Of a stretch of 64,000 bases of DNA, positions 1-64,000 are shown piece after piece. The number at the start of each line of letters is the position of its first letter. Positions within the stretch are counted from its first letter, which is position 1. The translations under genes were made by a program, and so were the position numbers. The DNA lies in the NCBI GenBank assembly GCA_037447655.1, contig JBBHKE010003116.1, forward strand, positions 92,501 through 156,500, in the 5' to 3' direction. Source of the stretch: Zygnema cylindricum (taxonomy: Eukaryota; Streptophyta; Zygnematophyceae; Zygnematales; Zygnemataceae). The notes under the pieces are model-generated. The model did no database searches, was not told where the DNA came from, and was given only the letters and a program-made list of their open reading frames with translations.

Positions 1-401
1 AAGTTTATTTTAATGCACCATAACAGCGGAGACAAATTAAATATACTTCGGATTTGAATTAATGACAAATTCCACATTAACTGACACTTCGCATTACACG
101 TGCTAAGTTGAACGCAAGAGAGTACTGAAATATTCTTCGTTTGCCCAAAATTATTCGGAAATGTTAACGACTCGCTTCCCGTTGGACCATCAAAATGGGC
201 GAAAAAGGCGTGCAGACCGAAATAAAAAATTCAATGCGCCGACTTTTAAACCGCCGAAACTGCGTGAGCTATTTCACACGTGCGACAAGGTTGTACGCGT
301 CGAAAACACAATTTTTTCGACTTGTGAAACCGATCCAACCTTGGCTTTAACGTTACGCACGGAATTGTAGATGTTCCAATAAGCAAAAAATCAACGAAAT
401 A

Positions 402-3400
402 TCATATGTGGCTTGTTTTAGCAAAGCTTAGATTAGAAAAGAAATGAGAAAGTTGAGTAGATATGATTACTTTGACAACAAATGAGACAAACGATCTGTG
501 GAACAATAACGATGCCAAGCGTTTGATTTTTCGAGATTGTTGGAAAAACTTACGTGGGGGAGGAGATTGTGGGGGAGGAGATTGTGGGGGAGGAGATTGT
601 GGGGGAGGTGATTGTGGGGGAGGAGATTTGAGAGGAGGTGGAATAGCAGGTGGAAGGCCAACAACTTTCACCAAAATGGGGCTTTGGACAATGTACTTTC
701 CATCTATCGATTTCCAGCTCCAGGTTCCCATGGCATAACCACCTTAAAAAAGGATAAAAAAAGCAGACGAAAAAAAAAAATCAAGTAAAAATGCAGTCAA
801 TATCAAACTTTGCAATTTAAGCTTCTATGGTTCACCTAAATGTGGAACTGATTCAAATCTTCACAAATGCTCTTGGGACTCTTTCAATCGCCATTTCTCA
901 CTCACATCAATTTTGACTAAAACATTGTCATCAATAACAATATACTAAGTCACAATTTGGAAAACAGCAGAACTGCAATACGTTAGGGTGGTCGTAGGTG
1001 ACGTTTCAAAACAATCATATGCCGCCTTGAAAAGAAAATTTGCAGCTTCATGTTAGAGCTTATCAAATTTCAGGTTTTCTCTTCATTTTGTGCATTAACT
1101 ATAAGCTCTAGAAATTGACATAATGCCACATTGCAGCATTTCAAAAACGAAACAAGTGTAAGACAACCACTATGACATATGATCCACAATATTTCCAGTC
1201 ATCCTTTTGCAAATATGCTTGTTTCACGGCTTTCAATATTCAAGTTTCTTGCATTTATGTCGGCTACAAGAAATCCAGCGCCCGAAATTGTTTTGTTTGT
1301 GGAATTTGGGTTTTACTGTTTTTTTCCACAAAATTTGTGACATTCTACCTTTTTCGAATGCTAATCTTTGTATTTTTCTTTCCCGCAATGGGTGAAAGCT
1401 TGAACTCGAAAAAAAAAATAGCTACCAAAAACCCGGAATATTCAGCAATCTATTTGAAATTCAATAAATATCATATATTCGAATATGCACAAATATTCAA
1501 AAATGTGGTAATGACCAAAACCTCACCTGGTGACATCGTAATAGCTGTTCCAACAACTGAGATTGTGAACGATAATACTTGATTAGTTGTGTTGAAAATC
1601 AGTGTTGTAGGGGAAATTTGCACGAAAGCTCCACTCGGTTGGCTTATTGTGACATTATAAATTGAATCTGCCGGTCCGACATTTGTGACTCGGCGAGTGG
1701 TAGTGAATCCACTACCTCGGACATCAGTCATCATCAACGAAGGTGAATTGTAATCAAATGCCTGGGAACTCAAGCGGCAACTTCTCTTAGTTTCCTTGTA
1801 CACTATTGAATTTGAATAATAAGAACATAGATGTAGAGCGTAATCATCGATTCCAGAGTCATAGACGAGACCGGGATCAGCCGCAAAATTTGGTCTTATT
1901 AGACCGTGTCCGGTACTTAGAATGTTACCCGTGAGAAAACTGTTAGCTGCAAAAACACCATAAATAAGTTTAATCATGATAGTATTAACACCAAATAGGC
2001 TGGATGTTTCCCCAAGTTGGTTGACCTGTTTCCTATTTTTTCCTTATCATAAGCATCTTTACAGAAAGTCACTGACTTTATCCTTTGACAAAAGATACAT
2101 GAATCCAGTTTTTGCACACTTCTCCCTCTCCCCTTTCTTAGGGAGGGAGGAAGAGGGATAGTGTGACCATCTCTCCACCTTGTCTCCCTCTCTCCTTGCC
2201 CCTCCTGTGCACTCTTGTAGTGTATCGAGAAATTTCGTCAGAAATTCGATACGATATGCAACTCTAATCCTACCGAATTTTTGAACTAGGGTCACCCCAT
2301 ACTATACACTTATTGTACATATAATACACTTATTTTATGTGCGAACCATGCATAGCGTTTCCACTTTGTTTTCGACATTTGAACTATGGTAAGTACATGT
2401 GAAAAGGGCGTGCACGCGAACTGAACTCTAGTACACGACAACAGAGACGAGACAAAAAAGAAGAGAAAACATACCTGTGGTCGTAAGAGCTGATTGAAGC
2501 GCGCCGGGACTCCATGTGGGTTTTAGAGATTTCAGTAACAGCAAAGCTCCTGCCACGTGGGGAGTGGCCATGGAGGTGCCACTGATGATGTTAAATTGGG
2601 CGACTCGTGACTGTTGTCCCGGTGCAAGTAAATAGTCAAGATCGTACGGAGTATAGGAAGCAAAGATATTGACTCCAGGGGCGACAATGTCGGGCTGGAA
2701 TAGAAGAAGTAAAATTATCAAACAGAAACTGATAAAGTTTGACATTGATCACTAGAAGAAGTAAAATTATCAAACAGAAACTGATAAAGTTTGACATTGA
2801 TCACTAGAAGAGTGATCGAGATGGATACTTGTCATGGGAAACAATTGACAGGCAAAAGAAAGAACGAACTTGTCGGTGTGAATTGTTTTGGAGATTTTGT
2901 TTTAGAGAGTTTTTGAAAGGTTTTTCACGGAATACTTTGTATGGAACACAGAAATTGATGTGTATGGACAAAAAAATTATAGTATTTATTTTGCATTTGT
3001 GTTGAGTTCTTATGGTATTAGAAATGAAGATTTGTGCGGTTAATCCTGATCTTATATTGTAAAAAAAAAAAAGATTTGTAATGAATGCACATTTCATAAT
3101 TTATCGTTAGGAACTCCTCTCCAGATAATCTCAATGAAATGTCGATTTTCCAATCACTATTCTATCTGTAAACTCTCGATACCCCAAAGGGTGTTACATT
3201 TTTTATAGAAATTACTCATGTTGTACCTTCAATATGTCTCGTTGTGGATTGGGACCCCGTGAAGAAAAAGAAGCCAAAGTAAAGGATCCCGCAATTTGTA
3301 TGTTTATATCGGAAATTGCTGCCTCAGGGTTCCTAGAAAATACAAGGGCCAAACATCTCAGGCAACTTTTCTTCTATATGGCTTTTTTTTTAAAAGCGTA

Positions 3401-6400
3401 TGCTTTCTATCGCAAAATATAAGAGCTAGATATCAATTGTTTTTATAATATATACCTTTTGATAATGGAGACAATTTGAGTTAATAACAACTAACTCTTG
3501 AGGAGTGGCTGGTGGCAGAGGAGACCATATGTCAGCAAAACTAGCACACAAAGAAATATAAGAAAAGAGGGATTGTGAAGAGAACATAGAAGCGACATTT
3601 ACACAGCATTTACTTTGTCGGGTACGTGACAAAACAAATGAGATAGACCTCCATTATCACATGACTAACTAGGTCGAAAAAGGGACATATCCACATTAAC
3701 AATATGCTAATTTACCCGAACAAAGAATGAAAATGAGCTCAAAAATGTTAACATGGCATGCAGTCCTAAACATGGTTGAATTTTTGACTTTACATACGAA
3801 TAACACATAAGTATTGCTAAGAGCCTACACAGTACAAAACAAAAATCTCGATTATTTCTCAGTAAGATTGTTGCTAGAGCTACAGGCAAGAAGTTTAGCG
3901 ATCATATTACCCCTTTGTGGTTACACCTTCAAGGGGCCATAAAGTATCACAAAATTTAACAAGAAAGACATTCTTGGAAAAAAAAGATTCGTTATTATCA
4001 CAATACCCACCGCTTCATGTTTCAATCGCCCAAATTCAATAAAAACGGAGCCAATTATTTAAGTCCACGAACTTAAAGGACAAAGGGTTTACTTCAACAA
4101 AAAATGCATGTCCCGACCAACGACTACAGAAATTTACACATTATTAAAAAAACCGAGTATTAATAAGATATTTGAAGGTTCTGCCAATAATCAGCCTCTC
4201 CTGTGACTATATATATACCATCACCTATTTTACATTGTAAAAGACACTACCGTACTAGACGACCATCAGTGTACTGTGTTACACATATAAGATACTTCAT
4301 GCGACTGTGTTTGTGTAATAAAAACCAAATTTTGTAAAAAGGCATGTAGTGTACAATCTAATGGAAAAAACTAAACATGCTCAATTGTTTTCACCAAAGG
4401 CCTTATAGTATATCTCACTGGGTAGCTGGGTCTGTCATTCAAGTTCACAGTATGCCTCAAATGCCCGTAAAAAAATACCCCATTATTCCCCTGAGATTAG
4501 TGTAAAATTATTCCATCTGTATGGAAGGCAATATCGCTATAAATTTTATTTGTAACTCCCAGAGGCACAATTTGGAGTGTAAATTGTTCCCCTCAATAAT
4601 TCCCCACAAAGAGACTCAAATTAACACCACAAACATAAACAAATACAGAAGGTCAATATTAAAACAAAGTACACTTCAAAAAGTACTTGTTCAAAGATAC
4701 TTGTTTAACTAGTTCCCCCCCATATCTCCTCTGTAAGTTATGGGCCTCTGCCTAAACAACAAAATTAGCATATTGAGTGGATACAATTTCATGAAAATAT
4801 CTATGTAATGCACATTAAAGAAGAAACTTACGATGTATTTGTCGCATACGCAAGAATCTGCAATCCTGTGTCATAGTCCACATGTATAGCTGGCAAAAAA
4901 TGATGGTCTTGATATACTGGAAGGGAATTATCGACATTCCTCAAAATCATTCCAACTGCTCCAGCTAGGAGGGCATTATACCCTTTTGAAACACGGGCAT
5001 TATTTCCACGATCGCAAAGGAGAATTTTCCCGCGGACAATATTGCTATCTAAGGAGTCATCCCAACATTCCCTGGGATATGACACAAAAAAAAACCGTCA
5101 ATAATGTGAACTATTTCACATCCAGGATACTTGCCAAAAGAGAGTGAAAGAGAGCGGGAGATTTGAAAAATAGCAAGAGAGAAAAAAAGGTAAAAGAGAG
5201 TGAGAGGGGGAGATACAGAGAAAGGAGGAGAGAATGTGAGATGAGACCCTAGAAGAAGAGAGAAAAGGAGTGATAAAAAAAGAAATGGGGATAAATTTCT
5301 GCTGTTACGACAGCAATCTCTGCACATCAATCTGTCCAAGGTGTGTAAGTTGATGTGCTAATATTTTCATACATCGAGTCATGTCCCATTTTATAAACAA
5401 AACAACACCACGCTCTGGGTTCCATAGCCAACCAAGTCAACTCGGGCAACTACGTTAACGCACACCACCTAAGAATACCTCAAACTAGTGATTCCTACAT
5501 GACATCACTTTGTCGTATGCGTGAAAACACAAAATACAATAGCCATTTCAACACTGAGAAAAACCCACCCCGGAATAAAGAAGGATTGGAGAGCAAGACT
5601 GTGAGCAAGAGAGAGAGAGGGAGTAGAGGTAAATCTCTTGAATGGGCCAGGTTATGACAGACACACTGATGATCAGAGAGAGTGATAAAAAGAGAGGAAA
5701 AGGGAGAGAGAGAGAGAGGGAGGGAAGGATGAGAAGTACTTTTTCAAGATGCCCATATAACCTGAAAACCATCACGCAAGTATACTTGAGAAAGGTGCTA
5801 AATAGGACCTTGTCAAAGGCAGAAAACAAATCCCATGGGAAATTTGAAAACGGGAAGAAAATTTGCATTTTGGGGGGCAAACTAATTAATATAGTTAGAC
5901 CTTTTCCGTTCATGTCTGAAGGGTAATTTGAGAGAAGGAGATGAATAAAGATAAAGAGCGAGCCATCGCATGGAAGTCAAAAGTTTGAAAGAAAATGATA
6001 TCCAAGGTTTCTTACCTAGCATAGTCAGAGTTAACTCCTAGACGAGCCGCGTTTTTGGCATAAACGAGAGGAACCTTTGGAGAGGTAGTGCCTCGTGGCA
6101 CTGTCCCGTTGGTCGCTGCATAGCCCTGTTTCCAACCAAACTTTCCTGGTAATCACCTTATTGTGCACCTCAAAGCTTCTTTTTTTTTCTTTAGTGTGGC
6201 TAAGGTTTCTTAAAGACATAAAGAGAGCAATGATTTGATGAGTGAGGAAACACTGTAGTCATAAGGTAGCAAAGAGGAATTTGGCTCTTTAAACTTACAA
6301 CAAACTGAGAGGAATCTCCCAAATATACAAACTTGTTAGCTATACTTGCTCCCTGAGTGTATATATTGTTGCTTGTGCTAACATCACTTCTTGGGAGAGT

Positions 6401-9400
6401 ACTTGCTCCGACTGAGAGATACCATGGAGCGATATTTTCAACCGTACGAAAACCAGGTCCACTATTACCCGCGGCAACTGCACTCGGAATACCGGCAATA
6501 GCCGCATTAAAAGTTCCTTGGTCAATACCGGAATCAAAAGGTTTATCTGGGGCACCTCCTCCCAAGGAAATTGAAATAACATCGACCTTATCGACAATTG
6601 CTTGATTTATTGCAGCGAGAATGTCGGAATCATAACATCCATTATCTTCGGAACCGGCCGAAGTCCAGCAGACCTGCATGTAAAGCATGTATACAATGGA
6701 GAAGGATTTGCATAAGCGAAACAAAGTAACAAAAGTGCAAATAAGCGTAAGAAAAAAAAACTACGTGTTTTGCAAGTACATTGGATGTAGGAGGTTGAGC
6801 AGATGCTATAAAGTCATTCCGTTTGGCTATTTTTACCAAATCGTACATACACCGTCTAGTATGTCTCGTAATGCATTCTTCTGTGGGCTCTGTTGATCAC
6901 ACGAGTGTTTTTGGAAAAAATTGCCTAACATCCCAATCGCCAGGAGTTGACGACATTGACCTTCTAAGAATAGCGTTTCATTTGAGGCAAGCTGTAATGA
7001 ATACGGAAAGGATTTTATTACAAAAAAACGGGTTTTCCATAGCTGAACCACGAAGTCTTGGATCAATTTCTGTTGTTTCATTTCATGATTCATTACACAA
7101 CACTTTAATCTTGATAAAGGCACAAACTAGCCCGCTTGTACATAAAATTCTTGGCATCAAATAGCGTAGAGAGAATTGTATTTTTATACTATTAGAACAT
7201 CATCAGCAATCCGTGAACTAGTCACCATCATCAAACATACTTTTGAACTCGGCAACAAAAGAAAAAGCGTCATTCTTTTGGCATGGTAGACCACCGTCAA
7301 CATCCGTACTTCTTAATTTGAGAACAAAAATCAAAAAACAAGATATCCCCACTAAGAACAAGGACCGGATGTTTAGATTTCAAACCTTGTAGACGGATAT
7401 TTGTGCCCCATATGCCACCCCTTTTGCCGTTCCAATATTCACACTTCCAATACTTGCGTTGAAAACTTTTGACCCGGCTGCAGTAGAAGCTGTATGGGTG
7501 CCATGGCCTTCAGAATCTCGTGCAGAACGGTAATCTGAAGATGAAATCAGGCCGTCCGCTTCAAAACCCGCGAGGTAAATCTTAGCAGCTACAACCTTTC
7601 TGGATGAGAGGGATGGCAATACAAGAACATGAGTTTGACATTGCATTTTGGTTACATTCAGCTTCACATGATTGTACACTTTAGCATACTATAAATGTGA
7701 TGTGACACATGATAGAGTATGACACCGTAAAAATAACTTTAAAGTCTACCAAAATTAACAACATACCGAGCATCAATATGACCCTATAGTGAAATTGAAT
7801 TAAAGATAATGGGCTGATTAGAATATCCTCTCGATATTGGCCAAGCTATTAAAATACGTCAAGCATCGGTGAACAAATCCTCCAAAGACGTACGTCTAAG
7901 TGGAAAATAACTTACTTGTTACATTTGATGCCACTCCCTATACAATTGCCAATAAAAGTTGAAGGTGGGGGGGGGGTACCCATTGTCGTCGAAGCTCAAA
8001 TTTTCGGGCCAAATACCTGTAAAAACCAGTAGATCAAAGGACAACTGGTGGCACCTCAATTGCACGATAAACTATTGGTCAACAATTGACAAATAATTGA
8101 CACTTTAGTTTGTTTCCGAGAATGCGGTTATGCACTTTCACATGCACATTAATTAGTTTGGATAATTACAGTGTTCATAAGTCTTAGTATGATCCACCTA
8201 ATTCCCCGAAAAAACTAACACAAATTTGTCGACGGTAAACAAAACTGTTCTTTTACCAACATCCCTATGCTCCACACAAATAAATGATGGCTAATATAAT
8301 GCTTGAAGAATTAGTATACGAATAATGGTCAATGATCGCGGCCACCAGCAAAACGTCATTCGAAATTAGTGTGACCTCCATCATACAACATCGGCAATGA
8401 TCATAACATCATTCCACTTTTTATTCATTGCAGTCCACTCTAATAGCACTAAGTAACTAATGGTCAAGAACGTGCATACTGCAGAATCTATTATTTGGGC
8501 CATCTTACAGCATTTTTAATTGTTTTATGATACGAATTTGTTTTGTTATATAATGATGTGGTACACATGGTGCAAAAAAATTTCCGTACTTACCCGTATC
8601 TATCATTCCGACCACCATTCCACTACCATTTTTCAGAGTATAAAAACCTGGAGGAACGTTATTGAAGGGATCCTCCAGACCTAAAAAGGACGGACTATAT
8701 GTGGTGCGCAGAATCCTTCTCTTGTCCAGTTCTACGGATACTATTCCCGCCATTCCTGCAAAAACAAAGAACCACAGCCTTTCAGTAATTTTTGTTAACT
8801 ATGCTTTATTTTTCAGCATCTTGAAAATGGAAATTAGAAGAGAAAGTGTCTCTTAGTAACTCTTAGAGCCTGAATTATCCAAAGAATAGTAAATTTCACA
8901 CTATTTGTAATGCCAATCGTAATGCGAACTGTACCTCTGAGTCCTGTAGCTTGCTCCTTAGAGAGGACGGCCGAAAAACCGTCCATGGAGTGTGTGTAGC
9001 TGTAGAGTTTGGATTTTGGTCTACTCACCGAAAGAAAAAAAAAAAGACAAAAAAATGACCAATGATATTCCATTAAATAATTTAGAATTAAAATGTCTCT
9101 AAACAATTCGGATGCACGGTTTTTGATTTCTGGTAATGTTACAATGCCTATGCCGAAATTTTGATGTTGGGTGTTAGGATATCTTTGGTGCAGAAGATCG
9201 ACTGACCATCTGATCTTAAATCTCCATTTTTCAATGGGAAACATTGCATAAGAGAACCCCTGCTTTCAACCTAAAAAATATACGTATGTAACAGAGTGGT
9301 GGGTAATTACTCATTGAAACAAGCAAAAAAGCTTAAGAGAATTTTGCAAAAGATTTACAAGCTGATTTCCAATGTCAAATTGTTGCAATGTCATTGCCGT

Positions 9401-10997
9401 GATAAAAGTCTACCACAAAACAAAAATACAGGCGTGTCAAACAGCTTGGATCAAGCTTCCAGGATCAATTTCAAATGGTCAAATGTTGAAGGTAAAAACG
9501 TTAATGTAATTGTTCAAATTTTCTTGTTTCAACAAAGCTGTTAGGGGTCCTTTAGCGTGTCGTCACCGTTTTGTTGTTTCACTTGAAAATCTGTGGTAGT
9601 TATGCATGACTATCACTTCATTTTCTACGTCCGTCAACTATTGTCTTTAATACACTTCTACCTCCAGTACTTAGTCAACTTTTGTCTTAAGTCTCTGTTA
9701 GTCAACTTTTGTCTTAAGTCTCTGTTCTAATTCATTCATTTCCGTGCTCACTAGAACTATTCTTCTTTAAAGCGCCACTTGTACTATCAATTTTGTTCGC
9801 TTGTACATTATAGTTTAGTCCCGTTGATTCAGTCTCATGTACTTCTACGCTTAGGTCAATTACGAGGTTTTAGTCTCTCGCACTTTTGTGGTTCGCCCTC
9901 TAGCGATAGTCAACAAAATCGGATTGAAGGTCTCTAAAAGTTGAACGCATTTAAAAGAGAACTAGATTTAAGGTCTCTGAAAATCGAGAGCGCACTTGAA
10001 GTGCAGTTTGCACTCCAATCCAGCGCACTTAAAGCGTACTCTTCAAAATAAGAAGAGCATCGCATTTCACATTTTCAATTATCAAATGCATTTAGAAGCA
10101 TCAAGTTCGTTTGTGTTGTTCATCATGGCTTCGAACACTCCTCCAATAACAGGTATCTGTTCTGCGTCTAAAATCCAGAAGAATATATCCAATGTCCCAT
10201 GCGTGTCCAATGCCAAGGATCCCACGCCGATTCCCCAACAATTTTACCTTTAGCAGTACTTTTGACAACAAATGTCCAACAGTCGATGTGTAATGTCCAC
10301 TACCAAACACAAGAAGCAGAGAGTCTCTAAAACAATAATCCAATGTCCCATGCGTGTCCAATGCCAAGGATCCCACGCCGATTCCCCAACAATTCTACCT
10401 TTGGCTTAACGAGAAAGCATCAATTTTTCATTGGTAAGGACTTTAATTCCTATCTTGCAACTTGGGCATTCGGTTAATGTTCAGATCTCGCAAATTTTAA
10501 TGCAAGAATCATGTTTTATTCAATGCTACAACTATTAAAACTGACAATGATGGACGGGAATACGCCCAGCATTCACTTCTCCGTTTAACATTGATGTACG
10601 GAGAAGTTGCGTGACGTTACTGAATAAATGGACATGGCATTCGAAAAGCAGAATAAATTTGTCGACAATTAGAATTTCCTTCTTTCAAATCTGGAACTTT
10701 TTAGAATGTTGTGCCACGGTGGCAAATTTCTATTGGCTCCGCTCATAAGTCCGGCAGCGCCACTTACAAAGCGTCCACGCGCGCCAAAAAATTGTCGTGA
10801 CGCGCAATTTTGGCCGCCAAGAAGGCCTTCCTGGCCGCTGATTGGCGGAGAGAAGGATCCAACCGCTCGGCCACCGGCCACGCGCGACCTTCCACGCGCA
10901 CAATGTACGTTTTTCGTACGGAAGCCGACGTGGCAGCCGCGTGGTGAACGAGCAACACCGCGACCATGACAGCCGCAGCCACGTGGCATCGCGTCAT
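402..10997 (-). CDS. Secreted subtilase (S8 serine protease), 12 exons, one frameshift
   Basis: Exons, 5' to 3' on the minus strand: 10997-10768, 9020-8935, 8755-8594, 8016-7916, 7599-7386, 6673-6299, 6125-6016, 5071-4832, 3332-3227, 2694-2475, 1946-1527, 742-402. All junctions have GT donors and AG acceptors, and the phases close. About 867 residues if the frameshift is ignored. Order: signal peptide (about 1-24), inhibitor I9 prodomain (starting KTYIVRVE, ending near GFSAVLSKEQATGLRG), then the S8 domain with Asp158 (MIDTGIWPE), His225 (GHGTHTAST), oxyanion Asn334 (AAGNSGP) and Ser582 (SGTSMATPH). A PA-type insert lies at about 390-505, then FSSRGP, a fibronectin-like domain, and a C-terminal SPPPQ-repeat tail. 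The start is the ATG that directly opens the hydrophobic signal. Exon 4 carries a 10-C run; nine C would join the two conserved frames. Plant relatives process secreted or cell-wall proteins. Either a sequencing error or a broken allele is possible. Confidence 0.9.
555..629 (-). repeat. 15-bp tandem repeat encoding the SPPPQ tail
   Basis: Five near-perfect 15-bp units lie in the last subtilase exon. On the coding strand each gives Ser-Pro-Pro-Pro-Gln, an extensin-like module. One unit differs by a single base. Directly after the repeats is a perfect donor consensus (GTAAGT at 547-552). A candidate acceptor (TTCCACAG) about 58 nt further on would change the last few residues and bring in an earlier stop at 467. 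Confidence 0.85.
2701..2810. repeat. 52-bp tandem duplication in a subtilase intron
   Basis: Two identical 52-bp copies (2701-2752 and 2753-2804), plus the start of a third, lie just inside the intron upstream of the Ser-containing exon. They leave the acceptor (TTCCAG at about 2700-2695) intact. Perfect identity suggests a recent duplication. Confidence 0.9.
7967..7976 (-). other. 10-C homopolymer causing a frameshift in subtilase exon 4
   Basis: The exon (8016-7916) begins in frame with IWPENLSFDDNGY. After the C run, the conserved continuation PPSTFIGNCIGSGIKCNK is in the +1 frame. Its end then splices in phase with exon 5 (KVVAAKIYL). Nine C would restore one frame; ten do not. Confidence 0.85.
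9672..9725. repeat. 27-bp tandem duplication in the first subtilase intron
   Basis: Two identical 27-bp copies, 9672-9698 and 9699-9725, each beginning TAGTCAACTTTTG. They lie in the long intron 1 (9021-10767). No function is evident. Confidence 0.85.
10187..10405. repeat. Pair of 68-bp direct repeats in subtilase intron 1
   Basis: The segments 10187-10254 and 10338-10405 agree at all but about two positions and are 151 bp apart. They resemble a local duplication or the ends of a small inserted sequence. The rest of intron 1 (9021-10767) shows no recognisable coding sequence. Confidence 0.8.
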
Positions 10998-11122
10998 AGC
11001 TCGAAGCGAACTCTCCCCTCGGAGCCCTTCGCACTCTCTATGCGAAGGAAGAGCGGAGAAGAGAGCGGAAGCCTTCGCAAGCACTCTGCTGCCTTGCGAC
11101 TTATTGCGCCATTAGGAATACC

Positions 11123-11151
11123 GTACAGTACAGTACAGTACAGTACAGTAA
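11123..11151. repeat. ACAGT microsatellite upstream of the subtilase
   Basis: A short pentanucleotide repeat (GTACA/CAGTA) lies about 125 bp upstream of the subtilase ATG, so probably in its promoter or leader. More GTACAGTAC-type words recur at 11440-11570. Confidence 0.8.
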
Positions 11152-12614
11152 AGTGCGCTAATTTCGTAATTGTTTGATGCTTTTTAACTTATTCTGCCAT
11201 CAGTGACTGCTGCGCGGACGACCATTCGAACGACGGAATGCGAACAAGTGTTTCTGCTGTACTGCTTCGGGATTGGGCGAAGTAAATGCGAAGACGACAA
11301 AAAAAGTTACTTTCTTATATTCGTTTTCGGATACCGGTTAAAATATTTGTTAGAGTCCAAGCTACGAAATTTTCCCACCAGCTAGGAAATCGCAATAGAT
11401 ACGATCTGTACTACACGGCAAGCTAGGGTATTCTGGGAAACGGTACAGTACAGTACGGTAATGTACTGTAAGAAATACAGTCTGTACCGTAACTCCAAAA
11501 ACGACAAAAATTAAGTACAGTAGGCAGTCCTATACAGTACTGCACTGTACATCATCGTTCTGTACTAGATCAAATCGTTACTGTAAGCCCTGGAGCCATT
11601 GGGCCATTTTCGGATCATAAAAGGTCGATTTGCGCAATGACTCGATCGATGAGCCCATTGCATGACACGTGTTATATTTTAAGCCGTTCGATTTTTGCCT
11701 CAAGGCGAGTCCAGCTGGAAATTTTATTTTTTCCCCTTCTTTACGTGTCTAAAATTTCGATTAGGATAAAATCTAGAGTTTGGGCGAATCATTTTCCTGT
11801 CACGGAGACAGAATATTTTTTTCTAGAAATTTTACGAGTTACTGTAGCGCTTTGCTGTTTCTTTTGGAATAATTCCAGGTGACACGTGTAAACAAAATAC
11901 AAGTCTGCCTGATTTCCCGCGTCTATCCATATGATTGAGCTTATGCAGTATTTCGCCATTATGACAAACCCTTCGCTACATCTAAAAGCTAAAAATGCGA
12001 CCAATAGAATCTCGAGATTCCCTATTTAATTTTTATGCTTAAGAGTTAAGACACAATGACAGGCTTAACGAATGGCTCTCCGCGTGTTCGGTACAATGTT
12101 AAAATACGTAAAGAGTTAAATACCCTATTTTTTATAGGTCATCGGATTTCTCAAAACGAGAGTCTTATCACACTAAATTCAGTTCCCACAGCCCTAAGGG
12201 CTTACCATGGCGCTACGCTTTGCACCAAAAGCAATTATCGGGAGATCAAAGTCTCAAAAAAGACAAAAGAGACAAAAAAATGTCTCATAATTTCGGCGGG
12301 AGTAGAAACGGCTTTGATCGTGGAGTACAAATAGATAAACCTGCACAGATATTTTCACGCCGACGGGAATTGATCACTGTGAGTCGACCTGTTCCTATTC
12401 GATTGGCTGATGGCGGATTTTCATCCAGCTTTGATCGGGCGGCATTAATTTCTTTTGGATTTAGTGGACCGGTAGCTTAGGAAACAAGACAAGTACACCG
12501 ACAGATTTAAATCGGCCGACGGTGGCGATTATTTCAGAAGAATTTCTAAGGACTACTATCGTAGCGGGGAATGTATCGTGATTCGGAATTGGATATCGGC
12601 GAAGGACCACTATG
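11152..12614. other. Intergenic, no gene recognised
   Basis: AT-rich sequence between the subtilase promoter and the hAT element. GTACAGTAC-like words are dense at 11440-11570. Small open frames here match no family I recognise and show no splice-linked continuation. Confidence 0.6.
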
Positions 12615-12849
12615 CAGAGGTCGCAAACGGTCAACCGAAACCGTGACCGACCGTTAACCGACCGCCCGCGCCGGATCCGGAACGGATTCGGTTGCCAAAT
12701 TTTGAGGGTCGGGCGGTTACGGTCGGTTGACTCACCAGGAAAAAAAAAACGGTCGGTTACGGGCGGTCAACCAAAAAACCAAAAAAAATGAAAATTTTGT
12801 ACTGTCACTATAATCCAACATTCTTGTAATTTGTACTTTTTGGTATCGT

Positions 12850-13013
12850 GGAAGTACGTGACATCATATTAGCGTCGCAAATCTGACACGGTACTGTAGT
12901 TATCTATTCATTTCGCAAATCACAGGGATCGCGACAAAGCGTCGCAAATCTGACACGGTAGTACAATATTCATTTCGCAAATCTTAGGGAACGCAAAAAA
13001 GCGTCGCACGGTA
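12850..13013. repeat. Tandem repeat with GTCGCAAATCTGACACGG core
   Basis: Degenerate units of about 60-70 bp, each with the 18-bp core followed by TTCATTTCGCAAATC. The same array recurs at 18168-18372, and an inverted unit lies near 19082. Probably subterminal repeats of the hAT element. Confidence 0.7.
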
Positions 13014-13603
13014 CACCGCCAATTGCTATTAGCGTAGTGTACGCTAATTCCGTCCCGCTTTTTTTTTTTTTTTATTCTCCAATAGCGTAGCTTATTCTAA
13101 TTTTTCTGTACGCCATTTAGGGTTATGTTCCAAGTACCTCACAAAAAGAAAGTACGTTGTCGTTTAAATAGTGTGGTGTACGGTACGTATCAGACCTTAC
13201 AAAATTGTACCTTTTTAAGTGAAAAAGTATTTTTAATGAATTTTAGTAACTGCGCACGCATGAGAATATGCGCTCTCAAAAGGGGATAAAAGCGGGCTGT
13301 AAAATATCACGTTCGCACATATTCGACCAACAACCACGTTTCGACTGTATGAACGTACCTACTGTGTGAGCGTTGTCGTGACCGATAGTGGCTCTAACAT
13401 GTGTGCGATTAAAGGTCTACCGAGTATGTTTACTTGGATACCTTGCGCGGACTAAAAAATTGCAACAATTTTGACAACGATCTTGAATAAGAGCGAAATT
13501 CCAAAAATAGCAAATATGGTGTGCAAGTTCTTTATTTTTTTGATCTAATTGACGCGTGTAAATCAATGGTCACGTTTTTTAAACAGAGTAATTACAAAAT
13601 ATT

Positions 13604-14526
13604 TTGAAAAACACATTAAAACAAGAAAACGCAACGCGGTGGAATTCTTTGCTCCGAATGCTTAAGAGTATTTACGATACATTCAATGAGATAAGACCAA
13701 TCGCACAAGCAATAAATAAATTGTTACTTTTTGCTTGTATCGATAAGACTCACCTTACTGAACTTATACGATTTTTGGAAAAGTTCCAAGAAGCGACCCT
13801 AACATTGGAGAAATTCAAAGAACCAACTTTACATTTGGTTTCGTTTGAACTATCGTCTCTTCATAACCATTGTAAGATAAGAAAAACATCTTACAATGAC
13901 GGTGAAAAATAATGTCCCGCCGATTCCATCAAATTGCAAAAAGTATAAACAACTTTTTGTGAAATTTGCATTACCAAAATGGGGCCTTCATGAGTATCAT
14001 ATTGTCGCGACTCTCTTAGATCTCCGACAAAAACAAAAGCTTGAAATAATTGGGGTATCTAAAACCGAAATTGAAAGCGCAAGGGTCAAACTTCAAGAAC
14101 TCGCAAACGACCTCGGTGATGACGTTGATTTCGGTAGTCCTCAACGTATCACAAAAAAAACGAAAAACATCGCAAAGTAAAGACAATTTCCACATTTTTT
14201 TTGGTGAGAGCGATGAGCAAAATGAGGTTCTTATCACCACCGACAAAAAAACGCTCGTTAACGACGAAATGAAACCTTATTTTGGTTTAAAATTAACCAA
14301 CGACGAAAGATTAAACTTTGACATACTTGAATGGTGGAAAAAAAAATGTACGTGCGAAAGATGGAGGATTTCCTATTCTAGCCGGTGTTGCTGTATCTAT
14401 TCTAGCTATTCCGACTTCTAACTCCATGTCCGAATGCAATTTTTCGGATGCCGGGAACACGATAACAAAGAAGAGGAGCTCACTAGCTGCTTCAATTGTT
14501 AGTGATTTTTTGTGTGTTAGATCCAA
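13604..14526 (+). pseudogene. hAT transposase remnant, C-terminal part
   Basis: Three overlapping open stretches in different frames resemble the second half of a hAT transposase. They contain a TRWNS motif near the start, an EWW motif before the dimerisation region, and a degraded hATC dimerisation segment (ILAIPTSNSMSE, then RSSLAASIVSDFL). At least two frameshifts separate the pieces, so it cannot be functional. The matching upstream part lies 2 kb downstream (16591-16985), so the element is rearranged. Confidence 0.75.
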
Positions 14527-15173
14527 CCGACATCTTTTAAATGCAAATTTTTTTATTTTGTTTTGTTTTCTAATTATTGCTATTTATTTAGTATTAGTTA
14601 TCATGTTTTTTTTTTCTTTGAATTTTTTGTTGTATTTCACAATTCTTCTAGTGTTATTTTGTTTTTTTTTTTTTAAACCAAAGTGTTTATTTTTATCAAA
14701 TTACCAAAGCGTCGTATGTATACCAAATTTAGATTTATAGATTTTTGTGTAGTTTTAAGTTTGAGGTTGAGAATTTGTACAATAGAGTCGAAAATAGAAC
14801 GAGGTTGTTATTTGTTTATTTCTGTATTTGATACTACAAAATATTTTGTTTTTTTTGCTCATCACAATGTGTTTTTTGTCATTTGACTTTCTATGTGAAA
14901 ACTATTATTTTTTTTTAAACATACATAATTGAAAATTTTCCTTTTTTGCATAATTCATAACATAGTATCGTAGTCGAAAGAAAAAACGTCCGAAAATTGT
15001 AGCGAAAAAATTAGATTTGCGAGAGAATAAACATTAATGTAAGGGTTTAAGCATTAATATAAGAGTTACACGCAAATTTAGGAACAAATCCTTTGAAGGA
15101 GGTGACTGTCGAGGAATTTTTTTTTCCTAAAGGGAGATTGCAAAAAGACAAAATAGTAAAAAGAAGAGGTACA

Positions 15174-15429
15174 CGAGCTGTTTTTTTGAAAAGGGAGATG
15201 TACCACTACACCACTCATTGTTATTAGTATTAATAAGTCGTTACTACTTATAGCCGAAAATCACAAAATATAGCTAACAACATTATTTAAATACGTGGAC
15301 TATAACCTGTCACGTCTCCTTGCATTAAATAGTATTATGAATCATAATTTTCCCTTTACACTACACCTCGAATCGTAATTAGCGCTATTAACGCTAATTC
15401 CGTCACCACGAAATTTGACCCAAAAACCT
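15174..15429. repeat. Direct repeat, copy 1
   Basis: About 255 bp, nearly identical to 16999-17254; both start CGAGCTGTTTTTTTG. Each copy includes the TACACCTCGAATCGTAATTAGCG end of a MITE. The two copies may bracket a duplicated or inserted piece of the hAT element. Confidence 0.85.
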
Positions 15430-15654
15430 AAAAACCCTAAAAAAACCCTAAAAAACCCTAAAAAACCCTGAAAAACCCTGAAACACCCTTAAAAATCCAT
15501 CGCAGTGTACTTCTATTATTAACGCTAATTGAACAAAAAAACCTAATTAGAATAATGGAAAAAATAGAATTATGGATTGTATTTCGGGTTTATTTTTTTG
15601 AAAAAAGGGCACCAAATTAGCGTTATATACTCTGATAGCGATTGACCTAAAGTA
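15362..15654. mobile_element. MITE with TACACC ends, containing telomere-like repeats
   Basis: The left end reads TACACCTCGAATCGTAATTAG. The right end is a decayed inverse (GATAGCGATTGACC). The interior at 15426-15490 holds a run of CCCTAAAAA-type units. Its right half matches 46700-46842. Confidence 0.65.
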
Positions 15655-16590
15655 CACTATTCATTTCGCAAAACTTAGGCAACGCGACAAATTGTAATTA
15701 TTGGCTTATTCATACGTCGTACGTTATTGCAAAGTGCTACTTACGCATTTTTAACCGTGTTTCCACAAATATATCATATTATTATGTCAATGTCATGCGG
15801 CATGTACTAATAATTGGTTAATAAATCAGTGAAGATCAAACTATTACGTCAATTTCCCGCGACTAGTCTTGATTATTGGCGTGCTCACATGTGTCAAACA
15901 ATAAATCGATAAATTGAATTGCAATTTAAATTAGAGAAACTCGACCACAATTCAAACAAAACTTAGTCATACACTAAAATGGAGAAAAACATCCTCGCTT
16001 CCGTTAAAACTACAATCCAAAACGAACTTCGAAAATAAAAAAATGGTGAAATTGCCCAATATTACCTAGTGAAAGAAAGCAAGGCCACTTCAAATTGTTG
16101 GAAAAAGTTTGAGCATGTCTATGAAGTTAGAACAACAAACAAATAAATGGTAAAGGGGGCACGTTTTGTGGCTTGTAATACATGTTTCATAGTTTAACAA
16201 TACAAGTCAGCGAACGATACTTCAACAATCAATACTCACACATATTTAGATTTGCCCGACATGAATAATTCAAGAGGACTTCTTCGTAGGTTTATTTAAA
16301 AAACGGAGACGAAAACGAGTGACTGAAAAAATTTTGCGAAATTGGTGGCGTTGATGTGTTGTGAGGACCTTTGACCATTTTTTAAATTATATTTAAGATG
16401 GCTTAAGTGTAAATGTCATTAAAACTTGTTTTGTTCATAAATTTATAAATTTGAGTTTAGTTTGTCATGATATTGTTTTTTATTTGTCTTTCCATACAAA
16501 AAAAATCATTTCGGTAGAAACCTTATTTATTAATCATGGTTAGTAATTGTATGATAATTTCTTATTGTTTTTTTTTGTTTTATTCCCTAG

Positions 16591-16985
16591 GTTTTCAAGC
16601 ATTTTGTGAAGCATTGTTTGATGTCTGTGTTTCGTCCAACAAAAGTGTTGACATCGATCAACTACTCCCGTCCATCAATAGTGTAAAAAACTACATTATA
16701 TCTTATGCGAAAGATATTCGTAGTTTGACCATCCCAAAACTTAGAGAAAATATTGATAACAATATTTTTTTCGCATTCACGATCGATCTCTTGACCGAGA
16801 CAATAGAAAGAACCTCATTCATGTCAGTAACCGCTCGTTTTATTGACAAATAATTTAAACTTTATGCACAGACGCTTCAAGTTTATCATTTTCCGGAGGA
16901 AAAACACATTGCGGAAAATGTTTTGACGGCTTTCAAAAATTGTTTGACCAATTTTGAAATGTCCAATTTTGATTGCTGCGTTGTC
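16591..16985 (+). pseudogene. hAT transposase remnant, middle part
   Basis: An open frame from about 16591 to a stop at 16851, continued after the stop to about 16980, reads like the RNase H-like core of a hAT transposase (for example SMSVTARFIDK before the stop and LYAQTLQVYHFPEE after it). It ends where a 255-bp direct repeat begins (16999). It is non-functional. Confidence 0.6.
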
Positions 16986-16998
16986 GTGACTGCATTGT

Positions 16999-17254
16999 CG
17001 AGCTGTTTTTTTGCAAAGGGAGATGTACCACTACACCACTCATTGTTATTAGTAATAATAAGTCGTTACTACTTATAGCCGAAAATCACAAAATATAGCT
17101 AACAACATTATTTAAATACGTGGACTATAACCTGTCACGTCTCCTTGCATTAAATAGTATTATGAATCATAATTTTCCATTTACACTACACCTCGAATCG
17201 TAATTAGCGCTATTAACGCTAATTCCGTCACCACGAAATTCGACCCAAAAACCT
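16999..17254. repeat. Direct repeat, copy 2
   Basis: Second copy of the 255-bp repeat at 15174-15429, abutting the hAT transposase remnant. Confidence 0.85.
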
Positions 17255-17336
17255 TAAAAATAGTAAATAACTCTAAATTTTTCTTTACATTATTCAAGGT
17301 ACTCTTTGAATCAGCGTTAACAACTCTACACCGCGA

Positions 17337-17930
17337 ATCGTAATTAGAGTAATAAACAAATTAGAGTAAAAAAAAAAAAAAAACAATTAGAGTAATGAAC
17401 TCTAATTTATGTGATATAACTTTTTCACAGAGGAAGTTTACTCTAATTTAGTTAAGTACTATATATTGGGTTATGTCGGCAATAAATTTTCGCGCTGAAA
17501 TTATGAACATTAAATTACGTAGGCGTAAATCTGTCAGTCCGTATAGTTTTGACGTTAGTAATATTTGTCGCGCTGAATGTCAGTTAGTGTTCACATTGAC
17601 GACGATGTTGTCGACGAACTAGAGTTATGCAAACGACTTTTTTTTCGATGTGATTCATTTTTCGTTTAGTGCAATTTCACGTGTGAGCACAATTCTATTA
17701 AATCATTATTTGTACCTTTTACTTAAAAAAGTACAATTTTGCACGGTCGAATGTCGTCCGTACTCCACACTATTTAAAACGAACCTATATTACAATTTTT
17801 TACGCTAATTAAATTTAACTAAATTTGAATAATGAAAAAATTTGAGTCGTTTACTCTATTTGATGTCATAGAGTCGAAATTTCGAGCGACCGAATTAGAG
17901 TAATTTACTCTAATTACGTTTCGCGGTGTA
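17337..17930. mobile_element. MITE with TACACCG ends
   Basis: The left end is TACACCGCGAATCGTAATTA and the right end TACGTTTCGCGGTGTA, an imperfect inverted pair. The interior is rich in AATTAGAGTA/TACTCTAATT and matches the element at 45809-46287. TA at both edges is consistent with a TA target duplication. Confidence 0.75.
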
Positions 17931-18167
17931 GCAGAGTTCCATTTTAAATAGTGTGGCTCATGTACAGAACTGTACCGTATTAACGAAAATGTACAAAAAA
18001 TGATTTAATACATGCCGTTATGATGTACCTGCGGTTTTCACAAACCGCGTAGTGCAAACGTCATAATGACGTGAAACTGAACGTTTTGACAGAATGCGTT
18101 TTTACAAACCGCGTAGTGAAAACGTCATAATACTTTGTACTCTTTGGAATCGTGGAAGTACGTGACA

Positions 18168-18372
18168 TCATGATTAGCGTCGCAAATCTGACACGGTACT
18201 GTAGTAAGCTATTTATTTCGAAAATCTTAGAGAAAACGACAAAGCGTCGCAAATCTAACACGGTAGTACAATATTCATTTCGCAAATCTTAGGCAACGCG
18301 ACAAAGCGTCGCAAATCTGACACGGTAGTAACACTATTCATTTCGCAAATCTTAGGGAACGCGACAAATCAT
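18168..18372. repeat. Second tandem array with GTCGCAAATCTGACACGG core
   Basis: Three degenerate units of about 60-70 bp matching 12850-13013, near the right end of the hAT element. Confidence 0.75.
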
Positions 18373-18710
18373 AATTATTGGCTTATTCCGTTGTACATTG
18401 ATTAATTTTGTACTTTTTCGGTTACGGGCGGGCACGGTTAGTCGCGAAAAATCAAGATTCGGTTATTTTTTTTTTTCGTAAACGACGGTCGGTTAACGGT
18501 TAACAATTTTGGAGCGTGACAAAACTCGGTCGGGCGTCGGTTACTCAGATTTTGAAAAAAAAAAAACGGTCGGTTTCGGGTATGAAATTTTTTGACTTTT
18601 GCGACCTCTGACACTAGTAAATTCTATGCATTATATACGATTTTTTTTTGATTTGAGCAAATATTTTCCGAGAGTGCGACATGTGTGTTACACAAAATCT
18701 GGATAGTTGG

Positions 18711-19362
18711 CAGAGGTCGCAAAAGTCAAAATTTTACGTAACCGAAACCGACCGTTTTTATTTTTTCAAACGCATCTTCTTCAACCGTGAAACGGCACAG
18801 GCTGGAGGGCGGTAGGTCTACAATGTCACGAAAAGTCACGCGACGTCACAAGCAGTTACGAAAAATAACGTGCGTCATCACAGATTGTAGACGTGCGTCA
18901 TCACAGATTTTAGACGTTGACAGCCGTCACGAGCATTGTCGACGTATACAGTCATCACGCCCTAAGTGACAATTTCGTTTGGTACACATAGGGACACCCG
19001 AAATCCGGGTTCGCCGGATCTGCGCTAAAAAACAAAAAAAAAATCTTTAAGTTTGAAGTACATAGAGACGCACCCTAATGTTACTACCGTGTCAGATTTG
19101 CGACGGTGATCATGATTTCACGTACTTCCACGATACCAAAGAGTACAAACTACAATAATGTTGGATTGTATGGACAGTACAAATTTTCTTTTTTTTGGTT
19201 TTTTAGTTGACCGACCGTAACCGACCGTTTTTTTTTTCTGGTGGATCAACCGACCGCAACGGCCCGGCCCTCAAAATTTGGCAACCGAATCTGTTCCGAA
19301 ATCCAGCGCGGGCGGTCGGTTAAAGGTCGGTCACCGTTTTGGTTGACCGTTTGCGACATTTG
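18711..19362. mobile_element. Short non-autonomous hAT derivative
   Basis: It starts CAGAGGTCGCAAAAGTC at 18711 and ends in GGTTGACCGTTTGCGAC near 19362. Its last 280 bp are an inverted copy of 12615-12905, including the ACCGACCG words and the block from CACGTACTTCC to TCAGATTTGCGAC. No coding capacity is seen. It could instead be a rearranged arm of the larger element. Confidence 0.6.
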
Positions 19363-21763
19363 CGTTGGTACATGTGTAGTGACAAAACGTCACGGGGTAC
19401 AATATTGCGTAACAAATGGGCGATATTATAGATGGTAGACATGTTAGCATATCATTGTTCACGTAATCTAGCATGCGTTAGATTGTCATTGGTCGGGAGG
19501 TTGGCAGAATCATTCCGGATAGAATCTTTCTGTACATCCGTAGGGTTAGCAATATTGAAGCAAGTCTATCTAAGAGCGTTGTTCCATTACGCGGTCTCAG
19601 TAAACGTCAAAAATTTGTTTACTGAAGCGAACGTTCCATTGTGTCGGCTCAGTAACCGACATTTTATTTGCGTGGCACACTTTGATTTGTCCACGTAATA
19701 GATGAATACGATTCTGATAATCTTCAAGAATCTCTGACAACATATTGTGACCACATATTTGTACCAAGGAAGGTAAAAGTGACTTGTACGACGCATTGAA
19801 TAAAATCTGTACGGGTGGTCAAAATTTAAGATTTGTTTAAGCGTACGAAAATGTCAGAATGGTTAGTGGATGGCAACAGAAGTGTGAAACAATATCCTCC
19901 GTCAAAGATTTTGTTGCGGCTTTCGGTGGCCTCGCATCCTCCCTGAAGGAAGGCACATGTCATATGCGATGTGTACCCACCTGGTCGTGCGGTCGTCATG
20001 GATATTTGTTCACTTTTCCACGAGGCACGATGTTATTCGTTCGGGCGCTTAGAATTGACCTACTCCGGGCCACTTGTTGCGAACTGAAAGTGTCTGACGA
20101 TGGCGTATCCGATTATGCATCAGACGGTCCAAGTTTACGCCCATAAACGTGGAGAATCAAATCCCTCATTCAGTAGGCTTGTATTTCTGACTTTTTTTTT
20201 TTTATTTTGGTTTATTTTGGTACGGCACTGTACGAAACAGTACGACTTTCAGTAAACACCGACAATTTTCCCCTAATGGAACCTCACCCTAAGGGTGCCT
20301 TTTAAAGAAACATTGTAAGATAGCCAAACTAGCTACACCGCGAATTCGTTATTAGCGTCAAGGTTTTTTTTTTCCACTTAAAACATCTTTTCTCCGTACG
20401 CACTTGTCGGATTGTGGATATGTCGGTTGCGATTGAAAGATAACATTCTCAGCTTCTGATTGGCGGTCTAAAATTGAAAATCCAACAAGTGTGTACGGAG
20501 AAAATATGTATGAAGTGGCGAAAAAAACCTTGACGCTAATAACGATTCGCGGTGTACATCACAATTCAACTGCCCAATGCGTGGTTCAAACATTGCACTA
20601 GAGGAAAAGAATAAAGGCTTTACTAACAATAAATTCCTAGCTTGTGACATGATCAGAAAGAAACATTCCTGTAAAGTCCTCCTTAATTGCTCAACTCCAC
20701 TGTTACATTGCATTTCTACAACTCTTTATTCTATCTTGTTTTGTTAATTTGAATTGTTTTTGACTTCTATGGTCTGAGCAGTGTCTATTTTACTAGGTTT
20801 TTGCTGTGGTTAGCTTTTGTGATTTTTATCATATTTTCTACAATGCTTGAACTTGAATTTCAAATATACTGGGAGTATAGACTAAAAAAGGCTTCAACTT
20901 GTCTTTTCTATGGAAGCACATTTTTTTTTTTGGAATAAACAACAAACCTTTTATCGTTGCATTGAGCAAAGTGACCAATGACAAAAAAAAAAAAATGAAA
21001 CAAATTTCAACAGCAATGCATGTTTCCTTCTAAATCGAGTTTGCATGCAAGACGACAAAACTCTGTAGCTAAATCAACAATTCTTGTCGTTTCTTCCACA
21101 GAGCCGAAAAACTGAATAACTGGGCCTTTGACTTTTTTTTTTTGGAATGCTTACCGTCATTAATTTCGTAAGCTTTTTTACATCCGAGTTCTTAAAACAA
21201 TCGAACATAACCTTCTTCGGGAACAAGATTTATTTCAAAGTACGAGCATTCACTTGTTTTCATAATATGGGTAGTACAAAAGAACAAAAACAACAATTTT
21301 TACTATTTCAATATTTCAGATGCTTTTGGTATTACAACAGGGAATCAAGTCAAAATTGAGAGGGCCCCTTGGCCCTTCTCCTTCTACCAATAACGTTTAT
21401 AACTTTGTCTAAATGAATGTAGTAAAAAATATTAACAGAACGCTATTAAAAACCTAGATGCGTAGTGTCGTTAAAATACAACCTCTCAAGATTTTCAACT
21501 TTAAACGCTAACACACTTCTTTTTTGCATAGTCTACCCAATATTAACAAAAATAATGAATATCAATATAATAAATATTTAGCCTATGACCTTATTATATA
21601 CACAGTAAGAATTTTGTTATTGGATAACAAAGAAGAGGATGACCGCTGTTCACTGCCATTTTCTCATTCTTTCTCCCTCTATTCTCTTGATTCTGTTCAA
21701 TGAACTGATGAGTTCTTGTTACCAATAATGCCACCTCTTCTTTTATTAATTTTGTTAGATTCT
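19363..21763. other. Intergenic, no gene recognised apart from one MITE
   Basis: Apart from the MITE at 20334-20556 I see no gene, RNA or repeat I can name. The last part (21360-21763) should hold the 3' untranslated region of the LysM protease, which ends at 21764. Confidence 0.6.
20334..20556. mobile_element. 223-bp MITE with TACACCG ends
   Basis: The left end is TACACCGCGAATTCGTTATT and the right end AATAACGATTCGCGGTGTA. Inverted similarity extends inward (CACTTAAAACATCTTTTCTCC against GGAGAAAATATG). Same subfamily as 25688-25908 and 48861-49080. Confidence 0.85.
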
Positions 21764-24700
21764 CTAAATGCACTTCCCCTTGATGCATTTAAACACACAC
21801 CCCGCAAAGTTTTTCTGCCAGTTGGCTGATGTTCCCCCGAGAGTCGTCGCCGATGCGCTGCACCAATCTTTGCACGCATTCGTGTAAATTGTGCATTTAT
21901 CTGAAGGCTTCGGCAGGGGATAAGGAAATGGTATCCACTGCGGAAAAAGACATGGAGTTGTGCATTGCGGGGGCACATTCGTGGTTCCGATTTTCACGAG
22001 ACGAGGAAGTCCCGCCCGATTCACGCAAGCTCTTTTGCAGATATTGTCGTATGCGGTCACCGGAAGGGCGAAGTTGCATTTCGCATCGCATTCGGAGGTG
22101 TACCAAATCCCATTATCTCCAAAAACCTGTTTGGCAGCAGGTTTACATCCGCAACTTCGACCGAGCTTTCTCGCGCATGGAACGCGCAATATTTTCCCTG
22201 CCGTTAAGGATTCTCCAGCACTTAACTGATTCACTGCCATAATTGCGTTGATAGATGCATTTTCCCCACAACTGCCGCGCATGATTTCCGCAATGTCGGC
22301 GAGAGTGTCGTTCTTCTGGACGGTGTAAGGGAGGAGACTGGCGCCCAGATGCTCTTCAGTGAGACCGTCCTCCAAACAAACCAGCTGTCCGACTCTCCAG
22401 TATGGGCCAAAGCACTGCAGAAGACTGCACGTGTGTGAGGAAACATGCCGCGGACAGCTGGCAGTCGCCAGTGATTCGCCAGAGCAAAAAAAGAAAAGAA
22501 ATGGGAGAGGTTAGGGGGAGGCTCGGCACTCACCCTGACTCCGGGGTTCATGCGGACGAAGGCGTCGGCCGAAAGGCGGGCAGAGGTCCACAGAGAGGCG
22601 CAGGAGTCGCCGTGTTTCACGCGATGCCAACGGACGCACGTGTGAAGAGAGACAACCTCCGGAAGGTGCTGCACCGTCGACACCGACAAAGGAAGATGAG
22701 GTCAGCCGTCAGATGTCAGCTTGACTGAATCATGTGAGGCTTGGTGCGCTGTGGACAAAAGTGCGTATCCCGCAAACTGTGCGTTCATAGTGGAAATTTA
22801 GTGCGCTTTTTAATGCAGAGCGGACGAAAATTTCCAGATACGGGATAAAAAATATCCGCACAGATTGCAGAAAGCCGCTGGACGTTCTTCATAGGATTGG
22901 AGCGTATGAAATTATGATTGAGAATAATGAGATGTAAAAATTGGATTTCCAAACAACAAGGTAGATAACGTAAACAACTGGACTTAGAGGTGAACTATAC
23001 TATGACATGCTACGAAAAACATTGACACAGAATAGATTATAGTAGCGGATGGACATTGAAGTACGACTTTGGATATTCGATGTTGCACATTGGACATTCT
23101 GGATTTCATGTCAAAAATAGAAAACTTCAATTCTTAGGAATGAATTAGCCTTTATCCACAAAAGAATTGATTATGATCACGATGATGGTTGCGCTAAGTG
23201 AAATTCAATGTTGAAAACCAGATTGAGCACATTACGTTAGACAAACTACAAGATTCGATGAAAACTTACAGTGGCTGTGCATACACTAAGCTTTTCCGGA
23301 AGGTTCTTCTTGCAGCTCAGGCCCGGATTCCATCTGCAAGGTGAAAGGGAAAATGAGACCACAGAGGATTTTGGAGACATTACAAATTATTAAGCAAATG
23401 ACTGCTATTTTAAACAAGCACACTGATTACTTTCCCACAAACAGTGTTTACCGGAGAAGGTTCTCTTCTGAAATTTGGAATTTCTCGATGATATCGCCAC
23501 ACGTGTCACCCTGTCGAACATCAAATAGTTGAGTACAATTCATGGAAGATGCCGAGGACAGATGTCCCTTTTCGAGACAAAGCTCAGTCCCCGGGATAAG
23601 ATTGTCGCAATTGATGTGGGAATTAACTGTTGAGAAATTCTCAAGTGAAACTCCTCTTTTAGTAGCAATGGAGCTGCAAGTATCATCATTTCCCACAATG
23701 TAGTTTTTGCGACATCCGACAGTTGAGGAGCCGTCACCTATGACAACCGCAATACCTGAAAATAGCGAATGGAAGCCCAATCAGAACACATTTCAGCATT
23801 GGTGATTTTTTTGAATATTTCGTCTAAAGTTGAAGTTAAAAAGGTGAATAAAGGGGAGTGAGAGATGCACACAAGTGAACAAATGACCAGAATTTAAATA
23901 AAATGGAGTTTGAGTTGGCTTCGAGAGTACCTGGCTCGAGACGACGAGAACAGTCCATCCAGATATTCCAACTCTGAAAATCTGAAACCGAAATATTCCA
24001 ATGCTTCGCAATTTTCTGCAAAAAATCAAACACAGGAAGAAAAAATATTAAGGATCATCCACAAAAGAAGGTGTGTACGCTTTCATGGCAATAATTTTGG
24101 TCATGGCAAGAAAATCCGAACTACATGATAGACATGATTCAATTTGGGAGCTATCAACTTCTATCACAAAATTATGTAGTGAGAGGGCTATTAATGACTT
24201 AAGAGGATTGGAATGCCCGACCACTGATGACATTCATGTCATTTGTTTATTTACTTTACTCTAGTTTGAATATAAACTTGAACTCACCTCGCAAGAGTCT
24301 CCAGCCACAATTCTGTGGGTTTGAGAGCCTTCCTTGAAACCGCCCACACACGTTGGAGCTCCGTCACCTCGAGCACCAATCACATGGCCCTGAAAGACGA
24401 GGAAACGGAGAATTTTATAAACCCTAGATCTCGAAGCAGCTCATTCACTACCACAAGGTCCTTTCCTTACGTTAAAATATCCTTTCCCCACTCAAACAGA
24501 CAAAACCAGAAAATACCAAATTTCCAGTAACATGAATTGTAATTTTCCCACATCACAGCTGAACAGTTTCTACTAGAAAACTGTTTCCTTCCATAAAAAA
24601 TTCCTTCCATGGAGTAACATGAATTTACTCCGAAAGGCTCTCGCTCTCTCTCTCTCTTTCCTCTCTCATCTTCTGACAGCATAAACCGCGGCTCACCTCG

Positions 24701-26345
24701 TCGCACGTGCATGCGTAGTTTCCGTCGGGAGCATTTTCGCAGACTCCGGCGCCGCAAGGGTTGGGATTCTGCGCACACGCGTCCGCCCTCGCGCACTTCG
24801 GCGGACTCGTCTGTCGGTTCTCCACAAATCCCGGAGGACACATGCAGCGCGCCTCCCTGCCCTCCACGCGACACGTGCCCGCACCACACGGGTTGGCGGG
24901 GCCGCGGCAGGGGGAGGAGGGAGAGAGAGCCACCGGGAAGAGGCCCTGCAGGCTGGAGAGGGCAGAGGGAAGGCGATATCAGAATGCAAAACCTCGTTTC
25001 TTATGTTCTTTGATTTTCCGGGTGGAGGAGGTAAAGAAACGCGAGTAGAAATGGGAATTGGGTGGAGACGAGGGAAGGGAGGGAGGCTTGCCTGGTGATG
25101 CCGCAGGAGCCCGGTCCCTCGGAGGCCTTGAGGTAGAGGTAGCCGTTGTCGCCCCACTGAGGGCCCCACGAGTTCTTGACGATCCAGTAGAGGCCGTTGG
25201 TGGGACACGTGGCATAGCCCACTATGAGCACCACATGGTTCACCGCGCCGCTACACGGCCCGGAAAAGAACCCTCCATGGTACGCCTGAAGCCAGGAGGG
25301 CGGGAAACTTTGAATTAGAACGCGGTGGGGAAAATGTTGTACGGCAAAGGTAATGTTAGTTGTCTCGTAGTTCATAAAAATCAATGGAATGTTTTCGGTG
25401 TAAAATTCTTCTCAGTTTTTTTGTTTTAAGTTTAAAGGAAGTGCTATTTTTTATGCCCTGCAATTTTTCACTATGTATATTCGTTTTCCCCTTGTTCTCC
25501 TTCCACCAATAGTTACAACTTTCAACAGTAAATTGGACATGTTCTATTTTTGAGAAAGGATAAAACAAAAATCAGGATGTGCAGTTTTACGTCTTTGTAT
25601 TCATATACAAGATAGTTTTCCGTGCTTGGCAATTTTGTTGCCATATACTACATTCAGTTACTGAACCAGCTGTGCCACGTGGGAAAGTATACCGCAAATA
25701 GTTATTAGTGTTAAAGTTATTATTTGCCACTTAAAACATCTCTTCTTCGTGCACACCTGTCGGATTGTAATCCGATGGTTGCTATTGGAAGGTAAGATTT
25801 TCACCTTCCTATAGGCAGTCTCCGATTGGCAATCCGACAAGTGTGCACAGAAAAAGGATTTTTTAAGTGGCGAAATAAACTTTAACATTCATAACTAATA
25901 ACACGGTAGCTTCTAAATTTAGAATATTTGAGAATATTTATTCGAAGATGCTGGGTTGTAAGATGTTGAAGTTTTGAATTCTTAAGGCTGTCTAAGAGTT
26001 CAATGCATGCACATTTATGGGCAGACTAATTATCATCGCAACACCAGAAAAAGCAGGGTAGCAGGGAGGGAGAGAGGCCCACCTGCAGGTTCTCGGCGTC
26101 CATGAAGGCGATGACGGGGCCCATGGCGACCGCCTTCTTCATCGCGAGAACACTCCTCGCAGGCACCGCCTCCCAGCCCGCCAGCTGGCACACCCACGGA
26201 CAGCCACGTCAGCCACCAGACACACGGAAGAGAAACACACCATGACAGCAACAAGGGAAAATCTTGTAATTAAAATATTTTGATTAACTAAATAGAAAAA
26301 CATGGAGACAACTGATGGGAAGAAAGAGAGCGAGCGAGCGAGAGA

Positions 26346-26419
<74 letters not shown>

Positions 26420-26425
26420 AGGAGA

Positions 26426-26456
<31 letters not shown>

Positions 26457-27424
26457 TAGGAGACAGGGAGAGAGGGAGAGAGAAAAAGAGAGAAAAAGAC
26501 AAATTGAGAAGAATAAATGAGAGAAAAAAGGGGAAAAAATAGAAAAGGAGATAGGGGAAGAGAGAGAGAGAGAGGGAGAGAGAGCGAGAGAGAGAGAGAG
26601 CGAGAGCGCCGTACCGCCAGCCCCGGCTGCGGGTGGCGTCTGGCTGCCTGGCAGGTGGCGTTGGCGGCCGTGTAGGGGTAGGCGCGGCGGCTGGAGAGGC
26701 CACCTGCCGCATACACATAGGCCAGAGCCGTCTCGGGCCAGCCGCCCTGGCAGCCGCCGCCCGCGCTCCCGCAGTCGCAGATTTCCTGCTCGGACCCCTC
26801 CCGGAGCCCTCCCGCGCCCCCCCCTGCGATGCGCGCCGCCATCGTCACGGCATCGGCCGCCGCCACCGCCCAGCAGCTGCCGCACTGCACCCGCCACGTC
26901 AGCACCGGGACACGTCAGCAACAGGCCACGTCAGCACCGGGCCACGTCAGCAACAGGCCACGTCAGCACTGGGACACGTCAGCACCATGTGACGTTATCT
27001 GGCAGCCGCAGAAAACGACAAAGGCCAGGGTGGCGGAGCGACTCACGGCTCCCTGGTCGTGGACGGACGTCCTTGCGGCGGTCTCCCTCCAGTCCACCCA
27101 CTCGGGAACTGCCACGTGGCTCTCCCAGCGGAAGCTGGCGTTCACATTGGCACGTGTGGGAGCTGACGTCAGCGGCGGCGCCACTAGGCCGTACGCCCAG
27201 CGAGGCTCCGCCAGAAGCTTCCGAGCACCTTCCTGGGCGCCGCGGAACCGCTGCTCGGGACCCGGAGTCGCGGAGTCGGAGGCTCGGAGGAGGAGGGACC
27301 AGAGGGGGAGGGGGGAGAGGGAGGGGCCATGACGCTCCTTTCTGTGGAGCTCAAACGCTGTGGGGGAGGCCGCGGCCACGTGGACCCACAAGAGGGAGAA
27401 GACCAACAGAAGCCACCGACCCAT
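21764..27424 (-). CDS. Papain-like cysteine protease fused to EGF-like and LysM domains
   Basis: Exons on the minus strand: 27424-27047, 26884-26615, 26184-26083, 25285-25092, 24952-24697, 24389-24288, 24015-23931, 23755-23452, 23333-23270, 22668-22534, 22414-21764. Every phase closes, giving 846 residues. Order: signal peptide (about 1-19); a pro-region without a clear ERFNIN motif; C1A domain with Gln124, Cys130 (CGSCW), His267 (VNHVV) and Asn288 (KNSWG), ending GITSLQGLFPV as in papain-family enzymes; EGF-like cysteines at about 327-400; LysM modules at about 424-470, 477-524, 536-583, 596-645 and 658-705; a cysteine-rich tail to 846. Intron 4 uses a GC donor. LysM binds chitin or peptidoglycan glycans, so I infer a secreted, glycan-tethered protease. 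Two adjacent genes is the alternative, but no stop falls between protease and LysM exons. Exons 1-5 are GC-rich and 6-9 AT-rich. Confidence 0.88.
25688..25908. mobile_element. MITE in an intron of the LysM protease
   Basis: Ends TATACCGCAAATAGTTATTAG and TAACTAATAACACGGTA are decayed forms of the TACACCG family. The interior shares the CACTTAAAACATCTCTTCTTC and GTGTGCACAG arms with 20334-20556. It lies in the third intron (25286-26082). Confidence 0.7.
26331..26458. repeat. GA/CT microsatellite in intron 2 of the LysM protease
   Basis: About 125 bp of nearly uninterrupted GA dinucleotides. Further GA-rich sequence runs to 26608, up against the exon 2 donor. The long Ser-Leu and Arg-Glu frames here come only from this repeat. 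Confidence 0.95.
26895..26990 (-). repeat. Six 16-bp repeats with TGACGTG cores in intron 1 of the LysM protease
   Basis: CACGTCAGCA recurs at 26895, 26911, 26927, 26943, 26959 and 26975, exactly every 16 bp. On the gene's strand each unit reads TGCTGACGTG, an ACGT-core/TGACG word of the kind bound by plant bZIP factors. The array fills most of the 162-bp first intron, just before the acceptor of the catalytic-cysteine exon. Confidence 0.85.
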
Positions 27425-27429
27425 GGCTG

Positions 27430-27780
27430 CGACGCTCGACTCTTTTTTTTTTTTTTTGGGTCGCTTCTTTTCGTCGGTCTCACTTCTTCTCTTTCTTATT
27501 TTAAAAAGTTGTCTAGGTCTCTCTTCTCTCTTTTCCTTCTCCCACCTTACTCTTCCTCTCTACCTCTCTTTCCCTCTTCCGCTAAATTCTTCAATCTCTT
27601 CCTTGTCCCCCTCTCTCTCGTACTCTTTTACCCTTCTTCTACTCTCCCTCTCTCTCTTCTCTCTTCTCTCTCTCTCTCTTCTCTCCCTTCTCTCTTCTCT
27701 TTCTCTCTTCTATCTATCTCTCTTATCTCTCTTCTCTCTCTTCTTTCTCTTTCTCAAACCTTTAATGAATCTATTTCCCC
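27430..27780 (-). promoter_or_regulatory. Purine-rich leader/promoter of the LysM protease
   Basis: Directly upstream of the ATG (27424), the plus strand is almost wholly C and T, so the gene's own strand is a GA-rich tract of over 300 bp. Such tracts are common in plant core promoters and 5' leaders. No clear TATA box is placed. Confidence 0.45.
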
Positions 27781-29163
27781 TCTAAAGCCCGCCTCGTGCT
27801 CTGCAAGTGCCGCCTCTGGGAGGTACCAGCGTCATACCTACGCCTTTATAGGCTTCGCAGCGTGGCGTCAGCTCTTGCAGAAAACGACGCCCGAGGACCC
27901 GCATTTCCCGTGTCACGACGCCCCTTCTTCCGGCGTTGTTCGTACTATTCCGGAATCGCCGTTTCAGGGTGGCCGTTATTCCTACTATTGCCGTGTGTGT
28001 AGGCTTTCGAGCTATTGTACAACGACATGTGACCGGCGTCAACGCGGAAGCTGCGATCGACGGCCAGTCGGGTCGGCGCTTCCGAACAAATTCCATACAC
28101 GACAAATAAAAGTCGATAGAAATATCTGCAAAAGATGGAGTTCTCGAAGTTGTATGTGTGACGTGGCGGAAAAGCGATTCTGTTGGACTGCCGTGAAGGT
28201 ACGGATAGCTCGACTAGGCCGTACGATATTGGATACGGCAAATTCCGACGGCAGATGATTGCCTCAACGCTATAACTGCGTCAACCAAAGCCGGGAGCAG
28301 ATTCCGCTCCCCGGATTATTAGGGGACGGTCAGATCCTTGCGCAAAAAGACAAATTGTACCCTGATATCCAAAATTTCCAGCCAATCAAGATTGTTTTGC
28401 GGTGTTTTGGTGACATTCTCCATCAATGCAGGGGAATTGCATTTTGCACGCGTGGTTCTGGCTGTGCGCAAGCGCTGACGTCATCATGCAGAATCCGCAA
28501 AGCCTTCGACAGTTTTCGACAAAATGTTTCAGCTAGCGACAGTTTAACGGTAAACTGTTCCGGTTGCAGCGTTGACCTCCCGGCGGTGGTTAGAGTCGCA
28601 GGCGGCCGGTCGTCTTCGCAGGAAAGGATCGCTGCAGCGACCGCGTTTTCGGTCGTTACCAAATCTAGGCAGATGAACCTCCCCCAGGTGTGACATAACA
28701 TCATTGTCACATACAGGTTTTTTTTTGTGGAAACGGCGAGAGAAATAGTACAAAAAGGACATATGCTCCAAATGTGAAAAAACATGAAATGCAACGACTG
28801 TTTGACGCAAGAAAGTCCATCCCTTATGAATATATCTTCACTATTGCCACTTGCAAGTCAACGCCAATTCGGTCTTTAGGGGAACCGACAGGGTACTCAA
28901 CTGGCATTACGAGCCTGAAAATAAATAAATTATATAATTCGTGCCCAGGGAGATCGTAATTTAGGGTGTGTTCTCATGTTAACTTAACTTGGTCTTGCAA
29001 TTTTGTTTTTTAGTGAAGATTCTCCATACTATTTTTCAGAGTATTCCTATCTTCGAAAACGAAATCGTTAATTTAAAATGTGACGGTTGTAGACGTGGGT
29101 ACATTTTGTGACGGTTGTAGACGATTACAAAACTCGCGACAATTTTTGATGTTTACAAAATAG
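27781..29163. other. Intergenic, includes part of a dispersed repeat
   Basis: No gene recognised. The end (28985-29163) is an inverted relative of 50785-50965. Both carry GTGACGGTTGTAGACG-type words and a GAAGATTCTCC block. Confidence 0.6.
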
Positions 29164-30038
29164 AAGTGTTGTGTATCGGTAAGGATTTGCCGATAACCGA
29201 TATGGACCTTTTTTCGGGTACCCGATAATCGATATATTGGTATGATATATCGCTACCGGTGTTATCACCGATAAATAACCGATATTTATCGGTATTTATC
29301 GGCAATAACACCGATATCGATAACTATCGGCGATATCTGTACAGACCGTACAGATAAATGTACGGCAAGTACACTCAAGTGTACGTGTTATTTTCCGGAC
29401 GTGTACAAGCACAGAAAGTACAGTAGCCGCCATGAGATCTGTACGGATTTGATACGGATCCAGTAAAACGATGTACCTTTTCACATCCGACGCCATGGTT
29501 TTGTCCCTTTATTCTTTGAGATCCACTGGGAACCTGCCACGTGTCAACCTGTCGGCCTTTTTTGGCATAAGCTGCCAAAAGAGCCATTCCTGGATGCCGG
29601 CGCTCACGCTGGCTGTGCGCTCTTGTTTTCTCATTCCAAGTCGTTTGTTCGATTTCGGCGGCGCGCAAAATGTTATTTTGCGTCCGTTTTACTTTGTGTC
29701 CGCCGTCCTTTTTCCGTTCCATGTTCACCAGTTTTTCAGTAAATTTCTGTAAGTTGCCGTAAAATCAACGTTTATGTGCTGCGCTGCCTGTTATAAGTTA
29801 AAGTTAAACGGAGACGGAACAGATTCTTATACGTGGCATGCCATGCTATATAAAGTCAATAATATAATACAGTATGTTATAAAGTACTATTGTATGCATA
29901 CTATCTTTTTTTTAAGTTATCGCCGATATGGAATTTTTTGGTCTCAGACCAATATATCAGAACCTTTGACCGTTCGATAACCAATAACTATCGGTATCGG
30001 TGTTATCGCGATAATTTTTTTACCGATACACAACACTA
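29164..30038. mobile_element. hAT-type MITE with 8-bp target duplication CAAAATAG
   Basis: Ends AAGTGTTGTGTATCGGTAA and TTACCGATACACAACACTA are inverted. They are flanked by identical 8-mers CAAAATAG at 29156-29163 and 30039-30046. The interior is full of TATCGGTA words; there is no transposase. The related repeat at 50777-50784 shows the unoccupied site (CACAATAG on the minus strand). Confidence 0.9.
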
Positions 30039-30046
30039 CAAAATAG

Positions 30047-32516
30047 CGACGGTTGTATACGTCTACTTCGCTTTTGCGAAATGGCATCCGTTGCTTGAGA
30101 CCCCTCCGCGGCCGCTGTACGGAAAAAAAGTCTTTACAGGTTAGAATTTTCCTTTTATTTACTCGAGTTTTGTAAAAATGTTTATAAAATTTTACAACAC
30201 ATGCAAACATATAATCCTATTCGTTGTTCATCGGCGACTTTAAATAAAATCGGCTCGCGAGTCATTTTTAGATAAAGTTTGAAAATGACAGTTCTTGACA
30301 TGGTAGTGGGTCGAAAAGAGCAAGACGACAAGCTACCGCACATTTCAAGTTTCACGATGAGGCAAATTATACTATGGTTTTCACAAATTTTTTGTATGAC
30401 ATAAGATTTTCTCGTTGCAAGCTGTGTTTTAAACAGCAAAGATAAAAAAAGCCCTTACGTTAACGCATGGGAACACACCTTTAATGCCATAATTTTGTTG
30501 CGTAGCACAAATTCTACGTACCATCATTTTGGGTGTCTAATGTGAGATTCCTTACAAGAAATGCCTATCTAAAGTCAAAATATTGGTTAGAAAGCACATC
30601 AATAGACTCTGGCTTGAAAATCTAGCATTATTTGCTAGTTTCTTGTAGGTTGTGGCGCCATTTTGAAAAAATGCGATCTAGGCCGTAAAGTTATCTTAAT
30701 CGGACAGACACTTCAACCTGTTGGTACAATGTGACCTATTATTGTTAATATATGTAATTTTCGAGGGTTGGGTTCAACAATGATATTGTTTGTTATATTT
30801 AAGCCATGAAAATTCAACCACATCTCACATTAGATTAGGTGACGGAGCTTTTTGAGTCATAACGCTAATCATAAAATGAACTAATGGCACATTTTGAGCC
30901 AAGTACCTGAATGTTGACGACATTCTGATACGAAAGACGAGCGACAAATGTGCATATTCCTGCGTAAAATATGAATTTCTCTTGTTTTTGATAACGTGGA
31001 ATTTACAATGAGTAAATACAAGAGGTCAAACCCATTTCTTAGCTTAAAAATGACATAAAAAATGTATTCCACTTTCTTGGGTTGTAAAAGTTGTGTTGAA
31101 AACAATCTTTAATCTCATAAAACTCCATGGCTTATGTTTGAAAAATATTGGAAAACCATATAACCACGTAAGAAGTTTTTTCAAAAATTGAAGGTGGTTG
31201 TTATGTTGCTCAATCTTTTAATAGAATTTCATACATCAAATTACATTACTGTATCTGAGTAAAAATACGTAAAATACAAAACAAAGTAAAATATTTGTAG
31301 ACGAATCTTTAAGAGCACAAAAAAAAACCTTGTATTGTGTTGTTTAGCTCGTAAATTTCCAAAAATTCTCAAACCAAATGTGAGAACCCACAAAATTTCA
31401 AAAAAAGATATACAAATAAGTAAAGCTTTCTCAAATTGTATGAGTCACAATGATTAAGGTAAATAACTATGATTTGCGTGAAAGTGATAAGTTATATTTC
31501 CAACACTAAACAAAAATAAAACGTCTCTAATCTACGTCGATAAACATAGTCCATTTGAAGACACACTTCATTATAGCAAGTTTTATTTGGTATTCCCACG
31601 TATTTTCTATAAAACATTTTGAAATGTTTGCATATTTTAGTGAGCTACGTGTTGATATTTATATGCATATAAACCTTGAACTTTTTTGTATTACTAAGGT
31701 TTAGAAATTATTTTGAAGTAATTAAAAAAAACTGGTCATGAGGTTTATTGTAGTCATACACATTCGTAAACTTCGACACCATTAATATATATATTGGGGA
31801 AAATTATACGGTTTAAGCCTACAAAATTTTACAAAATGACAAAATGGCAAAAACATCTCTAAAATTTAAGTAATTTTATAAAATACCTTTCCGTGGTTAG
31901 ATAACTCCCTATAAAAAAAACAGTTAGAGGTCTTATTTCCAAAAAACAAAGTGATGTAGCCAATAAAACTGAAAATTCGAAGATCCGAGTCAACAACTTT
32001 TTCCATTTCATTTTTTTGAGGGGGTTGAAAAAAGTGTGTCCGTACATCGAACGATATATAAAAATAGTCGGTTGCCAAATTTAGTGGGTTGTGCGCCCGC
32101 GCACCCCGGTACGACCTTTTTCTATTTCGTTTGGTTGATAACTCCTAAATAATGTCTGTTCAAACGTACCAATTAAGGTTTTTTTCTATTGTTTTCCTCA
32201 ACATATGATATATAGGACGACAAAATCTTTTGTCATGTGAATGAAGGATATAATTTAGTAACAATGAAGATCATCGCATAACTGAATATGATGTTTACTT
32301 TGTCTTCTTTTCTTTTTCGATCAACTCATTTTTCATTTCAAACTCAAAAACCTCGAAAGCCATTTTAAAACAAATCGACGTCTTATCAACAAATAGGGAA
32401 AATCTTTTGCACACACAATATTGTAATTTTGTGGTCGCCATTGACCCACAAAATTAGGAGACAATTAGAAACAATCTAGGATAAAAATAAATTTCCTACT
32501 TTGCATTGTTGAAATA
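30047..32516. other. AT-rich intergenic, no gene recognised
   Basis: The first 400 bp resemble, in inverted orientation, 51060-51310 (GTGGGTCG and GACGACAAG-type blocks). The rest, up to the Copia LTR, is AT-rich with no supportable gene. Confidence 0.6.
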
Positions 32517-33504
32517 AATAGTTTTTGGGTATTTTCTAGGTCTTAATATATTAGCGGAAAAAGAAACATGCAGGCAGCTTGTCTTCATCTCGTCTCTCTT
32601 ACCCCCATACTTGTTGTAGTCACTGAAAGAGAGAGAGAGTGATGCAGCCATGGCTGCTACATCTCCATAGATAGGGTTAGAGAGTGACCTTAAGTCACTC
32701 TCAACAAAAAGGTTGAGTCCAGCAGGACTCGAACCCCCGACCGGTAGAGCGTGGCGTAACCATCCGCTCTAACCAGTCTGTCGTAGATGTTCGCTAGAGT
32801 ATGTAGGATGTGATTCATATTTAATGTATGTTACGTCCCCTAAAACGATTAACGGCAATGTAAATGTAACATCATAGAACGGGTTAAATTCAGTGCGGAC
32901 TGGATCCCGCACGAAACAAATGAATCTGACATTTGTTTCGACGGACGATATTTAATGTCGGTTCTTATCCAACGGCATACGTCTTCGTGGAGATCCCGGA
33001 AAGGTCACTTTGGCGTTTTGTGACGTGGCATGACTTGGAGCCACGTGGAGAGATGACATTTGGTCGTGGGAATTTCGAGGAACGTATGGACGAGTGAAAA
33101 TCGGACACGCGTCCGCTTAATAGCCTGGTTGTACATAGGCTGTACAAAAGGTACACCGGCAGTAGTACTTTTTGGTACGGTACAGTAATCTGATTGGTTC
33201 GTACTTCAGTAGATAGAAGTTATTAGAGGAAATCAGGACTTAGAAAATTTTGGTAGGTAGTCACCTCTCCCTTTGAAAGTTTGTACGAATTGGCATTTTT
33301 ACTGCTTCATAACTTATCGCCTGGTTGGGCATTTTCAGAGATTATTTTTCCTACACACTCAGGAGAGTGAAAGCTGCACAAGGACGCAGTCAAAATTTCT
33401 ACTTGTCTACTTGGGTAGCAGTGGTTGTCATTGAAAGTGGGTTAGTTAATAACTATCTAGAGGCTTCCTGAATTCTGTAGTCCAATGGAGGACACAAAAT
33501 TTCA
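32517..33504 (+). repeat. 5' LTR of Copia A
   Basis: A 988-bp LTR beginning TGTTGAAATAAATAG and ending ACAAAATTTCA. It contains a 73-nt antisense tRNA-like segment (32711-32783). Confidence 0.9.
32711..32783 (-). repeat. tRNA-like segment in the Copia A 5' LTR
   Basis: A 73-nt block whose minus strand carries TGGTTAGAGCGG (A-box-like) and GGTTCGAGTCC (B-box consensus). The acceptor and T stems pair poorly, so I do not call a working tRNA. It looks like a tRNA-derived insertion inside the LTR. Confidence 0.6.
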
Positions 33505-33519
33505 GGTTATGGGCCCACC
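33505..33519 (+). other. Primer-binding site of Copia A
   Basis: GGTTATGGGCCCACC directly follows the LTR. Its complement, GGTGGGCCCATAACC, is the anticodon-arm sequence of plant initiator tRNA-Met as I recall it. That fits half-tRNA priming as in Drosophila copia, rather than priming from the tRNA 3' end. Confidence 0.75.
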
Positions 33520-33568
33520 CTCTACGGTGCCCATCGTTAATGGATCACGATTTATCTATTGAAAAGCC

Positions 33569-34480
33569 ATGATGATAAGGGTTTTGTGTGAAAAACGATA
33601 TTGGGGTATTGTTAGTGGACAAGTGAAACGTCCACCTCAGGGAACACCATCGGGATTTGGTGGAATAAGGTTTTTTGTAGTAACATCTGCTGTTGCAAAG
33701 GAGGCAGATGATGGGGAGAGCAGTGTGTCCGAAAAGGGGAAAGAAAAGGAGACACCTCTTTCTCCTATTGCTCCTATTCCCACGACACCCGGAGCGGCGA
33801 TCGTGAAGACCGTGGAGACCGATACTCAAATGTGGGAAGACACCAACATGGCTGCCAAGAACTTCATTCTGAGAAACCTCACACAAGCTTTGGCAACTCC
33901 CCACCTTCACGTTTACAAGGCCGAGGAGTTGTGGGTGAGTTTGATAGAGATTATAGAGTTGGTACAATTCAGGAGCTCCAGTTGGCAGAGCAAAAGTTGG
34001 GAAATTATACTTACAAAAGGGGAAAGATGTTAGACTACTGTAATGATCTTTCTTCTTTGTATATGGAGATGGAGAGTGCCGGATGGACAAGAACAATGAA
34101 GGTGAAGGTTAACACTCTCATCATGAAGTAACCCGACGAGTATGAGAATATAGTGTACAGGGTACAAGGAATGACTGATAGTTCAATCGACGTGGAATAC
34201 AGTGGTCCGCATGACTGATAGTTCATCGACGTGGAATACAGTGGTCCGGATGATACTTGTGCAGGAGAACACAATTGAAATCAACAGAGGAGGAAAGAGC
34301 GTTGAAGCTCTAGCCGCCGGAGGGGACAGGTGGAGACCAGATCCGAAAAAGTCATACAAAGGAGAAAGAGTTCAGCTAAGAGGACCAAGGCCCCCGAAGG
34401 GCCTATGTCATTTTTGGAAAAAGCCAAGATACTTCATTGCAGGTTGTGTCAAGCTGCCGGAGCTAAGGCTCCAATAGAAT
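33569..34480 (+). pseudogene. Copia A gag remnant
   Basis: Gag-like sequence in at least three frames: a region with MWEDTNMAAKNFI, then a shifted frame with the conserved gag middle (ELQLAEQKLGNY), then a degraded zinc knuckle (CHFWKKPRYFIAGC) with the second cysteine replaced. Frame changes near 33940 and after a stop at 34129 disable it. Confidence 0.75.
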
Positions 34481-34499
34481 CATGGAGGGGGTTCTCCGG

Positions 34500-35111
34500 A
34501 GGGAAGAAAAATGCACTTTTGGTCACAAAGGTGACAGAAGACACCGAGGACGAGTCCTCTGAGGAGGATGGGGAGCTTCTTCTTGACGAGAGTTTGGAGG
34601 AAAAGGAGGTCCCTCGAAAACAGAAGTGTGCCCTTGAAGCAATTCGGGAAGCTCCACAGGAAGGATGGATCATCGACTCAGTTTGCATCCATGCATATGT
34701 GTCGTGACAAGGACCTCTTCACTAAGCTAAGGAAAATCCCTACTGTAGAAATAGAGTATGGGGATGGGATCGTGGTTACTACAAATCTAATAGGATCACT
34801 AGATCTAAAAGTCTTAGTGGAGGGTAGGACTTCTATACTCACTTTCTCAGATGTGCTCTATATTCCTCACCTGAGTAAAAATCGCGTCTCTACATTTGTT
34901 TTAGATGACAAAGAATTTGATACATTCACTAGAAAGGGAATCTTTACAGCTAAGTACGGGGATGAGGTTTACTTCACTGCAGATAAGGGTAGCCAAGGAA
35001 TAATTAGGCTTGACCTGAGTAATGAAAAGAAGAATGCTTATTATGTTGGTGTCCCAAAGTTCATGATTTGGCATAAGCGGTTGGGTCATGTGCATTTTGA
35101 TAGGTTGAGGG
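34500..35111 (+). pseudogene. Copia A protease and pre-integrase remnant
   Basis: Reads through a mutated protease active site (WIIDSVC where WIxDSGA is expected) and the FSDVLYIPHL region to the GAG-pre-integrase HKRLGHVH motif. It is cut off by the insertion of Copia B at 35112. Confidence 0.8.
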
Positions 35112-35878
35112 TGTTGTTCTGAGACAACAGCTGGTATTGAAGATGAAGAAGAAGCAGCAGTAGTAGTCATTGTAGAACAAAACAAGAGAGGAAGCTTCCA
35201 CAAATACCAATGGCAAAATAGCAATTTTGACGGACAATAACTTTTAGCACAAGAACACAATAGACTTACAAATCTACCACACTGTAGATAGCATACAAAA
35301 GAACACACACAATAAATTACAGTTAATTTTGCTCACAAATATGTAAGATATTCAGAGGTGAATTTTCATAAAACTGAGTGTACAGTTTTTCATGTCATTT
35401 GTTCCTAATGTATCAAAATTTACTAAGTCCTACTTCTATACACTGAACCTACACTAAGCTGTACGGAGGCATTCCAGCCGTACATCTAACATTCTAACAC
35501 AACAAAATTTTGTTCTACCAAATATTTACACCGAAGTTCCAACAACGTAAAGTGATAGTGATATAGTCATGCCTTGTCAGTATTTGTTGGTGGCGGTTGT
35601 CAGCTGTCCGATTAGAGGATTTAACACCATAGATGTGACGTCACGAAGTACCGTGGTCCGGCCGAATTTCCGTACTTCCACGGAGGACATACTCACGCAT
35701 TTCTCTTAAGTGACGACGCGTGTCCCAATATGAATGAACCGTGAACTCCCAACTTCACTGTCACACTAATTTTGGTAAGTACTGAACCGAACTCAACCAA
35801 AAATGACTTAAGTCCTGAACAACTCTCTCTCCCTCACAGCTGAGGCATAGAGAGGACTAAAGCTTTCTAAAAACAACA
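35112..35878 (-). repeat. 3' LTR of Copia B
   Basis: A 767-bp LTR. The purine tract (AGGGGAG on the minus strand, about 35879-35885) lies just before it in the element's direction. Confidence 0.9.
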
Positions 35879-35936
35879 CTCCCCTAAAGCTTTAGACTTT
35901 GCAAGTCACTCAGTCCATATGCCTCTCTACAGAACT

Positions 35937-37918
35937 TCAATTTGGGTGCAGGTAAGGGTTCGTCATCATATCAGCCACCATTTGCTCATCCTTTAAATAA
36001 CTCAACTTCAAAACTTTTCCCATCACCTTTTCTTTTACAAAATGTAGCTTGATATCAATGTGCTTACTCTTAAAGTGATGACTGGGATTAGATGCAATAG
36101 CAATTGCTGCTTCATTGTCACACCATACTATATGTGGTCTAGATTGCATAAAAAGAAGCTCTTGGAGAAGACCCTTTACCCAAAGTAACGCCTTAACTGC
36201 TGAGCTGGCAACCATGTACTCAGCCTCCATGGTAGATTGAGCTGTTACCTTCTGATGTTTGCTGCTCCAGCAGCAAGTTCCACTTCCGATCTTCAGAATC
36301 TATCCAGTGGTGGAGCGTCGGCTCGGCATATCTCCGTAGCTCGCATCGCTCCATGTATGAATTTTGACTTCCTCTCGACCGAGAGAGAGTCTAAGATTTT
36401 GAGTTCCTGCAAGATAGCGAAGAACTCTCTTTGTTGCCTCATAGTCCGACTTCCTCGGATTTTGCAGGCTTCGGCTAAAGGTTCCAATTGCGGCTGCGAT
36501 TTTCGGCTGAGTACAGTTCATGAAATAGATGAGGCTTCTGACAATCTGTCTGTAAGGAATGGAGGACATAGAATCTGCCTCCCCTGGATCCAAAAAATCA
36601 TCAACCAAAACACCACCATCCGTTTTCGTACCCTCGATTTTCTGCCTGAAATCCATAGGGGTGGCACTCCCCTTTGCTTTTGACATACCAAACTTTTCTA
36701 GCATGTTCCAGATTGCTTTTTTCTGAGTTAGATAAATAATTCTTTTTTTCCTATCTCTTTCTACTTGAATTCGTATAATATACTTAGCCTCACCCAAGTC
36801 CTTCATTTCAAACCGAGAATTGAGATCTGATTTTATTTTATTAATTTCATTCATAGATATGCTAATCAACAGCAAATCATCTACATATACTACCGCATAA
36901 ATCACTTTATCCTCACCTTGCATGACATAGAATGAGAGATCTAAACTGATCTTGGTAAAGCCAAGATTGGTTAAAAACTCATCTAACTTGTGGTTCCATT
37001 GTCTTGGAGCCTGTTTCAAACCATACAAGAACTTCAATAGTTTAAAGACCAGATTTTCTTTCCCTATTTTCTGCATACATCTCTGGCTGCTTCATATAAA
37101 TTACTTTTTCCAAATCACCATGCAAGAAAGCCGTCTTAACGTCCATCTGATGCAATTCCATATCCTCTATTGCAGTAAGAGAGAACAAAACTCTAACAGT
37201 AAGAAAGTGAACCACAGGAGAGAAGGTCTCTTCATAATCAATTCCCTCCTTCTAACTAAATCCCTTAACGACCAGTCTAGCTTTATATCTCTCAATTGTA
37301 TTATCAGGATTCAATTTTAATTTGAAGACCCACTTACAACCGTTAGCTTTCCGGTTCGGTGGGAGCACCACAAGTTCCCAAGTTTGGGCTTCCATGATTG
37401 ACTTTATCTCATCATTTCCAGCCGAGATCCAATGATCCTTTTTCAGGAACGGAAAGGTTCTTGAATAGTAAGCGGCTCCCCTGTGCTTGCAGAAAAAACA
37501 ATCTCCACTCGGTCGCCTCGAAGACAGCTGCTTTCCCTTCTTCCCCCCGGAAAATCTGACGCGAGAATTGTAGTCCCCTATTGTTCCGCAAAGGGCGTGT
37601 AGTGATAAGAGCAACTTCGAAAGTAGGATCTGACGACCCAGAGACATTCAAAAGTGAGGTAGAGGAAGTAGAAGGAGATGGAGTAAAAGGTACTTGCTGA
37701 AGAATGATATACTCTTGTATTTTCTCATTCCTTTCAGCTGCATCCATACTAAAAACATCCACCGATTGACTCTCTTCTTTAATCTGAATATTTGTGGCTG
37801 TATGAAGGCATCCTCTCTGAGGGTTATACACTCTAAAGCCAACAGGTTCATCATCATAGCCTAAGAAAACACCAGGTAAAGATTTTGGACTTAGCTTCCA
37901 AATAGGAAGATTATCCAA
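35937..37918 (-). pseudogene. Copia B reverse transcriptase and RNase H
   Basis: Integrase C-terminus (PGVFLGYD), then reverse transcriptase with YGLKQAPRQW and YVDDLL, then RNase H (MEAEYMVASS, KHIDIKLHFV, DMMTNP). Split into three frames by shifts and stops. Confidence 0.9.
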
Positions 37919-38041
37919 GATAAAGCATTTGCTACCGAAGACTCTAAAATGACCAACATTTGGTTTTCTGCCTGTCTATACTTAATAAGGTGTTTTACCC
38001 TTCACAGCTCGGGGTTCTACTAAATTTTTGATGAAGTAAGC

Positions 38042-38851
38042 TTAATGAAAAGCTTTCCCCCAAAACTTTGGATCCACACCTTTATCGACCATCATAGAGC
38101 GAGCACATTCAGTCAAAGTTTGATTAAGTCTCTCGGCCACACCATTTTGTTCCGGTGTGTACGGAGCAGTAAATTTATGAAATATGCCATTTTCTTTCAA
38201 GAAATCAGCAAAGGCATGGGATACATACTCTCCACCATTATCCGTCTGCAAAGCAAGAATAGATTTGGCGTGAAGTTTCTCCGCCCAGATTTTGTAGTGT
38301 TTAAAGTGAGTGAAGACTTCGCTCTTCTCCTTCATGAAGTATAAGCCACTGTACCGAGAGTAGTTGTTTGTAAAGGTGACAAAATAGCGGCTGCCACCAA
38401 GAGAGAGAACTTTCGAAGGGCCGAAGACATTAGAGTGAATAATACCAAGGAGATTTGTGGCTCGATGATCAGAAACTTGTGGGAGGGGAAGCTTGTGAAG
38501 CTTTCCGAGAGCACAACCATCACAAACATGAGACTCTTTTTGACCGAGCTTGACTCCCTCTATAACATCATTCTCTATCATCTTAGTAAGTCTCTCATGA
38601 TGCACATGACGAAGTCTTTTATGCCACAAAACATTATCAAAGAGGACACTCGAGTAAGCAGAATCACTTTTATTAGCCAGGTCCACGCGGTACAAAATGT
38701 TTGGGCCTCTAGTTCCTACTAGAGCTACTCTTCCATCCTTGCTCACTTTTTTCTTGGCATTTTTTTGGAGAACCTTAAAGCCTTTGCTTTCAGCTACAAA
38801 GGTAGAAAACGAAATTTTCTTAAACTTTGGAACATACAAGACATCGTACAA
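38042..38851 (-). pseudogene. Copia B integrase
   Basis: A long open stretch with the HHCC zinc-binding region (WHKRLRHVHH, CDGCALGK) and the catalytic core (DNGGEY, TPEQNGVAER). It ends at a stop after the FWGKAFH segment, before the C-terminal domain. Confidence 0.9.
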
Positions 38852-38949
38852 AGTTCTCTTAACAACCTTTCATCTTTCACACAATCCAGATCGTTGTTTC
38901 CTTTGGTATTTGATTCAACAGCATAGCCACAAGCATAAAAGATCTGACG

Positions 38950-39881
38950 TTAAGGAATAGAAGACATCTCCTTAAACCAACACTTGTTCCACCACATGTG
39001 TGAAGAGCTGCCGGAATCCATTATCCATCCGAGGTCCTTTTCTCCTCCCATCATGTCGAGTTTGGCAAGAGCAAAGAACTCTTTGTCATCAGTTTTCGGA
39101 AAACTGGTCACATCAGGTTTTTCTTCCTCGATCTTCTTCTTCTTCAATTCCGTAACCTGCGCTGAAAACACAACAATTTTATTTCGGAGGTCTTTGATGA
39201 ATAGAAGGTCCGCGATGTCTCCATCCTTTTCGGAAGATACCTTTTTTAAGAGCTTTTATATACAAAGGACAAGCCCTAAAGGAGTGACCATCAGTATAGC
39301 AATAAACACATTTGTGAAACTGGGGATTAAACTGATTCTCTTGATATGTACTTTCTCTCTGAAATTGAGCCGTGAAGGCTACAGGTGGTTTCCCAGATCC
39401 TAAAACTGTTTGAGTGGATTCTTCTGAAAAGATAAACTCTATAGCTGTTTGCAAATTCCAAAGAGGTTTGGACAATTTTTTCATTTCATCTGAGGCTCCT
39501 TTATATTCACAGTAGCCCCTTTAAGAGAATCATGGCTTGATGATAAGGGGAGAAAGTCCCCCTTAAACATGTATTTTGTGACAATTACATTCGAAACCGA
39601 TTAGTGTATTCCACCATGCAACCGCCTGTATACTTATACTCATAGATCTGACCAGCAATTATAATCTCATGCTGGTCACTAGCTCTAACATAAGAAGATT
39701 TCAAAGTATCCCACAAATCTGATGCCTTTGAAATATATGTCATATGCAATTGTTTTGATATCATAAGCTTCACTAAATGCAAAGCTTGGTCATTTTTGTG
39801 ATCAAAGCTGGCATCAGATTCTTCCAGGGATCCATTTAATACATCAATAAGTTTCACTTGCCTGAAGTAAGACTTAACCAA
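38950..39881 (-). pseudogene. Copia B gag and protease
   Basis: The gag N-terminal part (39881-39585) is followed, after a frame break, by a zinc knuckle of CX2CX4HX4C form (CVYCYTDGHSFRAC). A protease with the intact DSGSSSHM active site follows (39171-38950). Confidence 0.85.
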
Positions 39882-39930
39882 ATCTACCCAATACAGATAT
39901 TCACATCATTAAAGAATGGAATTCGTGAAA

Positions 39931-39944
39931 GCGGGCCCGTGACC
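39931..39944 (-). other. Primer-binding site of Copia B
   Basis: GGTCACGGGCCCGC on the minus strand differs at three positions, all transitions, from the Copia A site GGTTATGGGCCCAC. It is probably a mutated version of the same initiator-tRNA anticodon-arm site. Confidence 0.6.
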
Positions 39945-40713
39945 TGTTGTTCTAAGAAAACTGTTGCTACTGAATATGAAGAAGAAGCAGGAGTAGTAGT
40001 CATTGTAGAACAAAACAAGAGAGGAAGCTTCCACAAATACCAATGGCAAAAACAACAACTTTGACAAACAATAACTTTCAACAGAAGAACACAATATTCC
40101 TACAAATCTACCACATTGTAGATATCATACAAAGGAACACACACATAAAATTTCACTTTATTCTGCTCACGGATGTATGAGATATTCAGAGGTGAATTTA
40201 CATAAAACTGAGTGTACAGTTTTTCATATAATTTGTTCCTAATGAATAAAAATTTACTAAGTCCTACTTCTATACACTGAACCTACACTAAGCTGTACGG
40301 AGGCATTCCAGCCGTACATCTAACATTCTAACACAACAAAATTTTGTTCTACCAAATATTTACACCGAAGTTCCGACAACGTAAAGTGATAGTGATCTAG
40401 TCATGCCTTGTCAGTATTTGTTGGTGGCGGCTGTCAGCTGTCCGATTGGAGGATTTGGCACCATAGATGTGACGTCACGAAGTACCGTGGTCCCGCCGAA
40501 TTTCCGTACGTCCACGGCGGACATACTTAGGCATTTCTCTCAAGTGACGACTTGTGTCCCAAGTGTGAATGAACCGTGAACTCCCAACTTCACTGTCACA
40601 CTAATTTTGGTAAGTACTGAACTGAACTCAACCAAAAATGACTTAAGTTCTTAAAAACTCTCTCTCCCTCATAGTTGAGGCATAGAGAGGACTAAATCTT
40701 TCTAAAAACAACA
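39945..40713 (-). repeat. 5' LTR of Copia B
   Basis: A 769-bp LTR. In the element's direction it is followed by the primer-binding site at 39944-39931. Confidence 0.9.
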
Positions 40714-41547
40714 GAGGGAAATGGAAAAGCTTGGTGTAGTGGAAGGCATTCAGTTCAGTGGAAATAAAATGGTGGATGATTGTAGTGGCTATGCCCAAGG
40801 AAAGGCTCACAGACTTCTTTTTCCTAAAGCCGCCACATAAAGAGGAGAGAAGGTACTTGATTTAATCCACATAGATATTTGGGGACCAGCAAGGGTACCC
40901 TCAGTTGGGGGGAAGAGGTATATGTTGACAATTACTCATTACTGGTCCAGATATTCTAGAGTATACTTCCTAAAAACCGAGTTTGAAACACCAACTTACT
41001 TCAAAGAATATAAAGCTTACAGTGAGGAGTTGCATGGAACCCCCATTAAAATAATAAGGAGTGATAACAGGGGAGAATATACCTCTAACTAGTTTGAGGA
41101 ATACTTCAGAGATGAGGGACTTCAGCACCAGAAATCTGTACCACATAATCCAGAGCAAAATGGAGTAGCTAAGAAGTTAAACCGAACACTAGGAGATAGT
41201 AAAAGCAGTATGTTGGCTGACAAGAAAATAGGAAAGAGATTTTGGGCAGAAGCTATGAATTGTGCCAACTATATTAAGAATAGAGTCCTTACCTCGGCAG
41301 TCAAAGGTATGACACCTTATGAGAGATGGGTTGGAAGGAAACCGGATATCTCTCACCTTAAAGTATTTGGTAGCCAAGTTTATAGTCTAGATACGGATAA
41401 GAAAAATTGGAAACTTCATGCTAAGGGAAAACCCGGATATTTTGTAGGATATGATAAGGATGTCAAAGGATATAGAGTCTATGACTTAGCCAAGCAAGAT
41501 ATCATTGATCAAAAACCTAGTTGTCATGGATGGAGGAAAGTCAATTG
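40714..41547 (+). pseudogene. Copia A integrase remnant
   Basis: It resumes right after Copia B, starting with the duplicated GAGGG. The integrase core shows DIWGPA, SDNRGEY and NPEQNGVA motifs with in-frame stops (for example near 40838 and 41090), then a stop at 41547. Confidence 0.85.
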
Positions 41548-41702
41548 ACCCCTTCTAATATACTAAAAAAATAAGAATCAGGTTTGAGTCCGAAAGTGAG
41601 GAGAACTCTGTTTTTCCCGAAAGGGATATGATTGAGACACTGATTGCAGATTCACGGGAGATCTAAGATACAAGAAAGCTAGCGGATACCTCACATACTT
41701 CT

Positions 41703-43471
41703 ATGGATTTCGAGGAGACACAAGTGGAGGAATTGGACCCGACCTCCTTGAATACGAGAGACGATGAGACAATAAGGAGAAACCCAATACTTCCCTCTAT
41801 TCCAGCTTCAAAGTTTGAGGGAGGAAGGAGCAGCAAAAGGATACAAGAGAAACAAGCTGCTCATAAGGTAACTAAGCAATCTCGTCTTGATGAGCCTCAA
41901 TCATACTTGGAGGCAGTGAACAGCCTAGAAAAAGACAAATGGATTAGAGCCATATATGATGAGATGGTTTCCATCATGGAAGCAAATACTTGGGAGCTAG
42001 CTGATTGTCCTCCAGATAGAAAACATATTGGCTGTAAATGGGTAATTAAGTTAAAGTTGAACCCATAAAATACCATTGAAAGATATAAGGCTGGCTTGGT
42101 AGCAAAGGGGTTCACCCAAATGGAGGCGATTGACTATGAGGAGACGTTTGCTCCAGTTGTTCAGTTCCCGTCAGTAAAGATTCTCCTCAATTTAGCAACA
42201 GCGGAAAACATAGAGATACATCAGATGGACATTAAGACTGCCTTCCTCAATGGTGAGTTAGAGGAAAAAATCTTAATGTGGCAACCGTAAGGGTTTGTGG
42301 AGAATTGGGAAGAGAGCAAAGTCTGCAGGCTAATAAAGTCCTTATATGGACTTAAGCAGGCTCCCCGACAGTGGAATAAGAAACAAGATGAGTTTCTTAC
42401 TTGTCTGGGATATATCCGGATGTGCTCAAACCATTCTATTTATATGTTTGAAGATGAGGATGGTGTGATTTTTATTGCAATTTATGTGGATGATCTGCTG
42501 GTGTTGAGTAAGTCTTTGGAAAACATCAATAAGTTGAAGAAAGATCTTAGAAGCATATTGGACATGAATGATTTAGGGGAGGCAAGATATATTTTGGGAA
42601 TTCAGATGGAAAGAGATAGGGGGAAAAGGATCATTAGAATCACTCAGAAATTAGCAAAAGGAAATATGTTTGAGAAATTCCAGATGGAGAAAGCAAACAG
42701 TTGTACCACTCCCATGGACTTGAAAAAAGTAAGTGATGGGAGTGTAGAAGGTGGAGTGATAATCTTAGATGATCAGTTGAATCCAGACAAGATAGAGTTT
42801 ATGAAGTCTATTTCTTATAGACAGGTAGTAGGAAGTTTGACCTACTTTATCAACTGTACAAGGCCGAACATAGCAGCAGCAGTAGGAGTCCTCAGTAGGA
42901 GTCTTAACAATCCTAGGAAGAGAGACTGGGAGGCAGCTAAGAGAGTCATGAGATACCTAGTGGGAACCAGAGAGTTATGGTTGCATTTGGGAGGGGAGCA
43001 CACTGATATCACTACTTTGAGTGATGCCAGTTAAGGGGATGCATCTATGAGAAGATGCACTTCTGGATATGTATTGTATATGGGAGAATATGCTTGTTGT
43101 TCGAGTAGTAAGCAACAAAAGGTGGTTGCTCAATCTACTATGGAGGCTGAGTATATGGCCTCTTGTTCTGCTATGAAAGAATTAATGCGGGTCAAATCTT
43201 TGTTGCAAAAATTAGGGTATATGAAGGAGGGAGTGCATGAAGTTTTTTGTGATAATCAGGTTGCCATTGCAATTGCAGCCAATCGAAAACATCATTTCAA
43301 AGCTAAACATATGGACATAAGATTGAGCTTTGTGAGGGAGAAAGTTGAAAACAAAATTGTAAATCTTGTGTATAGATCAGATGAAAAAATGGTGGCTGAC
43401 ATGATGACCAAACCTGTGCCCTCTACCAAGTTAAAATATTGCAGAGAAAGATGTGGACTAAAAGAAAAATA
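41703..43471 (+). pseudogene. Copia A reverse transcriptase and RNase H remnant
   Basis: Motifs in order: WELADCPPDRK, MDIKTAFLNGEL, SLYGLKQAPRQW, YVDDLL, then the RNase H region (AEYMASCSA, KHMDIR, DMMTKP). In-frame stops at about 42066, 42288 and 43032 break it into four pieces. Confidence 0.9.
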
Positions 43472-43497
43472 AAAAATAGACTAGAAAATAAAGGGAG

Positions 43498-44495
43498 TGT
43501 TGAAAATCACTAGATTTTTAGTGTATTTTTCTAGGTCTAGAAATAAAAGAAAAAGGGCATGCAACCTGCTCTCACCTTTCCTCTTTATCCCCCATACTTA
43601 TTGTAGTCACTGAACGAGAGAGAGAGAAAGAGATGGATAGCCATGGCTGCCTCAGCCTAATAAGCAGGACTTAAGAGTGACTTATGTCACTCTCAAAAAA
43701 AGGTTGAGTCCGGCAAGACTCGAACCCCCGACAGGCAGAGCGAGGCGTAGCCGTCACCTCTAACCGGTCTGTCGTAGAAGTTCGTTGAAGTATATAGGGT
43801 ATGATTTCTATTTAAACTATGTTACGGTGAATAAACAAATTAACGGTAATTCAAATGAAGACACATAGAAACAGTTATATACAGTGCGAACATAATACCG
43901 CACGAAACAAATGAATCGGACATTTGATTCATTGGTCAAATTTAAATGTCGGTTTTCATCCAATGGCGCACATCGTAGTCGAGATCTCGGAATCGTCACT
44001 TTGGCGTTTTGTGGCGTGGCATGACCTGGCGCCACGTGGAGAGATAACGTATGGTCGTAGGAATTACGAGGAACGTGCGGACGAGTGAAAAGTGGACACG
44101 CGTCCGCTTGATGGCCTTGTTGTACAAAGGCCGTATAGAAAGTACATCGGCAGTATTACTTTCGAGTACAGTACATTGATATGATTTTTTTGTACAATCA
44201 ATAGATAGGGATTGTGAGAGGGAACTAGGAATTAGGAAAATTTGGTAGGTTGTCCTATCTCTCTTTGAGAGTTTGTATAAATTGGCATTTTTGCCACTCT
44301 ATAACTTATCGCCTGGTTAGGCGTTTCAGTGATTTTTTTTCCTACGGACTCAAAAGAGTCCAGGCTGCACAAGGTTGCAGTCAGATTGTCTATATGTCTG
44401 CTTGGGCAGCAGTGGTTGCCATTGGAAGTGGGTTATTTAAAATCTATCTAGAGGCTTCTTGAATTCTATGGTCTAATGGAGGACACAGAATTGCA
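43498..44495 (+). repeat. 3' LTR of Copia A
   Basis: A 998-bp LTR matching 32517-33504 with many substitutions and small indels. It begins TGTTGAAAATCAC and ends ACAGAATTGCA. Confidence 0.9.
43702..43774 (-). repeat. tRNA-like segment in the Copia A 3' LTR
   Basis: The same 73-nt block as in the other LTR, with GGTTAGAGG and GGTTCGAGTC boxes and some substitutions. Confidence 0.6.
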
Positions 44496-45245
44496 AACAT
44501 TGAGATAAGTTTACATGTGACATCAAACTATACGGACAGATAGTTTTTGTACGTATAAGTAATTAAGTGTTCATAACGACGGCGCGGATAATTAATGCCG
44601 ACATAACCCTCGTCCATTTGAACACTGACCCAAAATAGAGTTTAGCTTTAATAGCGATTCACGGTGTACATTCAACCCTTTATTTGAGTAATTATGTAGA
44701 TTATTATCGTGTATTTACTCCGTACGAAAAGGATACGCATTTTACGAATGGTTGAAAATCTATACAAAATTACGAAATTTTTAAAAATGTCAAAATCCTT
44801 GCGAATGAGACATTTATGCATTACAACCACAGGAAATACAACAAATAGGATTGTACCACGTGTCTCTTTTCATTACATCAAGATTGGAACATGACATAGC
44901 CTATCAAAACTCAAATCACTCAACGGCACACGATCTTACAAAAAAGTAATCGAGGATCAATTATCATTGTCACTAAAGACGCAATCAAAACTCAAAACAC
45001 TCAACGGCTTATGGTCATACACAAAAAAAATCGAGGATCAATTATCGTTGTGACCAGAGACGAATGCGACTATAATGCTTTTCCTTTTTAGAAAAAGGGC
45101 AAAGCAAAAATCAGCTTTTAGATAGTCGGGCAGTTATCATAATCATAAAAGTTAGGACAAACGCTACAAGAAAAAAATGTTATAGTGGGAGCGTTTGAAC
45201 CAAAGCTGTCTAGTTTATACGGAGTTTGACTTTTTTTACGAAAAC
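44496..45245. other. Intergenic with a solo MITE end
   Basis: No gene recognised. A single TACACCG-family end (TTTAATAGCGATTCACGGTGTA) stops near 44668 without a partner. Two related stretches with CAAAACTCAAATCACTCAACGGC lie near 44907 and 44986. Confidence 0.6.
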
Positions 45246-45805
45246 TACACCGCCAATCGCTATTAGCATAGTATACGCTAATTCTGTCCCGCTTTTTTTG
45301 TATTCTTAAATAGCGTAGCTTATTCTATTTTTTTCTTTACGCCATTTAGGGTTATTTTCTAAGTACCGTACATATCGAAAGTACGTTGTTGTTTAAATAG
45401 TGTGGTATGTGGTCAATAACAGACCGTACACAGTTTTACCTTTTTAAGTGAAATAATATAATTAATGAGTTTTAGAAACCGCGGACGCATGAGAACATGC
45501 GCTCTAAAAATGGGATAAAAGCGGGCTGTCAAATATCACGTTCGCACATATTCGTCCAACAACCATGTTTCGACTCTGTGAGCGTACAATTTGTGTACCA
45601 CTTGTCAAATTTTTTACAAATACCTATATTAGTGTAAGCATGTTTGCGATGGTCATTTATTTCTTTCAAAGACCCAAATTATAATTATTAAACAATTAGA
45701 ATGTATGTTTTTTTTCAAAATTTTCAAATTCTTAATTAGAGTAAACCACGGTAATTATTCCTATATGCTAAATAAACTTCTACACTAATAGCGATTAGCG
45801 GTGTA
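45246..45805. mobile_element. MITE array, element 1
   Basis: Left end TACACCGCCAATCGCTATTAG, right end CTAATAGCGATTAGCGGTGTA. The first 360 bp match 13012-13390 and the last 120 bp match 61346-61462. Three bases separate it from element 2. Confidence 0.85.
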
Positions 45806-45808
45806 CAG

Positions 45809-46287
45809 TACACCACGAATCGTAATTAGAGTAGAGAAATACTTGGAGTAAAAAAAGAGAAAAAAGCTAATTAGAGTTATGAACTCTAATTGTGTGATAG
45901 AGCTTTTTCAAAAAGGAATTTACTCTAATTTATTTAAGTATTCTAATTTGACGCGCTTAATATCTCCATTGTAAATTAGGTATTCGTACATAATCTTACA
46001 AAACGTACAGTTCATTGTCACTATGACGTTTGCACTACGCGGTTTGTTAAAATGCAGTTACATTTGTACTTTTTTACTTAATAAAGTACAATTTTGCACA
46101 ATCAGACACCGACCCTAGGCAACACTATTTAAAACGGCAATGTATTAGAGTTATTAACGCTCATTCAAAAAGTACCTTAAATAGTATAATGGAAAATTCA
46201 AAATCATTTAATCTATTTAACGTGATAGGGTGGAAATTTAGGGCGGCCGAATTAGTGTTTTTTAATCTTATTACGATTCGCGGTGTA
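45809..46287. mobile_element. MITE array, element 2
   Basis: Ends TACACCACGAATCGTAATTA and TTACGATTCGCGGTGTA. The interior AATTAGAG words match 17337-17930. Separated from elements 1 and 3 by three bases on each side. Confidence 0.85.
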
Positions 46288-46290
46288 CTG

Positions 46291-46842
46291 TACACCGTCA
46301 ATCGCTATTGGAGTAAAGGAATAAATAGCGTAAAAAAAAATAGTGTTGTTAACACTAATCGGGAATTTTATTTATTTGAAAAAATATATATATACTCATT
46401 AATCCCTAACTGTAATTTGGGTTGTCTTGAATAATAAATACCCGCCCTTTCGATGTCTACAGTAATATGTGTATCATTACAAATTTTGACAATTCGTACG
46501 TCGTTGCGTTGTTCACAAGGTGAACGGACGAACATATGACAACGTGATTTTGGTCGACGAGTTTGCGTCTTTTTCTTCCAATGCACATTCACATGTGTGC
46601 GCAATAATGTTAAGTGTCTTATTATGCCATTGTAAATCAAAAAGTACCTTTTCGTATCGAGATAGCCTGTCCGTACGCCACACTATCTCCATTGTATTGT
46701 ACTTCTATTATTAACGCTAATTTAAAATATACCGTAATTAGAATAATGGAAAAAATAGAATTATGGATTGTATTTGAGGTTTTTTTTTTGAAAAAAAATC
46801 ACCGAATTGGCGTTATATACTCTAATAGCGATTGACGGTGTA
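46291..46842. mobile_element. MITE array, element 3
   Basis: Ends TACACCGTCAATCGCTATT and AATAGCGATTGACGGTGTA form a close inverted pair. The right part matches 15505-15654. Confidence 0.85.
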
Positions 46843-47426
46843 CGTAATATCGCTTGTTTCGTATATTTCGTAAAATTAATACTTTTGATACGGTGTGTAA
46901 AGTACGAAAATGTACGAAAAGCTGGACGGCAAAAAATTCATAAAATATCTGAAAGATGTACGGACGATATACTGTAATGTACAAAATTATAAGGAAATTG
47001 TTCCATGATAACCATAAATGTTTTGTACTGAAATATAAAGGACCGTACGAAAATGTACCCTAAAAACCTTAAAATTTCGCTTAAATAACCTAAAATCCAC
47101 GAAAATGTACGCAAACATCAATAATGTAGAAAATAATGTAGCGTAGATGTACGGAATATTTCGGTAATGTACGAAAACGTACCGTAACAAACCTAAAATA
47201 GGCACAGTACCTAAACGTACAAATAATCTGAAGCAGCTCTACTAAAATATTCGGGATGTACGAAAAATGTACCCTATAAACCCTGAAATTCCTTAAAAGT
47301 TAAAACCCTTAAATAACCCTAAGATGCATTGACATATACTAACACTATACGAAAATGTACAGTAATCTGTACATTTTTTTTTTAGCTTTTCAAAAAGGTT
47401 TGATGCGCACTGTACGTATTATTCGT
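46843..47426. repeat. Degenerate ACGAAAATGTAC repeats
   Basis: Words of the form TACGAAAATGTAC recur near 46905, 47046, 47168, 47258 and 47345, interspersed with CCCTAAAA and CCTTAAAA strings. Spacing is irregular. No gene is seen. Confidence 0.6.
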
Positions 47427-48196
47427 TAGCGTTGGGTATCGGGTAAATTCATATCGCGATGATTTTGATATTCGATATATCGAATATCGATCTAGCATAA
47501 TCCTCAATATATCGTACCGAGACCAACATAAATCATCGCGATATATAGTGTTTTTTAAATTTAATCTTTTGTATTTTTATATAATGTGTTGTTTTAGCAA
47601 AAAAGACATATTGTTTGATACGCCACGTACGACGTGACTTTCGTTCTCTGACTTAAAGGTAGACGCCGCAAAATGTAACCGACAAAAAAGTACCAATTCT
47701 GTAATAGTACATACAACAATATTTTTGTATTACAAAGGCATGGGTTACATCGCGTAACGTGTGTAAACAAGTTTTTACATAGGTGTTTTGATTTGAGTGG
47801 TTCCTTGTAAGTTTACGATCAAATCTCTAAAATCGTCAAAAATTTGAAAACCGACCATTTTCGTATGGAAACCCGTACTTGCGTATTATGTAAGTGTACT
47901 TCGCAAGTGTACCGCATCAATGAACCTCAAAGATCTCCTTCACTCTGCAGACTTTAAAAACGGTATTTCTATTTGGCAAAGATTTTACGTTCACTTTGTC
48001 CGAAAGCACGTGACTTCGATGACCTGTCATTTTTTTTTCTTTATGTTTATGTTTCCATATATTGGGGATACGATACATTGGCGATATATCAGCGATATTT
48101 TCATTTTCGATATATCGAAGCGATATATCGATTATCGCGTACCTGAAATTCTATATATTTCGAATATCGACAAATGGTCCTCGATACCCAACACTA
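47427..48196. mobile_element. hAT-type MITE with ATCGATAT-rich interior
   Basis: Ends TAGCGTTGGGTATCGGG and TCGATACCCAACACTA are inverted. The flanking 8-mers TTATTCGT and ACATTCGT agree at six positions. The interior is full of CGATATATCG words. Distantly like 29164-30038. Confidence 0.75.
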
Positions 48197-48204
48197 ACAT
48201 TCGT

Positions 48205-48761
48205 TACACCGTGAATCGTTATTAGCAATATGTACTCTATATCGGCGCCCCCAAATTTTGACCCCGAAACCTGAAATAGAATTAACATCACTAATTTTCT
48301 TTTGACGATAATTACGGTTCTTGTAAATTAGGGTTAAGAATGATGATGTACGCATATTCTGAATAGTGTGGTGTACGGAAGGTGTTTGCTCGTACAGCAA
48401 TGTACTTCGTTGCGGAAAGCCGTACGGAAAATGTAGTTTACTTATGTCAGTTGCATACAAAACTGCCTATTTTAGTGTATAAGTAAGAACGACCTATTAA
48501 TTATTAACCTGGAAACCCAAGTTAGAATTATGGATTAATTATCGTAAAAGGACGCGACGATGTACGGATTGTCAAATTTTGTAGTTCTACCTATTTTACA
48601 GTATATATAATTACGGCAGATCCGGTGTACCTAAATCATTGTTATGGATCAATTAGATTTTTTTTTTTTTAAATGTTGCCAAACTCAAATTATCATTTAT
48701 AACATTAATTAATTATTAACACACTAATAATTTATAAAGGCTAATAACGATTCCCTGTGTA
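48205..48761. mobile_element. MITE with TACACCG ends next to the hAT-type MITE
   Basis: Ends TACACCGTGAATCGTTATTAG and CTAATAACGATTCCCTGTGTA. It begins one base after the target duplication of the 47427 element. Confidence 0.75.
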
Positions 48762-48860
48762 GTTTACTCCGTGCGTCTTATGGACATAAGACATTTATGA
48801 TTTTAACACGTCAGAACTACGGTCACATTTTTTCCTACGGATTGCTCGATACTTGGTAGG

Positions 48861-49080
48861 TACACCGTGTATCGCTAGTAGGGTTAATATTTTTTTGCCA
48901 CTTAAAACATAATTTCTCCATACACTGCTGTCCAGTTTCCAATTTGAGATCGCCAATCCGAAGTTGAGATTCTTACCTTTTAATCGCAACCCTAAAATCC
49001 ACAATCCGACATGTGTGTACGGAGAAAAGATGTTTTAAGAGACGAAAAAAACATTAACACTAATACCGATTCACGGTGTA
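48861..49080. mobile_element. 220-bp MITE with TACACCG ends
   Basis: Ends TACACCGTGTATCGCTAGTAG and CTAATACCGATTCACGGTGTA, with inner inverted arms (CACTTAAAACATAATTTCTCC and GGAGAAAAGATG). Same subfamily as 20334-20556. Confidence 0.85.
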
Positions 49081-49392
49081 CTTATATAGGCACTAAATTG
49101 TGTACCGCTATTAGTCTATTGCTAATAATGTTTTTTTCGTGACATAAACTATTTGATTCAGTACACAAATGTACAATTTTTTATTCGAGATAACCATAGT
49201 TGTTCAAATCGAATCGAACGAGCGAAACGAACGCGTGACTAATACGTGCATTCCACATTTGACGATTTGAAAAGATCGTTAAAATGCGTTGTACGAATTT
49301 GCATCCGTACTACTTCTTACATTTGTCAAAATGAATGTTTCATGTGCCATGGTTTTAACATTTCCCATTAAATGGGTGCTCTCCAACTTTAA

Positions 49393-49393
<1 letters not shown>

Positions 49394-49473
<80 letters not shown>
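49394..49473. repeat. TA microsatellite of about 40 units
   Basis: An uninterrupted TA run of 80 bp. The Ile-Tyr open frames across it are artefacts. Confidence 0.98.
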
Positions 49474-49476
<3 letters not shown>

Positions 49477-51599
49477 CTCTTCATGCATGTGTTGGCTCCT
49501 CAAAGTCTGATCGGTACCCACTAATCAGTAAGGTCGTACGTCAACCAGCGGATCCAAGTTCAAGTCTCGGCTAACATCAAGTTCTTAATTAGTTATATTT
49601 TCGACCATTTTTTTGACAGAGTCATATTTTTTCTCTGTATAAGATCATCTAACGGACAGCCATGGTTCGTAAATGCTTCAACATCGACTACAATGGCAGT
49701 TCCAGTGGTCTATTGTGTGTCGTCAACAATGGCAGCTTCTTCTGTAGAGGAGTTTCGATGGTGGCCTATCCGCAGAAAAACTGAATAAAAAACATTTGTA
49801 CAAAAATTCAAACTTACCGTGCGCAAATGGCGTAACGTCTCTTTCCGTAAAATTTAATACATTAACAGAAATGTACAAACTGCTGCACATTGAAAATTCC
49901 CTAAAAAACCTTAAAAAATCTGACTCCGTCATGTGCTAGACTCCGACATTTGAACTTGGAAATAAAGTTAGCCTGCCTAAGGGTACTTTCGTATGTGCTA
50001 AAGTTACAGTTATTTTTTGTCGTTTTCCTCCACAACTTAGAAAAAAATGAGAAAATCCGCAACTGCACCAAAAAATTGAAATTCCCATCGTACATGTTGC
50101 GTTACCTTAATAATTTATATGTACTGCGCTTTGTTGTTTAGGGCGATACAATTTGACGTCTAACGCATTTCGACCCACTTTCGCGTCCTTCCAGGTCATG
50201 TTCAAACTTTACGTAAAATCACCTCGCGAGGTGATTTGATGTAAATAATCACCTCGCGAGGTGATTTGATGCAAAGTTCAACGAGGCGAGGGAATAGGCT
50301 GATGTCGTTGCACGTGTCGAAAGCTTTTGACAAATTTTGTGCGCCGAGTACCAAAAAATAAAACCCACTGCACGTTTCCGGCTTGTGCGTGACTTTTTTC
50401 CGTGCACCTTTTTATGTATAGGGGTTGTGGATGGGGTCTCGACCAATTGACGCCAATAGCAAAAGCAAAGTCCGTGAAAGAGCCTCTCTCTCTCTCTCCC
50501 GCTCCCTCTACGGAGTCTATCTCACAATTCTTGCAATGAAAAATGTCAATAATGGTATAAAATGAAAGATCTCTAAAAACGATTTATTTTTACTATCTTT
50601 GGGCGTATTTTGATATCAATAGAGTGAGAAAAGACCAAAAAAAAAAATGGGGAAACCATGGCGAAAAGTTTTAGAATTTTTGATATCGATGCTGTCATAA
50701 TTTGAGCCTGATGTCAAAGTGTCACAAACTGTAAACATCTACAATGTCACATGTAGCTAGACGTCTACAATCGTCGCTATTGTGTAAACGTCTTAAATAC
50801 GTGAGTTTTGTAGTGGTCTACAAACGTCACAAATTAAACCCACGTCTACATCCGTCACAATCTAAAGTATTGATTTCATTTCTTTACATACGAATGCTCT
50901 GAAAGTAGTACGGAGAATCTTCGCTAAAAACAAAGTTTTCAAGACTAAAGTTTCGGCTACATGCGAAAGTACCCTAACTTATTTTGTAGATAACCAGTTG
51001 GTGTTAACGGTATGTCCATCTGCACAAGGAAGGGTTTTTTTTATATCATTTTCCAGTAGAACTTAGTGCCATACTGCGTAAGTTTCAAAAAAATCGAAAA
51101 AAGGAAAAGTACATTTTGATTCATCGCTGAAGTTATAGTGTACTACATGTTGTCGTCTTGTGTTTTTCGACCCACGGTGACGACAAGAAACGTCATCTTC
51201 AATCTTTTCTTTAAAACACATCGGCGATGTGTTTTAAAACAAAGTATTTTTCATAAACAAATAGGAACATATATTTGCAGGTGCCGTAATTTTTCAAAAA
51301 ATTTCAAGCCCGTTTACAGAAATTCAGCCGCGCGCAAATGGTGCAACGTCTCTTTCCGTAAAATCCCGTACATTCTTGCTGTACAGCTGCCGTTCAGTTT
51401 AGCGGACAGAGAGTAGGGTCTCTTTTCGCAGAATTTCGTACAGTGTTACCATACATTGGCCGTTCAGTTTACCGTACAGAGAGGATTAAGCGAATTTTAA
51501 TGTAAAGTTAAAAAGTCACGGATAATACGAAGCAAATGGCAAATAAGAAAAATTCGCACGAATTGAACAACTATGGAGATAACCAATCGTAAGATGTGA
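49474..51599. other. Intergenic with dispersed repeats, no gene recognised
   Basis: Contains the paired palindromes at 50217-50266, an inverted relative of 28985-29163 plus 30047-30070 (50730-50965), and a relative of 30120-30450 (51060-51310). A GCGCAAATGG(C/T)G(C/T)AACGTCTCTT block occurs at about 49818 and 51333. Confidence 0.6.
50217..50266. repeat. Two copies of a 20-bp perfect palindrome
   Basis: AATCACCTCGCGAGGTGATT at 50217-50236 and 50247-50266. Each is its own reverse complement; the copies lie exactly 30 bp apart within a direct repeat whose spacer begins TGATG. Confidence 0.95.
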
Positions 51600-51711
51600 A
51601 TTTGGTCTTCAATCGCAACCGTCGGATCAACAATTCGACATGTATGTACGGAATAAAGGATATGTGGAGTTGTCAAAAAAAACCTGAACACTAATAGCGA
51701 TACACGGTGTG
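51600..51711. mobile_element. Truncated MITE end upstream of the PLAC8 gene
   Basis: Shares GTCGGAT, GACATGTATGTACGGA and the terminal CACTAATAGCGATACACGGTGT with the 220-bp MITE subfamily. The left end is not recognisable. It stops about 200 bp before the PLAC8 start codon. Confidence 0.65.
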
Positions 51712-51912
51712 CGATTCACGGTCCCGCGGTGCACGCTCGTACGGCCGCCGCGGCAGCATGCGGTGCCGGGAAAAGGGGAAAAGGGAAATACGAAGCGGCA
51801 GGATTCGGTAAAGAGGAGAGAGTTGAGGTAAAATGGCGGAGAGCAGCTTCTCTCAGGAACTCCACTCACTCTTCGTCTGCCAGGCGAGCAAACCTATCGA
51901 AAGGAAGCAGCC

Positions 51913-52959
51913 ATGGCTGAAGCACCAGTTGGCAAGTGGACGTCAGGGCTCTGTGGATGCTGCTATGACGTCCATACATGTGAGACATCGCGACTCATAG
52001 CATAGAATAGAATGAATGAAGGCAGTTGCCTGCAAGATAGCAGCAGTGACAGCAGCATGACAGAAGGAGATGACATGGCTTCTGAGTTTCCTGAGTTTTT
52101 CTGTTTTGCAGGCTGCTGGACCATGTGGTGCCCCTGTGTGCAGATTGGCCGCAACTCTGAGCTCATAACGGACGGAAACACAGGTAAATTTTGTTCTCTC
52201 TCTCTTTCTCTCTCGCCCTCCTTCCTTCCCTCCCTCGCTCCTTCCCTCTATCCCTTCTTCCCCTGACTTCCGACTCCGAAAACCGAGCACCAAAATTACT
52301 TTCTCCCCAGCTTCTAGCTCCTCTCATCCCTCTCCCTCTCTCCCTTGCTCCTGCAGACTGCGTGACGAGTGCGTGTGTGTGGTCGGCTCTGCAGCTGCTG
52401 ACAGTTGGCACGTGCGGCTGGCTGCCTCTCTGGCGAGTGCGGGCGGCATTGCGGCGGCGCTACGCTCTCCCAGGCTCCACGTGTAACGACGCTCTCGCCA
52501 CGTTCTGCTGCTGGCCCTGCTCCGTCTGCCAGGAGGCTCGGGAGCTCAAGAACCGAGGCTGGAACCCGGACCACGGTACAGCCATTCACTCACACCATGG
52601 ATAGGCGCTGCTGACAGCTGCGGAGCGCTTGCTATGACAGCCATTGCTATGGTAGCCGCTGCTAAGGAAGAGGAAGAGACGGGAATATGGGACAGGGGAG
52701 AAGAGAGGGGAAAGTATGGCTGTGGTGGTGGCTGGAAGCTAATTCATGGGAGAGGGATCTGCTTTGGTAGTAGAAGGAATGGGGTCTGGAACAAAGGGTG
52801 GGCGAAATATGGTTGTAGTTGGTCAGGTATTTTGCAGGTTTTCTATTTTGCTTAACGTTTTGTTTGTCTTTTTTTGAATGAGGCACAGGCTTCGCATGGA
52901 ACATGGAGCTTTTTCAATCCCGCGGGCATGCTCCTCCTGCCCAGGCCATGTACAAGTGA
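51913..52959 (+). CDS. PLAC8-family cysteine-rich protein, 4 exons
   Basis: Exons 51913-51979, 52112-52183, 52357-52575 and 52889-52959 join in phase to give 142 residues. The protein starts MAEAPVGKWTSGLCGCC, a typical opening of plant PLAC8 proteins. It carries the family motif CCxxxxCPC as CCWTMWCPC, spanning the first junction, then VQIGRNSEL, a hydrophobic segment around LQLLTVGTCGWLPLW, RRRYALPGS, and the second Cys-rich block CNDALATFCCWPCSVCQEARELKNRGW. It ends PPAQAMYK. Plant relatives (cadmium-resistance and FW2.2-like proteins) are small plasma-membrane proteins tied to metal transport or organ size. Which role applies here cannot be told. Without the last intron, exon 3 would run on to a stop at 52604; the four-exon form is preferred because its end matches the family. 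Confidence 0.88.
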
Positions 52960-53650
52960 AGGGAGAGGGAGGAAGGAGAATGTAAGCTCCTTTTGACTTG
53001 ACATTGGGTAGACGGAGGCTTGATGCAGGCCTCCTCAGCCGCTAACATTACAGTGAGTGGAAGGAAACAGTCACAAACTTGAAGTGACTGCCTAAACAAT
53101 TTCTTTAGATTTTTTAGTACAACTTAGGGCATTTCATCCATGGGGAATTAGCCGTCGTCCAATATATTTCGTAGGCAAAACAAGAAAGCAGACCTGTTTA
53201 GATTAGAGTGTTCAATTTGTTTGTCTATTTCTGTACAGTTTTTGTAATAGTAGAATATTTCTATTCTGATATTTTCCTGCCGGTGTATAGTTTTTACACT
53301 AAGGTTTAAAGAAACTTTCGACGTTTTTGTTGGGACTCTGAAATATCTGAAGCAATGCTAACGAGTAGGCTTCAGAAGTTTAGGGTTTCTTATTGAAAAA
53401 AGGACAAAATAAAGGGTTCTTCAAAATGTTATTTTAGAGTAACTGATAAGCCAAGAAATGGTAATGATTGTTGTACTCCTTGTATCAGCATTCTGCCATT
53501 TTCTTTATTGCCGTATCAGGAATTCTTCTGTCATTTTTTTTCAGCTTTACACGGTGTAAAAATGTTTTTGATGAAATGCCGTCAAATGTTTGCCTTTTTT
53601 GATATGAATTATAAGTGAAAAGCGTAAACAGATTTTCCCTTTGACTACGA
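52960..53650. other. 3' flank of the PLAC8 gene
   Basis: Probably contains the 3' untranslated region. An AATAAA lies at about 53406, though that is 450 bp past the stop. No other gene seen. Confidence 0.5.
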
Positions 53651-53770
53651 AGGTACTCCAATGAGATCTACATACGAGAATAAGACAAAAAAGGTACTCC
53701 GATCAAATATACATACGAAAATAAGACAAACGAGGTACTCCGGTCAAATCCGTATGCTAGAGTAAGACGA
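53651..53770. repeat. Three 40-bp tandem units
   Basis: Three degenerate units each contain GGTACTCC, then an ATACGA- or ATGCTAGA-type block, then AATAAGAC or GTAAGAC. Confidence 0.75.
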
Positions 53771-54253
53771 ATTTGACTCGCTGTTAGAAGTAACTATAGA
53801 CCAGAATGTTTTGACTCTTAGGACCAATTATGTGCTTGTCAGAAAAAAACGATGAAAAGATGAGGGAAAGAGATAACTGATTTGCAATTAATGATCCAGG
53901 GCAAATATATATATATATATATATATTTTTTTTCGGTTTATTTAACATTTTTTTTTGAATCTTGTGTAGTGGTGGAATAGGTGGATGTAGGGGACTTAGT
54001 TGGAAGTGTCAAGGGGAGTGGTGGGAGGGAGGGAGGGGGAGAGGGATAAGGGATGAGGGAGGAGAGGGGAGTGTGGGGAGAGGAGATGAGGTGCTCACCA
54101 TGCTTTATCAAGTAGGGGGAATAGGAATAGAGTGGGAATGAGATATAGATTCAATAATGAAAATGGAGGGAATCATAAAAGACAAAAGTTATTCGTCTTA
54201 GGGATAATCACGTAAGGTACAAATCATAATTCAAAAGTAGGCGTTTCTATTGT

Positions 54254-54500
54254 CATGTGATCTTCTTAAATTGCTACTTTGATCAGCGACCGTCCGATCG
54301 TCCAGATCTGACGATAGTCCTATCGTAAGTTGTGTTATGGGCTTTTCATGTGATCTTCTTAGATCGCTACTTTGATCAGCGACCGTCCGATCGTCCAGAT
54401 CTGACGATAGTCCTATCGTAAGTTGTGTTATGGGCTTTTCATGTGATCTTCTTAGATCGCTACTTTGATCAGCGACCGTCCGATCGTCCAAATCTGACGG
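54254..54500. repeat. 93-bp minisatellite, about 2.7 copies
   Basis: Units start at 54254, 54347 and 54440 with CATGTGATCTTCTTA, differing at only a few bases. Inside each unit, GATCAGCGACCGTCCGATCG and other GATC words form partial palindromes. Because 93 is a multiple of three, an open frame of repeated residues runs through on the minus strand. I do not consider it a gene. Confidence 0.9.
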
Positions 54501-56325
54501 TTTAAATATAAAATACCTCAAAACTCACAGAAAAATAATTTTTTGTCTGAATGTTTTTCAAAATTTAGACATGACGCTTAATTCTCTATTGATCGATGTG
54601 CAACTCAACCCTGTTACTTTTTTTTTTCATTTTGCGACCAATACAATATGGGTCTTAAGGTCATATTGTATGTTTTGCGTACAATAGGCATATTGTATGG
54701 GCCTACTTTCACCTACTTTTGAACTATGGTGCAAATGATGAAAGGAAATGGAGACAGTGAAAGAGGAGATCATAACTAGCTACAAAAGGCTCTAGTTTTT
54801 CTCCTTGAAGATGCTTATAAAGTGTGATTGTCATATGTTAGTGAGAGAGGAAATGCTGCACTCGATTGGTAGGCTGTCCCAGCGTATACAGAAGAGAAGG
54901 TGGCAACTCGTGGAGGAAAGGTGGAAACATGATGTCCACACTTATGGAAGGAGAAAACTACACACAAAGCGAGAGAGGATGGAGAGGGGAGGGGAGAAAG
55001 GAGGGAGAGGCGAAGGAGTGGCGAGGAAAATGTCAAGATTTATGGCTGGCAACGGGGGAAGGTCGTTTGGAGCTAACCATACGAATGCATATCGGTCTCG
55101 CAAATGGACAAGATGTTTTGCTTAGCCTTGGTTAATGACATCATGACACACTACAGAAAAAGAGAATGTTGAAGCTACACCCTAAATGTGATCTGTAAAC
55201 AGTACCTCCCTTGCAAGTTACTATTAGCTAGTGCAGAACAAACAGTCAATAGTACAACTGCAAAGGGCACGAGGTGTCTACAACCTGTTCTTGTCCTTTA
55301 ATCATGATTTGGCTTCAAACTGGACAAAAGGAACCACTGTGATGACAATAATACCCAAATCAGAAGTTTTTCAGTTCTGGGCATACCACCCCTTCTATAC
55401 CTTTGGACTCGAGATGGTTTACCATCCCGCTTTTTCATTCAATCTGATCGCATCTTCCCACATCAGAAGTGTGACATGGCTTCTAGGATGTGAGGGAGAA
55501 AGGTGTTAATCGCAAGAAAAATAGAGAACGATCATTTAGATACCTAATCAACAGTTGAAGCAAACATTATTTGTTGCAAGAAGCAAACTTAGGTGCATAA
55601 GAGAGCTAATTGTATTCAAATCAGAAAAAAGACTCACATCGAGCACTGTGACTGCCACACGCAATGCAATTCTACAAACAAATAGATTATAAACATCATA
55701 TTTTTTAGCTGCAACGAAATTAGCGCACATGTCCCATGATTTGTGCTGTAATTTTTACAATTCTTTCTTAATAACTATACCGCGGTCTTGCAACACTTGA
55801 GGTACAGCATAATTGTTAGGACTTAGGCGTTCCTCAAATCCACAAAATCATAAATAAGGGCAAACCCTAAACTTACATCAGCAAAGAGTATCATCATGAC
55901 TGCTGCGGGAGACCTGAACTGACTCGTCAGAAAGAGAGATATACAGTTCAGCCACAACACACTTAATATGGTTGCCTCATACAAAGCCACCATATAGTAA
56001 CTCCTTGCTATTCTCGTGCAATCCATGTCATACCACAGAAGTGGTGATTTAACAGTTCGATTCTTAAACAATTAGGTGTCTAAAACTCACATGAAGGTTA
56101 ATCTTACTCCACAAAGCTAAACAACCTGAATTTCTTTCTGCCTGAAAACCCTGGCAACTCAGCTTGCCTAATAAATACAGCAGAGAGCTCAATATCCAAA
56201 CGGGACTTTCCGAGTCGTACTTAACTCCAAATCTCCCCACCTCCCCATCTCCCCTTTCCACTCTAAAGTCACCCTCCCTCGACTCCCCAATTTGCATTGC
56301 TAAACTTCATCTTCCATGCGGGTTC
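54501..56325. other. Intergenic and 3' flank of SEC5
   Basis: No gene recognised. A frame at 54805-55125 (plus) is rich in Arg and Gly from purine-rich sequence and matches no family I know. The part next to 56326 should include the SEC5 3' untranslated region. Confidence 0.55.
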
Positions 56326-59300
56326 TCATCCCAATCTTGTGCTTCTCAGCCTGTCTCCCACTGACCTTCCCGATGCATTAGATGTCTGAGATCCCAACAC
56401 ATACGAATCCATTCGCATACTATCGCCCGACCTCCTTGATGCCGAAGGAGTCAGACTTTCATCATCCATACCGGAACCATAACCATAATTTGCAGATTGC
56501 TCGAGGTTTCCAGGGGCTCCCCGTCTTCCGAGAGTCTCAGATCCTCGGGCACTATATCCACTTCCCGCGGGAGTTACAAGGGAACCTGAGCCTCGCAAGG
56601 ATCCTCCTGGAAGGACGTTTGGACTTCGACCCATTGACCCAGGAATACCACTCTGGTTATTTATTCTGGACAAGGAGTTGTTGGAGCCGGACGACAAATT
56701 GGAATAAGTTCGACTGAGGAGGTTTGGGTTTGGGTCGACATTAGGAGACCGGAAAGGGGAAGATGCGACACCCAAGATGTCAAGACCTAAAGATGAGTTC
56801 CCACCAGCTTCCGGTTCTTCTGAGCCACAGAAACAGAAAACATTTACTCTTGTCCTTTTCAATTCGCCGGGTAAAAGCTCCCTACTTGCAGCAGCTGCCA
56901 TTTGCTGCAATACAGAAACATATGACAGCCATTCAACCAGAGTCAAAATCACCGATAAAAAAAAAAACAGTTCCGAAGAATTACACAATCCTGGAAAGTC
57001 TAATAACATCGAGACCCTGGCTAAATAATATTTTTGCAATAAACAACGCTGTCACCATAACTGATCCGGCCCATAAGAATTGTTGCTGATAAAGTTTCCA
57101 GGCTATTACACAAATTAGAGTGGACCGCAATTTTTACGCACACTGAAAGGTGTGGCCAACAGGTGTATACGTAAAACCCATTATCTGTACATAGTTTGGC
57201 ATGATGTTACACGACAATGTTGATCAGCTAAATCTTATATGTACTTCAGTCACGTGCTATTACAAAGAGAACTGTAACGCTAACTAAGCACAATGTGGTG
57301 AAGCCAAGAAAAATCTTAAAAAAATAGCATTCAGCTGTTTGTTAATATTTAAGACATAGTTGTAATTATATCACATGTTGAGTATATGGAAGCATCGTTT
57401 ACAGACGTTGTGACCATTAAGCAGTTATGGTTTTCCATTAGAAATCCACATTCAAGTTAACTGATGAATGTTAACATTTTACGGCAAGCACGAAGTAAAT
57501 TCTCTAAAGTTATTGAATAACACCGAAGTAACACGTCCGGAAAATCGTGCCATGTTGTTTTCATGAACACCGCATATGTACGTCTTCAAACTCTCATTGG
57601 ACAGTAACAAACAATACAAAGAATACTTGCACAAGTTTTTGTAATAATAACGAGGGACAACAAATCACGAGGCAGGTTTTAACCCACCCGAAGTTACAAT
57701 AAAATAATATAATTAGTGCGCCACAAACTTATATGGATTTGAGGGGTGTTAATCTAGAGAAACATGTGCAGATTTTGAGAAATTTGTGCACTTTATTTAT
57801 ATTCTATTTCTGTATATTGAGATTTGGGTGGATTCAAGCATTTTGTGGTACTAAAATACACCATACTATGTTCCCATCCTTCATACTAGTTCATCCACAC
57901 TCTTTACAGGTGGACAAAGAATCCTTTCAAAGTTTTGATGCTCCTCACCTTGAGTTCTTCTATGGTCTGAGGCAAGGCACCCTCCGCAAGCGATCCCATC
58001 TCCTCCCCAATAGATCTCCCTGTCCTCCTTATACCTCTCTCATTCTCCATGTCTGTCAAATGAGCATCAATGCCATCCATGGTCCGTTGACAGAGCATTT
58101 CCCGCAGTTGGTACACAATGCCACTCAGCGATTCCGTAGTGAAGTTGTGAAGAACACTTTCAAAGTAGTCCAGCTGTTTTACCAAAACAATAGCACAGAA
58201 GATGAAGTTATTTCTACAGTTGAATAAAAAAGATCAAAGAAGACATATTATCAGTACAGTCTTACCAACATCAGATTAATGTTTTAACATTAATAAAGCT
58301 ATAATAACATGCGAGAAACAAAAGCATACACCGGTCAGACCACTGTCCCAGTACCCAGATTCAGCTTTCAGAAAACATAAACAGATCTACCAATTTCAAA
58401 TGCCTCCCATTAGTCATCAGGAACAAGGGCGGAAGCCTAATTAACATCTGAACAAGCTTTGTTTTCTCAAGACCAGGAAGAACGATACATAAAACCAAAG
58501 AGTTGAGTCCATAAAAGTTAACCTCAAGTGAAAGCTGGCAGAAGGCGTTGCTGTCCAACTGTTGCAGCATCAAATGCTGCAAGGCCACCTGGTTGAGCGC
58601 ATCCATGAGGCCATCGGCCAGCATGTTGATGGCCTTATCCACAAACGGCCGGCATCCGGCATAGACCTGAATGCCACACGAATGATTCATGAGCTTCCAT
58701 TCAACGCGAGCCAAGTCAGCCCAATCCATCCCTCACCACACAACAAGACATGATGCGGCAACCTCTTCAACAAGAGGTTGATTCTATCTTAAAGCGATGC
58801 AAAGGTAAAGCGTCCCTGATCCCTCGATCGTCACAGTTAGCACCGCAGTGAAAAAAGTACATATGTTTTCACTTTTCACAAAGTGATGCTTCCATAATTA
58901 ATCACCATTTAGCTACGAAGTATTTGCGTATGTAGAAAGGAAAGGAAACTTTTCTAGTAGCGGAGGAGGTTTTTTTTCCTTTTACCTCTGCATGTACTGC
59001 AACCAGAGGATGCATCAGTTCCAGCGCGGAATCACGAAGACCCTGCTCAGAAACAGAAAATCAAAAGTACCTTAAGAAGGGGTACAAATCCATTTCAGTA
59101 GTTTCGAGTTGCCACCTATTGCTCGATTTTGCCTCACAGTGACAGGTTTGACCTAGGACACATATTCGTTTGATGAAGAGAATGTGAAAACATTCCTAGA
59201 AGAGCTCCTTCATTTTTAGTTAAAAAAACAAATCTTGTGATACAAACAAACAAACAAAGAAAGAAAGAACCACAAATGGACAGCGCCACAGATAGAACAT

Positions 59301-62300
59301 GCTAGAATCTGTTGAAAAACGAATAACAAACATATTTAGGTCTGATGAAAAAAGAGCTCTGTATATATACCCTGTAATATAAAATGTTGCCAAGAGACCT
59401 CGGGGAAGAAGAAAACAAGGACAAAATCAGTTTAAATGCTTTTCATTACAACATCAGAGCCTCAAAAACCATGTCAACATGTTAGCTTGCAATCTCATTT
59501 AAAAGGGGTTAAGACTGGAATTTTAAACAGGCAAACCATATTGGACTCCATGTTTTCTTTAGCCCAAGTCACCTTAACAGGAGGCGCAGTTGCCCAAGTT
59601 GTTCCGTCCTCCAGATACTTTATGACTGCCACTCCGAGATGACCCGCCTAAAACAAGCCACCCCACCACCATAGTTTCCTTTGATTATCATTCGAATTCG
59701 TTTCATTCCCCATTAGTAATGCTGATAGTGACACATTGTCGTCACCCTGGCTCAAGCCAACAAAAACATCTTTTCAAGATAAGGCCATGATCCCTCACCG
59801 TCATATCACAACAACCAGTAATTACCAAGTAACAGTTTCAGTATATCTTCCTTTCATTTGCACAAAACCAGAAGTAGACATGCCTCCCATCACACCAACC
59901 ATACCGCATTACCCTGCATGCTCGAAGTGATCAAGCCCAGTGAGAGAGGGAGAGAGGAGGCAGTAAACGTCCACAAAACCATACCTTAATCTCAATGTAC
60001 TTATCCCCGAGAGACATTTCAAGGTCTAGAAAGTGTTTCTCAAGGTCACTGAGGAGACGAGCTGCTTCAGCAGATGATGTTGTCTGACGCTGTGTGTATC
60101 CTGACACACTCCCTCTACTTCTCTCTTCCCTGTTGATCGTCCCAAAATAGTCAGACTAGAAGTTGTGTTCAAACATACAAGGGTCTGCCAAACATTTTAT
60201 TTTTTTTACTTCATGTACGGGTTCAGATAGCACAGAGGATGTGAGCACAAAAATTGATGTATCAACCCCTGTCTACAGACAAAAAAAAAACAGAATGCTT
60301 TCTATGAAAAGGGGAAAAAAAATCAATTCAAAGAGGCTTGTGTAGCTTGCAGAGAACTAAAGAGGTCACTGTGATTATTCTGGAGTTCGTTGGAGCAAGC
60401 TTAATGCATGATAACAGCAGTGTAATCATTCCCCACATGCGACATCTTAAAAACAAGTGCATTTTACAGATACTTAGGTTTTGAATTAAACATGATTCTT
60501 TGAATTAAACATGATTCTCTGCTTTCACGATTGAACAACCACTACATATTTCAGAATAATTATGTGTACGCGATTACTGGCAATACTGGCCAGTAAATTG
60601 AAGTAATCATACAGAAAATTAGCGCTCATATAATTATCCTATTAGTTAAGAAACAGTGTGGTCCAGATTAATTTTAGTGAATGACGTACTTGAATCCAAT
60701 GTACTGTTGCAATCAAACAACAAATCGACATTAGAGACATATAAAAGTATGTTAATAAAAACTGAAAAACTTACATGGGATCTTGCCAGAGTTGATGGTA
60801 TTTTTCGGCAAGCTGTGGAACCACATGTGTCCGACAAAATCCAGCATTACTGAGCAGCATGAGAATTCGTTGATCAGCTGTCTTGACAGGGACTCCCACT
60901 TGAAGTCCCTTGTAGTCTCCCTCGCCTGTGTCCTCTTCCATTGAAATAGAAACTTCCAATCCCTCTTCATCTCCTCCGTCCAAACCTTCAGGAATGTCCT
61001 CTGCCATCTGTCCAGGTTGTCGCGCTTGTGGCAAATTTCTAGACATCTTTTCCAAGCATTCTGAACAAAGATGTGAAAACAGTGAATATGAAAAGAAGGT
61101 TCAGAGAAAATCGGGAACGACCAGACCGGATATGGTTACGCAGATACATTTAGAAGACTATCTTAGCCAGTAGTTAAGAATCCTTCACCAACGAAACAAA
61201 TTTTTAAACAGAAACTATAGTGATGTATATCAAGCAGGATTTGTCGATAATCAATTTTTTTTTTTGAAGGGTCCATCATCAATACAGCGAGTCGATAGCT
61301 TTGATCCTCGATTATCGAGATATATCGATATGCTGATACCATAACCAAACAATTAGAATGTATGATTTTTTCCAAAATTTTCAAATTCTTAAATAGCGTA
61401 CACCACGGTAATTATTTTTATACGCTAAAAAAACTTACACGCTAATAACGATTGGCGGTGTACCGCACTGTAATGAATTACAGAATGGTAGCGGTAGGAA
61501 AGAAATCACGTGTACCTTGACTGTATACCTTGATATTTATTTTACGAATTTCGTAAGCATAATTAACATTCATTTAAGTGTTCAGTCGAGATTTGGTCAA
61601 ATATAAATTCTGCTTTGTTCTAGATTTACGTACCAACTTAGGTAGCAGGTACTGTACACTTATTGGTCAATATAGCTCGTCAATGTTTCGATAAACCAAA
61701 ATTGTGATATACAATTTGCAATTTCGATCCAAAGAAGTCAAAAACAACAATTATCAGATCCCAGCTCATTTTGAAACTCACCACAGAAGTCCACAAACGA
61801 CTCAAAAAATGTTGATTTCACAGAGTCATACATCTGTCTTAAAGCTCCCATTACATTCTCAGTTCCATGCATCCGATTTTCCGGGGCTTCCTCCGTTGCT
61901 AGCTGTGCCAAAACCCTGACCAATGCACCAACGTTCCAAAGAAAAAACACGAAAATTGAATGCTCTATAGACACACAACACCAAGGAGGTAACTGGTTTT
62001 TACAGGTAACCTGCAATATTTGTATAATCTTATAGATGCCTTCATATACAAGTAAAAGCCAAGCAGAGGCTCTTCATAGAGGCTTCCACCAAGCTCTTCA
62101 CTCCTGTATTTGTTGTCAACCAAAATGCTTCAACGCGTTCCCATGACTGATTAAGAACACCAACCCATGAGACAAAACCTAGTCCTAAAGAAATAGTTCG
62201 CCTAGTATATCCACAGAGTTAACCCACCTAGGGTGAATACAGTTCCAAAACATTAACTTCAATCCCATAGAATATAGAGGAAGGTCCCTTACTCTGTCAC

Positions 62301-64000
62301 ATGATCCAGCACACATGTCATCGTCTCCTCAAACTCCAGAGGAAATGTTGAAATGGCGTAGGGAGAGCCTGCCCTCTGAACTGTGGGAGCTGGAATCCAA
62401 TCCTCCTCTTCCGCAAGCTCCACCGCAGCGCCTCTTGTGATGAAGCATAAACGCCTCACAAAGCGTCGTGTCACCTCCACTCGCAACTGCTGCACCGCCC
62501 CGACTGCATACCTCCATACCTAATGTTGTTAAGGGATCTTCTCTTTCTGTTGTTCAGAGAGCTGTAACTGCGTTTAAATGCGACCATCAATTCCTCTCCA
62601 GTGCTGTCAGTTAGAAACAAATGCTAAGTGCTGAAGTCGTGAAAGCAGACATCGTGCCTTTGATCGTTGTAATGCTGTTCTTTTAAAGACAAAACTAAAC
62701 AGCCTGACAGCTTAAGTTCTTCACTCAGGCCCTGTTTTCCTCTGATACACCGTTCTCTTTCTCATTCAAGAAAATAGAGGAGTTATATAGCCTGTGAAAC
62801 TTAAGCTGTCCACCGAGACAACCTTTCCGTGGTAATGCACCCTTCATAAAAGAATAAAAGTTGTCCATGCAAACTAATTAAAACTGACTTTGGACTATTT
62901 TACTTTTGTAAATAACATCAAAAAACATACCTCACAGAGAAATGCGAGATGTCTGGGCAAGCATTTCCCCATTAGGTACACATCTCACAGAAATAGACTG
63001 GATTTAATTCGCAAGTCTAATTGCAAAATTACAGTGCAAATTCACTAAGTGTTAATTGTGAAATTTTCAGATCAGATGCGGCCTACATCGGCTAGCGTTC
63101 TCTACAACACGTGGAAACTTATTTTGCTTGATAAGTCGCTGAATACAGTTTCTTAAAAAACGGCATGGTCCAAATTCTCAATAATGGACGGGGTAAAGTT
63201 GCTTCTGTAAGTTAGCCCCAAAGCAGTATATTACTACCTGACGAGATTCTTCTGAAACCATAAAACACAAGAGCGCCCAGCTATTTCCCCCTACTCTTCC
63301 TCTTCCTCTCTCTCCTTCCCATCTCCATTTCCCATTGCCAACCCTACCAGCTTGGACAGAAGCCGAGTCCCGGGTTTTTAAAAGGTTGCACAAGCTTGCA
63401 ACTTCTCCCACTGACTCCTGCATATACTGTCGAAGGTGTGTGGCTAATTCCAGTTGAGAAAAGGCGTTCAATACCTGACAACAACAAAAAAATGGTTTAT
63501 CTAAGATAAATCATTACGAAATAAAGAACAAAAACCGTCCATATTGAGCAAGAATTATCCTTCACCAGGTTTGGAAAACGTGCAGAGGAGATGGGCGAAT
63601 ATCTCCCCACCTTTGTCTCATAGGAACTGACGATACCAAGTATCATGACGGTAACTTCCTCCTGTGAATGTCTTGTGTAGCGTCCACTTAATCCTTCATC
63701 AGACTTAGGAGTTGGGTATTGCTGGTAATGGAGGGGGCTTCGGGACTGTTAAAAATATATACAAAAGAGGCATAATATAAGTCACCTTAAAATAGACCAG
63801 CAGGACAATCCTCATACTGCTCTCTTACTAAAGTTTCAGGTTTCTGTATCCATCAAATGAAAAAATCCAGCATATACAAAGAAATATGCAAGCCAAACAG
63901 CTGGTTCCTCCAAATTGGCCAATTAGACCATAATGCTATTTTTTTTCAGGAAACACAGCTCTTGAGTAAAACACTCACCAAACCATACAAGCAGCGTAGC
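56326..64000 (-). CDS. SEC5: Exocyst subunit SEC5, C-terminal 12 exons (5' part outside the window)
   Basis: Exons on the minus strand: 64000-63979 (partial), 63745-63611, 63474-63343, 62519-62293, 61915-61782, 61060-60775, 60129-59985, 59647-59573, 59042-58986, 58666-58523, 58173-57949, 56904-56326. Phases close throughout, giving 719 residues. Landmarks of plant SEC5: YLEDGTTWATAPPVK followed by GLRDSALELMHPLVAVHAE, then VYAGCRPFVDKAINML, LDSNAFCQLSLE, LDYFESVL, and ELLPGELKRTRVN near the end. A Ser/Gly/Asn-rich tail follows. SEC5 belongs to the octameric exocyst that tethers secretory vesicles to the plasma membrane. The 63343 donor is the least certain boundary; a GTAGGG one codon earlier would break phase. 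The N-terminal third lies beyond the right edge. Confidence 0.92.
61346..61462. mobile_element. Truncated MITE end in a SEC5 intron
   Basis: 117 bp ending AATAACGATTGGCGGTGTA closely match the right end of the MITE at 45246-45805. The left part is missing; GATATATCGATAT sequence joins it instead. It lies in the intron 61061-61781. Confidence 0.75.

What the first reader, a model, noticed from the sequence alone, without database searches (positions are those of the whole stretch)
21764..27424. A cysteine protease fused to EGF-like and five LysM modules
Eleven exons join in phase into one 846-residue secreted protein: a C1A protease with all catalytic residues, a cysteine-rich EGF-like region, about five LysM modules and a Cys-rich tail. 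Known: LysM modules bind chitin and peptidoglycan glycans and usually occur on receptors or chitinases in plants. I recall LysM-bearing proteases and chitinases in volvocine algae, but know of no described plant family with this order. Inference: a wall-tethered protease acting at microbial or host glycans, possibly in defence or symbiosis.
Basis: partly seen in the sequence, partly recalled or inferred. Interest (0 to 1): 0.88.

Follow-up and report, generated by a model that had tools for sequence, protein, structure and literature searches.

The report
Algal cysteine protease with glycan-binding modules
A gene, most likely from an alga of the group closest to land plants, encodes a papain-like protease joined to two EGF-like modules, five chitin-type sugar-binding (LysM) modules and a Kazal-like tail; other algae of that group carry the same joined protein, so the fusion is real and conserved, but its job is untested.

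Summary
Confirmed, with additions. Eleven minus-strand exons (27424-21764) splice in frame into an 846-residue protein: hydrophobic N-terminus, complete C1A catalytic set, two six-cysteine EGF modules, five LysM modules, Cys-rich tail. Three searches found 16 proteins with both Peptidase_C1 and LysM: 3 Mesotaenium, 9 Closterium (both Zygnematophyceae), 1 unnamed Trinity transcript, 3 unnamed contigs. Thirteen align over the whole order.

C1A/Peptidase_C1 + LysM is already in print (PMC2728734, PMC6362431), so this is a new variant of a known kind. Best explanation: a secreted protease held on GlcNAc-containing glycans by its LysM array, for defence or wall surveillance more likely than digestion. 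Secretion, activity, ligand and role are inferred.

The parts
21764..27424 (-). Whole gene, 11 exons, 846 codons plus stop
   Evidence: homology over the whole order
27365..27424 (-). Hydrophobic N-terminus (aa 1-20), probable signal peptide
   Evidence: hydropathy peak 1.77 at residue 5, coordinates; no signal-peptide predictor was available
24950..27109 (-). C1A papain-type peptidase (aa 106-315, exons 1-5), catalytic Q124 (27055-27053), C130 (26875-26873), H267 (25237-25235), N288 (25174-25172)
   Evidence: Pfam PF00112 E 2.6e-52; residues; coordinates
24793..24909 (-). EGF-like module 1 (aa 330-368), six cysteines
   Evidence: PF00008; 12 of 12 EGF cysteines kept in 12 of 12 full-length relatives
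24348..24777 (-). EGF-like module 2 (aa 374-414), spans the exon 5/6 join
23739..24317 (-). LysM 1 (aa 425-468)
   Evidence: five LysM stretches; boundaries by alignment
23571..23708 (-). LysM 2 (aa 479-524)
   Evidence: PDB match to chitinase-A LysM
23279..23531 (-). LysM 3 (aa 538-582)
22370..22635 (-). LysM 4 (aa 597-645)
22175..22333 (-). LysM 5 (aa 658-710)
22037..22153 (-). Kazal-like module (aa 718-756), degenerate here: two family cysteines are F728 and D753
   Evidence: family profile; losses; the window protein alone gives no Kazal match
21767..22036 (-). Cys-rich C-terminal end (aa 757-846), no known domain
21742..21747 (-). AATAAA, possible polyadenylation signal 3' of the stop
   Evidence: a hexamer match only

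Best explanation
A nuclear gene, most likely of a zygnematophyte alga, encodes a secreted papain-type (C1A) endopeptidase whose C-terminal array of five LysM modules holds it on GlcNAc-containing glycans, so that proteolysis is concentrated on one surface. The two EGF modules act as a disulfide-rigid spacer; the Kazal-like and Cys-rich end is structural or protein-binding. Shown by sequence: joined order, complete catalytic set, five LysMs, two EGF modules, Kazal relation of the family's tail, conservation in other zygnematophytes. Inferred: secretion (hydrophobic N-terminus; 51 cysteines, 40 of them kept in 12 of 12 relatives), activity, ligand (chitin-type GlcNAc) and role. First choice of role: defence or surveillance against chitin-walled parasites (about 45%); second: remodelling of the alga's own matrix (about 35%). 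The confidence below is for the tethered secreted protease, not for the role.
For: Complete gene model and Pfam domains. 16 proteins with C1 and LysM, 13 aligning over the whole order. Catalytic set complete in 16 of 18 aligned rows. Sixteen LysM-region cysteines kept in 12 of 12 relatives. Best PDB matches of the LysM region are chitinase-A LysMs (7.9e-6 and 5.1e-4). A Closterium relative carries a chitin-binding CBM_14 domain beside C1A (P0007, E 1e-8). Model of P0001 shows a papain fold and five beta-alpha-alpha-beta units.
Against: No binding, activity, localisation or expression data. Two Closterium members lack the catalytic Cys, so catalysis is not required in every member. No I29 propeptide was seen, so the usual way of keeping the enzyme latent is not evident. 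The window copy has lost cysteine 170 of the protease domain, kept in 13 of 13 relatives, and two of the Kazal-like tail, which could mean relaxed constraint. Pfam sees five LysM stretches in only 7 of the 13 relatives (3 or 4 in the others).
Confidence: 0.72

Rival explanations
1. Matrix-remodelling enzyme: the LysMs bind the alga's own GlcNAc-bearing glycoproteins and the protease processes the matrix in division, wounding or conjugation.
For: Recalled precedent: a Volvox cysteine protease with chitin-binding repeats induced by the sex inducer and by wounding (Amon, Haas and Sumper 1998; only the title seen, in a reference list). Proteases and a 'cysteine protease, putative' were found in the Penium secretome (PMC6027541, passages).
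Against: LysM and CBM_14 relatives point to chitin, which I recall as absent from zygnematophyte walls; not tested.
Confidence: 0.35
2. Mainly a lectin or decoy: the LysM array is the selected part and catalysis is dispensable, at least in some lineages.
For: P0004 and P0006 (clusters of 3 and 14 member sequences) have Ser at the catalytic Cys.
Against: 16 of 18 rows, the window among them, keep the whole catalytic set.
Confidence: 0.15
3. The Kazal-like tail is a working inhibitor that regulates this or another protease.
For: The profile of 14 tails finds Kazal inhibitors first in the PDB (rhodniin 7.3e-6, ovomucoid 3.6e-5).
Against: The window copy lacks two cysteines; the Cys II-III loop is one residue short in 9 of the 10 rows that fit the relaxed pattern; Pro, Ala, Ser or Thr stand in most rows where the P1 residue would be (place recalled). 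A structural role is likelier.
Confidence: 0.12
4. Artefact: two neighbouring genes joined by the splice model.
For: GC drops from 0.63-0.77 in exons 1-5 to 0.42-0.57 in exons 6-9.
Against: 13 relatives share the order, one a transcript; the break lies inside EGF module 2, aligned in 18 of 18 rows.
Confidence: 0.02

Closest known systems
Chlamydomonas Peptidase_C1 + LysM architecture (PMC2728734, 2009; passages read)
   Same: Papain-family peptidase and LysM in one chain
   Different: The passages mention no EGF, no five-LysM array and no Kazal-like tail; sequences not compared here
C1A + LysM lectin architecture of non-vascular Archaeplastida (PMC6362431, 2019; passages read)
   Same: Peptidase C1A and LysM; reported as not retained in vascular plants
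   Different: The species list that I saw has no zygnematophyte; the order described here is not described in the passages
Volvox wound- and pheromone-induced cysteine protease with chitin-binding repeats (Amon et al. 1998; recalled, title seen only)
   Same: Cysteine protease plus repeated chitin-binding modules, secreted
   Different: As recalled: extensin-like linker and three repeats; no EGF pair and no Kazal-like end
RD21-type plant C1A proteases with a granulin domain (recalled)
   Same: C1A followed by a disulfide-rich animal-like module
   Different: Granulin rather than EGF; no LysM; have an I29 propeptide
HTRA1 (3tjq, matched by the tail profile at 3.7e-4)
   Same: A secreted protease chain that also holds a Kazal-like module
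   Different: Serine protease with other partner modules; no LysM (recalled)

Membership tests
C1A papain-like peptidase | Papain-family domain | tested here: met
   PF00112 E 2.6e-52; papain-like folds first for the model of P0001
C1A papain-like peptidase | Catalytic Gln, Cys, His, Asn | tested here: met
   Q124, C130, H267, N288 in the window; 16 of 18 rows complete
C1A papain-like peptidase | I29 inhibitor propeptide (usual in the cathepsin-L-like group, recalled) | tested here: not met
   No PF08246 in 17 of 17 proteins at E up to 1; strict ERFNIN and GNFD patterns in 0 of 18 rows; several relatives have short or partial N-termini
C1A papain-like peptidase | Proteolytic activity | not testable with these tools
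   Needs expressed protein
LysM proteins, chitin-binding type | LysM modules | tested here: met
   Five stretches, E 4.2e-41; nearest solved relatives chitinase-A LysMs
LysM proteins, chitin-binding type | Binding of chitin oligomers | not testable with these tools
   Needs a binding assay
Kazal-type module (family tail) | Kazal profile match | tested here: met
   Kazal_2 in 9 and Kazal_1 in 5 of 14 tail pieces at E up to 1, best 3.5e-5 and above cut-off; as full-length proteins 4 of 17 match Kazal_2, each below cut-off
Kazal-type module (window copy) | Six cysteines in Kazal spacing | tested here: not met
   Two cysteines replaced (F728, D753); no relaxed-pattern match; no Kazal match
Chlamydomonas/Volvox C1A + LysM proteins | Common descent of the fusion | not tested
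   No chlorophyte member was among the matches, which score only proteins of 0.55-1.75 times the query length

The most novel reading that the evidence does not exclude
Zygnematophyceae, the sister group of land plants, run a family of extracellular 'aimed' proteases: one C1A core followed by EGF-type modules, without the usual I29 propeptide, to which different recognition modules are attached (five chitin-type LysMs with a Kazal-like end; CBM14; or leucine-rich repeats plus LysM). Some members have traded the catalytic cysteine for serine and may act as binding decoys or regulators. It would be a lineage-specific secreted defence layer that works without receptor kinases.
Probability: 0.22. 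Interest if true: 0.75.

Novelty: new variant of a known kind. Interest (0 to 1): 0.5.

Why it matters
[quoted passage not shown] How such algae deal with chitin-walled parasites, beside LysM receptor kinases, is largely open. A conserved, apparently secreted protease with five chitin-type LysMs offers a concrete effector to test, and the Cys-to-Ser Closterium copies are a natural control for catalysis. It also shows that C1A-LysM fusions, seen in two earlier surveys that did not sample this class as far as the passages show, are present and diversified in it.

Tried and rejected
Two joined genes: rejected, since 13 relatives share the order and the GC break lies inside EGF module 2. Recent fusion as cause of the GC break: rejected for the same reason; a 5' GC bias is likelier, though exon 10 (0.64) does not fit a smooth gradient. 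Further copies in the window: tblastn of the window protein and 17 relatives gave nothing outside 21-28 kb at E 1e-3. Viral carriers: a scan of viral contigs gave 7 loci, matching only the N-terminal and C1A part (query residues 6-323 at most); not pursued. Rfam and tRNA scans of the window: no match. NCBIfam on five relatives: only matches far below the cut-offs. A working Kazal inhibitor: judged unlikely. Paralogues in the window's own genome: not obtained, machine busy in 13 of 13 tries. Fold of the window's own tail: not obtained. The model of P0001 (12 sequences, mean pLDDT 61.3; most tail blocks 41-67) does not test the Kazal fold. Searches scored only the 7996 candidates sharing most words, so absence elsewhere is weak evidence; one search scored all its 6009 candidates. 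Supplementary tables of the papers could not be read.
Full report
The observation. On the minus strand eleven exons between 27424 and 21764 join in frame into one protein of 846 residues with a single terminal stop. Nine introns are GT-AG and intron 4 is GC-AG. Exon 11 must start at 22414; an acceptor ten bases upstream breaks the frame. Pfam finds Peptidase_C1 at 106-315 (E 2.6e-52), five LysM stretches (4.2e-41) and two EGF stretches (1.2e-5), each family above its cut-off. The N-terminus is hydrophobic, and a simple hydropathy scan shows no comparable second stretch and no hydrophobic C-terminus. No signal-peptide predictor was at hand.

It is not splicing by eye. Three protein searches gave 16 different proteins with both Peptidase_C1 and LysM: six among the 22 matches, one more among the 23, nine more among the 14 (two of those 14, without a C1 domain, are fungal). 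Three are from Mesotaenium endlicherianum, nine from Closterium, one from a EukProt Trinity transcript (complete ORF) of a species not named in the output, three from unnamed Logan contigs. Mesotaenium and Closterium are Zygnematophyceae. Thirteen align over the whole order (P0001-P0006, P0023, P0029-P0034); P0023 runs on into a Hop2-like protein (TBPIP domain) and its tail is not comparable. Pfam taken alone sees less: five LysM stretches in 7 of these 13 and three or four in the rest, and an EGF-type match at E up to 1 in 9 of 13. The alignment supports the full set: 12 of 12 EGF cysteines and 16 of 16 LysM-region cysteines of the window are kept in 12 of 12 relatives (P0023 left out). P0035, P0036 and P0037 are shorter or more divergent.

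Exon joins. In an alignment of 18 rows (window, the 16, and P0007) all ten junctions fall at aligned places; those after residues 462 and 585 adjoin gapped linkers. The exon 5/6 join lies inside EGF module 2. tblastn of P0001 on the raw window hits nine of eleven exons without any model of mine, exon 6 weakly (E 0.027, but 3.5e-5 with P0029); exons 7 and 9 are not hit.

Catalysis. Q124, C130, H267 and N288 are present, and the set is complete in 16 of 18 rows. In P0004 and P0006 (Closterium; clusters of 3 and 14 sequences) the catalytic Cys is Ser. These two form one pair (100/100) in a tree of the C1A-EGF part; the window pairs with P0003 with middling support (81/93), and the root is only a midpoint. 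No I29 propeptide was found in 17 of 17 proteins scanned (P0035 was not scanned), and strict ERFNIN and GNFD patterns are in 0 of 18 rows. Several relatives have short or partial N-termini, so this is not final. A block around GLxAPxL..GPSxADINxTxFRxxSV precedes the mature domain. How the enzyme is kept latent is open.

The tail. A profile of 14 tails (13 relatives and the window) finds in the PDB rhodniin (7.3e-6), ovomucoid (3.6e-5), leech tryptase inhibitor (1.4e-4) and HTRA1 (3.7e-4) near the top of 71 matches at E up to 10, of which 60 are shown. Of the 14 pieces 9 match Kazal_2 and 5 Kazal_1 at E up to 1; the best, from P0029, is above the cut-off. As full-length proteins, 4 of 17 match Kazal_2, each below the cut-off, and the window gives no match. 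A relaxed Kazal spacing fits 10 of 18 rows, not the window, against 153 of 26000 shuffled tails; the strict pattern, recalled from PROSITE, fits only P0031. A hint comes from losses: P0029, P0032 and P0033 lack both cysteines at window positions 718 and 743, and the window lacks those at 728 and 753 (P0023 also lacks 753, but its tail is chimeric). Read as Kazal I+V and III+VI these would be true bridge partners (bridges I-V, II-IV, III-VI recalled); by my arithmetic two such hits have a chance of about 0.04. Caution: cysteine 756 is close by and could be VI instead, and the window has also lost cysteine 170 of the protease domain, so this is suggestive only. Pro, Ala, Ser or Thr stand in most rows at the place of the usual P1 residue, so I think the module is structural. 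The AlphaFold model of P0001 has low confidence there and does not decide it.

The LysM array. The best PDB matches are LysM modules of chitinase A, 4pxv/5ylg at 7.9e-6 and 5bum at 5.1e-4 (from a fern and a horsetail, as I recall), ahead of fungal Ecp6 (0.026) and bacterial peptidoglycan enzymes (0.07 and above). The model of P0001 shows five beta-alpha-alpha-beta units. I therefore expect a chitin-like GlcNAc ligand. The EGF pair matches fibrillin-1 best (3.2e-9).

The wider set. P0007 (Closterium, partial) has a CBM_14 domain before C1A (1e-8) and a cysteine block like an EGF module after it, by eye. P0037 (Closterium, partial) has leucine-rich repeats, C1A, EGF and LysM; P0036 has C1A, EGF and LysM. 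These three are the long branches of the tree, and fused gene models cannot be excluded. If true, one protease core is combined with different recognition modules.

Structure. For P0001 with 12 sequences, mean pLDDT is 61.3 and pTM 0.57; the C1A part matches ficin, dionain and ginger protease first. This confirms the fold class only.

Setting. Of the 43 ORFs of 120 aa or more, 20 were scanned: pieces of a subtilase on the minus strand (I9 8837-9244, S8 6203-6724, fn3_6 1474-1977), a PLAC8 ORF (52191-52601), retrotransposon fragments with RVT_2, rve and gag_pre-integrs (34568-43031) and a hAT fragment (14318-14737). A report lists Inhibitor_I9 and fn3_6, often with Peptidase_S8, among the domains exclusive to Zygnematophyceae plus land plants in its sample (PMC11096116, passages). 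With the homologue list this makes a zygnematophyte source likely; the species is not known to me. Exons 1-5 are GC-rich (0.63-0.77), exons 6-9 are not (0.42-0.57), exon 10 is 0.64 and exon 11 0.51.

What is known. Peptidase_C1 + LysM is reported for Chlamydomonas (PMC2728734, passages). C1A + LysM is reported as not retained in vascular plants, in a survey whose species list, as I saw it, has no zygnematophyte (PMC6362431, passages). A papain-family survey has no occurrence of LysM or EGF in its main text (PMC10380794). The Zygnema genome paper has no occurrence of 'protease' or 'chitin' in its main text. LysM + Zygnematophyceae + cysteine protease and LysM + cysteine protease + Chara braunii gave no paper. 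The eight other searches gave listings, four of them cut at 20 rows, in which I saw no description of this order. A Volvox cysteine protease with chitin-binding repeats, induced by wounding and the sex inducer, is the nearest functional precedent, recalled; I saw only its title.

How it most likely works. A secreted papain-type protease is concentrated on GlcNAc-rich surfaces by five LysMs, with the EGF pair as spacer. Shown by sequence: order, active site, modules, conservation. Inferred: secretion, activity, ligand, role. Defence against chitin-walled parasites is my first choice (about 45%), own-matrix remodelling second (about 35%); the serine-bearing copies suggest that binding alone can be worth keeping.

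Verdict. Observation confirmed, interpretation partly supported: a new variant of a known kind, interesting for its lineage, its conservation and its unsuspected Kazal-like end, not because the pairing of C1A and LysM is new.

Noticed in passing
P0004 and P0006 (Closterium), site of window C130: Catalytic Cys replaced by Ser in two relatives, with the rest of the catalytic set kept.
   Followed up: partly
P0007 and P0037 (Closterium): C1A domains joined to CBM_14 (P0007) or to leucine-rich repeats and LysM (P0037); both records are partial.
   Followed up: partly
window 1474-9244, minus strand: Pieces of a subtilase gene (fn3_6, S8, I9 in ORFs at 1474-1977, 6203-6724, 8837-9244): a second secreted-type protease gene about 12 kb from this one.
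   Followed up: no
window 52191-52601, plus strand: ORF with a PLAC8 domain (E 2.2e-14).
   Followed up: no
window 34568-43031 and 14318-14737: Retrotransposon fragments (RVT_2, rve, gag_pre-integrs) on both strands and a hAT transposase fragment.
   Followed up: no
window 25699-25897: Nested inverted repeats in intron 3 (arms of 45 and 20 nt), like a small inverted-repeat (MITE-like) insertion.
   Followed up: no
window 15422-15495: Tandem array of a telomere-like 10-mer, AAAACCCTAA, 7.4 copies.
   Followed up: no
PMC6027541, table passages: The Penium secretome lists a 'cysteine protease, putative', a 'serine protease inhibitor' with a scallop best match and a 'peritrophin-1': possible pieces of this family or its CBM14 relative; not tested.
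   Followed up: no
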